Shown: piece after piece, positions 1-64,000 of the stretch
How positions within the stretch are numbered: position 1 is the stretch's first letter
How the letters are laid out: every line of letters starts with the position of its first letter
Source of the DNA: Paludibacter sp.
GTDB lineage: Bacteria > Bacteroidota > Bacteroidia > Bacteroidales > Paludibacteraceae
Length of the DNA: 64,000 bases
NCBI GenBank assembly: GCA_028690665.1
Contig: JAQVAV010000013.1
Coordinates: 1-64,000, forward strand
Direction: 5' to 3'
Made by a program: the position numbers and the translations under genes
Notes under the pieces: generated by a model
Databases searched by the model: none
Seen by the model: the letters and a program-made list of their open reading frames with translations, nothing else
Told to the model about the DNA's origin: nothing

Positions 1-310
1 AATATCTCTAAAGGAAGAATCAGGGAGGCTAAATCGTATTCTAAGGGCATGAACTTTTTTATACAAAGATAAAAAGACACTTTATCAGTTACAACTACTC
101 CACCTACTTTTTACATTGATCCTAAATCATGGCTCAATTATGCCTATTTTATGTTGAAGAACATAAGCTGAGTTACAAGGGGTTTAAATTCTTTTTATTT
201 AAAATTCTGTTTCAGGCAATTTCATGTTTATAATAAAAAAAATGCTATATTTGCACCTCGTTTGAAAAAATTGAAATAATTAATGTTTTATCTTTAAATA
301 AAAATTTTCC
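1..310. other. Intergenic region upstream of secDF
   Basis: No convincing coding sequence is seen on either strand. The stretch is AT-rich and holds one clear promoter element close to its right end (listed separately). It may contain the tail or leader of a gene lying outside the window. Confidence 0.5.
246..253 (+). promoter_or_regulatory. Bacteroidota -7 promoter element for secDF
   Basis: TATATTTG matches the Bacteroidota -7 consensus TAnnTTTG and is followed by GC, as is common. It lies 58 bases before the secDF start codon. I did not find a convincing -33 TTTG at the usual distance. Confidence 0.55.
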
Positions 311-3310
311 ATGCAAAACAAAGGACTAATCAGGATTTTTGCAGTTGCACTCACCTTAGTGTGTTTGTTTTATCTGTCCTTTACTGTTGTTACAAGTACG
401 TATAATAAACAAGCGAAAGAATATGCAGCAGGGGACAAAATGAAGGAATACCAATATTTGGATTCTATTGCAAATGAAAAGGTTTGGCTGGGTTATACCC
501 TAAAAGAATGCAGAGAAAAAGAACTTAATCTTGGCCTCGACCTTAAGGGTGGTATGAATGTTACACTTGAAGTCTCGGTTTCAGATATTCTTCGTTCTCT
601 GTCTGGTTATAATACCTCAGTTAACTTTAATAAAGCTATCGAACTGGCTACCCAGCGTCAAAAAACTAATAGTCAAAAGCAATATCTTGATTTGTTTATT
701 GAAGCATATAAAGAACTTGATCCAAATGCGAAGCTTGCAACAATATTCAGTACATTCGAGTTGAAAGATAAAATATCTTTGAACTCTTCCAACGAAGATG
801 TGAAGAAAGTTTTGGAAGAAGAGATTGACGCTGCAATCAGTAATTCTTTTAATGTGTTGCGTACACGTATTGACCGTTTTGGTGTTGTTCAGCCTAATAT
901 CCAAAGAGACAATAATAATACAGGCCGTATCCTTATCGAATTGCCAGGTATTAAGGAACCCGAACGTGTTCGTAAGTTGCTTCAGGGTTCTGCAAATCTT
1001 GAGTTTTGGGAAACTTATGATGTTCAGGAAATTGCACCATATCTACAGGATGTTAATCATGTTTTGGCAGAGATGAATAAAGGTGTAAAAGCCTCTGCAG
1101 ACTCTACAACAACAGAACAACCTGCGGCTGCAAAAGCCCCTGATACTTCTACCGAAAAAACTACAGCTACCGGACTTGACAGTTTGAAAGCTGCTATGGC
1201 TCAAAAATCAGAAAATGCTGTAGATTCAATCAAGATGAGAGAGCAAGCCATCAAGGATAATCCTTTGTTTGCAATTCTTGATACAAGATACGCCAACGGT
1301 TGCGTTGTTGGGGTTGCTTTAAGTAAAGATACTGCAAAGATTGATGCTTATCTTGCGGCTAAACAGGTAAAAGAGGCATTGCCTCGGGATTTGAGTTTCC
1401 GTTGGACTGTTAAACCTCTTGAAGGGCAGAAGGTGGAAGCTTATCAGCTTATTGCCATTAAAGTTACCAACAGAGATGGACGTGCTCCGCTTGCCGGAGA
1501 TGTGATTACAGATGCCCGGGCTGATTTTAGCCAAACTTCTGCTTATGCAAATGTAAGCATGAGCATGAATGCTGAAGGTTCTAAAGTTTGGGCTCGTATG
1601 ACAAAAGATAATATTGGTAAATCTATTGCCATTGCTTTGGATGGATATATTTATTCGTTCCCAACTGTAAATACTGAGATTAGTGGAGGAAATTCGGAAA
1701 TTACCGGTCATTTTACGGTAGAAGAAGCGAAAGACCTTGCTAATACATTAAAATCAGGAAAAATGCCGGCTCCGGCCCGTATCATTCAGGAAGACATTGT
1801 AGGACCTTCTCTTGGTCAGGAAGCAATTCATAGTGGCTTGATTTCGTTTATTATAGCATTTATACTGGTACTTATATACATGGTTGTATATTATGGAAAA
1901 GTGCCCGGTCTTATCGCTGATATGGCATTGTTTGCTAACGTATTCTTCCTGATTGGTATTCTTGCCTCTTTTTCTGCTGTTCTTACGTTGCCAGGTATTG
2001 CTGGTATCGTTTTGACTTTAGGTATGGCTGTCGATGGTAACGTAATTATCTACGAGCGTATTCGTGAGGAAATGCGTGCTGGTAAAGCTATGCGTCGCGC
2101 GATTGAAGATGGTTTTAAAAATGCTATTTCAGCAATTGTCGATGGTCAGGTTACGACTTTAATAACAGGTATCGTATTGGCCATATTTGGTACAGGGCCT
2201 ATTAAAGGTTTTGCAAATACCTTAATTATCGGTATTATTACATCGTTTATTACGGCTGTATTCCTAACTCGTATTTTGTTGGATACTTATGCAAGACGCG
2301 AGAAAGCAAAAGAACTTCCATTTACAACTTCATTTACTAAGAATTTCCTTCAAAATGCACATTTTAATTTTATTGGAGGGCGTAAAATTGCATATATTAT
2401 ATCAGGTTCATTAATTGCAATAAGCTTGATTTCCTTCGCTACACGTGGCCTAAATCTTGGTGTTGACTTTAGTGGTGGACGTAATTATGTGGTACGTTTT
2501 GATGAACCGGTAAAAACCGATGATGTTCGCCAAATGCTTGCAAATTCATTTGATGGAACCAATGTACAGGTTATTACTATTGGTTCAGAAAATCAGGTAC
2601 GTATTTCCACTAAATTTAAAATTGATGATAATTCTGAAAATATTGATGATGAAATTGAGGGTCGTCTCTATAATGGTGTAAAACCTCTTTTAAAGGCTGA
2701 CGTTACTAAAACACAATTTGTTCAGGAATATATTAAGAGTTCTCAGAAAGTAGGTCCGACGATTGCAGATGATATTAAAACTTCTGCGGTTTGGGCAATT
2801 ATTTTTGCCATTATTGCTATCGGTCTTTATATCTTTATCCGCTTCCGTGAGTTAGGTTATGCTTTAGGTGCTACAGTCGCTTTGGCTCACGATGCTTTAA
2901 TTACAATAGGAACGTTCTCATTACTATATAGTATAATGCCATTCTCTATGGAGATCGACCAGTCGTTTATTGCGGCAATTCTTACCGTTGTCGGATATTC
3001 TGTAAACGATACAGTGATTATCTTCGACCGTATTCGTGAAAATGTAGGATTGTATCCTAAACGCGAACGTGGTGAGGTAATGAATGAAGCTATTAACCAT
3101 ACATTGAGCCGTACATTCAGTACATCTTTTAGTACCATTGTTGTGTTGATTGCCATCTTTATTTTTGGTGGAGAAACTATTCGTGGATTTATATTTGCAA
3201 TGTTGTTTGGTATTGTGATTGGTACTTATTCTTCTGTATTTGTTGCATCTCCAATTTCATACGAACTGTACAAAAGAAAAGCTAAAAAAGCAGAATCCCT
3301 GAAAAAATAA
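311..3310 (+). CDS. secDF: Protein translocase SecDF fusion
   Basis: Inner-membrane accessory subunit of the Sec translocon that uses the proton-motive force to help pull exported proteins across the membrane. SecD and SecF, separate in E. coli, are fused in one 999-residue chain, which is usual in Bacteroidota. The SecD half begins with a membrane segment (about residues 7-29) and the motif GLDLKGG near residue 75. A low-complexity Ser/Thr/Ala-rich insert lies near residues 260-295. The conserved SecD transmembrane motif with D575-G-N follows. The SecF half starts near residue 690 with GVDFSGG and carries the matching N-D-T motif with D900. The start has an upstream TAnnTTTG promoter, and a strong terminator follows the stop, so the gene is probably monocistronic. 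Confidence 0.97.
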   Translation: MQNKGLIRIFAVALTLVCLFYLSFTVVTSTYNKQAKEYAAGDKMKEYQYLDSIANEKVWLGYTLKECREKELNLGLDLKGGMNVTLEVSVSDILRSLSGYNTSVNFNKAIELATQRQKTNSQKQYLDLFIEAYKELDPNAKLATIFSTFELKDKISLNSSNEDVKKVLEEEIDAAISNSFNVLRTRIDRFGVVQPNIQRDNNNTGRILIELPGIKEPERVRKLLQGSANLEFWETYDVQEIAPYLQDVNHVLAEMNKGVKASADSTTTEQPAAAKAPDTSTEKTTATGLDSLKAAMAQKSENAVDSIKMREQAIKDNPLFAILDTRYANGCVVGVALSKDTAKIDAYLAAKQVKEALPRDLSFRWTVKPLEGQKVEAYQLIAIKVTNRDGRAPLAGDVITDARADFSQTSAYANVSMSMNAEGSKVWARMTKDNIGKSIAIALDGYIYSFPTVNTEISGGNSEITGHFTVEEAKDLANTLKSGKMPAPARIIQEDIVGPSLGQEAIHSGLISFIIAFILVLIYMVVYYGKVPGLIADMALFANVFFLIGILASFSAVLTLPGIAGIVLTLGMAVDGNVIIYERIREEMRAGKAMRRAIEDGFKNAISAIVDGQVTTLITGIVLAIFGTGPIKGFANTLIIGIITSFITAVFLTRILLDTYARREKAKELPFTTSFTKNFLQNAHFNFIGGRKIAYIISGSLIAISLISFATRGLNLGVDFSGGRNYVVRFDEPVKTDDVRQMLANSFDGTNVQVITIGSENQVRISTKFKIDDNSENIDDEIEGRLYNGVKPLLKADVTKTQFVQEYIKSSQKVGPTIADDIKTSAVWAIIFAIIAIGLYIFIRFRELGYALGATVALAHDALITIGTFSLLYSIMPFSMEIDQSFIAAILTVVGYSVNDTVIIFDRIRENVGLYPKRERGEVMNEAINHTLSRTFSTSFSTIVVLIAIFIFGGETIRGFIFAMLFGIVIGTYSSVFVASPISYELYKRKAKKAESLKK

Positions 3311-3336
3311 TTCTCAGATACGTTTTATAAAAGCAG

Positions 3337-3380
3337 AAAGAGCCTTCCCGGTTTATCCGGGAAGGCTCTTTCTTTGTTTT
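3337..3380 (+). terminator. Intrinsic terminator after secDF
   Basis: A perfect 15-bp stem (3337-3351 with 3357-3371) encloses a 5-base loop TTTAT and is followed by a T-rich run. It is one of the strongest hairpins in the window. Confidence 0.92.
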
Positions 3381-3489
3381 TGAAACTGTGTAATATGTAT
3401 TAATTGATAAATTGGGTTTTGTCATGGTTTGTTTATAGTTGTTTCTTTTTAGTTCACCCCGTTGCAACAAAACTGTAACCTCATAAGGA

Positions 3490-3497
3490 TAATTTTG
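3490..3497 (+). promoter_or_regulatory. -7 promoter element for the TonB receptor cluster
   Basis: TAATTTTG followed by CGC fits TAnnTTTG and lies 27 bases before the receptor start codon. The nearest upstream TTG is about 25 bases away, longer than the usual spacing, so the -33 element is uncertain. Confidence 0.5.
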
Positions 3498-3524
3498 CGC
3501 CCGAACGAAATATAAGCAATTGTA

Positions 3525-6254
3525 ATGAGACGGGTCCTTTTAGTATTTTGTATTCTGTTAAATGTAGAGTTGTTGTTTGCTGCTGATATTGTGGGCGTTG
3601 TGCGTGATGCTCAAACCGGTGAAGTGTTGATTGGAGCAAGCGTTTATGTAAAAGGTCAGAAACAGTTGGGAACGACTTCCGGATTGGATGGAACATTTGT
3701 TTTAAATCATATTAATGCTTCAAAAATAGTTTTGGTTTGCAGTTATATCAGTTATCAAACATTAGAAAAAGAAATTACTGTAAAACCGTTCAATAACGAA
3801 AAGATATTACTCAAACTTGTTTCGTATGAAACCGAACTCAGAGATGTGACTGTAATTGCAGCCGGGAAAACAACTGATTTTGGGGTTCGTAATATGGAAC
3901 GCCTTTCTAATAAAATCGTTAATATTGTAGGAGCCAGAAGCATTGAAATTTCTCCAGACTTGACCGTTGCCAATGTTTTGGGGCGAATTTCGGGTGTGAC
4001 TATGGAACGTAATAGTTCAGGTGAAGCTGAATATGCTGTTTTACGTGGAATGGACAAACGCTACAATATAACACTTGTAAACGGAGTGAAAATTTCCAGT
4101 CCGAATAATAAGCAGCGCTTTGTTCCTTTGAATATCTTTCCCAGTGAATTACTTGATCGCCTCGAAGTAAGTAAAACCCGTAGTGCAGAAACTGAAGGAG
4201 ACGCAACCGGAGGTGCTGTAAATATGGTTATGAAGGATGCTCCTGCAAAGTTTTCATTCAGGGCAAATCTATCGGTGGGTTACAGCACTATGTTTTTCAA
4301 TCGTCAGTTTTCAAAATTCGATAAGAGTGATGTTATACAAGTAGCTCCTTATGAACAATATGGTAAGGATTATCTGGCCACAATGGATGATTTTGGCAAT
4401 AAAATTTACGGACCGAAAAATTGTCAGCCTTTGCCCAATCTGGTTGCCGGTTTGTCTTTCGGAAATCGTTTGCTGAATCGAAAATTCGGATATGTTTTTG
4501 CCTTTAATTATCAAAATCAGAATAAGGGTACTAACAGCACTTATTTTGAAGATAAAATGACCCAACAGGTGGAAACCGTGAAATTGACTTCATATAAAAT
4601 AAGAGATTATTCCGAGAGTCAGATTCAATATGGAGCGCATGCAAAGTTCGATTACATATTTTCTCCCAACAATAAAATTGAATGGTACAACTTTTTGGTT
4701 GCCAATGAAAATGCCCAGATACGTCAGTCGGTATCTACCAGCTTGAATTTGTATTATGATCCTGAAAGCGGAAATTTTAATAAATCTATTCAAACTCGTA
4801 TGAGAACAACAGATCAACAGGTTTTTGCTTCAACACTTCAGGGTGAACATAATATCGGTAAGAAATTACAATTAAACTGGACTGCAATATATTCAAAAGC
4901 AGGTCTCCAACACCCTGACCTTGTTTATGTAAATCTCGATAATTTAGTTACGAATTATGCAGATGACATAACTGTAGACGGAGATGGCTCTACAAGGGAA
5001 TGGCAGCATAATGCCGATCGGGATCTGTCTGCAAAGTTTGATTTGAAGTGCCAGTTGTTGTCGGGAAAAAATAAGCTGAATTTGCAGACGGGTGGTTTAT
5101 TTCGGCAGAAAAATCGGGATAATTTTAAAGTTTCATATCGGTTTCAGCCACCAAAAGATACTTATCAGGAATATGAAAGTATTGATCAGTTAGTGTGGAA
5201 TTTGTACAATCCGAAGGGAAGTGTGGACCAGACCACCTATACTGCATTTGAGAAGATTGGGGCAGGATATTTTCAAACACGTTATGAACGTGGTAAGGCA
5301 GAAGTTATTGCCGGTGTCAGGGTTGAATATACCGATCAGGGTTATCACATGGATTTTCCTAACTATAATGAGGATCCGGATGGAAGTAAAATTTATACGG
5401 ACATATTACCTGATTTGCAGCTGAAATATTCGCCGAATTCCAAAATAAACTGGAGAGCCGGCTACTATCGTTCTATCAACCGTCCCGGTTTTTTCGATAT
5501 TGTTCCCTATACAATTATGGAAGAAGATAATACCGAATATGGAAATAAAGATTTGGAAAGAGCGGTTATTGATAACGTGGATGTTCGATGGGAATTTTTC
5601 CCGAAGCCCATCGATCAACTGCTGATAGGCGCATTTTATAAGTATGTGAGAAATCCTATTGAATATGTTTATACTTCGGTCAATAACAGGCAATACGGTT
5701 ATTGGTACGATAATCTTGGAAATGCCAGAAATATCGGGCTTGAAGTGAATTTTATCAAGTTCGTAAGAGCTTTTGGCATTAAAGCAAATTATACTTACAC
5801 AAATTCTGAAATTACTACTCCTAAAGTTTATTACAACTTAGAAGAAAACGGGAAAAAGTATACAAAGAACCAAACCCGGCCTTTGGTCGGACAGGCTGCT
5901 CATGTAGCTAACATTTCTTTATTATATAAGGATACAGAACATGGCTGGAACGCTCAGCTGGCATCGTCCTATGTCGGAGCTCACATCGTTACTGCCTCGG
6001 TTTTTCTGAACTCCGACTATTGGGAAAAAGGGGCTTTTCAGATGGATTTGTCGATAGAAAAAATTTTCAACAATGGTTTGTCTTTGTTTATGAAAGTAAA
6101 CAATCTGTTAAATACGCCTTCGGTAGAATATATACCTACTCATAACGACTATAACGATAAGTTTCCTTTGCAATCAGCGACATCTGGAGAGACTTTGATC
6201 CGTAAAGATTATTATGGACGATTGGTACTTATTGGAGCAAGGTTTAAATTGTAA
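3525..6254 (+). CDS. TonB-dependent outer membrane receptor with N-terminal regulatory-like domain
   Basis: Outer-membrane gated channel for active uptake of a ligand too large or scarce for porins. The 909-residue chain starts with a signal peptide ending near residue 19. A carboxypeptidase-regulatory-like beta domain (about 22-100) and a plug domain (about 115-240, with a GRISGVTME-type segment and a V-L-R-G-M block) follow, then a long aromatic-rich barrel to the C-terminus. No SusD-like lipoprotein follows, so this is not a typical SusC. The next two genes encode a beta-helix lipoprotein and an acid-phosphatase-like lipoprotein. That neighbourhood suggests uptake of a phosphorylated compound or its product, which is inference; the ligand cannot be read from the sequence. 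Confidence 0.88.
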   Translation: MRRVLLVFCILLNVELLFAADIVGVVRDAQTGEVLIGASVYVKGQKQLGTTSGLDGTFVLNHINASKIVLVCSYISYQTLEKEITVKPFNNEKILLKLVSYETELRDVTVIAAGKTTDFGVRNMERLSNKIVNIVGARSIEISPDLTVANVLGRISGVTMERNSSGEAEYAVLRGMDKRYNITLVNGVKISSPNNKQRFVPLNIFPSELLDRLEVSKTRSAETEGDATGGAVNMVMKDAPAKFSFRANLSVGYSTMFFNRQFSKFDKSDVIQVAPYEQYGKDYLATMDDFGNKIYGPKNCQPLPNLVAGLSFGNRLLNRKFGYVFAFNYQNQNKGTNSTYFEDKMTQQVETVKLTSYKIRDYSESQIQYGAHAKFDYIFSPNNKIEWYNFLVANENAQIRQSVSTSLNLYYDPESGNFNKSIQTRMRTTDQQVFASTLQGEHNIGKKLQLNWTAIYSKAGLQHPDLVYVNLDNLVTNYADDITVDGDGSTREWQHNADRDLSAKFDLKCQLLSGKNKLNLQTGGLFRQKNRDNFKVSYRFQPPKDTYQEYESIDQLVWNLYNPKGSVDQTTYTAFEKIGAGYFQTRYERGKAEVIAGVRVEYTDQGYHMDFPNYNEDPDGSKIYTDILPDLQLKYSPNSKINWRAGYYRSINRPGFFDIVPYTIMEEDNTEYGNKDLERAVIDNVDVRWEFFPKPIDQLLIGAFYKYVRNPIEYVYTSVNNRQYGYWYDNLGNARNIGLEVNFIKFVRAFGIKANYTYTNSEITTPKVYYNLEENGKKYTKNQTRPLVGQAAHVANISLLYKDTEHGWNAQLASSYVGAHIVTASVFLNSDYWEKGAFQMDLSIEKIFNNGLSLFMKVNNLLNTPSVEYIPTHNDYNDKFPLQSATSGETLIRKDYYGRLVLIGARFKL

Positions 6255-6294
6255 AATCAATTATTTATTAATAGAAAATCAATTATTTGACAAA

Positions 6295-7614
6295 ATGAAA
6301 AAACTTTATTTTTTCTTTCTTACATTATTGGTATTACCGTTGTTTTTTTCGTGCGATCCGAAAGAAGATATTGAAACGCCGGATGGAACTACCGATTCTA
6401 CTGCAACAGACTCAACGAGTAAATACCCTGTTAACGCAATTGTATGGCCTAAAGACACAACAGTTACGCTAACCAATCATTATATCGTGCCTGTTGATTC
6501 TTCGTTGTATATTGAAGAAGGAGCTACGATAATAATGGATGATACGATTGTTCGACCTGAGTTTATTGTGCTCGGAAATCTCTATTGCCATGGAACTAAA
6601 GCAGATCCTATTACATTTACTGTGGCCGAAAAATATAGAAATGAAGCTCATCGTTTTGGCCGGTACTGGGGTGGTATCATTTGTGGATATGAGTCGAAAG
6701 AAGTCTTATTAGACTACGTTACTGTCGAGTATGGAGGTGCTCAAACAACAGAAGAATCTGCATCTTTCCAATATCAGTTATTTAAAACAGAAACAGGCGA
6801 AGGAGTTCCGGGATTTCATTTTTGTAATACCGAAGGGAAATTTGTGATAGAAAATTGTACGTTCCGTAACAATGCAGAAGATCAGATTTATATTACAGGA
6901 GGACAATCTATTATAGCTAACAATAAGGTTATAGCTAACGGATATGATGGAGGTGATGCGATCAACTATAAATCAGGATGTTTGGCCGATGTGTGTTATA
7001 ATGTAATATATGATGCAAATTCAAACGGGCTGAAATTATCTAATAATGGAGCATTTGACCCACAGACACATATTTTCTGTTACAACAATACTTTGGTCAA
7101 TTGTGGCTGGCGTCGTCCGAAGGTTAAAGGTGGCTCTATTTGGTTAGAAATGAATGTTTATGCCGAACTTTATAATAATTTGATGTTCGATTGTCGCTGG
7201 GCATGTAAACAGGATATTTCCGATCCTCAGGATTCGCGTTCTGTGATTACTCCTAATTATTATTTTGCTTCAACCGAAACCGGAGTTACACAATATCAGG
7301 GTGATGAATCAAAAGGTCAGTTGGTAGGTGCAAGTGATATAGTAAGTGCCTCTGCCGGAGATAAAAATCCGAATTTTGTAAACTTTACAATTCAGAATAA
7401 TGTTGATGTTAACGCTGGCTCAACTAAAAGTGGAAATGTCCCTCAAACATTCAGCAGTAGTTGGGATTTTCATTTGTCAGCAGGCTCTCCGGCTCTTACA
7501 GGTGGCACAACTAATTTTACCCGCCATTTTGGAACAAGCGGACTAACTATTGATGGTGTTGAATATAAATCACCCGATCCGGCTGTTTATTTTGGAGCAT
7601 ACGGAACAAATTAA
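6295..7614 (+). CDS. Right-handed parallel beta-helix surface lipoprotein
   Basis: Probable outer-membrane lipoprotein of 439 residues. I chose the ATG at 6295 because it gives a basic n-region, a hydrophobic stretch and a lipobox ending LFFSC; an earlier in-frame ATG at 6214 overlaps the receptor gene and would bury this signal. After a Thr/Asp/Ser-rich linker the protein has repeated short strands with Asn ladders and phrases such as VIENCTFRNN and AELYNN, typical of right-handed beta-helices seen in polysaccharide-binding or -cleaving proteins. It starts 40 bases after the TonB receptor and is probably co-transcribed. No catalytic residues are recognised. It may be a surface ligand-binding partner of the receptor. 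Confidence 0.75.
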   Translation: MKKLYFFFLTLLVLPLFFSCDPKEDIETPDGTTDSTATDSTSKYPVNAIVWPKDTTVTLTNHYIVPVDSSLYIEEGATIIMDDTIVRPEFIVLGNLYCHGTKADPITFTVAEKYRNEAHRFGRYWGGIICGYESKEVLLDYVTVEYGGAQTTEESASFQYQLFKTETGEGVPGFHFCNTEGKFVIENCTFRNNAEDQIYITGGQSIIANNKVIANGYDGGDAINYKSGCLADVCYNVIYDANSNGLKLSNNGAFDPQTHIFCYNNTLVNCGWRRPKVKGGSIWLEMNVYAELYNNLMFDCRWACKQDISDPQDSRSVITPNYYFASTETGVTQYQGDESKGQLVGASDIVSASAGDKNPNFVNFTIQNNVDVNAGSTKSGNVPQTFSSSWDFHLSAGSPALTGGTTNFTRHFGTSGLTIDGVEYKSPDPAVYFGAYGTN

Positions 7615-7720
7615 AATTTTCATGTAGTTTTCCTAAAAGGAGAATGTTAATTTCGCAAAAACGATTTTATGAATTTGCGTTCTAAAAAACTTTTGGGACA
7701 ACTTCGTTTTTTATTCAATT

Positions 7721-8665
7721 ATGAGACATATAAAATTATTTATACTGGGTGTAGCTACTTTGTTAGCTGTATCGTGTTCAAAAAACATAAAGAATGATGT
7801 TCATTCTCCGGATTTAGGTGAATTGAATTTTATTGTAGCCAACGATTTGGGTCGGAATGGTTATTATGACCAGAAAACTATTGCAGCTTCCATGGGTAAA
7901 TGGGCAGATTCCGCCGATATTGAATTTGTGGCAGCTCCGGGCGACGTGCATCATTTCAACGGAGTTGCTTCGGTGAACGATCCGCTTTGGATGACAAACT
8001 ACGAATTGATATACTCCGATCCGTCTCTTATGCTTGACTGGTATGCAACACTCGGTAATCATGAATACAAAGGAAATACTCAGGCGTGTCTGGACTATGG
8101 TAAAGTAAGCCGTCGTTGGGTGATGCCATCGAGGTATTATACTATGGTAAAGCAGGTCGATGATAAAACTAATTTGAGATTAGTGTTTATTGATACAGCT
8201 CCGTTAATCAGTAAATACAGGGAAGATAGTATTAATTATCCGGATGCCTGTAAGCAGGACGATGATGCGCAGCTGCATTTTATCGATAGTGTATTGTCCG
8301 TTTCGAAAGAAACATGGAAGATTGTGTTAGGTCACCATCCTGTGTATGCTTTTACTCCGAAAGACAGCAGCGAAAGAGCAGATATGCAGAGACGTATAGA
8401 TCCTATATTACGTAAATACAAAGTCGATTATTATATTTGCGGACATATTCATAATTTTCAACATATTCAGAAGCAAAATTCATCGGTAGACTATATAGTT
8501 AATAGCTCTGCTTCTCTTTCCCGGAGTGTGGAACCCATGGATGGAACAAAATTTTGTAGTTCACTGTCAGGTTTCCTGATTTGTGCTGTCGATTCAGTTC
8601 ATTGCACCATAAATATGATGGATAAAGATGGAAGTTGCATTTATAAATATACCCGCAATAAATAA
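7721..8665 (+). CDS. Metallophosphoesterase lipoprotein, tartrate-resistant acid phosphatase-like
   Basis: Predicted two-metal phosphoesterase anchored in the envelope. The signal peptide ends in a lipobox (AVSC, Cys 19). The calcineurin-like motif series is visible in order: an N-terminal ND block replacing the usual GDxG, PGDVHH, LGNHEYKG, LGHHPVY and CGHIHNFQH. The order and spacing resemble purple acid phosphatases of the tartrate-resistant type. The 314-residue length fits that family. It follows the receptor and beta-helix genes by 106 bases on the same strand and may work with them in releasing phosphate from an organic phosphate. Substrate unknown. Confidence 0.8.
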   Translation: MRHIKLFILGVATLLAVSCSKNIKNDVHSPDLGELNFIVANDLGRNGYYDQKTIAASMGKWADSADIEFVAAPGDVHHFNGVASVNDPLWMTNYELIYSDPSLMLDWYATLGNHEYKGNTQACLDYGKVSRRWVMPSRYYTMVKQVDDKTNLRLVFIDTAPLISKYREDSINYPDACKQDDDAQLHFIDSVLSVSKETWKIVLGHHPVYAFTPKDSSERADMQRRIDPILRKYKVDYYICGHIHNFQHIQKQNSSVDYIVNSSASLSRSVEPMDGTKFCSSLSGFLICAVDSVHCTINMMDKDGSCIYKYTRNK

Positions 8666-8721
8666 TTAAGATGTATGAATTATCGTAAGCATTCATAAAT
8701 CAATTACTTGGGAAAATCTCA

Positions 8722-8756
8722 GGCCTCGGCAATATTGGTGCCGGGGTCTTTTTTTG
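8722..8756 (+). terminator. Intrinsic terminator after phosphoesterase gene
   Basis: A 10-bp stem (8722-8731 with 8739-8748, including two G-U pairs) with a 7-base loop is followed directly by a run of T residues. Confidence 0.85.
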
Positions 8757-8805
8757 TAAATAAAGGTTGCTTTGCCACGGAATACTTCATTTGAATAATT
8801 TTCGC

Positions 8806-8813
8806 TACCTTTG
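8806..8813 (+). promoter_or_regulatory. -7 promoter element for typA
   Basis: TACCTTTG followed by CACCC is an exact TAnnTTTG match 26 bases before the typA start codon. No -33 element at standard spacing was identified. Confidence 0.55.
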
Positions 8814-8838
8814 CACCCGGAAAAAAAGATTGTATTAA

Positions 8839-10638
8839 ATGCAGAAAATCAGAAACATTGCTATTATTGCTCACGTCGATCACGGTAAAACCACTTTGGT
8901 GGATAAAATGTTGATGGCTGGGCATTTGTTCCGCGATAATGAAAATGCGGGCGAATTGATTATGGATAATAATGACCTTGAACGTGAAAGAGGTATTACT
9001 ATTCTTGCTAAAAACGTATCTATTAATTATAACGGATACAAAATAAATATTATAGATACTCCGGGACACGCCGATTTTGGAGGAGAAGTTGAACGTGTGT
9101 TGAATATGGCTGACGGAGTTTTATTGCTGGTCGATGCTTTTGAAGGTCCTATGCCTCAAACTCGTTTTGTACTACAAAAAGCTTTGCAAATCGGATTAAA
9201 GCCGATTGTCGTCATAAATAAAGTTGATAAACCGAATTGCCGTCCGGATGAAGTGCATGAGATGGTTTTCGATTTGATGTATAACCTTGATGCAACAGAA
9301 GATCAGCTTGATTTCCAAACTCTTTATGGTTCCGCCAAAAATAATTGGATGTCGGAAGACTGGAAAAACGAGACAAATACCATTCAACCATTGCTTGATG
9401 CTATTATTAAATATATTCCGGCTCCCGAAGAATTGGAAGGAACACCCCAAATGTTGATTACTTCTCTTGATTATTCTTCCTATGTCGGACGTATTGCTGT
9501 TGGTCGTGTGCACCGAGGTACCTTACGTGAAGGTATGGATGTCAGTTTGGTAAAGCGGGATGGAACGGCTGTAAAATCACGTATAAAAGAACTTCATACA
9601 TTTACAGGACTTGGACGTACAAAAGCTACGTCAGTCAGTTCTGGAGATATTTGTGCTTTAGTCGGAATTGAAGGATTCGAAATTGGAGATTCTGTTTGTG
9701 ATGTGGTAAATCCTGAACCTCTTAAACCAATTGCTATTGATGAACCTACCATGAGTATGGTTTTTACAATCAACAATTCTCCGTTTTTCGGTAAAGAAGG
9801 TAAATATGTAACATCACGTCATATTCACGATCGGCTTGTTAAAGAATTAGATAAAAATCTTGCTTTGCGGGTCGAAAAAAGTATTGATTCCGACACATGG
9901 AATGTTTACGGACGTGGAGTGCTTCATTTGTCTGTTCTTATCGAAACTATGCGTCGCGAGGGTTATGAACTTCAGGTAGGACAGCCTCAGGTGATTTTCA
10001 AAGAAATTGATGGTGTGCGTTGCGAACCTGTGGAGCAGCTTACAATTAATTTGCCGGAAGACTGTTCTGGCCGAATCATTGAAATGGTGGCTATGCGTAA
10101 AGGAGAAATGCTGAGTATGGAAGTTGTCAATGATCGCGTTCAGCTGGAATTTTCTATCCCATCCCGCGGAATTATCGGTTTGAGGAACAATGTGCTGACT
10201 GCTTCGGCAGGAGAGGCTATTATGTCGCATCGTTTTCTTGAATATCAGCCATATAAGGGTGAAATAGAGAAAAGGGCCAATGGTTCCATTATAGCTATGG
10301 AAACCGGAACTGCTTACGCCTATGCAATTGATAAACTTCAGGATCGTGGACGATTTTTTATTTATCCTCAAGAAGAGGTTTACGCTGGTCAGGTTGTCGG
10401 CGAAAATGCCAAAGAAGGTGATATGGTGGTTAATGTTACAAAATCTAAGAAACTGACTAATATGAGGGCATCCGGAGCTGATGATAAAGTGCGTCTTATT
10501 CCGCCGGTTGTATTTAGTCTCGAAGAAGCCCTTGAATATATAAAAGAAGATGAATATGTGGAAGTAACCCCGAAGAGTATCAGGTTGCGTAAAATATATC
10601 TTGACGAAAACGAAAGAAAACGTATGTCTAAAAAATAA
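8839..10638 (+). CDS. typA: Translational GTPase TypA/BipA
   Basis: Ribosome-associated GTPase of the EF-G-like superfamily, involved in ribosome assembly and stress responses. The 599-residue length matches the family. The G domain shows AHVDHGKTT (P-loop), the switch I RGITI block, [13 protein letters not shown] and a GSAK segment. The C-terminal half carries the family-typical RGxIGLR block and ends in a Lys-rich tail. The promoter lies just upstream. The stop codon overlaps the first ATG of the next reading frame by one base, but the true start of that gene is further downstream. Confidence 0.97.
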
Positions 10639-10703
10639 TGGCACGTTTCATGCTATGTCACGCAGAAACAAAATTTTTTATATCTTCTAAGTTTGTATTT
10701 ATC

Positions 10704-11336
10704 ATGAAGAATAGACGTCTGATAAGCGCTCTGATAATATTGCTGATTACCCGTTCTGTGTTTGCTCAGTTTGGTATCAGGGCCGGAGTAAATTTAGCCA
10801 ACGAAATAAAATCATTCAGTTCGGAAGATATTGCTGCCGGTTTTAGCACGAATAACCTTACAGGGTATCAAATAGGAGTTGTGTATCAGGTTATGCCTGA
10901 AAAATCAGGACTTGGAGGCGAGATTGGATTGATGATTTCTCAAAAAGGGTACACATTTACCGACAGTACATCACTTGCAGATGCTGTACAAACCGGTTAT
11001 CGGGAGATGTATTATTTAGAAGTGCCATTAAATTTTCGTTATCGTTTATCTTTGGGCTTTCTTGGAGTTTACGGATATGGAGGCCTGTACGGAGGATACA
11101 CACTAAAAGGGACAACGGTTCTTGAATCGGACAATACTGCCACAGATATGACTTTTGGAGAATTCATTGACAGAGTAGATTATGGATATAATTTAGGGCT
11201 GGGCGTAGAATTTTTTAAAAAAATTGAAATTGGAGCCAGTTGGCAACAGGGGATAAAAAATATAGCGGTTGCTACAGATAATGCAGATGTTTCAAAAAAT
11301 AAAGTGTTCTCGGTGAATATTACATATTTGTTTTGA
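10704..11336 (+). CDS. Small outer membrane beta-barrel protein
   Basis: Probable eight-stranded outer-membrane barrel of the porin-family / OMP_b-brl_2 type. I start it at ATG 10704, which gives a clean signal peptide (MKNRR, hydrophobic core, VFAQ cleavage), rather than at 10638, which overlaps typA and would add 22 non-signal residues. The 210-residue protein opens with FGIRAGVNLAN, a phrase frequent in this family, has alternating aromatic strands and ends in a terminal Phe, as outer-membrane barrels do. Function unknown. A TAAGTTTG element at 10688-10695 could be a promoter, though it would leave a very short leader. Confidence 0.8.
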   Translation: MKNRRLISALIILLITRSVFAQFGIRAGVNLANEIKSFSSEDIAAGFSTNNLTGYQIGVVYQVMPEKSGLGGEIGLMISQKGYTFTDSTSLADAVQTGYREMYYLEVPLNFRYRLSLGFLGVYGYGGLYGGYTLKGTTVLESDNTATDMTFGEFIDRVDYGYNLGLGVEFFKKIEIGASWQQGIKNIAVATDNADVSKNKVFSVNITYLF

Positions 11337-11357
11337 AAATGAACATACAAAAATTCG

Positions 11358-11390
11358 AAAAGTGATTTACCTGCGTAAATCACTTTTTTA
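11358..11390 (+). terminator. Intrinsic terminator after the barrel gene
   Basis: A perfect 13-bp stem (11358-11370 with 11375-11387) with a CTGC loop ends in a T run. Confidence 0.9.
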
Positions 11391-11498
11391 ATGCTCACTT
11401 ATCAGGAAATTTTATGACAGCTTGTAAATGATTGTATTTCAGTGCAACAACAAAAAAATAAAATTAATGTATCTGTGTCGGATTTCGCTTATTTTTTG

Positions 11499-11506
11499 TA
11501 ACTTTG
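11499..11506 (+). promoter_or_regulatory. -7 promoter element for tig
   Basis: TAACTTTG followed by CAGCCC fits TAnnTTTG. It lies about 100 bases before the tig start, giving a moderately long leader. The -33 element is not clear. Confidence 0.5.
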
Positions 11507-11606
11507 CAGCCCAAAATTGACATAAATAAAAGCCGTTCGTGCTTTTTGTAAATTTTCTCATAATTGTGTGAGATTCAAAATTGTATAATTGGAAATAAAA
11601 TAAATT

Positions 11607-12959
11607 ATGAACATCGTCAGAAAAGACATCGATCAGAGTAATGTAGTTCTCACATTGCAGGTAGCAAAAGCCGATTATAGTGAGAAAGTGGATAAAACTC
11701 TCCGTGAGTACCGTAAAAAAGCGAATATCCCGGGTTTCCGGCCTGGTATGGTACCTGTTGGCCTTTTGAAAAAAATGTACGGAAAGGCTGTTATGGCAGA
11801 AGAAATTAATAAGTTGGTTTCGGATGAGCTTTATAAATATATTCATGAAAACAACATTAATATGTTGGGAGAGCCTCTTCCTAACGAAGAGCAAAAAATG
11901 ATTGATTTTAGCAACGAAGATGATGATCTTGAATTTATATTTGACCTTGGAATTGCTCCTGAGTTTGAAGTCGAGCTTTCGAAAAAAGACAAGGTGAAAT
12001 TTTACGAAATTGCCGTTAGCGATGAAATGATTGATAATCAGGTGAAATCATACACTTCCCGTTTTGGCAAATATATTCAGGAAGAAGTTGTTGAGGAAAA
12101 AGACATGGTGAAAGGTGAAATCCTCGAACTTGAAGACGGAAAAGTAAAAGAAGACGGTAGAAAACTTTCGGATGCAGTTTTAACTCCGGCTTATATGAAA
12201 GACGAAGCGCAGAAAGCTGCTTTTGTAGGCACTGCTAAAGGAGCTGTTGTTGTATTCAATCCTGCCAAAGCTTTCGAAAACGAAACAGAAGTCAGTTCCT
12301 TGCTGAAAATATCAAAAGAAGAAGCAAAAGAAATTACTTCTGATTTCCAGTTTACGATTGATGGAATTACCCGTTATTATGAAGCAGAAGTAAATCAGGA
12401 ACTTTTTGATAAAGTTTACGGTGAAGGAATTGTTAATAATGAAGAAGAATTTCGCGCAAAAGTTAAAGAGAATATAAAGGATAGCCTTTTAGGCGATAGT
12501 GAATACAAATTTGGTCAGGATGCCCGCGATATGCTGATTGCAAAATATGAAAGTCTGGTTTTCCCTGATGTATTCCTGAAACGCTGGGTACTTGAAACCA
12601 ACAAAAATATCACTCCAGAAACTCTGGAAGAAGATTACCCGAAGATGATTGCCGATTTGAAATGGCAGTTGATTAAAGATAAGGTAGCTAAAGCCAATGA
12701 TGTGAAAATAGAAAATGCCGACATAGAGGATTACGCGCAAAAGATTACGCGTGCACAATTTGCCCAATACGGCATGGTAGGTATGGACGATGAGTTAATT
12801 GCCAATTATGCAAAGGATATGCTGAAAAAAGAAGATACCGTGAAAAATATCATTGAAAAGGTTGCGGAGAATAAAGTTTTAGAAATAGTGAAATCGGCAG
12901 TAAAGCTTGATACGAAAGAAATTTCGATCGAAGATTTCAATAAAATGTTTGAAAACTAA
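11607..12959 (+). CDS. tig: Trigger factor, ribosome-associated chaperone
   Basis: Chaperone that binds the ribosome exit tunnel and shields nascent chains; in most families it also has peptidyl-prolyl isomerase activity. The N-terminal domain carries the ribosome-docking signature PGFRPGMVP (residues about 46-54), close to the canonical GFRxGxxP. A degenerate central FKBP-like segment and a long, charged helical C-terminal domain follow. The 450 residues compare with about 430 in E. coli. It lies directly upstream of clpP and clpX, the classic tig-clpP-clpX order of protein quality control genes. Confidence 0.95.
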   Translation: MNIVRKDIDQSNVVLTLQVAKADYSEKVDKTLREYRKKANIPGFRPGMVPVGLLKKMYGKAVMAEEINKLVSDELYKYIHENNINMLGEPLPNEEQKMIDFSNEDDDLEFIFDLGIAPEFEVELSKKDKVKFYEIAVSDEMIDNQVKSYTSRFGKYIQEEVVEEKDMVKGEILELEDGKVKEDGRKLSDAVLTPAYMKDEAQKAAFVGTAKGAVVVFNPAKAFENETEVSSLLKISKEEAKEITSDFQFTIDGITRYYEAEVNQELFDKVYGEGIVNNEEEFRAKVKENIKDSLLGDSEYKFGQDARDMLIAKYESLVFPDVFLKRWVLETNKNITPETLEEDYPKMIADLKWQLIKDKVAKANDVKIENADIEDYAQKITRAQFAQYGMVGMDDELIANYAKDMLKKEDTVKNIIEKVAENKVLEIVKSAVKLDTKEISIEDFNKMFEN

Positions 12960-12982
12960 TTTGTTATATATTTATAACGTTT

Positions 12983-13063
12983 AGAAAAGGCTTTTTTGCA
13001 CTGTTTGATTAAACAAAAATTTTATACCTTTGTTTGATTTTAATATGGCGAAAAGCCTTTTCT
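12983..13063 (+). promoter_or_regulatory. clpP promoter flanked by a 13-bp inverted repeat
   Basis: TTTG (13004-13007) and TACCTTTG (13025-13032), 17 bases apart, form a near-consensus promoter for clpP. It is bracketed by an inverted repeat: AGAAAAGGCTTTT at 12983-12995 and AAAAGCCTTTTCT at 13051-13063. The arms are 55 bases apart, one upstream of the -33 element and one in the expected leader. They could be operator half-sites or a long-range hairpin. No known operator is recognised. Confidence 0.6.
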
Positions 13064-13112
13064 GCATCCGATTAATAATAAATTAAAATAGCAATCTAAA
13101 AATTATTGAAAT

Positions 13113-13787
13113 ATGAATAATGAATTTCGTAACTATGCAACCAAACATCTAGGACTGAATGGCTTGGCCCTGGATAAATATATGGACGTAACGAGCAATT
13201 ATATTTCTCCATCAATTCTTGAAGAACGTCAGTTGAATGTAACCCAGATGGATGTGTTTTCCCGTTTAATGATGGACCGCATTATCTTTTTGGGAACACA
13301 AATAGATGATTATACAGCCAACGTTATTCAGGCACAACTTCTTTATCTTGACTCCTCAGATCCGGGAAAGGATATTTCAATTTATTTGAATTCGCCCGGA
13401 GGTTCGGTTTACGCCGGACTTGGCATTTATGACACCATGCAGTTTATAGGATCGGATGTTGGAACTATTTGTACAGGCATGGCTGCATCTATGGCTGCTG
13501 TATTGTTAGTTGCCGGCGAAAAAGGCAAGCGTTCGGCTTTGAAACATTCGCGTGTAATGATTCATCAACCTATGGGGGGAGCTCAGGGACAAGCTTCGGA
13601 TATTGAAATTACTGCCCGTGAGATTCAAAAGCTAAAAAAAGAGCTTTATACAATTATAGCAGATCATTCAGGTAATCCGTTTGAACGCATCGAAAAAGAT
13701 TCCGACCGCGATTATTGGATGAATTCGCAGGAGGCACTTGACTATGGAATGATTGATAAAGTACTGTTTAACGAAAAGAAAAAGTAA
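13113..13787 (+). CDS. clpP: ATP-dependent Clp protease proteolytic subunit
   Basis: Serine peptidase that forms the double-heptamer degradation chamber fed by ClpX. The catalytic triad is readable: Ser126 in GMAASMAA, His151 in HQPMGG and Asp200 in SDRDYW. The spacing of 25 and 49 residues equals that of E. coli S97/H122/D171. The 224-residue chain includes an N-terminal extension that may be a propeptide. It is followed 97 bases later by clpX. Confidence 0.97.
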   Translation: MNNEFRNYATKHLGLNGLALDKYMDVTSNYISPSILEERQLNVTQMDVFSRLMMDRIIFLGTQIDDYTANVIQAQLLYLDSSDPGKDISIYLNSPGGSVYAGLGIYDTMQFIGSDVGTICTGMAASMAAVLLVAGEKGKRSALKHSRVMIHQPMGGAQGQASDIEITAREIQKLKKELYTIIADHSGNPFERIEKDSDRDYWMNSQEALDYGMIDKVLFNEKKK

Positions 13788-13884
13788 AAGAATACTTTAT
13801 CAGTTCTGAGACCTGAAATAAAATTATCGTATAAATAAAATGTGGACGATTTCATTGACAAGTTGAAAATGTCCTGAAAAAGTT

Positions 13885-15117
13885 ATGGCAAAAACAACTA
13901 AATATTGTAATTTCTGTGGCAGACCGGAGTCTCAGGTTGATTTTTTTATTATGGGGCAGGGTGGAGTGCACATTTGTAATGAGTGTGCTTTGCAAGCGGC
14001 TGAGATTGTGCGGGAGAATACTCAAAATAAAGCTGAAACGCCTGCCCTGCATCGCGATCAGGTGCCGAAACCTGTTGAAATAAAGAAATATCTTGACCAG
14101 TATGTTATCGGGCAGGATGAAGCCAAAAAATTTCTCTCTGTGGCCGTCTACAATCACTATAAACGTCTGATGCAGGAAAATTCGGGAGATGATGTCGAAA
14201 TTGAAAAGTCGAATATCATTATGGTCGGATATACCGGTACCGGAAAAACATTATTGGCCCGTACCATTGCTAAAAAATTACATGTCCCTTTTACGATTGT
14301 AGATGCAACGGTGCTGACCGAGGCGGGCTATGTAGGTGAAGATATAGAAAGCATTCTTACGAGGCTGTTGCAGGTGGCCGATTACGATGTAAAAGCAGCA
14401 GAACGAGGTATTGTTTTTATTGATGAGATTGATAAAATTGCGCGTAAGGGAGATAATCCGAGTATTACGAGAGATGTGAGTGGTGAAGGGGTACAACAAG
14501 GTTTGTTGAAGTTGCTAGAGGGCTCTGTAGTCAATGTTCCACCTCAGGGCGGACGTAAGCATCCCGATCAGAAAATGATTGCAGTAAATACTCAGAATAT
14601 ACTGTTTATTTGTGGAGGCGCATTTGATGGTATTGAGAAAAAAATTGCTGCCCGTCTTAATACAAGAGTAGTAGGATATGGTTCTGCTTCCGAAAATGAA
14701 CAAATCGATAAAAAAAATTTGTTGCAATATATTGCTCCTCAGGATCTGAAGTCGTTTGGTTTGATCCCCGAAATTATCGGGCGTCTGCCAATACTTACCT
14801 ATCTTGAACCACTTGATCGTAAAACTTTACGTCGGATCTTGGTTGAGCCAAAAAATTCGATCATCAAACAATATATAAAATTGTTCAAAATGGATCATAT
14901 TGATTTGATTTTTGATGACGATGTTTTGGATTATATTGTCGATAAAGCGATCGAATTTAAATTGGGTGCCCGCGGTTTAAGGTCAATTACCGAGACAATT
15001 ATTATGGACAAGATGTACGAAATGCCATCGACTAACGATAAAATTCTTAATATCACATTGGATTATGCGCGTACAAAAATTGAAAAAGCGAATATGAATA
15101 GGCTCAAAATTGCATAA
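13885..15117 (+). CDS. clpX: ATP-dependent Clp protease ATP-binding subunit ClpX
   Basis: AAA+ unfoldase that recognises substrates and threads them into ClpP. The N-terminal zinc-binding domain has Cys8, Cys11, Cys31 and Cys34. The Walker A motif is GYTGTGKT (residues 115-122), with Tyr and Thr in place of the common Pro and Ser. The GYVG pore loop, Walker [11 protein letters not shown] and the GARGLRS sensor-2 region are intact. The loop that docks on ClpP, usually I/L-G-F, reads V-G-Y at 263-265. Length 410 residues is normal. Probably co-transcribed with clpP. Confidence 0.97.
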
Positions 15118-15142
15118 ATTGCATATATTAAAATGCTGTATG

Positions 15143-15187
15143 TCAGGATATTTGTCAATGTAGTTGATAAATATCCTGATTTTTTTT
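15143..15187 (+). terminator. Intrinsic terminator after clpX
   Basis: A 16-bp stem (15143-15158 with 15164-15179, one G-U pair) and a TGTAG loop precede eight T residues. Confidence 0.92.
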
Positions 15188-15375
15188 GTGAAAGGACTTG
15201 TATATTTGAAATCTGTTTATAATTTTGTTTCTATATAAAATGCTGTTAAGGAAATTTGATTGCTATGAAATATTTAGAAAGAGTGAATTAAAAATGGCAA
15301 AAAAAAATCTTAATTAGTAGATAATTCGACAATAAATACTACTTTCGCAAACCATTTTTGAAAAGAGACTGAGAT

Positions 15376-17562
15376 ATGGCTACTCATTCTGCACTGACAG
15401 AACAATTAAAAAGGAATTTTGGCTTCGACAGTTTCAAAGGAAATCAGGAGGTGATCATTCAGAATGTTCTAAATGGTAAGGACACATTTGTTTTGATGCC
15501 AACCGGAGGAGGAAAGTCTTTGTGCTATCAATTACCTTCTTTATTATTGGAAGGAACGGCTATTGTGATTTCTCCGCTTATTGCCCTTATGAAAAATCAG
15601 GTTGATGCCATGAGGAATTTTAGCGAAGAGGATGGGATAGCACATTTTATTAATTCATCGCTTACTAAGCAAGCCCTTGAACAGGTAAAAAGCGATTTGT
15701 TATCGGGCAAAACAAAATTGTTATATGTTGCTCCGGAGTCTCTCACAAAGGAAGATAACATTGAGTTTCTGAAGCAATTAAAAATATCTTTTTATGCGGT
15801 GGATGAAGCTCATTGTATTTCGGAATGGGGTCATGATTTCCGACCGGAATACAGAAGGATAAGACCGATAATAAATGAAATTGGCGAAGCTCCGGTCATT
15901 GCTTTGACCGCGACAGCTACTCCCAAAGTGCAGCATGATATACAGAAAAATCTGGGAATGTTGCAGGCAGATGTTTTTAAATCCTCGTTTAATCGGCCTA
16001 ATTTGTATTATGAAGTCAGACCGAAAACAAAAGATGTTGACAAAGAAATTATAAAATATATCCGTTCCCAGACCGGCAAATCAGGTATAATATATTGTCT
16101 GAGCCGGAAAAGAGTCGAAGAGCTGGCGGAAACGCTTAATGTAAACGGGATTTCCTGTCTGCCTTATCATGCAGGTATGGATTCCGCGCAGCGTAGCGAA
16201 AATCAGGATAAATTTCTGATGGAAAAAGTTCAGGTGATTGTTGCGACAATTGCGTTCGGGATGGGTATTGATAAACCAGATGTGAGATTTGTAATTCATT
16301 ACGATATGCCTAAAAGTCTTGAAGGTTATTATCAGGAGACCGGCAGGGGTGGACGTGATGGAGGAGAAGGGCAGTGTATAGCGTTTTATGCTTACAAAGA
16401 TCTTGAGAAACTGCGTAAGTTCATGCAGGGAAAACCTATTGCAGAACAAGAGATCGGAAATCAGCTGCTGCTGGAAACTCAGGCCTATGCCGAATCATCG
16501 GTTTGTCGCCGGAAATTGTTATTACACTATTTCGGTGAAGAATATGAAAAAGATAATTGTGCATGTTGTGATAACTGTATGAAACCACGTAAATTTATGG
16601 AAGGGCAGGACATTTTACTGTCAGTATTGGAAACAATTGTAGAAGTTCGCGAAAAATTTAAAGCAGAACATATCGTAGACATACTCAAAGGTAAAGAGAC
16701 TACGGATATAAAAACATATCAGCATGAAGACCTTGAAAGCTTCGGATCGGCGGCTGATGAAGATGAAAAACTTTTGCATGCCGTAATAAGGCAGGCCATG
16801 ATTGCCGGTTATATTTCGAAAGATATTGAGAATTATGGCCTTCTGAAACTTACACCGGCAGGTAAAGCATACATCAAAAAACCGGTATCGTTCCCTATTG
16901 TACAAGATAACGATTTTGAAGATGAAGATGAGGAGCCAACAGCCAAAAGTGCAGGAGGAACCTGTGCTGCCGATGACGTATTATTTTCTATTTTGAAAGA
17001 TCTTCGAAAAAAGCTTTCGAAGAAACTGGAAGTTCCTCCGTTTGTGATTTTTCAGGATCCATCATTGGAAGCTATGGCTACGACATATCCCATCACTATG
17101 GAGGAATTGCAAAATATTCCCGGAGTAGGTGCAGGTAAAGCAAAACGTTATGGTGAAGAATTCCTGAAAGTGATTAAGGAACATGTGAAGGAAAATGAAA
17201 TCATTCGTCCTGAGGACTTACGTGTACGTACTGTTGCGAATAAATCTAAATTAAAAGTTTCCATAATTCAATCAATTGACCGGAAAATAGCTCTCGATGA
17301 TATTGCTTTGGCTAAAGGACTTGATATAAGTGAGCTTTTAGATGAAATTGAAGCTATCGTTTATTCCGGAACTAAAATAAATATTGATTATTTTTTGGAT
17401 GAAGTAATGGATCCGGATCGTATTGACGAGATTTTTGATTATTTCAGTACAGCAGAAACAGATAAGATTGAACCTGCATTGAAAGAGCTTGGCGAAGATG
17501 AATACAGTGAAACAGAAATTAGGCTTGTAAGGATTAAATTTTTGTCTGAAATTGGCAACTAA
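15376..17562 (+). CDS. recQ: ATP-dependent DNA helicase RecQ
   Basis: 3'-5' DNA helicase for recombination and repair. The helicase core shows motif I TGGGKS (Lys47), motif II DEAH (143-146), TATATP, and motif VI QETGRGGRDG. The RecQ-C-terminal zinc site follows (CRR...CACCDNC). A winged-helix region and an HRDC-type segment with GVGAGKAKRYGEEFL follow, and then an acidic C-terminal extension; the 728 residues exceed the about 610 of E. coli RecQ. A weak promoter-like TACTTTCG lies about 35 bases upstream. Confidence 0.94.
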   Translation: MATHSALTEQLKRNFGFDSFKGNQEVIIQNVLNGKDTFVLMPTGGGKSLCYQLPSLLLEGTAIVISPLIALMKNQVDAMRNFSEEDGIAHFINSSLTKQALEQVKSDLLSGKTKLLYVAPESLTKEDNIEFLKQLKISFYAVDEAHCISEWGHDFRPEYRRIRPIINEIGEAPVIALTATATPKVQHDIQKNLGMLQADVFKSSFNRPNLYYEVRPKTKDVDKEIIKYIRSQTGKSGIIYCLSRKRVEELAETLNVNGISCLPYHAGMDSAQRSENQDKFLMEKVQVIVATIAFGMGIDKPDVRFVIHYDMPKSLEGYYQETGRGGRDGGEGQCIAFYAYKDLEKLRKFMQGKPIAEQEIGNQLLLETQAYAESSVCRRKLLLHYFGEEYEKDNCACCDNCMKPRKFMEGQDILLSVLETIVEVREKFKAEHIVDILKGKETTDIKTYQHEDLESFGSAADEDEKLLHAVIRQAMIAGYISKDIENYGLLKLTPAGKAYIKKPVSFPIVQDNDFEDEDEEPTAKSAGGTCAADDVLFSILKDLRKKLSKKLEVPPFVIFQDPSLEAMATTYPITMEELQNIPGVGAGKAKRYGEEFLKVIKEHVKENEIIRPEDLRVRTVANKSKLKVSIIQSIDRKIALDDIALAKGLDISELLDEIEAIVYSGTKINIDYFLDEVMDPDRIDEIFDYFSTAETDKIEPALKELGEDEYSETEIRLVRIKFLSEIGN

Positions 17563-17588
17563 ACTAATCAGATTTGATGATAAAAGCT

Positions 17589-17620
17589 AAAGGTTGGATT
17601 CTATAATCCGGCCTTTTTTT
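17589..17620 (+). terminator. Intrinsic terminator after recQ
   Basis: A 12-bp stem (17589-17600 with 17605-17616, two G-U pairs) with a CTAT loop runs into a T tract. Confidence 0.88.
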
Positions 17621-17866
17621 ATGAATATGGGCTACAGGTAAAGGTCGGTTTTTATGTTTTATGACATATCATGTGTATTTATATACATAAATTCTATGAT
17701 TTTTCGATTAATCCCGTTATCTTTCTACCACTTTATTTTGTAAGAAAATAAATCTATCTTCATTTTATAAATAATACCACTTCAAAAATGTAATTATAAC
17801 AAATAATTATTATTTTTGTGAGATTAATTTAGTTGTTATTTTTTTAATTATATAAATAGAAATTGT

Positions 17867-18070
17867 ATGTTTAAAAAATTGTACCTTTTTTACAGGGATG
17901 GTTTCAAAAACATGACTGTAGGGAAAACATTGTGGTTAATAATAATTATAAAACTATTTATAATGTTCGCTATCCTGAAAGCTTTCTTTTTTCCCAATTA
18001 CCTGAATACCCATTTTGATTCAGATGAAAGCAAAGCTGATTTTGTCAGACAGGAATTAATAAACAGATAA
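17867..18070 (+). CDS. Small membrane protein of the DUF4492 family, upstream of cydA
   Basis: A 67-residue protein with a basic N-terminus, one hydrophobic segment (about residues 23-43) and a charged, probably periplasmic tail. I recognise it as DUF4492, a small protein found immediately before cydA in Bacteroidota and in some Campylobacterota. It starts a three-gene unit with cydA 39 bases downstream. By analogy with CydX/CydS of other bd oxidases it could be a small accessory subunit, but that role is inference. A TATTTTTG element at 17811-17818 may be the operon promoter. Confidence 0.82.
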   Translation: MFKKLYLFYRDGFKNMTVGKTLWLIIIIKLFIMFAILKAFFFPNYLNTHFDSDESKADFVRQELINR

Positions 18071-18109
18071 AAATACAACCTTTTTATTTAATACATTAAT
18101 TAAACATTT

Positions 18110-19678
18110 ATGGAATTATTAGATGCGTCTTTATTAGGATGGTCGAGAGCACAGTTTGCTTTGACTGCCATGTATCACTGGTTGTTCGTGCCATTGACTC
18201 TTGGATTGGGTGTAATCATGTCGATCATGGAGACACTCTACTATAGAACAGGAAACGAAGAATGGAAGAAAGCCACCAAATTTTGGATGACATTATTCGG
18301 TGTCAACTTTGCTATAGGAGTAGCTACGGGTATTATTCTTGAATTTGAATTTGGCACTAACTGGTCCAATTACAGCTGGTTTGTCGGCGATATTTTTGGA
18401 GCACCGTTAGCCATTGAAGGTATTATGGCATTCTTTATGGAAGCTACCTTTATTTCAATTATGTTTTTTGGTTGGAATAAAGTGGGGAAAGGCTTTCATT
18501 TGGCCTCAACATGGCTGACAGTAATTGGTGCTACTCTTTCTGCTTTATGGATTCTGGTGGCTAATGCGTGGATGCAATATCCGGTAGGTATGGAATTTAA
18601 TCCGGATATGTCGCGAAACGAAATGATTGATTTCTGGAGTATTTTATTTTCTCCCGTGGCAATGAATAAATTTAGTCATACAGTCCTTTCCGGTTGGGTG
18701 CAGGGTGCTTTATTCGTTATTGGTATCAGCGGCTGGTTCCTGATTAAAAAACGCAATATCCAGTTTTCTCTGAAAAGTATGAAGGTCGGAGCTGTTTTTG
18801 GTCTGATAGCCATTGTGCTTTTGATTTATACAGGTGATGGTTCTGCATTCCATGTATCTCAGAAACAACCGATGAAACTTGCTGCTATGGAAGGCCTTTA
18901 TAAAGGCAAGGAAAAAGCGAATATTATTGCAGTTGGTATGTTGAACGGAGATAAAAAAGCATATAATGACTCGATTGATCCATTCATTTTCAAAATTGAT
19001 GTGCCGATTCCCGGTTTATTGTCGTTCCTCGGATATCGAGATATTAATGCTTTTGTCCCGGGGATTCAGGATATAATTGATGGTGGTTACATGGTTAAGG
19101 ATGCTTCCGGTAATGGGAAACCGGCATTGTCCTTTGTTGAGAAACAGACAAGCGGTATGAAGGCTAAGGATGCTTTGGCCGGGTATCAGCAGGCTATGGC
19201 TGTAAAAGATACTGCAACTGCCGAAGTTCATAAGGCTGTGCTGAAAGATAATTATTCTAATTTCGGTTATGCTTATCTTGAAAAACCAGAAGATTTGATT
19301 CCGAATGTACCGATGGTTTTTTATTCATTCCATATTATGGTTGGACTGGGTATGTTCTTTTTATTGTTATTTGCTGTTGTACTTTTCTTTGTGTATAAAA
19401 AGAAAATAGAAAATATGAAATGGCTGAACTGGGTGGCTGTGTGGAGCATTCCGCTTGGTTATGTTGCGGGTCAGGTAGGCTGGATAGTTGCCGAAGTAGG
19501 ACGGCAACCCTGGGCTATTCAGGATGTGTTGCCGGTTCAGGCTGCGGTATCAGACATTTCTTCGGGTTCTGTTATTATAACATTTTCCCTGTTTGCGGTA
19601 TTGTTTACAGCTTTGCTTGTGGCTGAGCTGAGAATTATGTTCAAACAGATTAAGAAGGGTCCGGAAGCAGAACATTAG
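18110..19678 (+). CDS. cydA: Cytochrome bd ubiquinol oxidase subunit I
   Basis: Quinol-oxidising, haem-carrying subunit of the high-affinity bd oxidase in the inner membrane, used under microaerobic conditions. Presumed haem ligands are visible: His23 in the N-terminal SRAQFALTAMYHWLFVPL block, His190 in KFSHTVLSG and Met410 in SFHIMVGLG. The conserved GRQPWAIQDVLP motif follows the quinol-binding loop. Length 522 residues is normal. cydB follows 49 bases later, and DUF4492 precedes it. Confidence 0.97.
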   Translation: MELLDASLLGWSRAQFALTAMYHWLFVPLTLGLGVIMSIMETLYYRTGNEEWKKATKFWMTLFGVNFAIGVATGIILEFEFGTNWSNYSWFVGDIFGAPLAIEGIMAFFMEATFISIMFFGWNKVGKGFHLASTWLTVIGATLSALWILVANAWMQYPVGMEFNPDMSRNEMIDFWSILFSPVAMNKFSHTVLSGWVQGALFVIGISGWFLIKKRNIQFSLKSMKVGAVFGLIAIVLLIYTGDGSAFHVSQKQPMKLAAMEGLYKGKEKANIIAVGMLNGDKKAYNDSIDPFIFKIDVPIPGLLSFLGYRDINAFVPGIQDIIDGGYMVKDASGNGKPALSFVEKQTSGMKAKDALAGYQQAMAVKDTATAEVHKAVLKDNYSNFGYAYLEKPEDLIPNVPMVFYSFHIMVGLGMFFLLLFAVVLFFVYKKKIENMKWLNWVAVWSIPLGYVAGQVGWIVAEVGRQPWAIQDVLPVQAAVSDISSGSVIITFSLFAVLFTALLVAELRIMFKQIKKGPEAEH

Positions 19679-19727
19679 GCGGGTTTGCGCATACAAAGAT
19701 TTAATTTAAAACTTCAAAAACGATATT

Positions 19728-20876
19728 ATGATAACATATTCATTTCTCCAGCACTACTGGTGGTTTATTATTTCATTATTGGGAGGTATATTGGTGTTTC
19801 TCCTTTTTGTTCAGGGGGGACAGTCGATGCTTTTTTCATTGGCTAAAACCGATGATGAACGTCGTTTGCTTGTAAATGTTCTTGGAAGAAAATGGGAATA
19901 CACATTTACGACTTTGGTGACTTTCGGAGGTGCATTTTTTGCATCATTTCCATTGTTTTATTCAACAAGTTTCGGGGGAGCGTATTGGGTTTGGATGGCT
20001 ATACTGTTTTGCTTTATATTGCAGGCCGTGTCTTATGAATTTCAGTCGAAACCCGGAAATGTTTTTGGAAAAACGACTTATCAGGTGTTCTTGTTTATTA
20101 ACGGGCTGTTAGGCACTATTTTGCTGGGTGCTGCCGTTGCAACATTTTTTACCGGGTCTGATTTTGTTGTTAACAAAGGGAATATTACTTCTTCCTTTCA
20201 ACCTGTAATTAGCTCGTGGGGAAATTCGTGGCATGGTCTGGAAGCATTGCTGAATGTTCGTAACTGGCTACTCGGACTTGCTGTATTTTTTCTGGCGCGT
20301 ACTTTAGCTTCATTGTTTTTTATAAATCGTTTAAATAACGATGCTCTTGAAATCCGTTCACGTAAAGCGGTAGTTATAAATGCAATTCCTTTTCTGGTGT
20401 TTTTCCTTTCGTTTGTAATCTGGACATTGCTGGCTGAAGGTTTTGCTGTAGATCCTACGACAGGAGTAGTGACGATGGAAAAATATAAATATTTCACCAA
20501 TCTAATCGAGATGCCGGTAGTTCTAATTTTGTTTCTACTTGGAGTTGTTGGTGTTTTGTGGGGAATTGCAGGAACGGTGGTTAAGCCCGGATTTAAAAAG
20601 GGAATCTGGTTTGCCGGAGCAGGAACCATTCTGGCAGTATGTAGCTTGTTTTTAGTTGCAGGATATAACAATACTTCTTTTTATCCTTCTACAGGCGATT
20701 TGCAAAGTTCGCTCACTATATTTAATTCCTCATCGAGTGAATTTACACTGAAAGCCATGTCTATTGTTTCAATTCTTATTCCGTTTGTGGTGGCATATAT
20801 TTTCTATGCATGGAGAGCGATGGAAAAGAAACGGACTGATATTGAAGATATAAAAAGCGATGGACACGCTTATTAA
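19728..20876 (+). CDS. cydB: Cytochrome bd ubiquinol oxidase subunit II
   Basis: Second integral-membrane subunit of the bd oxidase, with about eight to nine hydrophobic segments over 382 residues. It starts with the typical SFLQHYWWFIISLLGG stretch and has the WGNSWHGLEALL block common in Bacteroidota CydB. It lies directly after cydA and is followed by a clear terminator. The genes of the CydDC-type transporter are not in the window. Confidence 0.95.
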   Translation: MITYSFLQHYWWFIISLLGGILVFLLFVQGGQSMLFSLAKTDDERRLLVNVLGRKWEYTFTTLVTFGGAFFASFPLFYSTSFGGAYWVWMAILFCFILQAVSYEFQSKPGNVFGKTTYQVFLFINGLLGTILLGAAVATFFTGSDFVVNKGNITSSFQPVISSWGNSWHGLEALLNVRNWLLGLAVFFLARTLASLFFINRLNNDALEIRSRKAVVINAIPFLVFFLSFVIWTLLAEGFAVDPTTGVVTMEKYKYFTNLIEMPVVLILFLLGVVGVLWGIAGTVVKPGFKKGIWFAGAGTILAVCSLFLVAGYNNTSFYPSTGDLQSSLTIFNSSSSEFTLKAMSIVSILIPFVVAYIFYAWRAMEKKRTDIEDIKSDGHAY

Positions 20877-20901
20877 AATTAGAAAATAGTTGTATAAATA
20901 G

Positions 20902-20936
20902 AAAATTCCGAGGAGTTGCTCTTCGGAATTTTTGTT
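20902..20936 (+). terminator. Intrinsic terminator after cydB
   Basis: A 14-bp stem (20902-20915 with 20919-20932, with a G-U pair) and a 3-base TTG loop precede T residues. Confidence 0.88.
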
Positions 20937-21266
20937 TAAAGTAACGTGAATTTGACGTAGGAAATTAATTAGATATTAGAGCCAAGAATCAAGATATTAG
21001 ATGTTTATTTATTAACTTATTGGCACCTTGAACACCATGAACTTGAAATAAACGGACTTTATAAATTTAGGCACTGACAGATTGTTTCTATATTGCACTC
21101 ACGTTAGAGTGATGTTTAAATTGAATGAATAATTTTTATATTTTCACTTTGACTAACTTGGACGCCACATTAGCCTGATAAATTTCCAATATTGTAAATA
21201 AAAGGGAAAAAATGATAATTTTGAAAATGAGATTCATTATTTTTGTTCAAACAACTATTAAATATC
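20937..21266. other. Intergenic region between cydB and pfkA
   Basis: No gene is seen. A -7-like element TATTTTTG at 21238-21245 lies 21 bases before the pfkA start. A small hairpin, CACTC/GAGTG at 21096-21111, is too weak to call. Confidence 0.5.
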
Positions 21267-22598
21267 ATGACCCACAAAGATTTTGAAGTAGAAGAACTTG
21301 GAGAGAAAATTTTTGATTCTCCATTATTGCCTGTATTACAACCGTATAAAACAAAAACACGGTTTATTGAAAACGACAGGGTGTTGTTTGAATCATTGTT
21401 TAACGAACTCGAGAATTGTCAAACAAGAGGTGAAGTCCCATTTTCGTTCGAAAAAGCGGGTCCGCACAAAAAAATATTTTTTAATCCCGCTTCTACAAAA
21501 GTGGCTTTGGTAACTTGTGGTGGATTGTGTCCTGGGCTGAATAATGTCATTCGCAGTCTTGTAAATCAATTGTATTATCGTTATAATGTAAATAACATTA
21601 TTGGTATACAGTATGGTTTTGAAGGTTTCATAAAAAAATACAATCATCCTATACTTCAACTGACTCCTGAAAGTGTGGATCCCGTTCATCTGTTTGGAGG
21701 TACTATTCTCGGGTCGTCACGAGGAAACCAGAATATAGGAGAAATAGTTGACAGGCTTTGCGAATTAGAAGTGAATATTCTTTTCTGTATTGGGGGTGAT
21801 GGCACGCAACATGGAGCTCATGCGATTTATGAAGAAATAAAACGCAGAAATCTGAAAATATCAGTGGCCGGAATTCCAAAAACCATCGACAACGATATAA
21901 ACATGATTGATAAGTCGTTTGGATTTGAAACTGCTTTTGAAAAGGCGGGAGAAATTATCCGTTTTGCCCACAACGAAGCCAAAGGAGCATATAATGGCAT
22001 TGCTATTTTGAAACTTATGGGACGAAATTCCGGATTTATTGCTGCTTATGCGGCTCTCTCAATTCAGGAAGCGAATTTTGTACTGGTTCCCGAAATGGAT
22101 TTTGACCTTGACGGTAGAGGTGGTTTTTTAGAGGTACTGAAGCAGAGGCTTGAAAATCGTCACCATGCACTAATAGTAGTTGCCGAAGGTGCCGGACAAA
22201 AGTTTTTTGAAGGCGAGAAATTTGAAACAGATGCTTCCGGTAACAGAAAAAATAAAGATATTGGTCTCTATCTGAAAGAAAAAATAACAGAATATTTTCA
22301 CTCGGAATCAATTCCCGTTAATATAAAGTATATTGACCCGAGTTATATTATACGAAGCGCTCCGGCTAATGCCAACGACAGTATGTTTTGCGGCCAGTTG
22401 GCCCAGCATGCAGTTCATGCGGCAATGGCGGGAAAAACGGATTTCGTTGTCGGGCACTGGAATCATCATTTTACCATCCTTCCTATTCCTATTGCCATTT
22501 CCAAGCAAAAGAAAATCGATGTCGACGATGAGTTGTGGTGGAATGTGCTGGAAACAACGGGCCAGCCGGTTTCTATGGTATCAGATCGTCAAAAGTAG
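21267..22598 (+). CDS. pfkA: 6-phosphofructokinase, probably ATP-dependent
   Basis: Phosphorylates fructose 6-phosphate in glycolysis. The 443-residue length and motifs GGLCPGLNNVIR, GGTILGSSRG, PKTIDND, MGRNSGFIA and VPEMDF identify the family. The donor-specificity positions are mixed: GGDGT (Gly179) is the ATP-type residue, whereas Lys205 in PKTIDND is typical of pyrophosphate enzymes and of the long ATP enzymes of the trypanosome/plant clade. ATP is therefore the likely donor. I start at ATG 21267; an upstream TTG adds eight residues and overlaps the promoter element. Convergent with priA, 11 bases apart. Confidence 0.92.
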   Translation: MTHKDFEVEELGEKIFDSPLLPVLQPYKTKTRFIENDRVLFESLFNELENCQTRGEVPFSFEKAGPHKKIFFNPASTKVALVTCGGLCPGLNNVIRSLVNQLYYRYNVNNIIGIQYGFEGFIKKYNHPILQLTPESVDPVHLFGGTILGSSRGNQNIGEIVDRLCELEVNILFCIGGDGTQHGAHAIYEEIKRRNLKISVAGIPKTIDNDINMIDKSFGFETAFEKAGEIIRFAHNEAKGAYNGIAILKLMGRNSGFIAAYAALSIQEANFVLVPEMDFDLDGRGGFLEVLKQRLENRHHALIVVAEGAGQKFFEGEKFETDASGNRKNKDIGLYLKEKITEYFHSESIPVNIKYIDPSYIIRSAPANANDSMFCGQLAQHAVHAAMAGKTDFVVGHWNHHFTILPIPIAISKQKKIDVDDELWWNVLETTGQPVSMVSDRQK

Positions 22599-22609
22599 TT
22601 GATGTAAAA

Positions 22610-25069
22610 TTACATTGGATCCACATCCAGACTAATCCGGACTGATTTAAATTGCGATTGAGTCAATAAATGATTGGTAGTTTCACGGAGTAATTCCTTG
22701 GCCTTCGAAGGAGAGGCTTCCGTTTCGAATTTTAGAATAATTTGTTTGATAAACAGGTTTTGAATCCGGCTAACAGGAGGGTCGATGGGGCCAAGCACCC
22801 TGTTCCCGAATATTGTTCTCAATTGCCGGCCAAGTTCCGATGCAGCCTGCTTGACAATATTTACTTCCCGGTGTTTTATCGTAATTTGAATCATGCGGTA
22901 AAACGGGGGATATTTAAACATTTTCCGTTCTTCAATTTGAGTGTCGAACATAGCCAGGTAATCGTTCCGGAGAACTTGTTCTATAATTTTATGATTAGGA
23001 GATGCTGTTTGCAGTACCACTAAGCCGCGTTTGTTTTTCCTTCCGGCGCGGCCGCTTACCTGTGCCAGTAACTGAAAAGCGCGTTCGTGTGCTCTGAAAT
23101 CAGGAAAATTGAGCAGGTTGTCTGCATTGAGAATACCTACCAGACTTACATCTTCAAAGTCAAGTCCCTTGGTTACCATTTGTGTCCCGATAAGTATATC
23201 TACTTTATGCTGTTCGAAATCGGTAATGATTTTTTCGTAACCTTTTTTCGAACGGGTGGTATCTAAGTCCATTCGGCTGACACGAGCATCCGGGAAAAAC
23301 TGTTTTATTTCATCTTCTATTTTTTCAGTTCCGAAACCTTTTGTTGAAAGAGACGGCGTTTTGCAAGCCGGGCAAACGGACGGAATCGGAATTGTATAAC
23401 CGCAGTAATGACACGTAAGTGTGTTGAACGCTTTATGAACCGTCAGACTTACATCGCAGTTTTTGCATTTCGGAACATAAGCACAGGCTTTACATTCGAT
23501 GTAAGGAGCATACCCGCGTCTGTTTTGAAACAAAATAATCTGTTCCTTGTTTTGCAAAGCCTTGCCGATTTTTTCAAGCAGAACGTCGGAGAAATGCTGT
23601 TCCATTCTTTTTTTGTGGTAAGCCTCTTTTGTGTCAACGACGAGCATCTCGGGGAGTTCAATTCCTTCGTGTCGTTTGTTTAGCTCAACAAGTCCGTACT
23701 TGCCGGTTTGTGTATTGAAATAGCTTTCGATGGATGGTGTGGCTGTCCCCAAAAGTGCTTTTGCACCATGCATCTCGGCCAGTACAATAGCAGCATTCCG
23801 GGCATGGTATCTTGGGGACGGATCGTATTGTTTGAAGCTTGATTCGTGTTCTTCATCAACAATGATAAGCCCTAATTTGCGAAACGGGAGAAAAACTGAG
23901 GAACGTACCCCGATAATTACTTCGTAACTTTTATCGTTCAGAATATTGTTCCATATTTCGACTCTTTCGGCATCGGAAAATTTAGAGTGATATACCCCTA
24001 ATTTATTCCCAAAAACTTTTTTCAGTCGGGAAGTCAGTTGTGTTGTCAGTGCAATCTCCGGAACTAAATAAAGTACCTGCTTTCCTTCGTTTAATGTTTT
24101 TTGTATCAGGTGAATGTAAATTTCGGTTTTACCACTTGAAGTTACTCCGTGCAACAGCACCACTTGTTTGTTGATGAATTGCTGTTTGATTTCGTTTAGT
24201 GCTGTCTGCTGAAATGTGTTTAAAGAAAATACGGCATTAACCTGAACTGCACCCGTATCAAGTCGTCCAACCTCTTTCCGGTACAATTCCAGTGCGCCGC
24301 GTTCAATAAGACCGTTTAGTGCAGCTGATGTTGCATGACCTTTTTCGAGTAAGTCCTTTTTTGAAACTTCCTGCTGATTATTGGGAGTCAGACATTTGGA
24401 TAGCTCAATGTACAGCATAAACAGTTCCAGCTGTTTTTTTGCCCGGTTGAGTTCATCAAAAATTCTTTTCATTTTATCTTCGCTGCGGGTGGCATCAGTC
24501 AGGCGGACATAAGTTTCTGTTTTAGGTCTGAATTTTTCGGTAAGTTGCTCATTGACTTCAATGGCACTTTTTTCCAACAATACTTTGAGTGTAGGCAAAA
24601 CATCCCGCATACCCGAATTTTTGGTAAGTTCGGAGATGTTGGTCGTTTTACCATCCGATAAAATGTCCAGAATCAATTGTTCTTTATCTGACAAACGGAT
24701 CTCGGCTTCAAAATCAGGATTGATGCGTATCTGAGTTTCACTTTCCAATTTTAATCCGGCGGGAACTGCAGACTGATAAACATCTCCCATATAAGCCTGA
24801 TAATAGTCAGAAATCCAGTTCCAAAATTTAAGTTGAGGAAAACGTAATACAGGCTGGTTGTCTAACAGGCAAATGATTCCCTTTATTTCATAAATAGTTT
24901 CCGGTTTATGAGTATGAATTACCGAAATGATCGCGGTGTACATTTTTTTTTTGCCAAAAGGAACTACCACGCGCATACCGATGCGTATATCATCACTCCA
25001 TTCATCCTGAACGCAGTACGTAAACGAATCGCCCAATGGCAGTGGAAGAATGACATCGATATATTTCAT
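22610..25069 (-). CDS. priA: Primosomal protein N' (replication restart helicase)
   Basis: DNA helicase that reloads the replisome at stalled forks. The 819-residue protein shows an N-terminal fork-binding domain, then SF2 helicase motifs: Walker A GVTSSGKTEIY and DEEH. Eight cysteines in CxxC pairs form the two zinc sites (CKAC...CKNC...CHYC...CPAC). Motifs GTQMVTKGLDF and QVSGRAGR follow. It reads towards pfkA. A consensus promoter lies upstream on the same strand. Confidence 0.96.
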   Translation of the reverse strand: MKYIDVILPLPLGDSFTYCVQDEWSDDIRIGMRVVVPFGKKKMYTAIISVIHTHKPETIYEIKGIICLLDNQPVLRFPQLKFWNWISDYYQAYMGDVYQSAVPAGLKLESETQIRINPDFEAEIRLSDKEQLILDILSDGKTTNISELTKNSGMRDVLPTLKVLLEKSAIEVNEQLTEKFRPKTETYVRLTDATRSEDKMKRIFDELNRAKKQLELFMLYIELSKCLTPNNQQEVSKKDLLEKGHATSAALNGLIERGALELYRKEVGRLDTGAVQVNAVFSLNTFQQTALNEIKQQFINKQVVLLHGVTSSGKTEIYIHLIQKTLNEGKQVLYLVPEIALTTQLTSRLKKVFGNKLGVYHSKFSDAERVEIWNNILNDKSYEVIIGVRSSVFLPFRKLGLIIVDEEHESSFKQYDPSPRYHARNAAIVLAEMHGAKALLGTATPSIESYFNTQTGKYGLVELNKRHEGIELPEMLVVDTKEAYHKKRMEQHFSDVLLEKIGKALQNKEQIILFQNRRGYAPYIECKACAYVPKCKNCDVSLTVHKAFNTLTCHYCGYTIPIPSVCPACKTPSLSTKGFGTEKIEDEIKQFFPDARVSRMDLDTTRSKKGYEKIITDFEQHKVDILIGTQMVTKGLDFEDVSLVGILNADNLLNFPDFRAHERAFQLLAQVSGRAGRKNKRGLVVLQTASPNHKIIEQVLRNDYLAMFDTQIEERKMFKYPPFYRMIQITIKHREVNIVKQAASELGRQLRTIFGNRVLGPIDPPVSRIQNLFIKQIILKFETEASPSKAKELLRETTNHLLTQSQFKSVRISLDVDPM

Positions 25070-25087
25070 GACTCCGAATTAAAAACA

Positions 25088-25117
25088 CAAAGGTAAGAAA
25101 GAATAAAGGAATGGCAA
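25088..25117 (-). promoter_or_regulatory. priA promoter
   Basis: On the minus strand TTG (25117-25115), 19 bases, then TACCTTTG (25095-25088) matches the Bacteroidota promoter consensus in both elements and spacing. The -7 element is 18 bases upstream of the priA start codon. Confidence 0.65.
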
Positions 25118-25252
25118 TTGAAGCCAACAGAATCAGAAAATTTTAATCACATACCGAAAGTGAAAAATGCGTACGAGATAAGAATAGTTCAAACAAAATT
25201 TAAATTTGATTGTTCAGATTTAAATGATAGTTTCACTTTAAAACTAATGTGC

Positions 25253-26446
25253 ATGACATTTTCTCGCTTTGTTCTTCCGTTTATTTTTGTATTAGCTAGC
25301 ATTCAGATAGTTTCACCCCAGAAAACCGATTCTGTTAAACATACGTTCTGGCAAAATAAATCATTTACACTTGGCTATCAGTATGGTTATGTGTTTCCAA
25401 CGAATGATTTTGTGAAAGGACTGAATGCAACAGCAGCTCAACTTGACGAATATCAGGATTTTTCATTGAAATTTTCGAAACAAACTACCGGTGAAAAATT
25501 GTGGGAGCAGCTTTACAATTATCCTGAATGGGGAATAGGTTTGTATGCAGCAGATTTTTTTAATTCGGATGAAGTAGGAACGCCATTTGCGTTGTTTGGC
25601 TTTTTGAAAGCGCCTTTTGTACGTTGGAATACCGGATCGTTTAATTATGAACTTGGCTTTGGAGCCAGTACCCACTGGCGCTCTTTTAATCCTCTCACAA
25701 ATAGTTATAATACGGCTATCGGAGCGGGTCAGGCGTTTTTTATTAATGCAGGACTGAATCTTGATTTTGAGATAGACCGACATGTTGACCTGATAACCGG
25801 ATTTAGTCTGAACCATTTTTCCAACGGTGCATTAAAAATTCCGAATTCAGGAATCAATACTGTGGCTCCTCGGATCGGAATCAGATATAATGTAGCGCAA
25901 AGACCTAAATTTATAAAGCAAATTGTTCCAGGGTTTAAACCTCATAATGAATGGGAAATAAGCGTTTTTGTCAGTGCTAAGAATTTAATTTTCGACACAT
26001 TGACCAATGTTGATATTCTGGAAAAATACGAAGGTGTTTATTTTACTGTAACCGGATTTACATTAGCTTATAATCGGTGGCTGAGTCGTAAATCAAAAGT
26101 CGGCATCGGATTAAATTTTGCTTATAATGAATCGGTGAACGGACAAATAGCCATACAAAATAATGATGTTGTAGATGTCGATGGCCCGTTTATGGAAAAG
26201 TTTGAACTGAGCATTTTTCCATCATACGAGCTTGTTGTGCATAAAATGTCGCTTGTGCTACAGCCGGCTTTTTATCTTTACAGAAAAAAGTTAGATAATC
26301 TTTCACCTGTATTCCATCAGCGAATCGGTTTAAAATACCACTTTACGGATAATATTTATGCCGGCATTATTCTCCGTGATTACGCTTTCCATGTTTCCGA
26401 TTTTATTGAGTGGACAGTGGGCTATAGTTTCGAAACAGAAAAATAA
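25253..26446 (+). CDS. Acyloxyacyl hydrolase / PagL-like outer membrane protein
   Basis: Probable outer-membrane barrel esterase acting on lipid A or other acyl chains. The segment NHFSNGALKIPNSGIN (near residues 193-208) matches the H-x-S-N-G block that carries the catalytic His and Ser in PagL-type deacylases of Bacteroidota. The 397-residue form is longer than proteobacterial PagL (about 150-190) and has many amphipathic strands. I start at ATG 25253, giving a hydrophobic signal peptide; ATG 25247 is equally possible, and the upstream in-frame ATG 25118 would bury the signal. It stands alone between priA and the convergent HTCS gene. Confidence 0.75.
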   Translation: MTFSRFVLPFIFVLASIQIVSPQKTDSVKHTFWQNKSFTLGYQYGYVFPTNDFVKGLNATAAQLDEYQDFSLKFSKQTTGEKLWEQLYNYPEWGIGLYAADFFNSDEVGTPFALFGFLKAPFVRWNTGSFNYELGFGASTHWRSFNPLTNSYNTAIGAGQAFFINAGLNLDFEIDRHVDLITGFSLNHFSNGALKIPNSGINTVAPRIGIRYNVAQRPKFIKQIVPGFKPHNEWEISVFVSAKNLIFDTLTNVDILEKYEGVYFTVTGFTLAYNRWLSRKSKVGIGLNFAYNESVNGQIAIQNNDVVDVDGPFMEKFELSIFPSYELVVHKMSLVLQPAFYLYRKKLDNLSPVFHQRIGLKYHFTDNIYAGIILRDYAFHVSDFIEWTVGYSFETEK

Positions 26447-26458
26447 AGTTTTTATCTA

Positions 26459-26511
26459 TAATACGGCTAAGTCGATATGTGATTGTGAGTTATAAAGGCT
26501 TAGCCGTATTA
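26459..26511. repeat. Inverted repeat between convergent genes
   Basis: A perfect 13-bp inverted repeat (26459-26471 with 26499-26511) with a 27-base spacer lies between the stops of the PagL-like gene and the HTCS gene. It could terminate both, but neither side has a strong T run. Confidence 0.5.
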
Positions 26512-26522
26512 AAAATTTTGTT

Positions 26523-29500
26523 TTAGTTGTTGTATGTAGAGGTTATATCCGCCTCATTTTTTGTCCGAAATTCCTTCGGAGTGCAATTGTATTTTTTGTG
26601 GAATGCTTTAAAGAATGTCACTTTGTTTGAAAAACCGGATTTATACACAACCTCATCAATAGTCATTTTTGTTTTTAATAATAAATCGGTCGCAAGATGT
26701 AATCGACATTCTTTTATCAGGCTTGCTAAGCTTTCGTCGCCAACTTCCTGCATTTTCCGATATAAACTTCTGGATCCTATTCCTAACTGATCTGCAATAA
26801 ACTGAGTCGAAAGATCCTTGTTGGTGATGTTTTCGTTGATTATATTTAAAACAGATTGCAGAAATTTTTTGTGCTCAGTATGAGTTAATTTTCCTTCGGC
26901 CATTTCATACGAACTGATCGGAGAACTGAAGTAGTTTTTAAGTTTTTCTTTTCGTTCAATGATTTGCTGAACGGATATTTTTAGATATTTTGTGTTAAAT
27001 GGTTTGTTAATATACATTTCAGCACCGGCTTCAAGCGCTTCTATTTGTTGTTCAATTTCGTATTTCCCCGAAATCAATATTACAGGAATATGATCTGTTT
27101 CTGCTCTGGACTTTATTTTTTGTGTTAGTTCTACCCCGTTCATACCATTCATCATTATGTCGCTTATAATAATATTAGGGAATACATCATTCAAGATTGA
27201 ATCAAGTTCAAGAGGGTCATTCAATGGTATAATATTAAACTCATCAGAAAATATCTCTCCGATTAACCAAAGAATTTCAATATCATCATCGACAATCAAC
27301 ATCGTTGGTTTAAGTTTATTGAAATCGTATTTAGGAAGTTTAATTGTTTTATGTTGTATTATTTCAGGGATATATGTCCGGGTCGTTTGGATCGTTTGGT
27401 CTTGATGAACTGTTTTTGCATCCATTTTAATAAATGGTAATTTTACGGTGAATAAAACGAAATCGTCACAAGTCGTTGAAATTTCAATTGAACCATTAAG
27501 TAGCTTAACCATATTGTATGAGATGGCTAATCCCAGACCGTTTCTGGAGAATGTTTGATTGTTTTCCTGATTTTCAAAATTATCGAGTATGGTATATCTG
27601 TCGAATACCCGTTTCGAGTCAATTTTTTTGATTGCATTGCCTTGGTTGGCGATGGCTATTGCCAGATAATTATCAGATACAGAAAGGGTAACTCTGATTT
27701 TTTTGTTATTGGGCGTATATTTAAATGCATTAGAAATCAAATTAGTAATAATGGTGGTTAGGAATCCTTTGTCTGAGTTCCATTTTATTGTTTGTTCCGG
27801 GCTGAATTCTATGCCGATTTGTTTAGATTCCGCCATGTTGGAAAACATAGCCAGAATTTTTTCTAACATATCGGATATATTCAATTCTTCAATAACGAGT
27901 TCCCGGTTGCCGGTTTCAATACGTCTGAATTCAATTAATTCCTGAATTAAACCGTTGAGTCTTTCAGCATTTGTTTGAATCATCTGTACATAATTTGCCA
28001 CGAATTTTGTAATTCCCTGTTGGGCCAGAATTCGTTCGCATGGCCCGGATATTAATGTCAACGGGGTACAAAATTCATGAGCGATATTGGTGAAGAATCG
28101 TAATTTGGATTCAAATACTTCTTTTTGATGTTTTTTTTCCAATTCGTTTACTAATTCTTGTTTACGCCTTTTTTGTTTCTGAATATAATAGCGTATCACC
28201 ATGATAATGATTGATATGCTAATCAGAATATATATTAAATAGGCCCAGCCGGACAGATACCATGGAGGGAAAATTTTAATTTTCAGGGAATATACCGGAC
28301 TTTCTTTTTCGAGAGTCCGGTTATAATATTTTACCAGTAAAGTATAGTTCCCGGGAGATATATTGGTAAATGAGGCGACGTTAGCCGTTCCATTATTAAT
28401 CCATTGGTCGCTAAGGCCATCTATTTTATAATAGTAAGTGTAGTTGCCTCCGTTTATATAATCAATAGCAGTAAAAGATACCGCGAAAAAATTCTGTTTG
28501 TATTTTAGTTCTAAGCGGCTGCTTCCTCTATAATTATTTATGTTTTCACTTATATTATGGTGCTCTCCAAAGATGGTGAGTTTGTCGAAGTAAATTCCAG
28601 GCATATAAGTTTGCTCAGTGCCCCTGTCTTTTTGTATGGAAACAAATCCATTGACTCCCCCGAAGAAGATAGTACCACTCTGATTATCTCTGAAAGACGC
28701 TCCATCACTGAATTCAGTAACCTTAAGACCGTCTATTTTATCAAAAATACGGAAACCTTCCCGCTTACTGTTGAATTGAACAATCCCTTTGTTGGTACTC
28801 AGCCAAAATGTGTTATTGTCTTCTTTTACTATTGCGTGAATTGAATTATTGAGAAATCCGGTGTAAGAGTTGAAAATTTTATGCTCTTCGGGATTCGTAT
28901 ATTTGATTAATCCATATCCGGTACCAAAAAGCATATTACCCGAATCGTCTTTATTAATAACAAATACATCATTTATCGTCTGGTTTGAATATTTGTTGTA
29001 AAAATTTACAGGATCAAGATTCTCATTTTTATTATTGAAGTGAAACGGTCCGTAACCCCTGTTTGCAAACCATATTGAGGAATCGGTTTCGGCGTAAATA
29101 GAGAAAAAGTAGTTTGATTCAAAATCGCCGTTATTTATGGTATAATGGCGAATATTAGTAAGTGTCGGATTATCATCTGAATCTGTAATATCGGCGCAAA
29201 CAATGCCCAGCCCGACACTTGCAAGCCATAATTTCGAGTCTGCAGTCTCGTAAATATCATGAATATAGCGGTAGTCTAATCCTTTAATATTAATTTTTAC
29301 CTGCTTTATTTGTTTTGTTTTGTATGAGTAAAAGTTTAAACCTTCTTCGCTGCCTATCCATAGTATATTCCGGTTGCTTTTTCTGAAAGCATATATAATA
29401 TTGTCTGAAAGTTGGCTGTTTTTAGTCGAAATGGCCTCAATACGGCAGTCATGTATGCTCTTGTTTACATTATAATCGTAAACTTTGAGAATGCCATCTC

Positions 29501-30584
29501 CTTTACTTCCAATCCAAAGTGTATTCTGATTGTCAAGAAATAATGCTCTGACGGGTCTTTCAATTTTATTAATCAGATTATTGAGTACGTTTGATCTGAT
29601 TGAATAGGCGGTGTTTGAAAAAATATATACTCCTTTTCCATCAGTTCCAATCCAGACAATATCCTGTAGTTTATCTCTTTTTAAACAAAAAATTCCGCTA
29701 TTTACTTCTATTTCTTTTTTGAGGTAGGTGTCCTCTTGTTTTTCCAGAAGGAGCAATCCATTTGTTAAGAATCCGATAAAATAATTATCATGATGTCTTA
29801 TAATAGCAGAAACTTTGCCTCTTTTCAGAATTTCGTCTTTCAGATTGTAAATATATGTTTTTTTATAGGATACTACATTGTAGGAGAACAGGTCGTAGTC
29901 TGTATCAATATAGTATATAGTATCATCGTCGTCGTAAAAGCAATTAATGATTTTTTTAGAAAAGTTGAGCTTATTTTTTACCGGAATAAGAGATAGTTCG
30001 TCGTTCTTATTTACAATTTTATAGGTCAGATTGTAACCTTTGTTGGTAATAATCCACAAAATATCATGGCTGTCAATAAAAAATTTTTCAATGTCAGAAA
30101 AAATTATGCCTGAAGTTAGAAGTTTCTTGAATCCGGAATTTCCTTTCTGATAGTAAAAAATACTGTTGCTTTCACTAATAATAAAAAGATTGTTGGATTT
30201 ATCTTTTTCGATAAAAAATAATTTTTGGAACTCATTAAAATGAGTAACGGTATTTGTGCCGGCATTAAATTTATTTAAGCCATAATAAGTCTGAATCCAA
30301 AAAGTATTGTCGCCTGTGTAAACTATCTTATCTATAATATTGCCCGACAAGAAGGTGTTTTTATTATCGGGTTGAAAGGCCTCAACATCTCTGCTGTTGT
30401 AAATATTTAAGCCATCGCAGGTACCTATGAATACAACACCTTTGTCATCTTGACAAAAGTCTGTTATAGAACTGTTTGATAGATTATAATTGTTGGTAAT
30501 CTGTTTTAAATTATAGGCAAATGAATTTACCCCCGAGATGACAAGGCACACAAAAGGTAAAAGGATTTTAGTGATGTTTTTCAT
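26523..30584 (-). CDS. Hybrid two-component system regulator (HTCS) of the mannan locus
   Basis: One-polypeptide sensor and transcription factor typical of Bacteroidota glycan loci. The 1353 residues run in order: signal peptide; two periplasmic beta-propellers made of repeated WIGS/WIGT-x-x-G-L blades (about 25-680); a Y_Y_Y domain (about 690-760); one membrane segment (about 775-798); a histidine kinase with His836 in NIAHEFCTPL and ATP-binding boxes NLISNAFKYTP and GLGLAIS; a receiver domain (about 1094-1205) with phospho-acceptor Asp1142; and an AraC-type DNA-binding domain (about 1250-1345). It is divergent from the GH92 gene with 226 bases between, so it most likely senses a mannan oligosaccharide and activates that cluster. 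Confidence 0.93.
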   Translation of the reverse strand: MKNITKILLPFVCLVISGVNSFAYNLKQITNNYNLSNSSITDFCQDDKGVVFIGTCDGLNIYNSRDVEAFQPDNKNTFLSGNIIDKIVYTGDNTFWIQTYYGLNKFNAGTNTVTHFNEFQKLFFIEKDKSNNLFIISESNSIFYYQKGNSGFKKLLTSGIIFSDIEKFFIDSHDILWIITNKGYNLTYKIVNKNDELSLIPVKNKLNFSKKIINCFYDDDDTIYYIDTDYDLFSYNVVSYKKTYIYNLKDEILKRGKVSAIIRHHDNYFIGFLTNGLLLLEKQEDTYLKKEIEVNSGIFCLKRDKLQDIVWIGTDGKGVYIFSNTAYSIRSNVLNNLINKIERPVRALFLDNQNTLWIGSKGDGILKVYDYNVNKSIHDCRIEAISTKNSQLSDNIIYAFRKSNRNILWIGSEEGLNFYSYKTKQIKQVKINIKGLDYRYIHDIYETADSKLWLASVGLGIVCADITDSDDNPTLTNIRHYTINNGDFESNYFFSIYAETDSSIWFANRGYGPFHFNNKNENLDPVNFYNKYSNQTINDVFVINKDDSGNMLFGTGYGLIKYTNPEEHKIFNSYTGFLNNSIHAIVKEDNNTFWLSTNKGIVQFNSKREGFRIFDKIDGLKVTEFSDGASFRDNQSGTIFFGGVNGFVSIQKDRGTEQTYMPGIYFDKLTIFGEHHNISENINNYRGSSRLELKYKQNFFAVSFTAIDYINGGNYTYYYKIDGLSDQWINNGTANVASFTNISPGNYTLLVKYYNRTLEKESPVYSLKIKIFPPWYLSGWAYLIYILISISIIIMVIRYYIQKQKRRKQELVNELEKKHQKEVFESKLRFFTNIAHEFCTPLTLISGPCERILAQQGITKFVANYVQMIQTNAERLNGLIQELIEFRRIETGNRELVIEELNISDMLEKILAMFSNMAESKQIGIEFSPEQTIKWNSDKGFLTTIITNLISNAFKYTPNNKKIRVTLSVSDNYLAIAIANQGNAIKKIDSKRVFDRYTILDNFENQENNQTFSRNGLGLAISYNMVKLLNGSIEISTTCDDFVLFTVKLPFIKMDAKTVHQDQTIQTTRTYIPEIIQHKTIKLPKYDFNKLKPTMLIVDDDIEILWLIGEIFSDEFNIIPLNDPLELDSILNDVFPNIIISDIMMNGMNGVELTQKIKSRAETDHIPVILISGKYEIEQQIEALEAGAEMYINKPFNTKYLKISVQQIIERKEKLKNYFSSPISSYEMAEGKLTHTEHKKFLQSVLNIINENITNKDLSTQFIADQLGIGSRSLYRKMQEVGDESLASLIKECRLHLATDLLLKTKMTIDEVVYKSGFSNKVTFFKAFHKKYNCTPKEFRTKNEADITSTYNN

Positions 30585-30610
30585 AAGATATCCTTATTGT
30601 TGAGTAATAA

Positions 30611-30618
30611 CAAAATTA
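30611..30618 (-). promoter_or_regulatory. -7 promoter element of the HTCS gene
   Basis: Minus-strand TAATTTTG fits TAnnTTTG, 26 bases before the HTCS start. The rest of 30585-30810 should also hold the activator site and promoter of the divergent GH92 gene, but no motif there was convincing. Confidence 0.45.
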
Positions 30619-30810
30619 GCAAAAAAGGTAGACATATAGATATTTTTGTATTTCTATAAGTAATTATAAATGACATTTTGGTTAATTATAGTGCCATTTA
30701 GGCGGGGCTGCCATTTGTTGTATTCACAGGTAGAATAATTAATTTAATTTCGTATTGCAGAACGTAAGAATGCGGAATGTTTAGTTTGTAAAAAATCAAT
30801 TTAGTATCAG

Positions 30811-33090
30811 ATGAAGAACTCATTTTATTCTTGGCTACTTTTATCTTTTTGTATAGTTTCTTTCCATTTGTCAGCTGCAACTGACCCTGTTGATTATGTG
30901 AATATACTTGTTGGGACGCAATCAAAATTTGAATTGTCAACAGGGAATACTTATCCTGCAGTAGCTCTTCCCTGGGGGATGAATTTTTGGTCTCCTCAAA
31001 CAGGCAATATGGGAGATGGCTGGATGTATGTGTATACTGCGGATAAAATAAAAGGATTTAAACAAACTCATCAGCCAAGTCCGTGGATGAATGATTACGG
31101 ACAGTTTTCAATTATGCCCGTAACAGATAAGCCTGTATTTGATCAGGATAAACGGGCGAGTTGGTTTTCGCATAAGGCTGAAATTGCAAAACCATATTAC
31201 TATAGTGTGTATTTGGCCGATCATGATGTTACTACAGAAATAGCTCCTACCGAACGTGCAGCCATGTTTCGTTTTACTTTTCCGGAGAATGATCATTCTT
31301 ATGTTGTGTTGGATGCCTTTGACCACGGATCTTTCGTACAAATTATACCGAATGAAAATAAAATTATTGGTTACACAACAAAGAATAGCGGCGGTGTCCC
31401 TGATAATTTTAAAAACTATTTTGTCATCGTTTTTGACAAGCCGTTTACTTATGAAGCTGTTGTTGGAGATAACGAAATCAGAAAAAATGAATTGGAAGCC
31501 AAAGAAAATCATACCGGTGCTATTATTGGTTTCTCAACTCAAAAAGGAGAACAGGTCTGTGCGCGTGTAGCATCTTCTTTTATTAGTCCGGAACAGGCGG
31601 AACTGAATCTGAAAGAGTTGAAAAACGATTCTTTTGATAAAGTTGTGGCAGAAGGAAGAAAAAAATGGAATGATGTTTTGGGCCGGATTGAGGTTAAAGA
31701 TAACAATATTGATAATCTCCGTACTTTTTATTCTTCGCTTTATCGCTCCGTGTTGTTTCCCCGTGCTTTTTACGAAATTGATAAAAGTGGAAAAGCAATG
31801 CACTACAGTCCGTATAATGGAAAAGTTTTGCCCGGATACATGTTTACTGATACCGGATTTTGGGATACATTCCGAAGTTTGTTCCCGTTTTTAAATTTAA
31901 TGTACCCTTCCATGAATGTAAAAATGCAGGAAGGTTTGGTCAATGCCTATAAAGAGAGCGGTTTTTTGCCGGAATGGGCAAGTCCGGGACACCGAAATAT
32001 AATGATTGGAAATAATTCTGCATCAATTGTAGCCGATGCTTATCTTAAAGGGTTGAGAGGTTATGATATAGAAACACTTTGGGAGGCGCTGAAACATGAT
32101 GCCAATAATGTGCATCCGACCGTCCCTGCATCCGGAAGAGCTGCTTATCAGCAATATAACAATTTGGGATATATTCCTAATAATATAGGAATAGGACAAA
32201 ATGTTGCTCGCACGTTAGAATATGCTTATGATGACTGGACTATATATCAGTTGGGGAAAGCCCTTAAAAAACCGGCATCAGAAATAGATATTTATGCCAA
32301 GAGAGCTATGAATTACAAAAATGTTTATGATCCGGAGCGTAAATTAATGGTTGGACGGGCCGATAATGGAACCTTTGATAAAAATTTTGTACCAGAAGAC
32401 TGGAGTGGTGAGTTTTGTGAGGGAAATAGCTGGCACTGGAGCTTTTGCGTGTTTCATGATCCACAAGGTTTGATAAATCTTATGGGAGGAGATAAAGGGT
32501 TCAACCAAATGATGGACTCGGTATTTATTGTTCCCGGAGCAAAAGGAATGAAAAGTCGTGGCGTGATTCATGAAATGCGCGAAATGCAGGTTATGAACAT
32601 GGGGCAATATGCACACGGTAATCAACCGATTCAGCACATGGTTTATCTTTATAATTATTCCCGAGAACCATGGAAATGTCAGTATTGGGTACGTCAGATT
32701 ATGGATAAACTTTATAAGGCAACCCCGGACGGATACTGTGGAGATGAAGATAACGGACAAACATCAAGCTGGTATGTACTTTCTGCCTTGGGATTTTATA
32801 CCGTTTGTCCTGGAACTGACCAATATATTATTGGTTCTCCGCTGTTCAGTTCCGTAAAACTTCATTTGGAAAATGGAAAAACCGTTTCAATTACAGCTGA
32901 AAATAATAGTACGAAAAATTATTATGTAAATTCACTGAGAGTAAACGGGAAAAAATATGATATAAATTACTTTACACACGAGCAATTAATAAAAGGACCG
33001 AATATCCAGTTTGGAATGTCCGGTGCTCCGAATAAATACAGAGGAATAAGTGATGCGGCTCGTCCTTATTCTTTTACAAATGATAAATAG
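30811..33090 (+). CDS. GH92 alpha-mannosidase, first copy
   Basis: Calcium-dependent exo-alpha-mannosidase, probably periplasmic; signal peptide ends near residue 23. GH92 hallmarks: N-terminal beta domain with LVGTQ and ALPWGMNFWSPQ, the presumed catalytic acid Glu537 in CEGNSWHW, GNQP at 603-606, and the base region GDEDNGQTSSW with Asp645 and Asp647. Length 759 residues is typical. First gene of the mannan run, facing the HTCS regulator. It differs from the second copy in having GNQP rather than GNEP, suggesting a different subgroup and linkage preference, which I cannot assign. Confidence 0.94.
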   Translation: MKNSFYSWLLLSFCIVSFHLSAATDPVDYVNILVGTQSKFELSTGNTYPAVALPWGMNFWSPQTGNMGDGWMYVYTADKIKGFKQTHQPSPWMNDYGQFSIMPVTDKPVFDQDKRASWFSHKAEIAKPYYYSVYLADHDVTTEIAPTERAAMFRFTFPENDHSYVVLDAFDHGSFVQIIPNENKIIGYTTKNSGGVPDNFKNYFVIVFDKPFTYEAVVGDNEIRKNELEAKENHTGAIIGFSTQKGEQVCARVASSFISPEQAELNLKELKNDSFDKVVAEGRKKWNDVLGRIEVKDNNIDNLRTFYSSLYRSVLFPRAFYEIDKSGKAMHYSPYNGKVLPGYMFTDTGFWDTFRSLFPFLNLMYPSMNVKMQEGLVNAYKESGFLPEWASPGHRNIMIGNNSASIVADAYLKGLRGYDIETLWEALKHDANNVHPTVPASGRAAYQQYNNLGYIPNNIGIGQNVARTLEYAYDDWTIYQLGKALKKPASEIDIYAKRAMNYKNVYDPERKLMVGRADNGTFDKNFVPEDWSGEFCEGNSWHWSFCVFHDPQGLINLMGGDKGFNQMMDSVFIVPGAKGMKSRGVIHEMREMQVMNMGQYAHGNQPIQHMVYLYNYSREPWKCQYWVRQIMDKLYKATPDGYCGDEDNGQTSSWYVLSALGFYTVCPGTDQYIIGSPLFSSVKLHLENGKTVSITAENNSTKNYYVNSLRVNGKKYDINYFTHEQLIKGPNIQFGMSGAPNKYRGISDAARPYSFTNDK

Positions 33091-33118
33091 GTTTTGGGTA
33101 TAAAAGGGTTGTTAACAG

Positions 33119-33160
33119 ATGGGAGGGGATGAATAATCGTACTCCCATTTTTAAATTTTT
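33119..33160 (+). promoter_or_regulatory. Hairpin between the first two GH92 genes
   Basis: ATGGGAG (33119-33125) pairs with CTCCCAT (33142-33148) across a 16-base loop and is followed by a T/A-rich run. It may be a weak terminator or an mRNA-processing or stabilising hairpin inside the operon. It overlaps an alternative upstream start of the next gene, favouring the later start. Confidence 0.45.
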
Positions 33161-33164
33161 TATT

Positions 33165-35414
33165 ATGAATTTCAGCAAATATGTATTTTTAATTTTAGTC
33201 GGTGTTGTATCTATAAATACTAATGCCGGTACTGCAAAAAAATTATCCCGGGAAGTTGATCCTTATATTGGAACAGGTGGACACGGACATACTTTTTTAG
33301 GAGCTACAACTCCCTTTGGCGCAGTTCAGATTGGGCCAAATAATATAAACAAAGGTTGGGACTGGTGTTCCGGATATCATTATTCCGATTCTATTGTAGT
33401 TGGATTCTCTCATTTACATTTAAGTGGAACCGGTTGTACCGATACCGGAGATTTAATGTTTATGCCGTACACAGGCAAATTGCAGACGGCTCCCGGAGGG
33501 CAGGATAATCCTGATGCCGGATATGCATCCCGTTATTCCCATAAAAACGAAAAAGTTGGTGTCGGGTATTATTCTTTGTTTTTAGATGATTACGGTGTAG
33601 AAGTAGAATTAACTGCAACAAAAAGAGTTGCTTTTCACCATTATACATTCCCGGTAGAAAAAGAGCAGAAACAAGTGATGATTAACTTGAAAGACGCTAA
33701 TGGAGATAGAGCTACTGATACTTTTATGGAACAAGTGGATGAATACACTATCAGAGGTTATCGGTTTTCAGCAGGATGGACACCTAGTCAACAAATTTAT
33801 TTTACAGCAGTTTTTTCGGTTCCAGTAAAATTAGTTCTTTACAATCACGATAGGAAAGTAAGTGGTACCAAATATAGATCAACAGGAGTTAAAGCTAATG
33901 CCTGTTTGCCTGACGATGTAACCACCGTTGATGTGAAAGTAGGAATTTCTCCTGTAAGTACAGAAAATGCCTTAAAGAATATTCAGTCCGAGTTAAACCA
34001 TTGGAATTTTAAGAAGGTGGTCGCTGAGGCCAATTCCGCATGGAATGAAGAATTGAGTAAAGTCTCTGTCAAAACAAAAGATAAAACCGCTAAAACCATT
34101 TTTTATACTGCACTTTATCACGCGTTTATTCAGCCCAATACTTTTAATGATGTAAATAACGACTATCGTGGTAGTGATAAGAAAGTGTATCGAAATGGGG
34201 ATTTTACCAATTATACAGTATTTTCATTGTGGGATACTTATAGAGCAGCCCATCCTTTATACACGATTTTAGAACCCGAACGTGTACCGGATTTTATAAA
34301 TTCGATGCTTGCCATTTATGATCAACAGGGATTATTGCCTGTATGGCATCTGTATGGCAGCGATACGCATGAGATGATTGGAATTCAGTCGATTCCGGTT
34401 ATTGCCGATGCTATTCTCAAAGGCTTTAAAGGTTTCGATTATGAACGTGCATTTAACGCAATGAAAGCATCTATGTTGAGTGATTATAAAAGTCTTTCAT
34501 ATCTTAAAACCAATAAATACATTCCTTCTGATAAAGAAGGAGAATCTGTTGCTAAAGGGTTGGAATATGCTATTGCTGATTGGGGAATAGCTCAGGTTGC
34601 CCAAAAACTTGGTAAAATGGATGATTATAAATTATTCTCTGAACGCGCCTCTTATTATAAACTTTACTGGGATTCTAAAACCCATTTTTTCAGGGGCAAA
34701 AACATGGATGGTAGTTTCTCAACTCCATTCGATCCTGTTCGCTCAACACATCGTAACGATGATTATTGTGAAGGCAATGCATGGCAATATACCTGGCTTG
34801 TGCCAGAAGATGTTGAAGGCCTTATAGGTTTATTTGGTTCAGAGTCAGCTTTTGTCAATAAATTAGATAGTCTGTTCCATTTGGATCAATCTCTCGGAGA
34901 TAATGCTTCCCCGGATATTTCCGGCCTGATCGGTCAATATGCACATGGAAACGAACCGGGGCATCACACGATTTATTTGTATGCGTTTGCTGGGCAGCAG
35001 TGGAAAACTGCCGAAATGGCTCGTCAGGTATTAAAAACCATGTATTTTAATAAACCAAATGGGTTGGCAGGAAATGAAGATTGTGGACAGATGTCATCAT
35101 GGTATGTTTTTTCTGCACTGGGTTTCTATCCGGTAAATCCTTCGAACGGAGTGTATGTGTTTGGAAGTCCGTTGTTCGATGAAGCTAAAATTAGTTTGCC
35201 CGGGGGGAAAACCTTTAAAATTATTACGAAAAATAATTCGGATAAAAATATTTATATCCAGTCGGTGAAATTAAATGGAAAAGATTATCCATATAGTTAC
35301 ATAAAGCATACGGACATCATGAAAGGTGGTAAATTGGAATTTGTTATGGGAGAAAAACCCAATAAAGAGTTTGGAAAGGAACCGGAATATCGTCCAAAAT
35401 CAATTATAAAATAA
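33165..35414 (+). CDS. GH92 alpha-mannosidase, second copy
   Basis: Exo-alpha-mannosidase of GH92, 749 residues from ATG 33165, which gives a signal peptide (MNFSKYVFLILVG). An ATG at 33129 would add 12 residues and lie in the hairpin. Hallmarks: DPYIGTGGHGHTFLGATTPFGAVQ, Glu536 in CEGNAWQYTW as presumed catalytic acid, GNEP at 595-598, and GNEDCGQMSSW with Asp639. This is the more canonical GH92 type. It lies between the first GH92 and the GH38 gene, 36 bases before the latter, consistent with one operon. Confidence 0.95.
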   Translation: MNFSKYVFLILVGVVSINTNAGTAKKLSREVDPYIGTGGHGHTFLGATTPFGAVQIGPNNINKGWDWCSGYHYSDSIVVGFSHLHLSGTGCTDTGDLMFMPYTGKLQTAPGGQDNPDAGYASRYSHKNEKVGVGYYSLFLDDYGVEVELTATKRVAFHHYTFPVEKEQKQVMINLKDANGDRATDTFMEQVDEYTIRGYRFSAGWTPSQQIYFTAVFSVPVKLVLYNHDRKVSGTKYRSTGVKANACLPDDVTTVDVKVGISPVSTENALKNIQSELNHWNFKKVVAEANSAWNEELSKVSVKTKDKTAKTIFYTALYHAFIQPNTFNDVNNDYRGSDKKVYRNGDFTNYTVFSLWDTYRAAHPLYTILEPERVPDFINSMLAIYDQQGLLPVWHLYGSDTHEMIGIQSIPVIADAILKGFKGFDYERAFNAMKASMLSDYKSLSYLKTNKYIPSDKEGESVAKGLEYAIADWGIAQVAQKLGKMDDYKLFSERASYYKLYWDSKTHFFRGKNMDGSFSTPFDPVRSTHRNDDYCEGNAWQYTWLVPEDVEGLIGLFGSESAFVNKLDSLFHLDQSLGDNASPDISGLIGQYAHGNEPGHHTIYLYAFAGQQWKTAEMARQVLKTMYFNKPNGLAGNEDCGQMSSWYVFSALGFYPVNPSNGVYVFGSPLFDEAKISLPGGKTFKIITKNNSDKNIYIQSVKLNGKDYPYSYIKHTDIMKGGKLEFVMGEKPNKEFGKEPEYRPKSIIK

Positions 35415-35450
35415 TGAATTAATGATCTGATAAACATATTTTTAGTATAT

Positions 35451-38400
35451 ATGAAAAGGTTAATATTGTCGTTGTTGTCAACAGTATTTTGTGTTATGTC
35501 TTTTACACAAAACTCTCCAGAGAAAGAAAAAGCTTATATCGTGTCGGATGCCCATTTTGATTCGCAGTGGAATTGGGATGTGCAGCGTTCTATTAGTGAA
35601 TTCATCCCGAAAACGATGAACCAGAATCTTATGTTGTTGCAAAAGTATCCGGATTACATTTTTAATTTCGAAGGAGGAATAAAATATGCCTGGATGAAAG
35701 AGTATTTTCCTTTGGAGTATGAGTTGGTGAAAAAATACATTAAAGAAGGTCGTTGGCATGTCGCCGGAAGTACCTGGGATGCTACTGATACGAATATACC
35801 TTCCCCCGAATCTTTTACCAGAAATATACTATATGGCCAGATGTTTTATGAGGATGAGTTTGGGGTAAAAGGAACAGATATATTTCTTCCCGATTGCTTT
35901 GGGTTTAGCTGGATTTTACCTTCCATTGCAGCCCACTCCGGTTTGATCGGATTTTCTACCCAGAAATTAATGTGGAGACATAAACCCTTTTATGCAAGTG
36001 GTAAAACCCCTTTTGAAATTGGATTATGGCAGGGGATTGATAGTTCAAAAATAATGTTGGTAGCTGATGCACATAATTATACTACCAAATGGAGAGATGA
36101 AGATTTATCAGAAAGTAAATACCTTGAAGATATAATTAAAAAGAGTCCGATCAAAACAGTATATCACTATTACGGTACCGGTGATACAGGAGGCGCGCCT
36201 ACTATCGAATCTGTCAGAGCTGTAGAACAAGGGGTAAAGGGGGATGGCCCTGTCAAAATAATCAGTGCCACAAGCGACCAACTCTATAAAGATTATTTGC
36301 CGTTTGATAAACATCCGGAACTTCCTGTTTTCAATGGTGAGTTGTTGATGGATGTACATGGAACGGGATGTTATACCTCTCAGGCGGCTATGAAACTGTT
36401 CAACCGTAAAAACGAATTGTTGGCCGATGCCGCAGAACGGTCAGCTGTTGTTGCCGACTGGTTGGGAGCTTTATCTTATCCCAAACATACTTTGGCGGAA
36501 GCATGGAAAAGAATTATATGGCATCAATTCCACGATGACCTTACAGGCACAAGTATTCCGCGCGCTTACGAATTTTCGTGGAATGACGAACTGATTTCAT
36601 TGAAACAATTTGAAGATGTTATGACCAGCTCTGTTGGCGCAGCATCACGCTTTTTGGATACAAAGGTAAAAGGAAGTCCGGTTGTAATTTATAATCCGAT
36701 GTCGATGCCCGTATCTGAAATTGTAGAAATAACCATACCTGAAAATCGAAAATCAGATGAGTATGCAGTGTATGATGATCAAGGAAAAATGGTTCCTGCT
36801 CAAAAAATATCTTCTGCTGATGGAAAAGTAAAATTGCTCGTTGCTGCTCATCTGCCATCTTGTGGTTATGTCGTTTATGATGTTAGAAAAGGAAGCTCTA
36901 AAGTAAATAAATTGCTGTCGGCAAAAGTTGATAAGAACGAAATTGAAAATAGTGTATACCGGGTTACTGTTGATAAGAACGGAGATATTTCTTCTATTTA
37001 CGATAAGAAAAATCAGCGCGAGTTGGTAGAAGCCGGAAAAGCTGTTCGCTTGGCATTATTTCCTGAAAATGAATCATTCCATTGGCCAGCCTGGGAAATT
37101 ATGAAAATGGAAATTGATAAAGAACCTGTAGCAATTTCCGAAAATGTAAAAATATCTATGGCGGAGAGTGGTCCGCTAAGATCTGCATTATGTGTTGAAC
37201 GCACTTATGGTGACTCGAAATTTAAGCAATATATACGTTTGAACGAAGGAGGACAGGCTGACCGGATAGATATTGTAAACGAAGTAAACTGGCAAACTAC
37301 GAATGCTCTGTTAAAAGCGGAGTTCCCCCTTACAGTCTCAAATCCGCAGGCTACTTATGATCTGGGGCTGGGAACTGTGAAACGTGGAAATAATACTGAT
37401 ATTGCTTATGAAGTGTATGCTCAATATTGGGCTGATCTTACAGCTAGAGACAATTCGTATGGAGTGGCAGTAATGAATGACTGTAAATACGGCTGGGATA
37501 AACCGAATGATAATACTTTGCGACTGACCTTGTTGCATACGCCTAAAACTCTTGGTGGATACACATATCAATCACAGCAGGATTTTGGAAAACATTATTT
37601 TACATACTCTATAGTTGGTCATACGGGTGATTATAATCAGGCTGGTATTGTTGAAAAAGCTGAACTTTTGAATCAATCTCCAAAGACTTTTATTGTCGAC
37701 AAACATCAGGGACCTTTGGGCCGGAATTTCTCATTTGTCAGAAATGACAATAATCATGTTTTGATCAAAGCGTTTAAACAGGCTGAAAAATCGGATGAAT
37801 ATATCATACGTTTATATGAAACTACCGGAAAGTCTAATCAGTCAGTTACTCTGACTTTTCCGGCGGAGGTTCTTTCTGCCAAAGAAGATAACGGAATTGA
37901 AGAAGATTTGGCCGATGTAAATTTCTCCGGAAAGGATGTGAAATTTGAAATAAAACCATACGGTATAAAAACATTAAAAATAAAGTTGTCCGGGTTGAAT
38001 CTGAATGTGCCGGTTTCGCAATCGGAAACTGTTGAATTGCCTTATGATACTAAGGCCGCAACATACAACGCGTTCAGAAGTGATGCGAATTTAGATGGGA
38101 AAGGAAATTCTTATGCGGCAGAAATTTTCCCGGAAGAAGTTGATTATAAAGGGGTGAAATTTCAATTAAAAGGAGCAGATGTTGCCAATGTAGTGAAATG
38201 TCGCAATCAGGTAATTCGTCTTCCGCAGGGGAATTATAATAAGCTGTATCTGTTGGTTGCTTCTACCGGAAAAGATGTAAAAGTTCCTATTGAAGTTGAC
38301 AATGTAAAAAAAGAAGTGGTAGTGTCCGGATATTCTGGATTTATCGGGCAATGGGGCCATATCGGACACACTCAGGGCTTCCTGAAACCAGCCAATGTCG

Positions 38401-39062
38401 CATTTGTAGGCACGCATAAGCACAATATGTTATACAATAAAGATGTCCCGTATGAGTATACCTATATGTTTGCAGTAACAATAGATATTCCGGCACATGC
38501 AAAGCAATTGATTTTACCCGATAATTCAAAAGTAATGATTTTTGCTGCAACCATAGTAAATGATTTAAATAATACAATTCAACCAGCTCAGGATCTTTTG
38601 AAAGTGAATTTGCCACAAAACGTGGATTTATCCGAAATGCAATACGGTAAGAATTTACTTTTTGGGAAGTCAGTTATCCGCAAATCCGGAGAGGTGAATG
38701 CTCTTGAAAAAGCTGAATTTGCAACCGATGAAGATTCTAATACGAAATGGTGTGACACAAGCATGAATAAACCCAAATTCATAGAAATTGATTTGGAAAA
38801 AGTTGAAGATATCCATGGTTGGTCGGTATTCCATGCAGGATTAGAAAATTTGGATTATATAACCAAAGAGTACAGTTTGCAGGCAAAACAAAATGTAGAT
38901 GATGAGTGGCAAACGATCGATGCTGTATTTGATAATACCCAAGTAGAGACAGATCGGTTGTTAAGTCGGCCGGTAAAAGCACGATTTATTCGTCTAAATA
39001 TAACAAAACCTGACCAAAGTGAGGGCGAAGTTTCGCGTATTTATGATTTTCAGGTTTACTGA
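35451..39062 (+). CDS. GH38 alpha-mannosidase with C-terminal F5/8C module
   Basis: Zinc-dependent retaining alpha-mannosidase. A short signal peptide precedes the GH38 core. His35 and Asp37 (AHFDSQW), Asp148 in LPDCFGF and His361-Asp362 in QFHDDLTGTS match the zinc ligands and nucleophile of the family, with Asp148 as the likely nucleophile. A large beta-rich C-terminal part follows. The last about 150 residues (from the LLFGKSVIRKSG region) form a discoidin-type carbohydrate-binding module. The 1203 residues are long for bacterial GH38, and the extra length is this module. Co-directional with the GH92 genes. Confidence 0.93.
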   Translation: MKRLILSLLSTVFCVMSFTQNSPEKEKAYIVSDAHFDSQWNWDVQRSISEFIPKTMNQNLMLLQKYPDYIFNFEGGIKYAWMKEYFPLEYELVKKYIKEGRWHVAGSTWDATDTNIPSPESFTRNILYGQMFYEDEFGVKGTDIFLPDCFGFSWILPSIAAHSGLIGFSTQKLMWRHKPFYASGKTPFEIGLWQGIDSSKIMLVADAHNYTTKWRDEDLSESKYLEDIIKKSPIKTVYHYYGTGDTGGAPTIESVRAVEQGVKGDGPVKIISATSDQLYKDYLPFDKHPELPVFNGELLMDVHGTGCYTSQAAMKLFNRKNELLADAAERSAVVADWLGALSYPKHTLAEAWKRIIWHQFHDDLTGTSIPRAYEFSWNDELISLKQFEDVMTSSVGAASRFLDTKVKGSPVVIYNPMSMPVSEIVEITIPENRKSDEYAVYDDQGKMVPAQKISSADGKVKLLVAAHLPSCGYVVYDVRKGSSKVNKLLSAKVDKNEIENSVYRVTVDKNGDISSIYDKKNQRELVEAGKAVRLALFPENESFHWPAWEIMKMEIDKEPVAISENVKISMAESGPLRSALCVERTYGDSKFKQYIRLNEGGQADRIDIVNEVNWQTTNALLKAEFPLTVSNPQATYDLGLGTVKRGNNTDIAYEVYAQYWADLTARDNSYGVAVMNDCKYGWDKPNDNTLRLTLLHTPKTLGGYTYQSQQDFGKHYFTYSIVGHTGDYNQAGIVEKAELLNQSPKTFIVDKHQGPLGRNFSFVRNDNNHVLIKAFKQAEKSDEYIIRLYETTGKSNQSVTLTFPAEVLSAKEDNGIEEDLADVNFSGKDVKFEIKPYGIKTLKIKLSGLNLNVPVSQSETVELPYDTKAATYNAFRSDANLDGKGNSYAAEIFPEEVDYKGVKFQLKGADVANVVKCRNQVIRLPQGNYNKLYLLVASTGKDVKVPIEVDNVKKEVVVSGYSGFIGQWGHIGHTQGFLKPANVAFVGTHKHNMLYNKDVPYEYTYMFAVTIDIPAHAKQLILPDNSKVMIFAATIVNDLNNTIQPAQDLLKVNLPQNVDLSEMQYGKNLLFGKSVIRKSGEVNALEKAEFATDEDSNTKWCDTSMNKPKFIEIDLEKVEDIHGWSVFHAGLENLDYITKEYSLQAKQNVDDEWQTIDAVFDNTQVETDRLLSRPVKARFIRLNITKPDQSEGEVSRIYDFQVY

Positions 39063-39087
39063 TAAGTGTTGTAACACAGAATAAAGT

Positions 39088-39095
39088 TATCTTTG
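39088..39095 (+). promoter_or_regulatory. -7 promoter element for GH76-GH125
   Basis: TATCTTTG fits TAnnTTTG, with TTG at 39069-39071 about 16 bases upstream. It lies 86 bases before the GH76 start and suggests a separate transcription start for the GH76-GH125 pair. Confidence 0.5.
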
Positions 39096-39181
39096 TATAA
39101 AACACCATTTACGTAAAGCTAAAAAAATTAAAATAACAGAGTCGCGTTATAAATTTATGCAGACTGTTATATGCGGTATTT

Positions 39182-40381
39182 ATGAATAAAATAAGATTTA
39201 TTAAAAGTTTTTTTGTAGCTATTCTTTTTTCATTTTTGTGTTTTTTTCCAAAGGATCTTTTTGCAAAAGAGGATAGCAACTTAAAACGATCAGAAATTAC
39301 AATAGATGCAATATATCGACATTATGGAATAAAAGGGAGTTCGTTGTTGCGGGAAACGTATCCGTATGATGAATCGAATAAAGTGACTTATCTGGCAGAT
39401 ACGGATCAGGCCCAGAAAAAGAATTTCTGTTCTTACCTTTGGCCATATTCGGGAAGTCTGACAGCAGTAAGCCTGCTGCTAGAGACCACCGGAAAATGTA
39501 AGTACAAAAGACTACTTACAAAGAAAGTGATACGGGGTCTGGAGCAGTATTATGACATATCCCGGACTCCGGCAGCCTATGCTTCATATATTAAAACAAG
39601 TGCTTCTGATCGTTTTTATGACGACAATATCTGGATTGGTATAGATTTTACTGATTTGTATTTATCGACAGGAACAAAAAAATATTTAGAAAAGGCCCGG
39701 ACTCTCTGGAAGTTTATAGAGAGTGGAACTGATGCGGTTTTGGGTGGAGGTGTTTATTGGTGTGAACAAAAAAAAGGCGGGAAGAACACCTGTTCCAATG
39801 CCCCGGCAGCCGTTTATGCCTTCAAACTGTTTGAAGCCACAAAAGACAGCAGTTATTTTTATCAGGGATTAGGCCTGTATAACTGGACAAAGAATCATTT
39901 GCAGGATCCTGAAGACGGATTATATTATGACAATATCAATCAGACAGGAAGAATTGATAAAGCCAAATATGCATATAACAGTGGGCAAATGCTCCAGGCA
40001 GCAGCATTGCTGTATAAACTGACCGGGGAAAAAACTTATTTGGAAGAAGCAGAGCAAATTGCCCAATCGGCATATCATCGTTTCTTTCATGAAACAAAAG
40101 ACAGTCAGGGAAATGCATTGCGGTTGTTGAATAAAGGCAATATCTGGTTTTCGGCTGTTATGTTTCGTGGGTATATCGAACTATATGAACAAACAAAATC
40201 AGCCGTTTATATCAAAACTTTTCAGCAGAATATGAATTATGCATGGGAGCACATGCGAGATGAGAATGGATTGTTCAATACAGATTGGAGTGGAAAAGAA
40301 AAAGATACTTCCAAATGGTTGTTAACACAGTTTGCCATGGTAGAAATGTATACCCGCCTGAGTCGTTTAGAGGTTAACTGA
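39182..40381 (+). CDS. GH76 endo-alpha-1,6-mannanase
   Basis: Predicted endo-acting enzyme on the alpha-1,6-mannan backbone of fungal cell-wall mannan. The signal peptide ends near residue 29 (LFAKE). The catalytic Asp pair of GH76 is seen as Asp147-Asp148 in FYDDNIW. The blocks GGGVYWCEQ and CSNAPAAVYAFKLFE are typical of the alpha/alpha barrel of this family. At 399 residues it is a single-domain enzyme, unlike the multimodular GH76 further on. GH125 follows 20 bases later, and the two are a natural endo/exo pair. Confidence 0.93.
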   Translation: MNKIRFIKSFFVAILFSFLCFFPKDLFAKEDSNLKRSEITIDAIYRHYGIKGSSLLRETYPYDESNKVTYLADTDQAQKKNFCSYLWPYSGSLTAVSLLLETTGKCKYKRLLTKKVIRGLEQYYDISRTPAAYASYIKTSASDRFYDDNIWIGIDFTDLYLSTGTKKYLEKARTLWKFIESGTDAVLGGGVYWCEQKKGGKNTCSNAPAAVYAFKLFEATKDSSYFYQGLGLYNWTKNHLQDPEDGLYYDNINQTGRIDKAKYAYNSGQMLQAAALLYKLTGEKTYLEEAEQIAQSAYHRFFHETKDSQGNALRLLNKGNIWFSAVMFRGYIELYEQTKSAVYIKTFQQNMNYAWEHMRDENGLFNTDWSGKEKDTSKWLLTQFAMVEMYTRLSRLEVN

Positions 40382-40401
40382 TTAATCGAGAATAATAAAA
40401 A

Positions 40402-41865
40402 ATGAAGAAAGACTTAAAAAGAATTGGATTATTGGTGGGTTGCAGCCTGCTTGTGTCTGCTATGACATATTCGGAGGTAACAATGCATACGGCCCCCCTG
40501 TCAAAAGACAAAACGAATGTATACGTGTCGGAACGTCCGGCTAAAAAAGATCGTTTGTTTGAATCACAGGCCGTTGAGCGTAAAATCAGAGAAATCACCA
40601 ATTTGCTTTCAAATGCCAAACTTCGCTGGATGTTTCAGAACTGTTTTCCCAATACCATTGACACAACAGTTAGGTACTATAATGAAGATGGAGACGATGA
40701 CACGGTAGTTTACACGGGCGATATTCATGCCATGTGGCTGCGTGACTCCGGTGCACAGGTGTGGCCTTACCTTCAACTGGCCAATAGTGATCCGGCTTTG
40801 AAGAAAATGATTCGCGGTACCGTGCTTCGCCAGCTTAAATGTATAGAAATAGACCCGTATGCGAATGCCTTTCTGGATCCTCACGATCCGAATCCGGACC
40901 ATAATTGGATGAGTGATATAACCAAGATGAAACCTCAGTTGCATGAACGCAAATGGGAAATAGATTCTCTTTGTTATGTAATTCGGTTAGCTTATGAATA
41001 TTGGGTTGTAACAGGCGATGCTTCTGTTTTTGGGAAAGACTGGGAGAAAGCCATGGCTTTAGTACTTCAAACATTTAAAGAGCAACAGCGCAAAAACGGC
41101 CCCGGTCCATATTCTTTCCAACGAAAAACAGAACGCCAGTTAGATACCATGTCGAATAACGGTCTGGGAAATCCGGTCAATCCGGTAGGGCTGATCGCCT
41201 CAGCTTTTCGTCCGTCGGATGATGCCACGACTTTCCTTTTTTTGATTCCTTCGAATCTATTTGCTGTAACTTCGTTGAGAAAATCAGCCAAGATACTGAC
41301 AGAAGTCAATAAAAACGAAGCCATGGCTAATGAATGCTTGTCCTTAGCCAATGAAGTAGAAGAAGCCATAAAGAAATACGCCACGTTCAATCATCCGAAG
41401 TACGGTACCATTTACGCTTATGAAGTAGATGGTTTTGGCAATAAGCTGTTGATGGATGATGCCAATGTTCCAAGTTTACTGGCATTACCTTATCTGGGAG
41501 ATGTTGATGTCAACGATCCTATTTACCAGAATACCCGGAAGTTTGTATGGAGCAAGGATAACCCTTATTTCTTCAAAGGCAAGGCAGGGGAAGGTATTGG
41601 TGGCCCACATATCGGTTATGATATGGTTTGGCCCATGAGTATTATGATGAAGGCTTTCACCAGTGAGGATGATGAAGAAATCAAAGAATGTATCGAAATG
41701 TTGATGAACACTGATGCCGGTACAGGCTTTATGCATGAGTCCTTCAATAAGGATGATCCCACGAATTTTACCCGCAAATGGTTTGCTTGGCAGAATACGC
41801 TTTTCGGAGAACTAATTATTAAACTGGTGGACGATGGTAAATTGGATTTGTTGAATAGTATATAA
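40402..41865 (+). CDS. GH125 exo-alpha-1,6-mannosidase
   Basis: Removes terminal alpha-1,6-linked mannose from oligosaccharides released by GH76. The family signature GDIHAMWLRDSGAQVWPYL is present (Asp115), as are RPSDDATTF (Asp273-Asp274) and EGIGGPHIGYDMVWP, where Glu397 is a good candidate for the catalytic base by position. Length 487 residues is usual. It has an N-terminal hydrophobic stretch, so a periplasmic location is likely. A perfect terminator follows, closing this transcription unit. Confidence 0.94.
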   Translation: MKKDLKRIGLLVGCSLLVSAMTYSEVTMHTAPLSKDKTNVYVSERPAKKDRLFESQAVERKIREITNLLSNAKLRWMFQNCFPNTIDTTVRYYNEDGDDDTVVYTGDIHAMWLRDSGAQVWPYLQLANSDPALKKMIRGTVLRQLKCIEIDPYANAFLDPHDPNPDHNWMSDITKMKPQLHERKWEIDSLCYVIRLAYEYWVVTGDASVFGKDWEKAMALVLQTFKEQQRKNGPGPYSFQRKTERQLDTMSNNGLGNPVNPVGLIASAFRPSDDATTFLFLIPSNLFAVTSLRKSAKILTEVNKNEAMANECLSLANEVEEAIKKYATFNHPKYGTIYAYEVDGFGNKLLMDDANVPSLLALPYLGDVDVNDPIYQNTRKFVWSKDNPYFFKGKAGEGIGGPHIGYDMVWPMSIMMKAFTSEDDEEIKECIEMLMNTDAGTGFMHESFNKDDPTNFTRKWFAWQNTLFGELIIKLVDDGKLDLLNSI

Positions 41866-41892
41866 ATCAGGTTGAATTGTTATTTTGGAATG

Positions 41893-41926
41893 ATAGGGTA
41901 GTCTTTGCTACCCTATTTTTATTTTT
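41893..41926 (+). terminator. Intrinsic terminator after GH125
   Basis: A perfect 9-bp stem (41893-41901 with 41908-41916) with a 6-base loop is followed by a T-rich run. Confidence 0.88.
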
Positions 41927-42289
41927 GAAATTCATAAAAACTTTCCTCTGATTTTTATATTGAATTTATGTGATCAAACTAAGATAATTAGTTTGCTAAA
42001 CGGTTGCTTTTGTACCTATGAAGTAAATATTCTTGTCATTGTTGTTTGTATTCTTGCCATACGTGTATTCTTCAAAAAAATTGTATGAACTTTTAGAAAG
42101 ACTATTTCTATCTTTATTTTTCGTTCTGGAACGACATGGATTGTATTGCCTGCAATTTGAGTTATCGGAAGTATATAATTTAAGATATAGGCCGAACTGA
42201 TGAGGAAAAATAACGAGGCAATGTCAGAAGAAAAATATAATCCACATAAATTATCGAAAATAAAATTAAACTTATAAATCTATATTTTT
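41927..42289. other. Intergenic region upstream of the multimodular GH76
   Basis: No gene is seen on either strand. The region must hold the promoter of the downstream unit, but I find no exact TAnnTTTG element; TATCTTTA near 42110 is the closest. Confidence 0.45.
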
Positions 42290-45200
42290 ATGAAACGTCT
42301 ATTTACTCTATTTCCTATTTTATCGCTTATATGTTTTGCTCAAACAGTTATAGCCACGGATTTAATTTCGGGCAATGTATATAAAATCACGACAGAATAT
42401 ACAGGTAACAGAGTTCTTACAACCAAAAACTCTTCTTTAGATGATAATACCGAGGTACATGTTTGGACCGAAACCGGAACAAACTCTCAACGTTGGAAAT
42501 TGACAGATGCCGGAAATGGAAGTTTTTATATAGATAACGCATATACAGAAAAAAAACTTTATCCTCAGGGAACAACCTCTATAGTCCAGTATGGTCAGGA
42601 AACTTCTAATTATGCCAAGTGGACATTAACTCCGGTAGACGGATATGCCAATTGTTATTATATTGTCAATGTTGCTAAAAATGGTTATTTGGAACTGGTA
42701 AATGGCAGTGAGCTTGATCAGGATGGAGCACCTCTGCGTTTAAACTCAAAAGCAGATCCGGCAGACAGTCGTCAAATATGGAAAATAGAAACGGTTGAAT
42801 CTGTTCCTAATGTACTGACCCCTGAATTACGTACTACCATGATGCAATCATGGAAAGATCGATTTTATGCAGGAGAAAAAGTTTCGACAGGATTTTGGGG
42901 GCTTGCCGAAAATATGGAAGTTATACTCGACGCTTATGAAACAACAGGAAAGGAAGAGTACAAAACAATGTTTGAGGAGATTTATGCGAATTTTATCTCG
43001 AACAAGAGTACGAACTGGATGGGTAATGATTTTAATGACGATATTGCCTGGGCGGTATTAGCCAGTATTCGTGCCTATTTTATGTTTGGCAACGGTGATT
43101 TGAATTATCTGAGTATTGCCCGTACTAATTTTGACAATATGTACCGCCGTGCTTTATATAAAGTTGATGGATTATATTATCTGCTTCGTTGGAAAGAAGG
43201 TCAGGGTGGGACAACCTCCTGTGTAAACGGGCCTGCTGAGATTGCTGCTTGTTACTTGGGAATAGCGACAGGAGAAGAACTTTATTTCTCAAAAGCGAAA
43301 ATGTTGTATGCAAGCCAGAGAATCCATTTGTTTGAACCTAATACAGGTCATGTGTATGATACTTTTAACAGTGGTTGGGCTTCAACATACAATCAGGGAA
43401 CTTATCTGGGAGCTGCGGTAATGCTTTATAATCATTATGGCGACGAGATGTATAAAAACGATGCTGAAAAGATTATGAAATATACGGCGGATAATCTTTG
43501 TAACAGTTCCGGTATCGTTTCGGTTGAAGGTGGGGAGACCTCAGATTTGCCCGGGTTCAAAGGTATTCTTATGAGATATGTCCGTCGTTTTATTGTCGAT
43601 TTGCAGGAGACTGAATATGTTTCATGGATGCAGAAAAATGCCGTTAATGTATTTAATAATAGGAATTCTAATGGTATTACGTGGACATCGTGGAACGAAA
43701 AGGCAAAAGAAAAAGATTATACAGATGCTTTTGGCTGTTTCACTGCGGTATCGGCAGTAATGAATGCCCCGATGGATGTAAATACAATAGAAAAGAATGC
43801 TTTTTCTACAATCCAGGCAGGCAGTTTTAATTATATTAGCAAAGTGGCTTCCGAAAATAATATCGTGGGAGAAGAAATGGAAATCACTTCCATAAAAGAT
43901 GGTGCATATCTTGGGTATAATAATGTTAGTTGTGGAAATAAATATGCTAATAGCATTGAACTAAATATTTCGAATGACGGGACTGCCCGAACATTGGAAA
44001 TAAGATTGGATGCACCTGATGGAGATTTGATTGCAACAATACAGATTCCAGCATCGGATAATTCATGGAAAACTATTACCAGGAATTTTGATATTCCGTT
44101 AGATGGGAAGCATAATGTATATTTTGTTTTCGGTGGAACTGAAAATGCCCTGAAGCTCAAATCATTCAAATTTATTGAGGGAGGTTCTGTTTTTTCTGAT
44201 ATTACCGATAATGGGGGAACGCTGAGTTCAACATTAACACAAACCAATTTGTCGAATCTGACAGATAACAGGTTAAGTACTGACTATCAATCAGCCTTTA
44301 CCACTGGTAGTACATTAACAATAACTTACGATGCTCAAATCCCGTCACATATTATAGGGTATGCCGTAGCTTCCGGTTCGGCTAGTTCTGATTATGACCC
44401 GGCTGTCTGGAAATTACAAGCTTCTGAAGATGGACAAAACTGGATCGATATGGATACGCAGTCAGGGCAAACTTTTGGCAGTCGAAATCTAATAAAGAAG
44501 TATTCAGTTACAACTTCCGGCTTATACAGATATTTTCAACTTGTAATAACTCAGGCAGCTACTGGGTCAGGAAAATTAGTCCTTTCCGAGTGGCAATTAT
44601 ACGGATCGTCCATTGCAGAAAATGATATTACAGCTGACGGTGGAGATCTTTCTGTTCAGTACACAGGAAATGAAGCCAATCTGATTGATAAATCAGCCGA
44701 TACAAAATATGCGGTTGCAGGCCACACTGACTTGTGGATGCAATATAATGCTACAGCGAGGTATAAACTGACATCATATACTCTGACGAGTGCAGCGGAT
44801 AATTCTTCCAAGGATCCTGTAAGTTGGACTTTATATGGCTCTGCTGATAATGGTACGTGGACAGTCATTGATGAACAGGAAGATCAGATTTTTGCAGATC
44901 GAAAAAGTACTCAGACATATCATTGCGGTACCGATGCCGGTTACAAGTATTTTAAATTGAATATTCTGTCTTCGAATGGAAGTTCGGATATTCAGGTTGG
45001 AGAATGGCAATTGTTCGGGGATTTGTATTTTGATCAGTATTATCAGGATTTTATACAGACAGGAACTTTATCTGCGGATGGAGTCGATTCAACAATGCTT
45101 TCGAAGTTGAATGACAATAATCCTGAAACGTTTACTAATATCAAATTTACAGAATTGCCTGTGGTAATTATTTGTAAAACGAAAGTTCCGGTTCAGATGT

Positions 45201-46609
45201 TTGGATATGCTCTTTCGTCATCGGGCAAAGATGCCGGAACCGATCCAAAATCTTGGATTTTATATGGATCAAAAGATGGTGTAACTTGGAATTTTATGGA
45301 TAGAAGAACTACTGAAACTTTTGATGTAAGGTATTTCAAAAATAATTATGACAGGTCAAACTCGAATGCCTATAGTTACTTTAAACTGACTATTAACGAG
45401 GTGAACAGTGCCGCAGCAAAAGAAGTGAATATAGGAGAATGGGAAGTTAACGGGGTTTCTATAAATAATTACGATGTAACTTCCAATCCGGGAGGAACGC
45501 TTTCTGCTCAGTATGACGGAAATTATGATACCGATGCAAGTGTAGATGAAAGATATTTTAACCTCATCGATAATGATAAGACAACCAAATATTTCATAAG
45601 CTACCGCAAAACGTTTTGGGCGAAATATCAATCTGCACGTCCTGTGAAATTGTTTGCCTACAGTGTAACCGCAGCCAATGATGCTCAAAGCCGTGATCCT
45701 CAGTCCTGGACATTGTATGGATCGAATAACAACAGTTCCTGGATCAGCATTGATAAACAGGAAGGTCTTGTTTTTCCGTATCGTTATGCAACTTTGTATT
45801 TCACTTGTTCCCCGACGACAAAATATACTTATTATAAACTGGTCATTGATGATAATTGTGGTGAAAAAGGCGTGCAGTTAAGCGAATGGCAGATGTTCGG
45901 AGAATTTAATGATTACACGTCGGATATTACTGAAAACGGTGGTGTGTTGACAACATCGATTGCAGATGTTACTGAGGATGATTTAAATACTTTGATTGAT
46001 GACCGCGAAACATCCGGTTTTTATCAGAATCTTTCTTCCACTGATTTCGGAACAGGTATTTGGTTTGATTATGAGTCTACTTCTCCTGTAATTCTTACAT
46101 CATACACTTTGACGTCAAGCAATGATAATCCGAATAATGATCCGAAAAACTGGACATTGCAGGGTTCTAACGATAATACAGAATGGACAGATATTGATTC
46201 GCAGACTGAAATTTCGTTTGACAGCCGATGTGAACGAAAAGAATTTCCAGTATCTCTGACACAGGCTTACAAGTATTTCAGATTATATGTAACCGCGAGA
46301 AAGTCAGAAAGTGTACGCGGTTTTCAGTTGGCCGAGTGGGAGTTATTTGGAACAGTACAGTCGGCATTAATTCAGGTAAAACAAAATACATTGGCTCTGT
46401 ATCCTAATCCTGTTGACAGGTTTGTTGTCGTAAATGCTCCTGAAGCAGGACAGATTGAGATTACTAATATAGATGGAAAATTGATACTAAACTGTAAAGT
46501 CAGTGCAGGCAATAACACGATAAATCTTGATTATATACCAAGCGGAATGTATCTGGTGAAAATAGAGTCCGATGATGCCGTTTATACAGGAAAAATGATT
46601 AAGAAGTAA
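42290..46609 (+). CDS. Multimodular GH76 mannanase with lectin, CBM6-like, five F5/8C modules and T9SS tail
   Basis: Large secreted endo-alpha-1,6-mannanase candidate, 1439 residues. Order: signal peptide; ricin-type lectin (about 24-165, with three Q-x-W-like repeats such as SQRWKL); GH76 catalytic domain (about 175-490) with the Asp250-Asp251 pair in FNDDIAW; a CBM6-like beta-sandwich (about 505-635); five tandem discoidin-type modules beginning near residues 637, 778, 918, 1061 and 1212; and a T9SS type A sorting domain from about 1363 with LYPNPV. It is probably exported by the type IX system and held at the surface to bind and cut intact mannan. It starts a new unit after the GH125 terminator. 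Confidence 0.9.
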   Translation: MKRLFTLFPILSLICFAQTVIATDLISGNVYKITTEYTGNRVLTTKNSSLDDNTEVHVWTETGTNSQRWKLTDAGNGSFYIDNAYTEKKLYPQGTTSIVQYGQETSNYAKWTLTPVDGYANCYYIVNVAKNGYLELVNGSELDQDGAPLRLNSKADPADSRQIWKIETVESVPNVLTPELRTTMMQSWKDRFYAGEKVSTGFWGLAENMEVILDAYETTGKEEYKTMFEEIYANFISNKSTNWMGNDFNDDIAWAVLASIRAYFMFGNGDLNYLSIARTNFDNMYRRALYKVDGLYYLLRWKEGQGGTTSCVNGPAEIAACYLGIATGEELYFSKAKMLYASQRIHLFEPNTGHVYDTFNSGWASTYNQGTYLGAAVMLYNHYGDEMYKNDAEKIMKYTADNLCNSSGIVSVEGGETSDLPGFKGILMRYVRRFIVDLQETEYVSWMQKNAVNVFNNRNSNGITWTSWNEKAKEKDYTDAFGCFTAVSAVMNAPMDVNTIEKNAFSTIQAGSFNYISKVASENNIVGEEMEITSIKDGAYLGYNNVSCGNKYANSIELNISNDGTARTLEIRLDAPDGDLIATIQIPASDNSWKTITRNFDIPLDGKHNVYFVFGGTENALKLKSFKFIEGGSVFSDITDNGGTLSSTLTQTNLSNLTDNRLSTDYQSAFTTGSTLTITYDAQIPSHIIGYAVASGSASSDYDPAVWKLQASEDGQNWIDMDTQSGQTFGSRNLIKKYSVTTSGLYRYFQLVITQAATGSGKLVLSEWQLYGSSIAENDITADGGDLSVQYTGNEANLIDKSADTKYAVAGHTDLWMQYNATARYKLTSYTLTSAADNSSKDPVSWTLYGSADNGTWTVIDEQEDQIFADRKSTQTYHCGTDAGYKYFKLNILSSNGSSDIQVGEWQLFGDLYFDQYYQDFIQTGTLSADGVDSTMLSKLNDNNPETFTNIKFTELPVVIICKTKVPVQMFGYALSSSGKDAGTDPKSWILYGSKDGVTWNFMDRRTTETFDVRYFKNNYDRSNSNAYSYFKLTINEVNSAAAKEVNIGEWEVNGVSINNYDVTSNPGGTLSAQYDGNYDTDASVDERYFNLIDNDKTTKYFISYRKTFWAKYQSARPVKLFAYSVTAANDAQSRDPQSWTLYGSNNNSSWISIDKQEGLVFPYRYATLYFTCSPTTKYTYYKLVIDDNCGEKGVQLSEWQMFGEFNDYTSDITENGGVLTTSIADVTEDDLNTLIDDRETSGFYQNLSSTDFGTGIWFDYESTSPVILTSYTLTSSNDNPNNDPKNWTLQGSNDNTEWTDIDSQTEISFDSRCERKEFPVSLTQAYKYFRLYVTARKSESVRGFQLAEWELFGTVQSALIQVKQNTLALYPNPVDRFVVVNAPEAGQIEITNIDGKLILNCKVSAGNNTINLDYIPSGMYLVKIESDDAVYTGKMIKK
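44198..46370 (+). repeat. Five tandem F5/8C (discoidin) module repeats
   Basis: Five consecutive coding repeats of about 420-455 bases each share the pattern DPxSWxLYGSxD, WxxID, an R after the F, YKYFxL and xxEWxLFG. They are strongly diverged from each other, so they are old duplications and not a recent slippage event. Modules 2, 4 and 5 are closest in pattern; module 3 has an atypical start. Confidence 0.8.
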
Positions 46610-46746
46610 TAATACAAATTTACTACTATTGTTTAACCTAAAGATAGGAATGATTTGAAAATGATCATTTCTCTTTTTGGTATATGCGAAACATTGATTG
46701 TAAAATAAAAAAAATATAATTATAATAGTCTTGAATTTAACATATT

Positions 46747-49700
46747 ATGCTGTTAATTAAAAATCACGTAAAAAAATCAGGCATGCTGTTGTTTGCCGTA
46801 TTTAATTGGATGTTTTTATACAGCCAGACTACCATTTCTGATGCAGCAGGCCTTATAGCCATTTCGAATAATCTTAGTGGCAGTTATGTTCTTACTGCTG
46901 ATATTACACTGACCGATACATGGACTCCGATCACAGGTTTCAGTGGAACTTTTGATGGAGGCGGGCATATTATCAAGGGTTTGTCTTATAATAATACGGC
47001 AACTGAGAAAGTAGCCTTATTTGCGACAACAACTGATGCCACAATTAAAAATTTAGGTATAGAAGGAGCCAATATTATTGCAAAAAAAGATGTTGCAGCA
47101 ATCATTGGAGTCATGACAGGTGGAGTTCTTGAGCAATGTTATGTGTCAAACAGCTATATACAGGGAGGCGACCATGTGGCTTCACTGGTTGGGCAGGCTG
47201 TGGCAGGAACATCCAATGCTGTTGTTCGAAATTGCTATGCATCGGCTTATATTTATGCAACAACGAATAACTCGGGAGGGTTAATTGCCAGTGCGAAAGC
47301 ATGTACATTATCAAAATCTTACTTTTCCGGGGTTGTCAGAGGGATCGGAAGTGGTCAGCAGGCAGCAGGTCTTGTAGGTTTTATCGAAAATGGATATACA
47401 CCAACAGTTGAATACAGTGTTAATCTAGCCCCGTTCATTATTTCGAAGGGAGGTACTGCGATGCGTATTATTCCGAATATCGGGAGAAATGCAACTCTGA
47501 CTCAGAACTATTCAATAAGTACCAGTCTTATAGGAACTTCATATTCATTATCCGCATTATCAACTGTGGAAACCACGAATACCTATTATGGTACATCGGG
47601 TAAAAACGGAGCAAATCTGCCAAGCGATGAAGATGCTTTGTCCGGGACGTTTTACGCTAATACCCTTGGATGGGATTTTACGGATGTGTGGAAAATGTTG
47701 GATGATGGTTATCCTGTTTTGAAATGGCAAAATTCTCCGGTAAATGTAACAGTCATGAATTCCAATTCACCTGCCGATCTCAGTATTCTCGATGTAACGG
47801 CTGCTGGATTAAGGAGTGGAAATCAAATCGACTTCTCAAAACTCATATCAAGTCATGGCATAGATTTAAATATAAGTACGGATAATGAAAAGGTTCAGAT
47901 TTCGGACTCGAAAATTGCCACGTTAAAAGCTGATGTTACAATAGAGTCAAAAGAAGAGGCTACATTTAATCTGACAGCTGTCAGCTCGCAATTTATGCTT
48001 ACCAATCCGGTCGCAACAGTAGAATTAAATCCGGGAATTCCGTTCATAGAGTTGGCTGCGTATTCTTATCCCGATGGTATTATTAGCGAAATATATAATT
48101 CCGGACCAGGTCTGGCTATCGATAAAACTTCAGTTACTTCGGAAGACTCAAAAATGGTGGTAATAAGCTCTACTACAGAAACATCATTTAATACTTATAT
48201 TCAAACACTTTTAGATAACGGATTTACACAAATATCTACGAATACAATTGAAGATAATGTGTTTTATACTTTGATAAAAGACAATAAGTTATATTACATA
48301 TATTTTACCGCGAGAACAAAACAGGTGCGAATTATTCAGGATAACTCAACAAATACATTGTTGACGGATCTTGATGCAAGCGTTCAGGGTAACGGGAAAA
48401 CAGAGTTCTATCTTTATAGCCTGGACTATACACATGGCGAAGGGCAGACTTCTAAAACAGATTATTGGAAAATAGATTGTGGTACATTGATAATCATTAA
48501 ACTAAAAGATAATAGTTTATTCGTGATTGATTCGGGACATGAACGGCAGTCCAGCAAGGCCGCTATGGAAGGATTATTGAATTTTATGTACAACATTACA
48601 GGTCAGGAAACCGGTACTGTGCTTGATATCAGAGGTTGGTTTATTTCACACTTTCATGGAGATCATGTTTATTTAATATATCCATTCCTTACCAAATATC
48701 ACGATTTTATAAATGTTGAAAGTGTATTGTTCAATATACCATCATATCAGACTATGAGTTCGGGCTATGATTCCGGAACATTTTTAATGAAAGAAACTTT
48801 TAATACATATTATCCTAATTGTAAATATGTAAAACTTCATACCGGTCAAACATTTACCTTCCAGGGCGTTGAATTTGATGTGCTGCATACTCATGAAGAT
48901 GCAGCATCTACAAACGGAAAAACCACTATTGGTGACGGAAATGATACTTCTACAATACTTAAAATGTTGATGGATGGCAAAACATTTATGTTGCTTGGAG
49001 ATGCCAGTTCTGTCTGCCAGTCGGACATGCTGTCCATGTATAGTGATGCTACATTGAACAGTAATTGTGTTCAGACTGCTCACCACGGATATAACAATCT
49101 GACTTCGCTATACAACCTCATTAAAGCCCCGTTAGCGATATTCTGTAATTCTGAGGAGAATGCTGTTTCAAATACAGCTGTATTTGCAGGAGTGACAGGA
49201 GCAACCAGAAATGTAAAAGTATGCTATGCTGACCCTAACACAACAAAAATATATGTTGAGAATGGAAATTTACTTACAGAAGATATTCCAAGCTATCGGT
49301 CTTATTTTAAAACAGTAGATCTGCCTGAACTAAATGTACAGACAATTAGTACAAGGGGCAACAGGGTCAATCTTTCAACAGTTCTTAGTATGCCATCTTT
49401 AGCCGATAGTGTTATTGATAAGTCCGTAACAGGAACAAGATCGAAGGTTACAGGAGAATCCTGCTCATTAATTTTGGACGGATCTACTTCCACAAAGTAT
49501 TGTACGGATACTATTCCTGTTACAATAGCATGGACCATGAAATCTTCTGTTTTACTCAAATACTATGTAATTTATAGTGCGAATGATAACGCATCATTTT
49601 CCGGGCGTAATCCTGATAAATGGGTAATTAGCGGATCGAATGATGGCATCAGCTGGCAGAATATCGACTCAGTTGATAATGCAAATTTGCCAAATACAAA

Positions 49701-50082
49701 TTATACCGGAAACGCGTTTGAAATAACTAATTCTGTTCCATATCAGTATTATGCAATAAAAGTGTTTGCTACCGGAGGTGCTGAAGTTTTACAGTTTTCC
49801 GAAATAGGGCTATATGGCAGTGAAAGCACTGGGCTTAATAATCTTGTTGATGAAGAGAGTCCTGTAACTATAGTTTCGGGTGAACGTAATAAACTAACAA
49901 TAAACTATAAGGGAATAGTTGATAATCATACAGATGTTTCAATTTGTAATGTGTTAGGGCAGACGGTTGTCAATAAGTCTCTTTTGAAATCAAATACCAC
50001 ATATTTTCTACCCCAGGGAATATATATTGTAAATATTCGGAATTCAAAAATAAACTTTTGTCAAAAAACACAAGTAAATTAA
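46747..50082 (+). CDS. Secreted metallo-beta-lactamase-fold hydrolase with beta-helix, F5/8C and T9SS domains
   Basis: A 1111-residue protein of unusual build. After a signal peptide (ends FLYSQ) there is a GLUG-like beta-helix region (about 40-330), a beta-rich linker, a metallo-beta-lactamase fold (about 555-830), an F5/8C module (about 885-1030) and a T9SS sorting domain (about 1038-1111). Metal-site residues are readable: His635, His637, Asp639, His640 (SHFHGDH), His714/His716 (HTHED), Asp752 (LGDAS) and His779/His780 (AHHGYN). The pattern is closest to ComEC-type phosphodiesterase-like domains. It is predicted secreted and carbohydrate-bound. The substrate is unknown; a phosphodiester or phosphate on mannan is my hypothesis. 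Confidence 0.78.
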   Translation: MLLIKNHVKKSGMLLFAVFNWMFLYSQTTISDAAGLIAISNNLSGSYVLTADITLTDTWTPITGFSGTFDGGGHIIKGLSYNNTATEKVALFATTTDATIKNLGIEGANIIAKKDVAAIIGVMTGGVLEQCYVSNSYIQGGDHVASLVGQAVAGTSNAVVRNCYASAYIYATTNNSGGLIASAKACTLSKSYFSGVVRGIGSGQQAAGLVGFIENGYTPTVEYSVNLAPFIISKGGTAMRIIPNIGRNATLTQNYSISTSLIGTSYSLSALSTVETTNTYYGTSGKNGANLPSDEDALSGTFYANTLGWDFTDVWKMLDDGYPVLKWQNSPVNVTVMNSNSPADLSILDVTAAGLRSGNQIDFSKLISSHGIDLNISTDNEKVQISDSKIATLKADVTIESKEEATFNLTAVSSQFMLTNPVATVELNPGIPFIELAAYSYPDGIISEIYNSGPGLAIDKTSVTSEDSKMVVISSTTETSFNTYIQTLLDNGFTQISTNTIEDNVFYTLIKDNKLYYIYFTARTKQVRIIQDNSTNTLLTDLDASVQGNGKTEFYLYSLDYTHGEGQTSKTDYWKIDCGTLIIIKLKDNSLFVIDSGHERQSSKAAMEGLLNFMYNITGQETGTVLDIRGWFISHFHGDHVYLIYPFLTKYHDFINVESVLFNIPSYQTMSSGYDSGTFLMKETFNTYYPNCKYVKLHTGQTFTFQGVEFDVLHTHEDAASTNGKTTIGDGNDTSTILKMLMDGKTFMLLGDASSVCQSDMLSMYSDATLNSNCVQTAHHGYNNLTSLYNLIKAPLAIFCNSEENAVSNTAVFAGVTGATRNVKVCYADPNTTKIYVENGNLLTEDIPSYRSYFKTVDLPELNVQTISTRGNRVNLSTVLSMPSLADSVIDKSVTGTRSKVTGESCSLILDGSTSTKYCTDTIPVTIAWTMKSSVLLKYYVIYSANDNASFSGRNPDKWVISGSNDGISWQNIDSVDNANLPNTNYTGNAFEITNSVPYQYYAIKVFATGGAEVLQFSEIGLYGSESTGLNNLVDEESPVTIVSGERNKLTINYKGIVDNHTDVSICNVLGQTVVNKSLLKSNTTYFLPQGIYIVNIRNSKINFCQKTQVN

Positions 50083-50390
50083 AATGTAAGTGATGAGTTT
50101 TCAGATGGCGTTAAAAATATCATTAAACACACAAGAAAGCAAACTACATGGGCTTTTATAAATTATAATTTTATTAAAGTCTCTATATACAGATGGATAT
50201 TGTTTGTGAGTATTTATGTTTTGATTCTTTTAATGCCATCCTTATTTTTGAAAAATATATAAGATTAGCATATTCGGTTAAGTGACTGTTTATATAATAA
50301 TTATCCGGAATTTATCTATATTTATGTAGGAAAAGATATTCATCGAGGAAAATTAATTTTTAAATAGCATTAACCACTAAATCTAACAAA
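50083..50390. other. Intergenic region after the metallo-hydrolase gene
   Basis: AT-rich with no coding sequence on either strand. TATATTTA near 50320 resembles the -7 element but is not exact. No terminator is obvious. Confidence 0.45.
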
Positions 50391-52499
50391 ATGAAACAAA
50401 AGTCTATTGCACTGTTAAGTCTTTGTATTGTCTTTTTTTTAGGTGCACAAGCATCGAAAATTATTAAAAACCCTTACTATAAAGTATCTAAGTCAGGAGT
50501 GTTTCATGTTGCACAAATAGAAACAAACCGGAAGGAAACCCGTTTGACAATTCATGCAACCATTGTGCCTGATGGTTGGGTGAAATTTTCGGATGCGGCA
50601 TCTATTGAAATAACAGAAACCGGTAAAAAAATATATCCGAAAGCTATCGAAGGTGGAGAGTTTAATAAAGAAATTCGCTTACACACAGGAGATTCAACTT
50701 TTGTATTGATATATCCGAGACTGTCGAAGAAGGTCAAAAGCATTACTTATGATGATACGGTTTATGATATTTCATTGGACGAAAACCATCCGAACCATCC
50801 GGAAATAAATAATACTAATCCGGAGGCAGAACAATGGATAAAAGAACAATTGGATAAAGCGGCCATAAAAACTCCGGCAGACTTGGATGATTCCACACAA
50901 TTTTTCAACAGTACTTCTGCTCGGTTGATTGGTTACATCAAAGGCTATGACTCCCGTTTGGGAATGCTTTCGGGCTCTCTCGATATTATAAATCCTTTTA
51001 CAGGAGATTATTTCTCAACACCATTGGATATTATGTCCGATGGACGTTTCGAGGCAAGCCTGTCTCTTTTAAACCCGATTTGTACTTCTGTAAACATCAA
51101 TGATCAGAAAATCGATTTCTATATTGAACCGGGTCAAACACTGGCTATGGTGATTGATTGGAACGAGTTTTTGATTGCCGATAGGCTTAAAGAACCTTCA
51201 TATAAACTCAAAGAGCTTGTGTTTGAGGGGCCTTTAGCTGCTGTAAATCAGGAATTGCTGAAAATTACAGTAGATGTGTCGAAACCCAAGGTTGATAGTT
51301 GTAACACTTTATCTCCTTTAGATTTTAGAGATAAAGTTACGGCGGTTTATAACCAGTATGAAAAAAGACTTCGGGATTATTGTAAAGATAATGACTTTGG
51401 ACCTAAAGCAAAATCATTAATAGAGGTGAATAAACAGATAGATTTTGCAAATGTTATGTTTGGTTTTGAACAGAGTATGTTGCATCTACCTAAAAGAGCT
51501 AATCTGCCGTTAGATTTTTACGATTTTCTTCAAACAATTTCTTTGAATAATTATAAATTGTTGTCTGGGACTGATTTTAAACAATTTATTCAGAATTTTG
51601 AATACTGCGATGTTTTTTCTAAAGCTGATCACATGACATTTAATTTGTACTATTTTTATAAATATTTGAAAATGAATGGTGTATGCTTGGCTGCTGAGGA
51701 CGAACAAATATGGTCAAAAGCTGATAATATAAATACATTGATACATAATGGATGGACTTTTGTGCAAAAATATATTCAGTATTATCCTGATTTCCAAAAG
51801 CAATATGATACAACAGGTAAGGATGAAAAATATATAAATTTGTGGAAGGGCAGAGATTCTCTTATGATAAACGATTTAAAACTGGAACCGAACCTTATGC
51901 AGCAAATAGTGAAGTTCCGTTCTTCTAAATTTTATTTTTCAGATATGAATAAGGATGAAGCAACTCGTTTTTTGAATTTCATCCAGACCGGAGTTTATTT
52001 GCCGATTTTGAAAGATGAAATGCAGCAAGTGTTTTATGAAAATTTTGATTCAGTTGAAGATAGCCTTTCTAAGGAAGATATAGAAGATTTCTTTAAAGCA
52101 CTTATTTCTCCTTTGAGAACGCGGTATTTGGTGGTCGATTTCTGGAAAGAAACTTATGATTATTGTCTTTCTAATATTGAATTAGAGAAACCATTAATTG
52201 AAAAGTATGCCGATAACCGTGATGTTGCATTTTTGTTTCTTAGTCCGCAAAATGATTATTCATTGAAAGAATACACTAAATATGTAATGGGGGATCATCT
52301 TACCGTTTATGTTCAGATTCCTGCTGAAAAATATAATCAGATTCAGGATTTTTATCATATTAATGGGTCTGCTCATCAAATGTTGATTGGAAAAGACGGC
52401 GAAATTTTGGAACCTAATTTGGGTGCTGTTATCAATGAAGCATTCGTAAATAATTTAATTAAAAAAATGGCGGACGAAAAAGAGCAAGATAGTATATAA
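50391..52499 (+). CDS. Exported protein with degenerate TlpA/thioredoxin-like C-terminal domain
   Basis: A 702-residue protein with a signal peptide (ends GAQAS). The N-terminal two thirds are not recognised. The last about 120 residues resemble TlpA-type thioredoxin domains: a strand followed by DFW, then a helix, a late cis-Pro-like region and a strand-turn with IGKDGEI. The active site is degenerate: where TlpA has C-x-x-C this reads Y589-D-Y-C592, so only the second Cys remains. A disulfide oxidoreductase role is therefore doubtful. It lies 13 bases before the third GH92 and is almost certainly co-transcribed with it, hinting at a joint role such as folding help or glycan handling. Confidence 0.6.
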   Translation: MKQKSIALLSLCIVFFLGAQASKIIKNPYYKVSKSGVFHVAQIETNRKETRLTIHATIVPDGWVKFSDAASIEITETGKKIYPKAIEGGEFNKEIRLHTGDSTFVLIYPRLSKKVKSITYDDTVYDISLDENHPNHPEINNTNPEAEQWIKEQLDKAAIKTPADLDDSTQFFNSTSARLIGYIKGYDSRLGMLSGSLDIINPFTGDYFSTPLDIMSDGRFEASLSLLNPICTSVNINDQKIDFYIEPGQTLAMVIDWNEFLIADRLKEPSYKLKELVFEGPLAAVNQELLKITVDVSKPKVDSCNTLSPLDFRDKVTAVYNQYEKRLRDYCKDNDFGPKAKSLIEVNKQIDFANVMFGFEQSMLHLPKRANLPLDFYDFLQTISLNNYKLLSGTDFKQFIQNFEYCDVFSKADHMTFNLYYFYKYLKMNGVCLAAEDEQIWSKADNINTLIHNGWTFVQKYIQYYPDFQKQYDTTGKDEKYINLWKGRDSLMINDLKLEPNLMQQIVKFRSSKFYFSDMNKDEATRFLNFIQTGVYLPILKDEMQQVFYENFDSVEDSLSKEDIEDFFKALISPLRTRYLVVDFWKETYDYCLSNIELEKPLIEKYADNRDVAFLFLSPQNDYSLKEYTKYVMGDHLTVYVQIPAEKYNQIQDFYHINGSAHQMLIGKDGEILEPNLGAVINEAFVNNLIKKMADEKEQDSI

Positions 52500-52512
52500 G
52501 ATAAATTATAAT

Positions 52513-54528
52513 ATGTTATTTAAGACGAAAAGAACGATTTTAGTTTTATGGCTAACTTTCATTGGTCAGCTGGCTTTCTCAGGGAATGTATGTGATTATG
52601 TAAATCTTTTTATGGGCACGGCAGGCGATCACGGGCAAGTGGATCCTGCTGCCTGTGTGCCTTATGGAATGGTTCGAATAGCCCCTGATTGCAACCCGCG
52701 TAGCCACAGCGGTTATGACTATAATGTGACTGAGGTAACGGGATTTTCTATCAACCGGATTTCAGGAATTGGTTGTGATGGTGCGGGAGGTAATCTTTGT
52801 ATTCGTCCGGCAACCAAAGACGAGAAAGTAAATATGATTAAGAAAACCGAAGAAGCTTTTCCCGGATATTATACCGTGGAATTAGACAATGGTGTTCGAA
52901 CCGAATTTACGGCAACTGATCACGTCGGTTTTCAACGGTATCATTATCCGAAAGGAGTGGAACAAAATATGAATATTGATTTTTATTCGTCTTTCGGTGG
53001 CATGGTTGAGGCTAGTTATGAAGTAATCTCTCTGAATGAAGTGGAAGGTTATATTCACGCTAAAAATACCTGTGGGCATGGAGCCTATAAATTGTTTTTT
53101 TACCTAAAAACAAATGCTGATTTTATAGTAACTGAGAAATCTGATAAAAGTTTATCAATTCGTTTTTCCGGGAAAGATGCTAAAACTGTAGAATTGCGTT
53201 TAGCATTGTCTCCTATTGACGAAAAAACGGCTCAGGATGAATTCCGGAATGTAGCAGACCTGTCTTTTAAGCAGGTGAAGAATAAAGCTGAAAAAGATTG
53301 GCGAAATTTACTGTCGAAAGTAAAAGTTTCAGGTTCGAAGGAAGAGAAAACTTTATTTTATACATCATTATATCGTGTCTTTCTTACGCCAGCCAACGTA
53401 ACTTCCGTAGATGGGCAATACTTGGGTACGGATGGAAAGGTTTATGATCAGAAAGATTTTACGTATTACAGTTCATGGTCGATTTGGGATACATACCGGA
53501 CCAAATTTCCGCTTATGACCCTGTTAGATGCCGGAAGAATGAAAGACATTGCCTCTTCGTTATGTAAACTGTATGTAAATGGGAAAAAGGACTGGGCGAC
53601 AAAATTTGAATCAACGCCAACTGTACGTACCGAACATGCCGCTACCGTTGTTTTGGATGCATACAAAAAAGGTATCAAAGGCATAAACCTGGCAGAAGCT
53701 TACGAAGGTATAAAGTCGGAGGTGGAAAATTGGCCTATGAATCGTCCTGATCAGATATTGGAAGGCTGTATTGATATATGGACTTTATCGGAAATAGCCG
53801 GAATTCTTGATAAAAAAGCCGATTCAATACATTACGCAGAAAAAGCCCGGGAAATTTTTCAGAAAACATGGAATCATGATTTTAAAACAATAGATGAATC
53901 TTTTTCGAAAATGAGAGACAATGGACTTTATCAGGGAACTCGTTGGCAGTATCGCTGGGCTTTGCCTCAATATCAGGATATTATGTCGGAAAGTATTGGA
54001 GGAGAAGATAAATTAGCCAACGAACTTGATTATTTTTTTCGAAATAACTTGAATAATCAGGGTAATGAACCAGGTATTCATGCACCATTTATTTTTAATA
54101 GATTGCATCAACCACAAAAAACGCAACAATATGTCAACCATATTTTACATGATGAAAATATAAATCTGTATGGAGGAAATGCAGAATACCCGGAGCCTGT
54201 TATCCGGCAGATTTTTAGAAACACTCCTGACGGCTATCTGCCCGAAATGGATGAAGATGATGGAACAATGAGTGCCTGGTATGTATTTTCGACGCTTGGA
54301 ATTTTTCCACTGGTAGTAGGTGATCCTGTGTATGAATTGACATCACCTTCATTTAATCATGTAACAATACGGTTTTACAACGGGCACATTTTAGACATTG
54401 ACACAAAAAACCGGAAATCAATTTACAGCCCGGCCAAAGAAGTAAAGCTGAATGGCAAAACGCTGACTGATTTTGAGGTAAATCATGCGGATTTGATACA
54501 AGGAGGTAAACTCGTATTTTATTATTAA
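52513..54528 (+). CDS. GH92 family enzyme with Gln in place of the catalytic acid; possible mannose-1-phospho-6-mannose hydrolase
   Basis: GH92 member of 671 residues, shorter than the two other copies. The signal peptide ends near residue 23. Family marks: NLFMGTAGDHGQ, VPYGMVRIAPD, GNEP in NNQGNEPGIH and the base region MDEDDGTMSAW with Asp580 and Asp582. At the place where the other two copies read CEGNxW with Glu537 and Glu536, this protein reads LYQGTRWQY with Gln474. From memory, the same Glu-to-Gln change marks GH92 enzymes that uncap mannose-1-phospho-6-mannose, where the phosphate leaving group needs no proton donor. That activity is inferred here. It is coupled to the thioredoxin-like gene upstream. 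Confidence 0.85.
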   Translation: MLFKTKRTILVLWLTFIGQLAFSGNVCDYVNLFMGTAGDHGQVDPAACVPYGMVRIAPDCNPRSHSGYDYNVTEVTGFSINRISGIGCDGAGGNLCIRPATKDEKVNMIKKTEEAFPGYYTVELDNGVRTEFTATDHVGFQRYHYPKGVEQNMNIDFYSSFGGMVEASYEVISLNEVEGYIHAKNTCGHGAYKLFFYLKTNADFIVTEKSDKSLSIRFSGKDAKTVELRLALSPIDEKTAQDEFRNVADLSFKQVKNKAEKDWRNLLSKVKVSGSKEEKTLFYTSLYRVFLTPANVTSVDGQYLGTDGKVYDQKDFTYYSSWSIWDTYRTKFPLMTLLDAGRMKDIASSLCKLYVNGKKDWATKFESTPTVRTEHAATVVLDAYKKGIKGINLAEAYEGIKSEVENWPMNRPDQILEGCIDIWTLSEIAGILDKKADSIHYAEKAREIFQKTWNHDFKTIDESFSKMRDNGLYQGTRWQYRWALPQYQDIMSESIGGEDKLANELDYFFRNNLNNQGNEPGIHAPFIFNRLHQPQKTQQYVNHILHDENINLYGGNAEYPEPVIRQIFRNTPDGYLPEMDEDDGTMSAWYVFSTLGIFPLVVGDPVYELTSPSFNHVTIRFYNGHILDIDTKNRKSIYSPAKEVKLNGKTLTDFEVNHADLIQGGKLVFYY

Positions 54529-54654
54529 AACGCGCTTTGATAATACATATCCGTTTTGATAATTTTAAATAAAATAGTTATTTAAAATTTGTCCTGGTTG
54601 CCGTGAATGTTCTAACCGGGTACGTTTATGCTGAATTATATACCTTAAATTATT

Positions 54655-56274
54655 ATGTTGAAAAAATTAAATTGCTTTTTTGCTTTTATATTCCTGATGG
54701 GAATTATGAATGCTGGTAATGTTGTTGAAAAAAATGTTGTAGTAGATAATGTAAAAAAAATGCCGATGACTGAGAATGAAAATATTTTGGCTAAGACATT
54801 TCTTTATACAGCATGGTTGTCGGTGCCGGATATTATGTCGAAGCCGTATAGCGATTTACGCAATACTTTAATCACGCAAGTGAAGAACAGATGTAAAGAC
54901 TCACTTTCTTCTCTTCAGGCATTGAGTGACGATGACTTAGCATGGTCGGCTTTAATGTGTAAGTTTCTACGGGATGCCGGTAGAGACTCTGTTGACCTGA
55001 GTAACCTAACCTTAGATGATTATCGGAATACCGTCATTACGCTGAATAACCAAAATACAGACCGAAGTATTTCTACTTTGCAATCATATTCGAATGCACG
55101 TAATTTGAATATTGCTTATCAGTGGTGGTTTGAGCAAAATGAATTCATTCAATTTAAAATTGATCAATTAAACTCAATTACCGCCTCCAATGCATTTTTT
55201 GACATGAAAGATAATCAGTCAACAGGAATGGATGTGCTGAGAATTGTTGAAGCGGATGAAGCTTCCTATAAGTATTTGGGAGTTTACCATTCACAGATAA
55301 GTTCTAACCATTTTGTATTGAGGTTAGCGGGAAGTAATGATCTTAAGGTTTGGCATTATATAACAAATTTAGGCGATCGTTCACATCAGGGTGATATTAA
55401 AAAATGGGGCGATGGCTACTTGGTTGCCAATGAGCAGGATCCTGTTGAAGGTTCTAATAATATACGGATACGCTTTTTCTCCAGTTATGCTAATCTAATT
55501 ACCAATAATGCAGCAAATGATATGTCTGTTCCCCATACTTTTTCATCAACAGCAGAAGGAACCCCCGACATCCGGACAATTGTCGGAGATGATCCCGTTA
55601 CTTCTCATATCGTCATTGGCTTTCATTATTACGATAATGGAGTGCATGATCAGAATGCTATCGGTATTTTGTATCATTTTACCAACTGGAGAGCTTGGAA
55701 AGATGTCATTTCGAACTACAATATTCAACTCATGGGTTATAATGGAAATATTGGTGGACGAAGTAGCTTTTATTCGAATGGAAATTATGTATTGCAGGAA
55801 GCGCAGATAACATCAAATGATTGGAGCAGTTGGCGTTTTTTGTTTGGTGACGGTGCATTTTACTATACACTGAACCCGGTTACACCCAAAGGCTCTACCT
55901 CCTTTGCCAATCCGGGAATAGCTCCGATAGGTTCCGATAAATTTGTGGTAACAGCATTTATGCCTACGGAAGGAAATCAAAGTGGAGAGCGAGGTGATCT
56001 TTTGTATCTTGTTGATTTTGCTGATGATCCGGCGTCATTGGATAAGCCGGTAATTAATTCGACGAATAATGATGTTAAAGTATATTCAAAAGAGGGTCTC
56101 ATTCACATAGCCAATGCAGAAAATTCTCAAATTACTATTTATGATATAACTGGAGGAGTAAGGACTCGTGTCGCAGCTAAATCATCTCTTGAATCTTTCA
56201 ATCTGAAAGGAGTGTTTGTTATTTCTGTGGTTAGTGAGCAGAGTCGAAAGAATTATAAGGTTATCAACTTATAG
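54655..56274 (+). CDS. Secreted putative beta-propeller protein of unknown family
   Basis: A 539-residue exported protein I cannot place. After the signal peptide there is a helical N-terminal region (about 35-165), then a beta-rich region (about 180-465) whose repeated blades, with phrases such as SNDLKVWHYI, WGDGYLVANEQDP, EGTPDIR and FTNWRAWKDV, recall five-bladed propellers of GH43/GH130-like glycosidases. The EGTPDIR segment resembles the conserved acidic position of such enzymes. The C-terminal about 65 residues form a small beta domain like T9SS or DUF6383-type tails but without the PNP motif. It lies between GH92 and the interrupted glycosidase-like gene, so a glycan role is likely. 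Confidence 0.5.
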   Translation: MLKKLNCFFAFIFLMGIMNAGNVVEKNVVVDNVKKMPMTENENILAKTFLYTAWLSVPDIMSKPYSDLRNTLITQVKNRCKDSLSSLQALSDDDLAWSALMCKFLRDAGRDSVDLSNLTLDDYRNTVITLNNQNTDRSISTLQSYSNARNLNIAYQWWFEQNEFIQFKIDQLNSITASNAFFDMKDNQSTGMDVLRIVEADEASYKYLGVYHSQISSNHFVLRLAGSNDLKVWHYITNLGDRSHQGDIKKWGDGYLVANEQDPVEGSNNIRIRFFSSYANLITNNAANDMSVPHTFSSTAEGTPDIRTIVGDDPVTSHIVIGFHYYDNGVHDQNAIGILYHFTNWRAWKDVISNYNIQLMGYNGNIGGRSSFYSNGNYVLQEAQITSNDWSSWRFLFGDGAFYYTLNPVTPKGSTSFANPGIAPIGSDKFVVTAFMPTEGNQSGERGDLLYLVDFADDPASLDKPVINSTNNDVKVYSKEGLIHIANAENSQITIYDITGGVRTRVAAKSSLESFNLKGVFVISVVSEQSRKNYKVINL

Positions 56275-56465
56275 AGATGACAAATATCTTTCATTTTAAA
56301 TATAGTATTTTATAGGTTTATTGTTGAAGTCTGATGTGATTATGACGGAATTTATAAAAAAAACGATTAGTAAATAATTTGCATGGAATGTTTGTCCTTT
56401 AAATGTGTTGGCATGTTCAAAAGACAACATCCAAACCATGGTTCCACTCTCAATAAAAACTTAAT

Positions 56466-56489
56466 ATGAAATTAAAACCATTTTATTTA
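56466..56489 (+). pseudogene. Detached original start of the interrupted downstream gene
   Basis: ATG at 56466 opens eight codons (MKLKPFYL) that stop being sensible at the IS630 left end. If the element and one TA copy are removed, this reading frame joins exactly in frame to the PLLLFTVF codons after 57601 and gives a normal signal peptide with a basic n-region. It is the original 5' end of the gene now starting at 57587. Confidence 0.85.
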
Positions 56490-56504
56490 AGTAAGTAATC
56501 AAAA

Positions 56505-57520
56505 TTAAGCGACATAATGCGAGTAATTAATGAACAGTGTATTTCCAATCGCCGCCAACGCTCTGTTGGTTGCGTAGAAAAGCATGTCTGTACTCACATA
56601 GTCTTGAGGTCTGATCCATTTTCCTTTCAATATCCTCCAAAGTGTTTCCGCAATATTCAGGTGCGGAGAATATGGAGGCAGATAGAAAAGAAAAAGCCCT
56701 CTTTTTTCCCATACCAGACGCAACTCCCGTATTTTATTATTACGATGAACCGTAGCATTGTCAAGCACCACAAAGGTGTTTTTGCGCACACGCAAGGAAA
56801 ATGCATCGAGGAAATTCACGACCTTGTCGGCGTTGATACTTTCGGTGGTGGCGAATCCCTGATATTGGTTCTTTCTGTCAATCATTCCGAAGATGTTGAG
56901 CCTTGCGCTTCTTTGAGATACAATGCACACATCCTCACCGGGCAACTGCCAGCCGTAAGGAACATATCCTTCGGTACAGATATGGCTTTCATCAGCATAA
57001 TACAAGGCAATGCGCCCTTCACGTTCCTGTTGTTCAAGTTCTTGCAACTTTTCGTATTTGTACTCGTAAAGTTGCGGCGAGGGGACTCCCCTTGGGCGTT
57101 TTCTTATTCGCTTATATCTTGCGCCAAGGCGGATAAAAAACGCTTGAAGGTCAAGTCGCTTGCCTCTTTGCCTGTTGCCTGTTGCCAAGCCGTTTTAGCT
57201 TTGCTTACACTTTGCCTGTCCTGTTCGATGGCTGAACGCACTGCTTGTTCGTCCGAACAATCCATTATTGGTTTTCGACCACGACCTTCACGGGTTTGTA
57301 AGCCTGTTATGCCTTCCGAAAGGAAACGTTTTACCCATGCATTAACTGACACCAAACTCATTTCGGTCTGTTCACCCGCTTTTACAGAAGGTAGTCCATC
57401 TAACTTGAGAAGAACAGCACGACAACGCATGCGAAAACAGTGGCTCGTGCCATGGCGGAAACCATGCTCTAATTCTAATCGTTGGACGCTCGTTAATTCT
57501 ATCGTCTTTATTTTTCCCAT
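56505..57520 (-). CDS. IS630 family transposase, made by -1 frameshift
   Basis: DDE transposase encoded in two overlapping frames; the joined product is about 338 residues. The first part has a helix-turn-helix domain. The second carries the DDE residues: D in YADESH, D in VVLDNATVH and E in NIAETLWR. Frame change is expected at a T-TTT-TTA heptamer (57140-57134, minus), which is exactly in register as a -1 slippery site: codons CGT TTT TTA in the first frame, continuing as FIRLGARYKR in the second. No stop interrupts either part, so the element may be active. Confidence 0.9.
57104..57520 (-). CDS. IS630 first-frame product (DNA-binding part)
   Basis: Without frameshifting, translation from 57520 gives a 138-residue protein with the helix-turn-helix half only, ending 10 codons past the slippery site. 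In other insertion sequences such short products bind the ends and repress transposition; that role here is by analogy. Confidence 0.75.
   Translation of the reverse strand: MGKIKTIELTSVQRLELEHGFRHGTSHCFRMRCRAVLLKLDGLPSVKAGEQTEMSLVSVNAWVKRFLSEGITGLQTREGRGRKPIMDCSDEQAVRSAIEQDRQSVSKAKTAWQQATGKEASDLTFKRFLSALAQDISE
57134..57140 (-). other. Programmed -1 frameshift site
   Basis: The minus strand reads T-TTT-TTA in the zero frame, an ideal -1 heptamer. A GGGG/CCCC hairpin lies about 42 bases downstream (57080-57092), probably too far to act as the stimulator. Confidence 0.8.
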
Positions 57521-57586
57521 TGCTAATCGTATTTTATTGAATACTGATAGAACGGAATCTATTATTGAATATTGTATAAACTAAAT

Positions 57587-58894
57587 ATGAACACTTACTT
57601 ACCTCTTTTATTATTTACTGTTTTTATAAGTAATATCTCTATTAGTCATGCTCAGACTACCCCAACCATAGAGACAATAAAAGAGAAATTAAGCTCTGAA
57701 TATTTCGAGAAGTTATATTCAAAAACATACTTTAGTCTTTTAGACAGGCTGGATTCCAAAGGTTATTTACCCGAGTCGCTAACTGGGGCATATTCAGGAA
57801 TGTTCCCTCGTACCACAGGGCCATACGTTTTTTTGCTTATAGAAACAGGAAGATATCAGAAAGCTGAACTTACACTAAAATATTTATTGGAAACACTTGA
57901 AAAAAACAATTTGGAACGTATTCCCCGTGTGATAGGAGGCACTTTCAATATTGAAGATGACCAATTCCAAATTGACGGACAAGCACATGTTATATTGGCT
58001 TGGGCACGATTGGCATTAAAAAGAGGACATACTCAATTTGAAGATGATACATGGGAACAAGTAAGAGCATTAATGAAATTTACTACAAGCCGTGCATTTT
58101 TTCTTCATGGACATTGGTATGGACACTGGTCAATTGAACCGGGATTAGTGCGTAATACTGCCATTGAACACTCCAAAGAATCACGAATGTGGGATGCCTT
58201 CGATCTCCTTACACAAAGTTTTGTTGGTGCTGCTTTAACAGATATGGTGACAATAGCAGAAAAACATCAGGATAAAAAAATGGTGAAACTTTGGAGTAAT
58301 CAGCTTGATTTATTGAAAGATGGCTTAGACACAAATTTGACCACAACTTATTATGGTATAAAAACATATCTGGAAATGTTATTGCCAAATGGAGATACGG
58401 GTGTTTCATATCCGGGTTTAGGTTGGGTAACACTTTCGCCTGTTGCAGCTGGCTGGGAAGGTTTGGATCATAGCATTATGCAAAATACAGTAAAAATAAT
58501 GCATGAAAAGTTGCTAAAACAAAGCAACGGAGTAGTATGGATGCCTACTGATGGATATCCTGATGGAACATTTTCAAATGAAATTATAGGGAAAGGAATT
58601 GCCTGGGAAATCGCTTTTGCGAACTCCGAAAATGATTTCAATCGTTTGGATGAAATATTGAATTTGATAAAAACTGTGAATGCGGACAACCCTATTTATA
58701 TGGAGGGTGCATGGTTAGATGGTGATGGATATTTTCAAAATAAACGATTGGTGAATTCTGATATTAACCAAATGACAGATTGTGTGTGGAAAGTAAAGGA
58801 TGCCGGTAATGGCGAACAAACGGCATGGTGGTGCTGGGCAATAGCTCGTTTGCGAAAGTCAGTAGGTTTATCCGCCGAGCCGAAAAGAATGTAA
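57587..58894 (+). CDS. Putative alpha/alpha-barrel glycosidase, 5' end rebuilt by IS630
   Basis: Exported protein of 435 residues that I cannot assign to a family. It has regular helical repeats and blocks such as GAYSGMFPRTTGPYVFLL, DDQFQIDGQAHVILAWARLA, SIEPGLVRNT, ESRMWDAFDLLTQ, GWVTLSPVAAGWEG and WMPTDGYPDGTF that suggest a six-hairpin fold with acidic active-site residues (Asp124-Asp125 region). The first codons (ATG at 57587 to 57599) belong to the insertion sequence; the rest, from PLLLF on, is the original gene. A signal peptide remains (cut near SHAQ). Its native promoter is now over 1 kb away, so expression may be altered. A close paralogue follows. Confidence 0.6.
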   Translation: MNTYLPLLLFTVFISNISISHAQTTPTIETIKEKLSSEYFEKLYSKTYFSLLDRLDSKGYLPESLTGAYSGMFPRTTGPYVFLLIETGRYQKAELTLKYLLETLEKNNLERIPRVIGGTFNIEDDQFQIDGQAHVILAWARLALKRGHTQFEDDTWEQVRALMKFTTSRAFFLHGHWYGHWSIEPGLVRNTAIEHSKESRMWDAFDLLTQSFVGAALTDMVTIAEKHQDKKMVKLWSNQLDLLKDGLDTNLTTTYYGIKTYLEMLLPNGDTGVSYPGLGWVTLSPVAAGWEGLDHSIMQNTVKIMHEKLLKQSNGVVWMPTDGYPDGTFSNEIIGKGIAWEIAFANSENDFNRLDEILNLIKTVNADNPIYMEGAWLDGDGYFQNKRLVNSDINQMTDCVWKVKDAGNGEQTAWWCWAIARLRKSVGLSAEPKRM

Positions 58895-58918
58895 GGTGTT
58901 GTTAATGAATAAATAATT

Positions 58919-60264
58919 ATGAGGTTCAAATTATATTTAATGTCTTGTGTGTTGTCTTTGTTTACATTACAACTGACAATAGCTTCAGATAAACCACAAT
59001 CAGTTATAAAAGAAGATATAACACGGTTTCTTACGGAAGACCTTGAGCAGTTATATTCTGTTACTTACTCCAAATTAATAAGTAGAATGGACTCATCCGG
59101 ATATTTGCCGGAATCATTGACCGGTGCCTACAAAGGGATGTATCCACGTACAGTTGGTGCATATGCATTATTGATGATAGAAACCGAACGCTATTCTAAA
59201 GCAGAAATCGCTCTGAAATATATACTTGATGCAATGAAAGATAATGAAGAGATATTTGTGCCACACGTAGTAGGAAACGAAGGAAATGACAACGGTGGAC
59301 GGGCAAATATTATTGATGATCAATACCAAAGCGATGCACATGCTCATGTCATATTGGGGTGGGCGCGGCTTGCTTCTGCAAGAGGGATTACTCAATTTGA
59401 AAGAGATACATGGCCACAAGTAAAAGCGTTGATGAATCGTTTGGCAGATAGAACCCTTTTCCAATATGGTAGCTGGTCTATTGAGCCGGGATTATTAAGA
59501 GCAGTTACATTTGAGCATTCGCGCGATGGACGAATGTGGGATGCTTATGATTTGCTTACTCAGAGTCTTTTTGGTGCGGCATTGTCAGAAATGGCTAAGA
59601 TAGCCGATACGATGGGCGAAATAGCACTTGCTTCAACCTGGAGAGAAAAGGAGCGAATTTTGAGCGAAGGTATAAACAAGAATCTGGTAGTAGAACGAGA
59701 TGGACAGCAGACTTATGCCGAAATGTTCATTCCGAATGGAAATGGCGGTACACCTTATATGGGCATGGGTTGGGTTTGTTTTTCGCCGGTTGCAGCCGGT
59801 TGGGAGGGTGTTGACCACAGTGTGTTAAGAAATACAATGGGCTCATGGAAAAAAACTATCTGCAAACAACTGACGGAATACGTTGGATGCCGACAGATGT
59901 ATATTCTGATGGAGTTTTTGTAGATGAAGTAATCGGAAAAGGTATCGGTTGGGAATTGGATTATGCACGATCTGAAGAAAATTACGATAGAATATATGAA
60001 ATTCTCCAACTGATAAAGGCTGCCAATATCGGTAAGTCTATTTATATGGAATTTGCATGGCTGGAAGGAAATGGATTTACCCGAAATAGTAAAATAACAA
60101 AGAGTGCTGTTGATAGTAAAATGCAAGGAACAACACAATGGACATCAAGAGATGTTGGTAATGGTGAACAAAACACATGGTTTTGTTGGGCAATGGCGCG
60201 TTTACGAAAATCAGTAGGGTTATCAGCAGAACCCGAAAAAATACAAAATACAAATAATGAATAA
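58919..60264 (+). pseudogene. Paralogue of the upstream alpha/alpha-barrel gene, frameshifted at an A7 run
   Basis: Clearly the same family as the preceding gene, sharing PESLTGAY, GMYPRTVGAY, DDQYQSDAHAHVILGWARLA, WSIEPGLLRA, GRMWDAYDLLTQS, FSPVAAGWEG and RKSVGLSAEP. The first frame runs to a stop at 59923 and the true C-terminal part lies in another frame (59845-60264). Adding one base to the A7 run at 59849-59855 joins the two and aligns with the neighbour with no gap over the junction, giving about 448 residues. It is therefore a one-base loss, a sequencing error, or a slippage-controlled gene. The signal peptide is intact. Confidence 0.8.
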
Positions 60265-60309
60265 AATAATATGGAGATTCTGTGTGTCGTTTTTGGAAAT
60301 ATAAATAAA

Positions 60310-62562
60310 ATGAAAAAGGAATTAATTTTACTCCTGTTAATGGTTGCGGGAATATCTAATTTTTATGCTCAGGAAGATAATAGTTGCATTTATCAATCCC
60401 CGGCATATCGTGTTTATCAAAATCGGGTTGTTCAGGGCGATTTTACTTCCAATATTATATCTTCTGGTGAAATAAAGAGTAATTATCGGAACAATAATTT
60501 TCATTGGAAACAACATAAGGATTTGAGCCAGTATCCACTATTTCGTTCAGATTTTTTGATTTCTGACGCTATGTATAATTTGTCGGTAGAAGAGATGACC
60601 AATCTGATTGAATCAGATGGCACGTGGCGGACAGGAGAATCGTGGGGCGGAGTCTGGACAAGAGATGTCAGTTACAGCACCCTTCTTGCTTTATCGTATA
60701 TGCGTCCTGATATTTCCATGAACAGCCTTATGCGTAAAGTGAAAGACGGACGTATAATGCAGGATACCGGTACCGGTGGCTCTTATCCGGTATCAACAGA
60801 CTGCATTGTTTGGTCTATGGCCGCATGGCAGCTTTATCTGGTTACCGGAGATAAAGAGTGGTTGAAAAATTCTTATGAGATTATAAAAAAATCAATTATT
60901 CAGGATGAGCAAATTGCTTATGATAAGGAAACCGGTTTGGTTAAAGGAGAATCGTCTTTTCTCGACTGGCGGGAAGAAACTTATCCGCGGTGGATGCAGC
61001 CGGCTGATATTTATGAGTCGGAATGTTTAGGTACTAATGCAGCTCACTTTCAGGCGAATGTCATTGCTGCTAAGATGGCTACCTTGTTAGAAGACAAGGA
61101 AAATATTAAACGTTTTGAGTCCAATGCTCAACGTATAAAAGAGGCTATAAATAGCCATTTGTGGATGAATGATAAAGGCTATTATGCCCAATATTTGTAT
61201 GGGCGGCAAGGTAAAATGGTCTCTCCACGTTCAGAAGCACTTGGAGAAGCTTTTTGTGTTTTGTTTGGTATTGCGGACAATGAACGTTCTAAAGAAATCA
61301 TTCGTTCGGTACCGCAAACTGAATATGGAAATTCCTGCATATTTCCTCAGATCCCCAATATCGATCCTTACCATAACAATGCCGTGTGGCCGTTTGTGCA
61401 GTCGTTTTGGATGTGGGCAGCTTCCAAAGTTGGTAATGAATCTGCCGTGCTGGAAAGTATTGCGGCTATTTATCGTGCCGCTTCGATGTTTGCTACGAAC
61501 AAAGAAAACTTTGTGGCCGAAAACGGAGATTATTCAACAGACACCAATTCAAATAACATGCTTTGGAGCATTTCCGGGAATATAAGTATTGTACACCGAT
61601 TATTTTTTGGAATTAATTATACGGAAGAAGGACTCGTTTTCAGTCCGTTTGTGCCAAAGCAGTTTCTCGGAGATAAACAACTGACTGGCTTTAAATACCG
61701 AAATGCAGTTTTGGATATTGAGGTGAAGGGATGCGGCAATGAAATAGCAACTTTTACCGTAGATGGGCGGAAAAAGAAAAATGCTGTTATCGATTCTAAA
61801 ACAAAGGGCAAACATAAGATTGTAATTATATTGAGCAACAACACTCCTTTAGAAGCTGAAATTACCAAAACCAAAAACTATTTCTCACCTGAAACACCCA
61901 AAGTATATCTCGAAGAATCTGCACGACTGGCATGGACTCAGATTCCGAATGCTACACATTATATAATTATTAAAAATGGTAAAGAAATAGCAAGGGTAAA
62001 CAGACAGACGATAAATGGTAATCGTTTTAATATTGAACGTCCAGATTTATATACGGAGTATCAGATAATTGCAGAAGATGCCAATGGCGTACAGGGATTT
62101 GCCAGCGAACCACTGGCCGTTTACGACCCGAAACTGGAACAACGTTTTGTTATTTATAATTACACAAATAATTATGTTCAGAGTTATGGTAATATGGGTA
62201 ATAAAGCTGTTGAAATATCTTCTTTGGAAAACACCCGGATAGATATGAAAATAGATGTTGCTCAGGCAGGTCGTTATGTTCTTGATTTTAGCTATGCCAA
62301 CGGAAGCAATAGTTTGACCTCTGGAAATACTTGTGCTGTCAGAACATTATCTGTTAATGGACAAAAAGCTGGAGTGGTAGTATTTCCACAAAGGGGAAAA
62401 GATATTTGGTATAAGTGGGGATTCTCGAATTCCATAGCTGTTCATTTGGATAAAGGGGTAAATACTGTTTCTTTGTCGTTCGACAAAACAAATTTTAATA
62501 TGAATAATGAAGGCATTAATAGAGCCTTATTAGATTATATCCGTTTGATAAAAGTTAAGTAG
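60310..62562 (+). CDS. Putative six-hairpin glycosidase with C-terminal carbohydrate-binding module
   Basis: Exported protein of 750 residues, start at ATG 60310 (MKKELILLLL signal peptide, cut after FYAQ); the in-frame ATG at 60271 would precede the signal. The central region looks like a six-hairpin alpha/alpha barrel of the debranching/GH63-like group: GGVWTRDVSY (Asp119), LDWREETYPRW (Asp219, Glu222-Glu223), HNNAVWPFVQSFW and ENGDYSTDTNSN. A beta domain, a fibronectin-like segment (about 540-610) and a final beta-sandwich resembling CBM6/35 follow. Exact family not assigned. It lies right after the two paralogous genes and before GH130. Confidence 0.6.
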   Translation: MKKELILLLLMVAGISNFYAQEDNSCIYQSPAYRVYQNRVVQGDFTSNIISSGEIKSNYRNNNFHWKQHKDLSQYPLFRSDFLISDAMYNLSVEEMTNLIESDGTWRTGESWGGVWTRDVSYSTLLALSYMRPDISMNSLMRKVKDGRIMQDTGTGGSYPVSTDCIVWSMAAWQLYLVTGDKEWLKNSYEIIKKSIIQDEQIAYDKETGLVKGESSFLDWREETYPRWMQPADIYESECLGTNAAHFQANVIAAKMATLLEDKENIKRFESNAQRIKEAINSHLWMNDKGYYAQYLYGRQGKMVSPRSEALGEAFCVLFGIADNERSKEIIRSVPQTEYGNSCIFPQIPNIDPYHNNAVWPFVQSFWMWAASKVGNESAVLESIAAIYRAASMFATNKENFVAENGDYSTDTNSNNMLWSISGNISIVHRLFFGINYTEEGLVFSPFVPKQFLGDKQLTGFKYRNAVLDIEVKGCGNEIATFTVDGRKKKNAVIDSKTKGKHKIVIILSNNTPLEAEITKTKNYFSPETPKVYLEESARLAWTQIPNATHYIIIKNGKEIARVNRQTINGNRFNIERPDLYTEYQIIAEDANGVQGFASEPLAVYDPKLEQRFVIYNYTNNYVQSYGNMGNKAVEISSLENTRIDMKIDVAQAGRYVLDFSYANGSNSLTSGNTCAVRTLSVNGQKAGVVVFPQRGKDIWYKWGFSNSIAVHLDKGVNTVSLSFDKTNFNMNNEGINRALLDYIRLIKVK

Positions 62563-62794
62563 GAAAATTTGCTAAAACGATATAATCCATTTAGGAGGTA
62601 ATTGTAAATGACCTTATCTATTTCTGAATTTTGTTTTTTTGTAAACCTATTTCAGAAACAGACATAGAAGTTAGTCCTGAAAATAAGATTAATAAAAAAG
62701 AGCTAAATTCTCCTAAAAAAAGCAGGTAATGCGTCCAATTTTAAGAAATATGGATTTTTTGTATAGTTACATCATAAAGGACTAAAGATGTAAA

Positions 62795-62802
62795 TATATT
62801 TG
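62795..62802 (+). promoter_or_regulatory. -7 promoter element for the GH130 gene
   Basis: TATATTTG followed by TG fits TAnnTTTG, 59 bases before the GH130 start. No -33 at normal distance was found. The surrounding 62563-62861 region holds no gene. Confidence 0.45.
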
Positions 62803-62861
62803 TGAATCAAGTGATTGTGTAAATAAATATTAGAAACTAAAAATAATATTCTCTGTAAGAT

Positions 62862-64000
62862 ATGAAAAGAGTAAATTATAAATCAATTATTTTGTCTATT
62901 ACACTATTAAGTAGTGTGAGTCTGTTAAATGCACAAGAAAAAGTAGCATCTGATAAATTACCGGATTGGGCGTTGGGAGAGTTTATTCGACCTGACGGAA
63001 AAAATCCCATAATTACTCCAAATTCTGAATCCGTATTTTACTGTCCTGTGTATAAAAAGATAGTAAAATGGGAAGAAAACGACACATTTAATCCGGCAGC
63101 TGCCATCAAAAATGGAAAGATATGTGTGTTGTATAGAGCTGAAGATGCAAGTGGTATTGGAATTGGACAGAGAACTTCGCGCATTGGGTATGCAGAAAGC
63201 AAAGATGGTATTAAAATGAAAAGGCGACATAAACCAGTACTTTATCCCGGAAAAGACATAGCAGAAGAGTTTGATTCTCCCGGAGGATGTGAAGATCCAA
63301 GAATTACACAAACAGAAGATGGCTTGTATGTAATGTTTTATACAGGGAATAATAAAAAGAATGCCAGATTATGTGTTGCAACATCCAAAGATTTAATAAA
63401 CTGGCAGAAATATGGTTTGGCATTCGGGAAGGCGTATGATGGTCGTTTCAGCAATACGTGGAGCAAATCTGCTGCCATTCTTACTGAATTGAAAGATGGG
63501 AAACAGGTTATCACAAAAATTGATGGTAAATACTTTATGTACTGGGGCGAATTCGAAACATACGCTGCGACCTCTGATGATTTGATCAATTGGTATCCGG
63601 TGCTTGATGATAATGGCAGTTTGAAAGTTATTGCCCAAAAAAGAAAGGGGTATTTCGACAGTGAGTTGGTAGAATGTGGCCCTTCTGCTTTGCTCACAGA
63701 CAAAGGTATTTTGCTACTATATAATGGAAAAAACAGTAATGATCCTAATGTTGCAGATACTAACTATCCCTTAGGAACATATTCTGCAGGCCAGCTATTA
63801 TTGGATAAGAATAATCCCTTTAGAGTTATAGATCGTTTAGATGTTCCTTTTTTTTATCCACAAGAGCCTTTTGAAAAAAGCGGGCAGTACAAAGATGGAA
63901 CTGTATTTATAGAAGGATTGGTATATTTCAAAAATAAATGGTTCTTGTACTATGGATGTGCCGATTCAAAGGTTGGAGTTGCTATATATGAACCCAAAAT
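62862..64000 (+). CDS. GH130 beta-mannoside hydrolase or phosphorylase, cut by the window edge
   Basis: The open frame continues past the right edge; 379 complete codons are visible. A signal peptide (cut after LLNAQ) precedes a five-bladed propeller with GH130 marks: FNPAAAIKNGKICVLYRAED, PGGCEDPRI, with the Asp of CEDPR as the likely catalytic acid, SELVECGPSALL and IEGLVYFKNKWFLYYGCADS. Exported GH130 proteins are generally hydrolases, because phosphorylases need cytoplasmic phosphate. In a mannan locus it would remove beta-1,2-mannose caps. Its own promoter element lies upstream. Confidence 0.88.
   Translation, partial: MKRVNYKSIILSITLLSSVSLLNAQEKVASDKLPDWALGEFIRPDGKNPIITPNSESVFYCPVYKKIVKWEENDTFNPAAAIKNGKICVLYRAEDASGIGIGQRTSRIGYAESKDGIKMKRRHKPVLYPGKDIAEEFDSPGGCEDPRITQTEDGLYVMFYTGNNKKNARLCVATSKDLINWQKYGLAFGKAYDGRFSNTWSKSAAILTELKDGKQVITKIDGKYFMYWGEFETYAATSDDLINWYPVLDDNGSLKVIAQKRKGYFDSELVECGPSALLTDKGILLLYNGKNSNDPNVADTNYPLGTYSAGQLLLDKNNPFRVIDRLDVPFFYPQEPFEKSGQYKDGTVFIEGLVYFKNKWFLYYGCADSKVGVAIYEPK

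Follow-up and report, generated by a model that had tools for sequence, protein, structure and literature searches.

An IS630-family insertion in a signal-peptide codon of a predicted glycosidase gene supplies a new in-frame start, probably by accident

What becomes of a gene when an insertion sequence (IS) severs its start codon and the end of that element can itself be read as the beginning of the same protein? An IS found close to the start of a gene tends to be taken as a knock-out or a promoter swap, and an IS481 insertion reportedly alters the expression of a Bordetella gene (PMC3053399). The window analysed here, a 64,000-nucleotide stretch from a Paludibacter sp. genome of 4.05 Mb in 29 contigs, offers a different arrangement: an IS630-family element splits codon 8 (Leu) of a predicted secreted glycosidase gene and presents an outward ATG in frame with the remainder. 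The question is whether the gene is dead, was left readable by accident or is served by a device built into the element.

The element is complete and 1,110 bp long (56490–57599, transposase on the minus strand), flanked by one TA target copy on the left (56488–56489) and another on the right (57600–57601). Its terminal inverted repeats, AGTAAGTAATCA at the left end (56490–56501) and AGTAAGTGTTCA, as reverse complement, at the right (57588–57599), are alike at 10 of 12 positions; short repeats of this sort are a trait of the IS630 family, which is Tc1/mariner-like and targets TA. These borders are corroborated by another full-length copy of 1,110 bp at a different site in the genome (C18), 96% identical across 1,122 bp, with the same ends as the window copy and TA–TA flanks of its own. 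A duplicated TA also flanks the relative in genome G006 (83% identity across 1,114 bp). Three further partial matches occur in the source genome, two of the three at contig ends. The span 56466–57620 given for the insertion in the earlier note begins at the old ATG and ends a little way into the gene, and so does not follow the borders of the IS.

Searches of the ORF list with Pfam and NCBIfam profiles divide the transposase into two minus-strand frames: ORFA, the HTH part (57104–57520, 138 aa), and ORFB, the DDE part (56505–57188, 227 aa), which lies in the −1 frame relative to ORFA. Matches to Pfam DDE_3 (E 6.5e-30, 104.3 bits) and NCBIfam transpos_IS630 (E 2.5e-33) identify a DDE transposase of IS630 type; ORFB scores 115.8 bits with the latter against a cut-off of 100, and ORFA alone stays under it at 44.4 bits. 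TTTTTTA (57134–57140, minus strand) is a candidate −1 slippery heptamer, judged from the sequence, whose phase would fit a −1 frameshift fusion of ORFA and ORFB, as in some IS630 members. Frameshift decoding is stated for the IS630 family in the matched part of a published account (PMC5009743). With these profile matches and the second complete copy, the IS and its borders are certainly more than chance.

To the left of the element the gene reads ATG AAA TTA AAA CCA TTT TAT T, followed by TA, and to the right, past the second TA, it resumes with CCT CTT TTA TTA TTT. Joined through a single TA, the flanks give MKLKPFYLPLLLFTVFISNISISHAQTTP..., stop-free throughout the joined stretch, and the reading, MKLKPFYLPLLLFTVFISNISISHAQ, is open and signal-peptide-like. 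The claim from which we started, that an IS630 had inserted in the Leu codon after MKLKPFY, is confirmed to the base by borders, TA copies and joined flanks, and so is its corollary that removal of the element and one TA brings the two halves into frame with an open N-terminus of signal-peptide type. With the IS in place, the old start (56466–56498, plus strand) yields MKLKPFYLSK before a stop inside the element (TAA 56496–56498).

At the other border the last 13 bases of the IS are ATG AAC ACT TAC T, which with the adjoining TA continue in frame as MNTYLPLLLF..., just as had been claimed. This ATG, at 57587, is contained entirely in the element, whose border is reached after 13 nt (ATG counted); it consists of base 57587 and the beginning of the right terminal repeat, and derives from that repeat (TTCA plus one T, other strand). 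From it the interrupted gene can be read for 435 aa (57587–58894, plus strand), with no lesion downstream of the insertion; the ORF, its homologues and a structural model together predict a secreted glycosidase with an (α/α)6-type fold. In the ORF list a TTG within the element (57572–57574, plus strand) is also in frame and could serve as start instead, reading MYKLNMNTYLPLLLF.

The anatomy of the insertion is there to be read in the bases, and from it we infer how the gene may be translated and where its transcripts may come from. The reading that we favour, and hold to be fairly likely, is an accidental rescue of the glycosidase gene by an IS-supplied start, as opposed to a built-in expression device. 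An IS630-family element would have transposed into a TA within codon 8, and the phase of insertion would by chance have matched the remaining gene to the frame of the ATG at the right end of the IS. Because the target is TA, the codon after ATG AAC ACT TAC T always completes to TTA (Leu), and because the phase was in frame, the hydrophobic core, the cleavage region and the mature part of the protein were all preserved. Translation could start at 57587 (or at the TTG at 57572), mainly on transcripts that would come in across the left border or begin within the element and continue into the gene. The insertion itself was probably ordinary in origin. A plain knock-out, in which the insertion separates the gene from promoter and start codon while the in-frame ATG is coincidental and yields no product, seems to us rather unlikely; the 435-aa frame, undamaged after the insertion, argues against it, an argument that says little if the insertion is recent. 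Several observations given below would nonetheless suit a knock-out, and we mark them as they arise.

The protein that would be rescued belongs to a family with full-length members elsewhere. Seven homologues cover the 435-aa product from residue 5–35 to residue 433–435, at 50–70% identity in the alignment, and those closest to the interrupted gene come from Bacteroides and Dysgonomonas. The homologues (L010–L016) are from Bacteroidota plus two metagenome bins labelled Acidobacteria and Terracidiphilus, and the family is poorly named. The window protein has no sequence match in Pfam (E ≤ 0.001), NCBIfam (E ≤ 0.1) or the PDB (E ≤ 1); two of nine aligned family members match Pfam MGH1-like_GH weakly (best E 0.00025), and GH125 is not among the six families listed. 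An AlphaFold2 model (pLDDT 86, pTM 0.87) is confident except for residues 1–22 and two short loops, with a GH125 α-mannosidase as its best Foldseek match (3qt9; E 2.3e-8, TM 0.64, r.m.s.d. 6.5, 12% identity). The predicted fold is thus GH125-like, of the type that we take to be (α/α)6 in the Foldseek matches; since GH116, glucoamylase and other enzymes follow closely, the model does not single out GH125.

The earlier note had proposed a comparison with an empty site in related strains. The Bacteroides reticulotermitis homologue (71% identical) begins MKYKQFLFLLL, a short Lys-containing signal peptide near the same place, and its N-terminus, MKYKQFLFLLLPLIWFSQPLHSQ, resembles the start restored by joining the flanks. 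An empty allele from the same species was not found by a protein search of 60 genomes, the source genome included, or by a scan of genome contigs. Among the 60 genomes the sole other match was partial, at 28% (G011), and the contig scan returned seven loci, all of them 52–71% homologues in other genomes and none from a strain of the same species.

The insertion exchanges seven N-terminal residues (MKLKPFY) for four (MNTY). Lysines in the n-region of a signal peptide play a role in export. The n-region has no Lys or Arg when read from the IS-supplied ATG, two when read from the old start and one when read from the TTG at 57572. At least one such residue precedes the core in 14 of 14 signal-like N-termini from the window, a set picked by eye in which one member (311) is probably a membrane anchor and from which ORFs whose start was uncertain (6214, 10638, 33129 and 60271 among them) were left out. 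An in-frame start codon has been kept, as the earlier note held, and the signal peptide that it further describes as usable is a putative one. A lysine-free n-region is among the points that favour a knock-out. For an accidental rescue it means that the protein would probably be made at a lower level and exported less efficiently; expression of the interrupted gene would be reduced but possible.

The surroundings of the gene bear on its fate as well. A tandem paralogue adjoins it (58919–60264, plus strand; from the ORF list and protein search), frame-shifted between 58919–59923 and 59845–60264; the same tandem paralogue is present and intact in B. reticulotermitis (L010). This frameshift may reflect true decay or a mistake in the sequencing. 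With the paralogue frame-shifted, the locus may be decaying, and this too would sit well with a knock-out. Around both genes extends a dense glycosidase locus (30811–62562) that includes a GH92 gene (Pfam, 52513) two genes upstream of the interrupted one, and that is likely an α-mannan or N-glycan utilization locus. Further mannosidase-type genes, presumed from their translations, are spread across 30811–41865, and what we take to be a hybrid two-component regulator (26523–30584) adjoins the locus. Rfam returned no matches in the window at gathering scores.

Relatives of the IS were sought in successively wider groups. Scanning the genus for the transposase gave matches in 18 of 48 genomes (E ≤ 0.001), most at about 30% identity, and scans of the order, class and phylum gave 3 of 393, 1 of 395 and 1 of 395 genomes (limits 1e-50, 1e-40 and 1e-40), own genome included. 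A phage record (MT837356.1, 7 kb, Bacteriophage sp.) carries a partial transposase match at 6123–6384 (64.8% over 39% of ORFB); in viral contigs, 31 stretches matched a pattern and none encodes a relative. The plasmid comparison took in four of ten records found and includes two IS copies, in Phocaeicola vulgatus and Bacteroides uniformis (L065 and L068), with 70–71% identity over 66–72% of ORFB. In these plasmids a TA copy shares its A with the ATG annotated as the start of a two-component regulator gene (L065 2516–2520; L068 2477–2481). Like the window IS, the plasmid IS sits exactly at a start codon; unlike in the window, the native ATG of the gene is retained and it is the opposite end of the element that abuts it. 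The plasmid element is also disrupted, its ORFB being split by about 1 kb of foreign sequence. Both plasmids carry the same helix-turn-helix protein accession, and the two insertions are for that reason probably one shared event. The plasmid case suggests that an element lodged at a start codon in this way can be maintained.

If the element supplied starts as a matter of course, its other ends should tell. Fifteen outward junctions were compared (seven right-type and eight left-type ends), counting ends that match eight patterns already seen, so that others such as the L063 left end are missing, and dropping the L068 junction as identical to that of L065. Five of the seven right-type ends carry the outward ATG (four in the source genome and one in G010), with TTG in its place in G006 and CTC in G404; the left-type ends have TTG in eight of eight. 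A long frame is opened at the right end of the window element only, with 435 codons against 5 to 62 at the other 14 junctions. Systematic supply of starts by the IS is rejected, 14 of 15 outward junctions running into a stop within 62 codons.

Because the frame of the start-like codon at an IS end is fixed, about a third of insertions would be expected to join it to the gene in frame, an expectation that also makes the frame match unsurprising under a knock-out. An ATG common in right ends, together with one long frame in 15, therefore looks like a one-in-three frame accident. On this count the in-frame start at the window junction would be no more than chance, one case would call for no selection, and the single case seen here is probably accidental.

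A readable gene also needs a transcript. Bacteroidota promoters follow the consensus TTTG ... TAnnTTTG, and we scored sites out of 10 against it. To the left of the IS lies a promoter-like site scoring 9/10, TTTG-N18-TAAATGTG (56378–56407, plus strand; one such site seen against 0.32 expected in 215 bp). It is 1.2 kb from the new start, a distance that favours a knock-out, as does the last 160 bp of the IS, where no outward Bacteroidota-type promoter rises above chance (one site at 8/10 against 1.24 expected). Within the element, GTTG-N18-TAGCTTTG scores 9/10 (57174–57203, plus strand; one such site seen against 0.62 expected in the whole IS) and ATTG-N20-TATTATTG, at 57536, scores 8/10.

Such sites could mean that the gene is driven by a promoter of the IS itself, read on the gene's strand, which we consider improbable. 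In the alignment with C18 and G006 those two copies depart from the window in the second box of the 57174 site, only two of the five right ends compared have the 57536 site, and sites of at least 8/10 across the IS number five against 7.75 expected. A scan for sigma-70-type sites, which does not cover Bacteroidota promoters, points both ways, with three plus-strand sites inside the IS but seven sites in 1.5 kb against a mean of 4.0 (sd 2.1). A terminator-like hairpin within the element, in the orientation of the gene (57078–57094, plus strand), is no better than chance, because such sites number two in 1.5 kb against 1.4 expected. Activation of a gene by an adjacent IS is described elsewhere: Bacteroides fragilis strains gain carbapenem resistance when an IS moves in upstream of cfiA, according to the matched part of one report (PMC9138018), and IS5 at fucAO is described, in the matched part of another, as activating the downstream gene through a promoter or hybrid promoter (PMC11894529). 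By analogy with both cases, as far as those parts describe them, an IS beside a gene start would here alter the expression of that gene; unlike in either, the end of the window IS gives the start codon and the first four codons.

One feature of the element could nevertheless make it a device. An ATG-initiated frame of 355 codons runs antisense to the transposase (56517–57584, plus strand; from the ORF list and resampling, that is, at the level of sequence), and its stop, TAA 57582–57584, precedes the new ATG at 57587 by two bases (TAA-N2-ATG). Given this spacing, read-through transcripts could reinitiate there: ribosomes would translate the antisense frame, stop at the TAA and restart at the ATG, and insertions would be non-polar. 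We judge this quite improbable. Between element positions 10 and 1092 the frame meets no stop, a length of 361 codons that both full copies in the source genome share, and it stays open for 356 codons in the G404 element (71–72% identical), whose right end is without an ATG and thus lacks the stop-to-ATG geometry. Synonymous resampling reached at least 355 codons in 1 of 4,000 trials with host codon usage, 2 of 4,000 with the element's own usage and 0 of 4,000 by codon permutation; the frame is one of three and was picked after looking.

ORFB faces the frame and has none of the codons TTA, CTA and TCA among 33 for Leu and Ser, against 9 of 26 in ORFA, which is out of phase with it. Resampling of ORFB gives P 0.001 for the window, 0.004 for C18 and 0.011 for G404. 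These values are not matched by G334 (P 0.42), Runella (0.17) or Hymenobacter (0.34); G404 and G334 are the only relatives that the wider scans added to this test. ORFB has two antisense stops in G334, where it is truncated by a contig end, three in the damaged G006 copy, four in the damaged G068 copy (summed over overlapping pieces), six in each plasmid copy, five in Runella and 12 in Hymenobacter, while seven IS630 loci of remoter kinship carry between 8 and 19. Over ORFA the frame is free of stops in G006, in the pieces from G010 and G068 and in Runella as well, which favours reinitiation, but it has six in both plasmid copies and two in Hymenobacter; taken alone, the ORFA part gives P values of just 0.14 for the window, 0.15 for C18 and 0.08 for G404, with 0.008 for Runella and 0.77 for Hymenobacter.

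Since the antisense frame is broken in G334 and others, we do not accept it as conserved; it is a lead, not a result. That this IS630 lineage keeps an antisense frame open to two bases before an outward ATG, with insertions in one phase of three translationally transparent, strikes us as highly improbable. If true, ribosomes would cross the IS and restart on the host gene, and the host protein would gain a four-codon, IS-encoded N-terminus. In its transpos_IS630 and DDE_3 matches, TA target, short terminal repeats and two frames the window IS shares the features of its family and shows no departure of consequence. Its antisense frame of 355 codons stands out, but is broken in several relatives.

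Among the literature matches listed, seen in part and drawn mostly from outside subscription journals, there is no description of an IS end that gives an in-frame start to a signal peptide. An accidental rescue of this kind, as we read the present case, has a wider bearing. Where an IS terminus contains a start codon whose frame is set by the TA target, as many as one in three insertions near gene starts could become N-terminal replacements. Replacements of this sort would be easy to find in genomes, and would alter the annotation of the interrupted genes.
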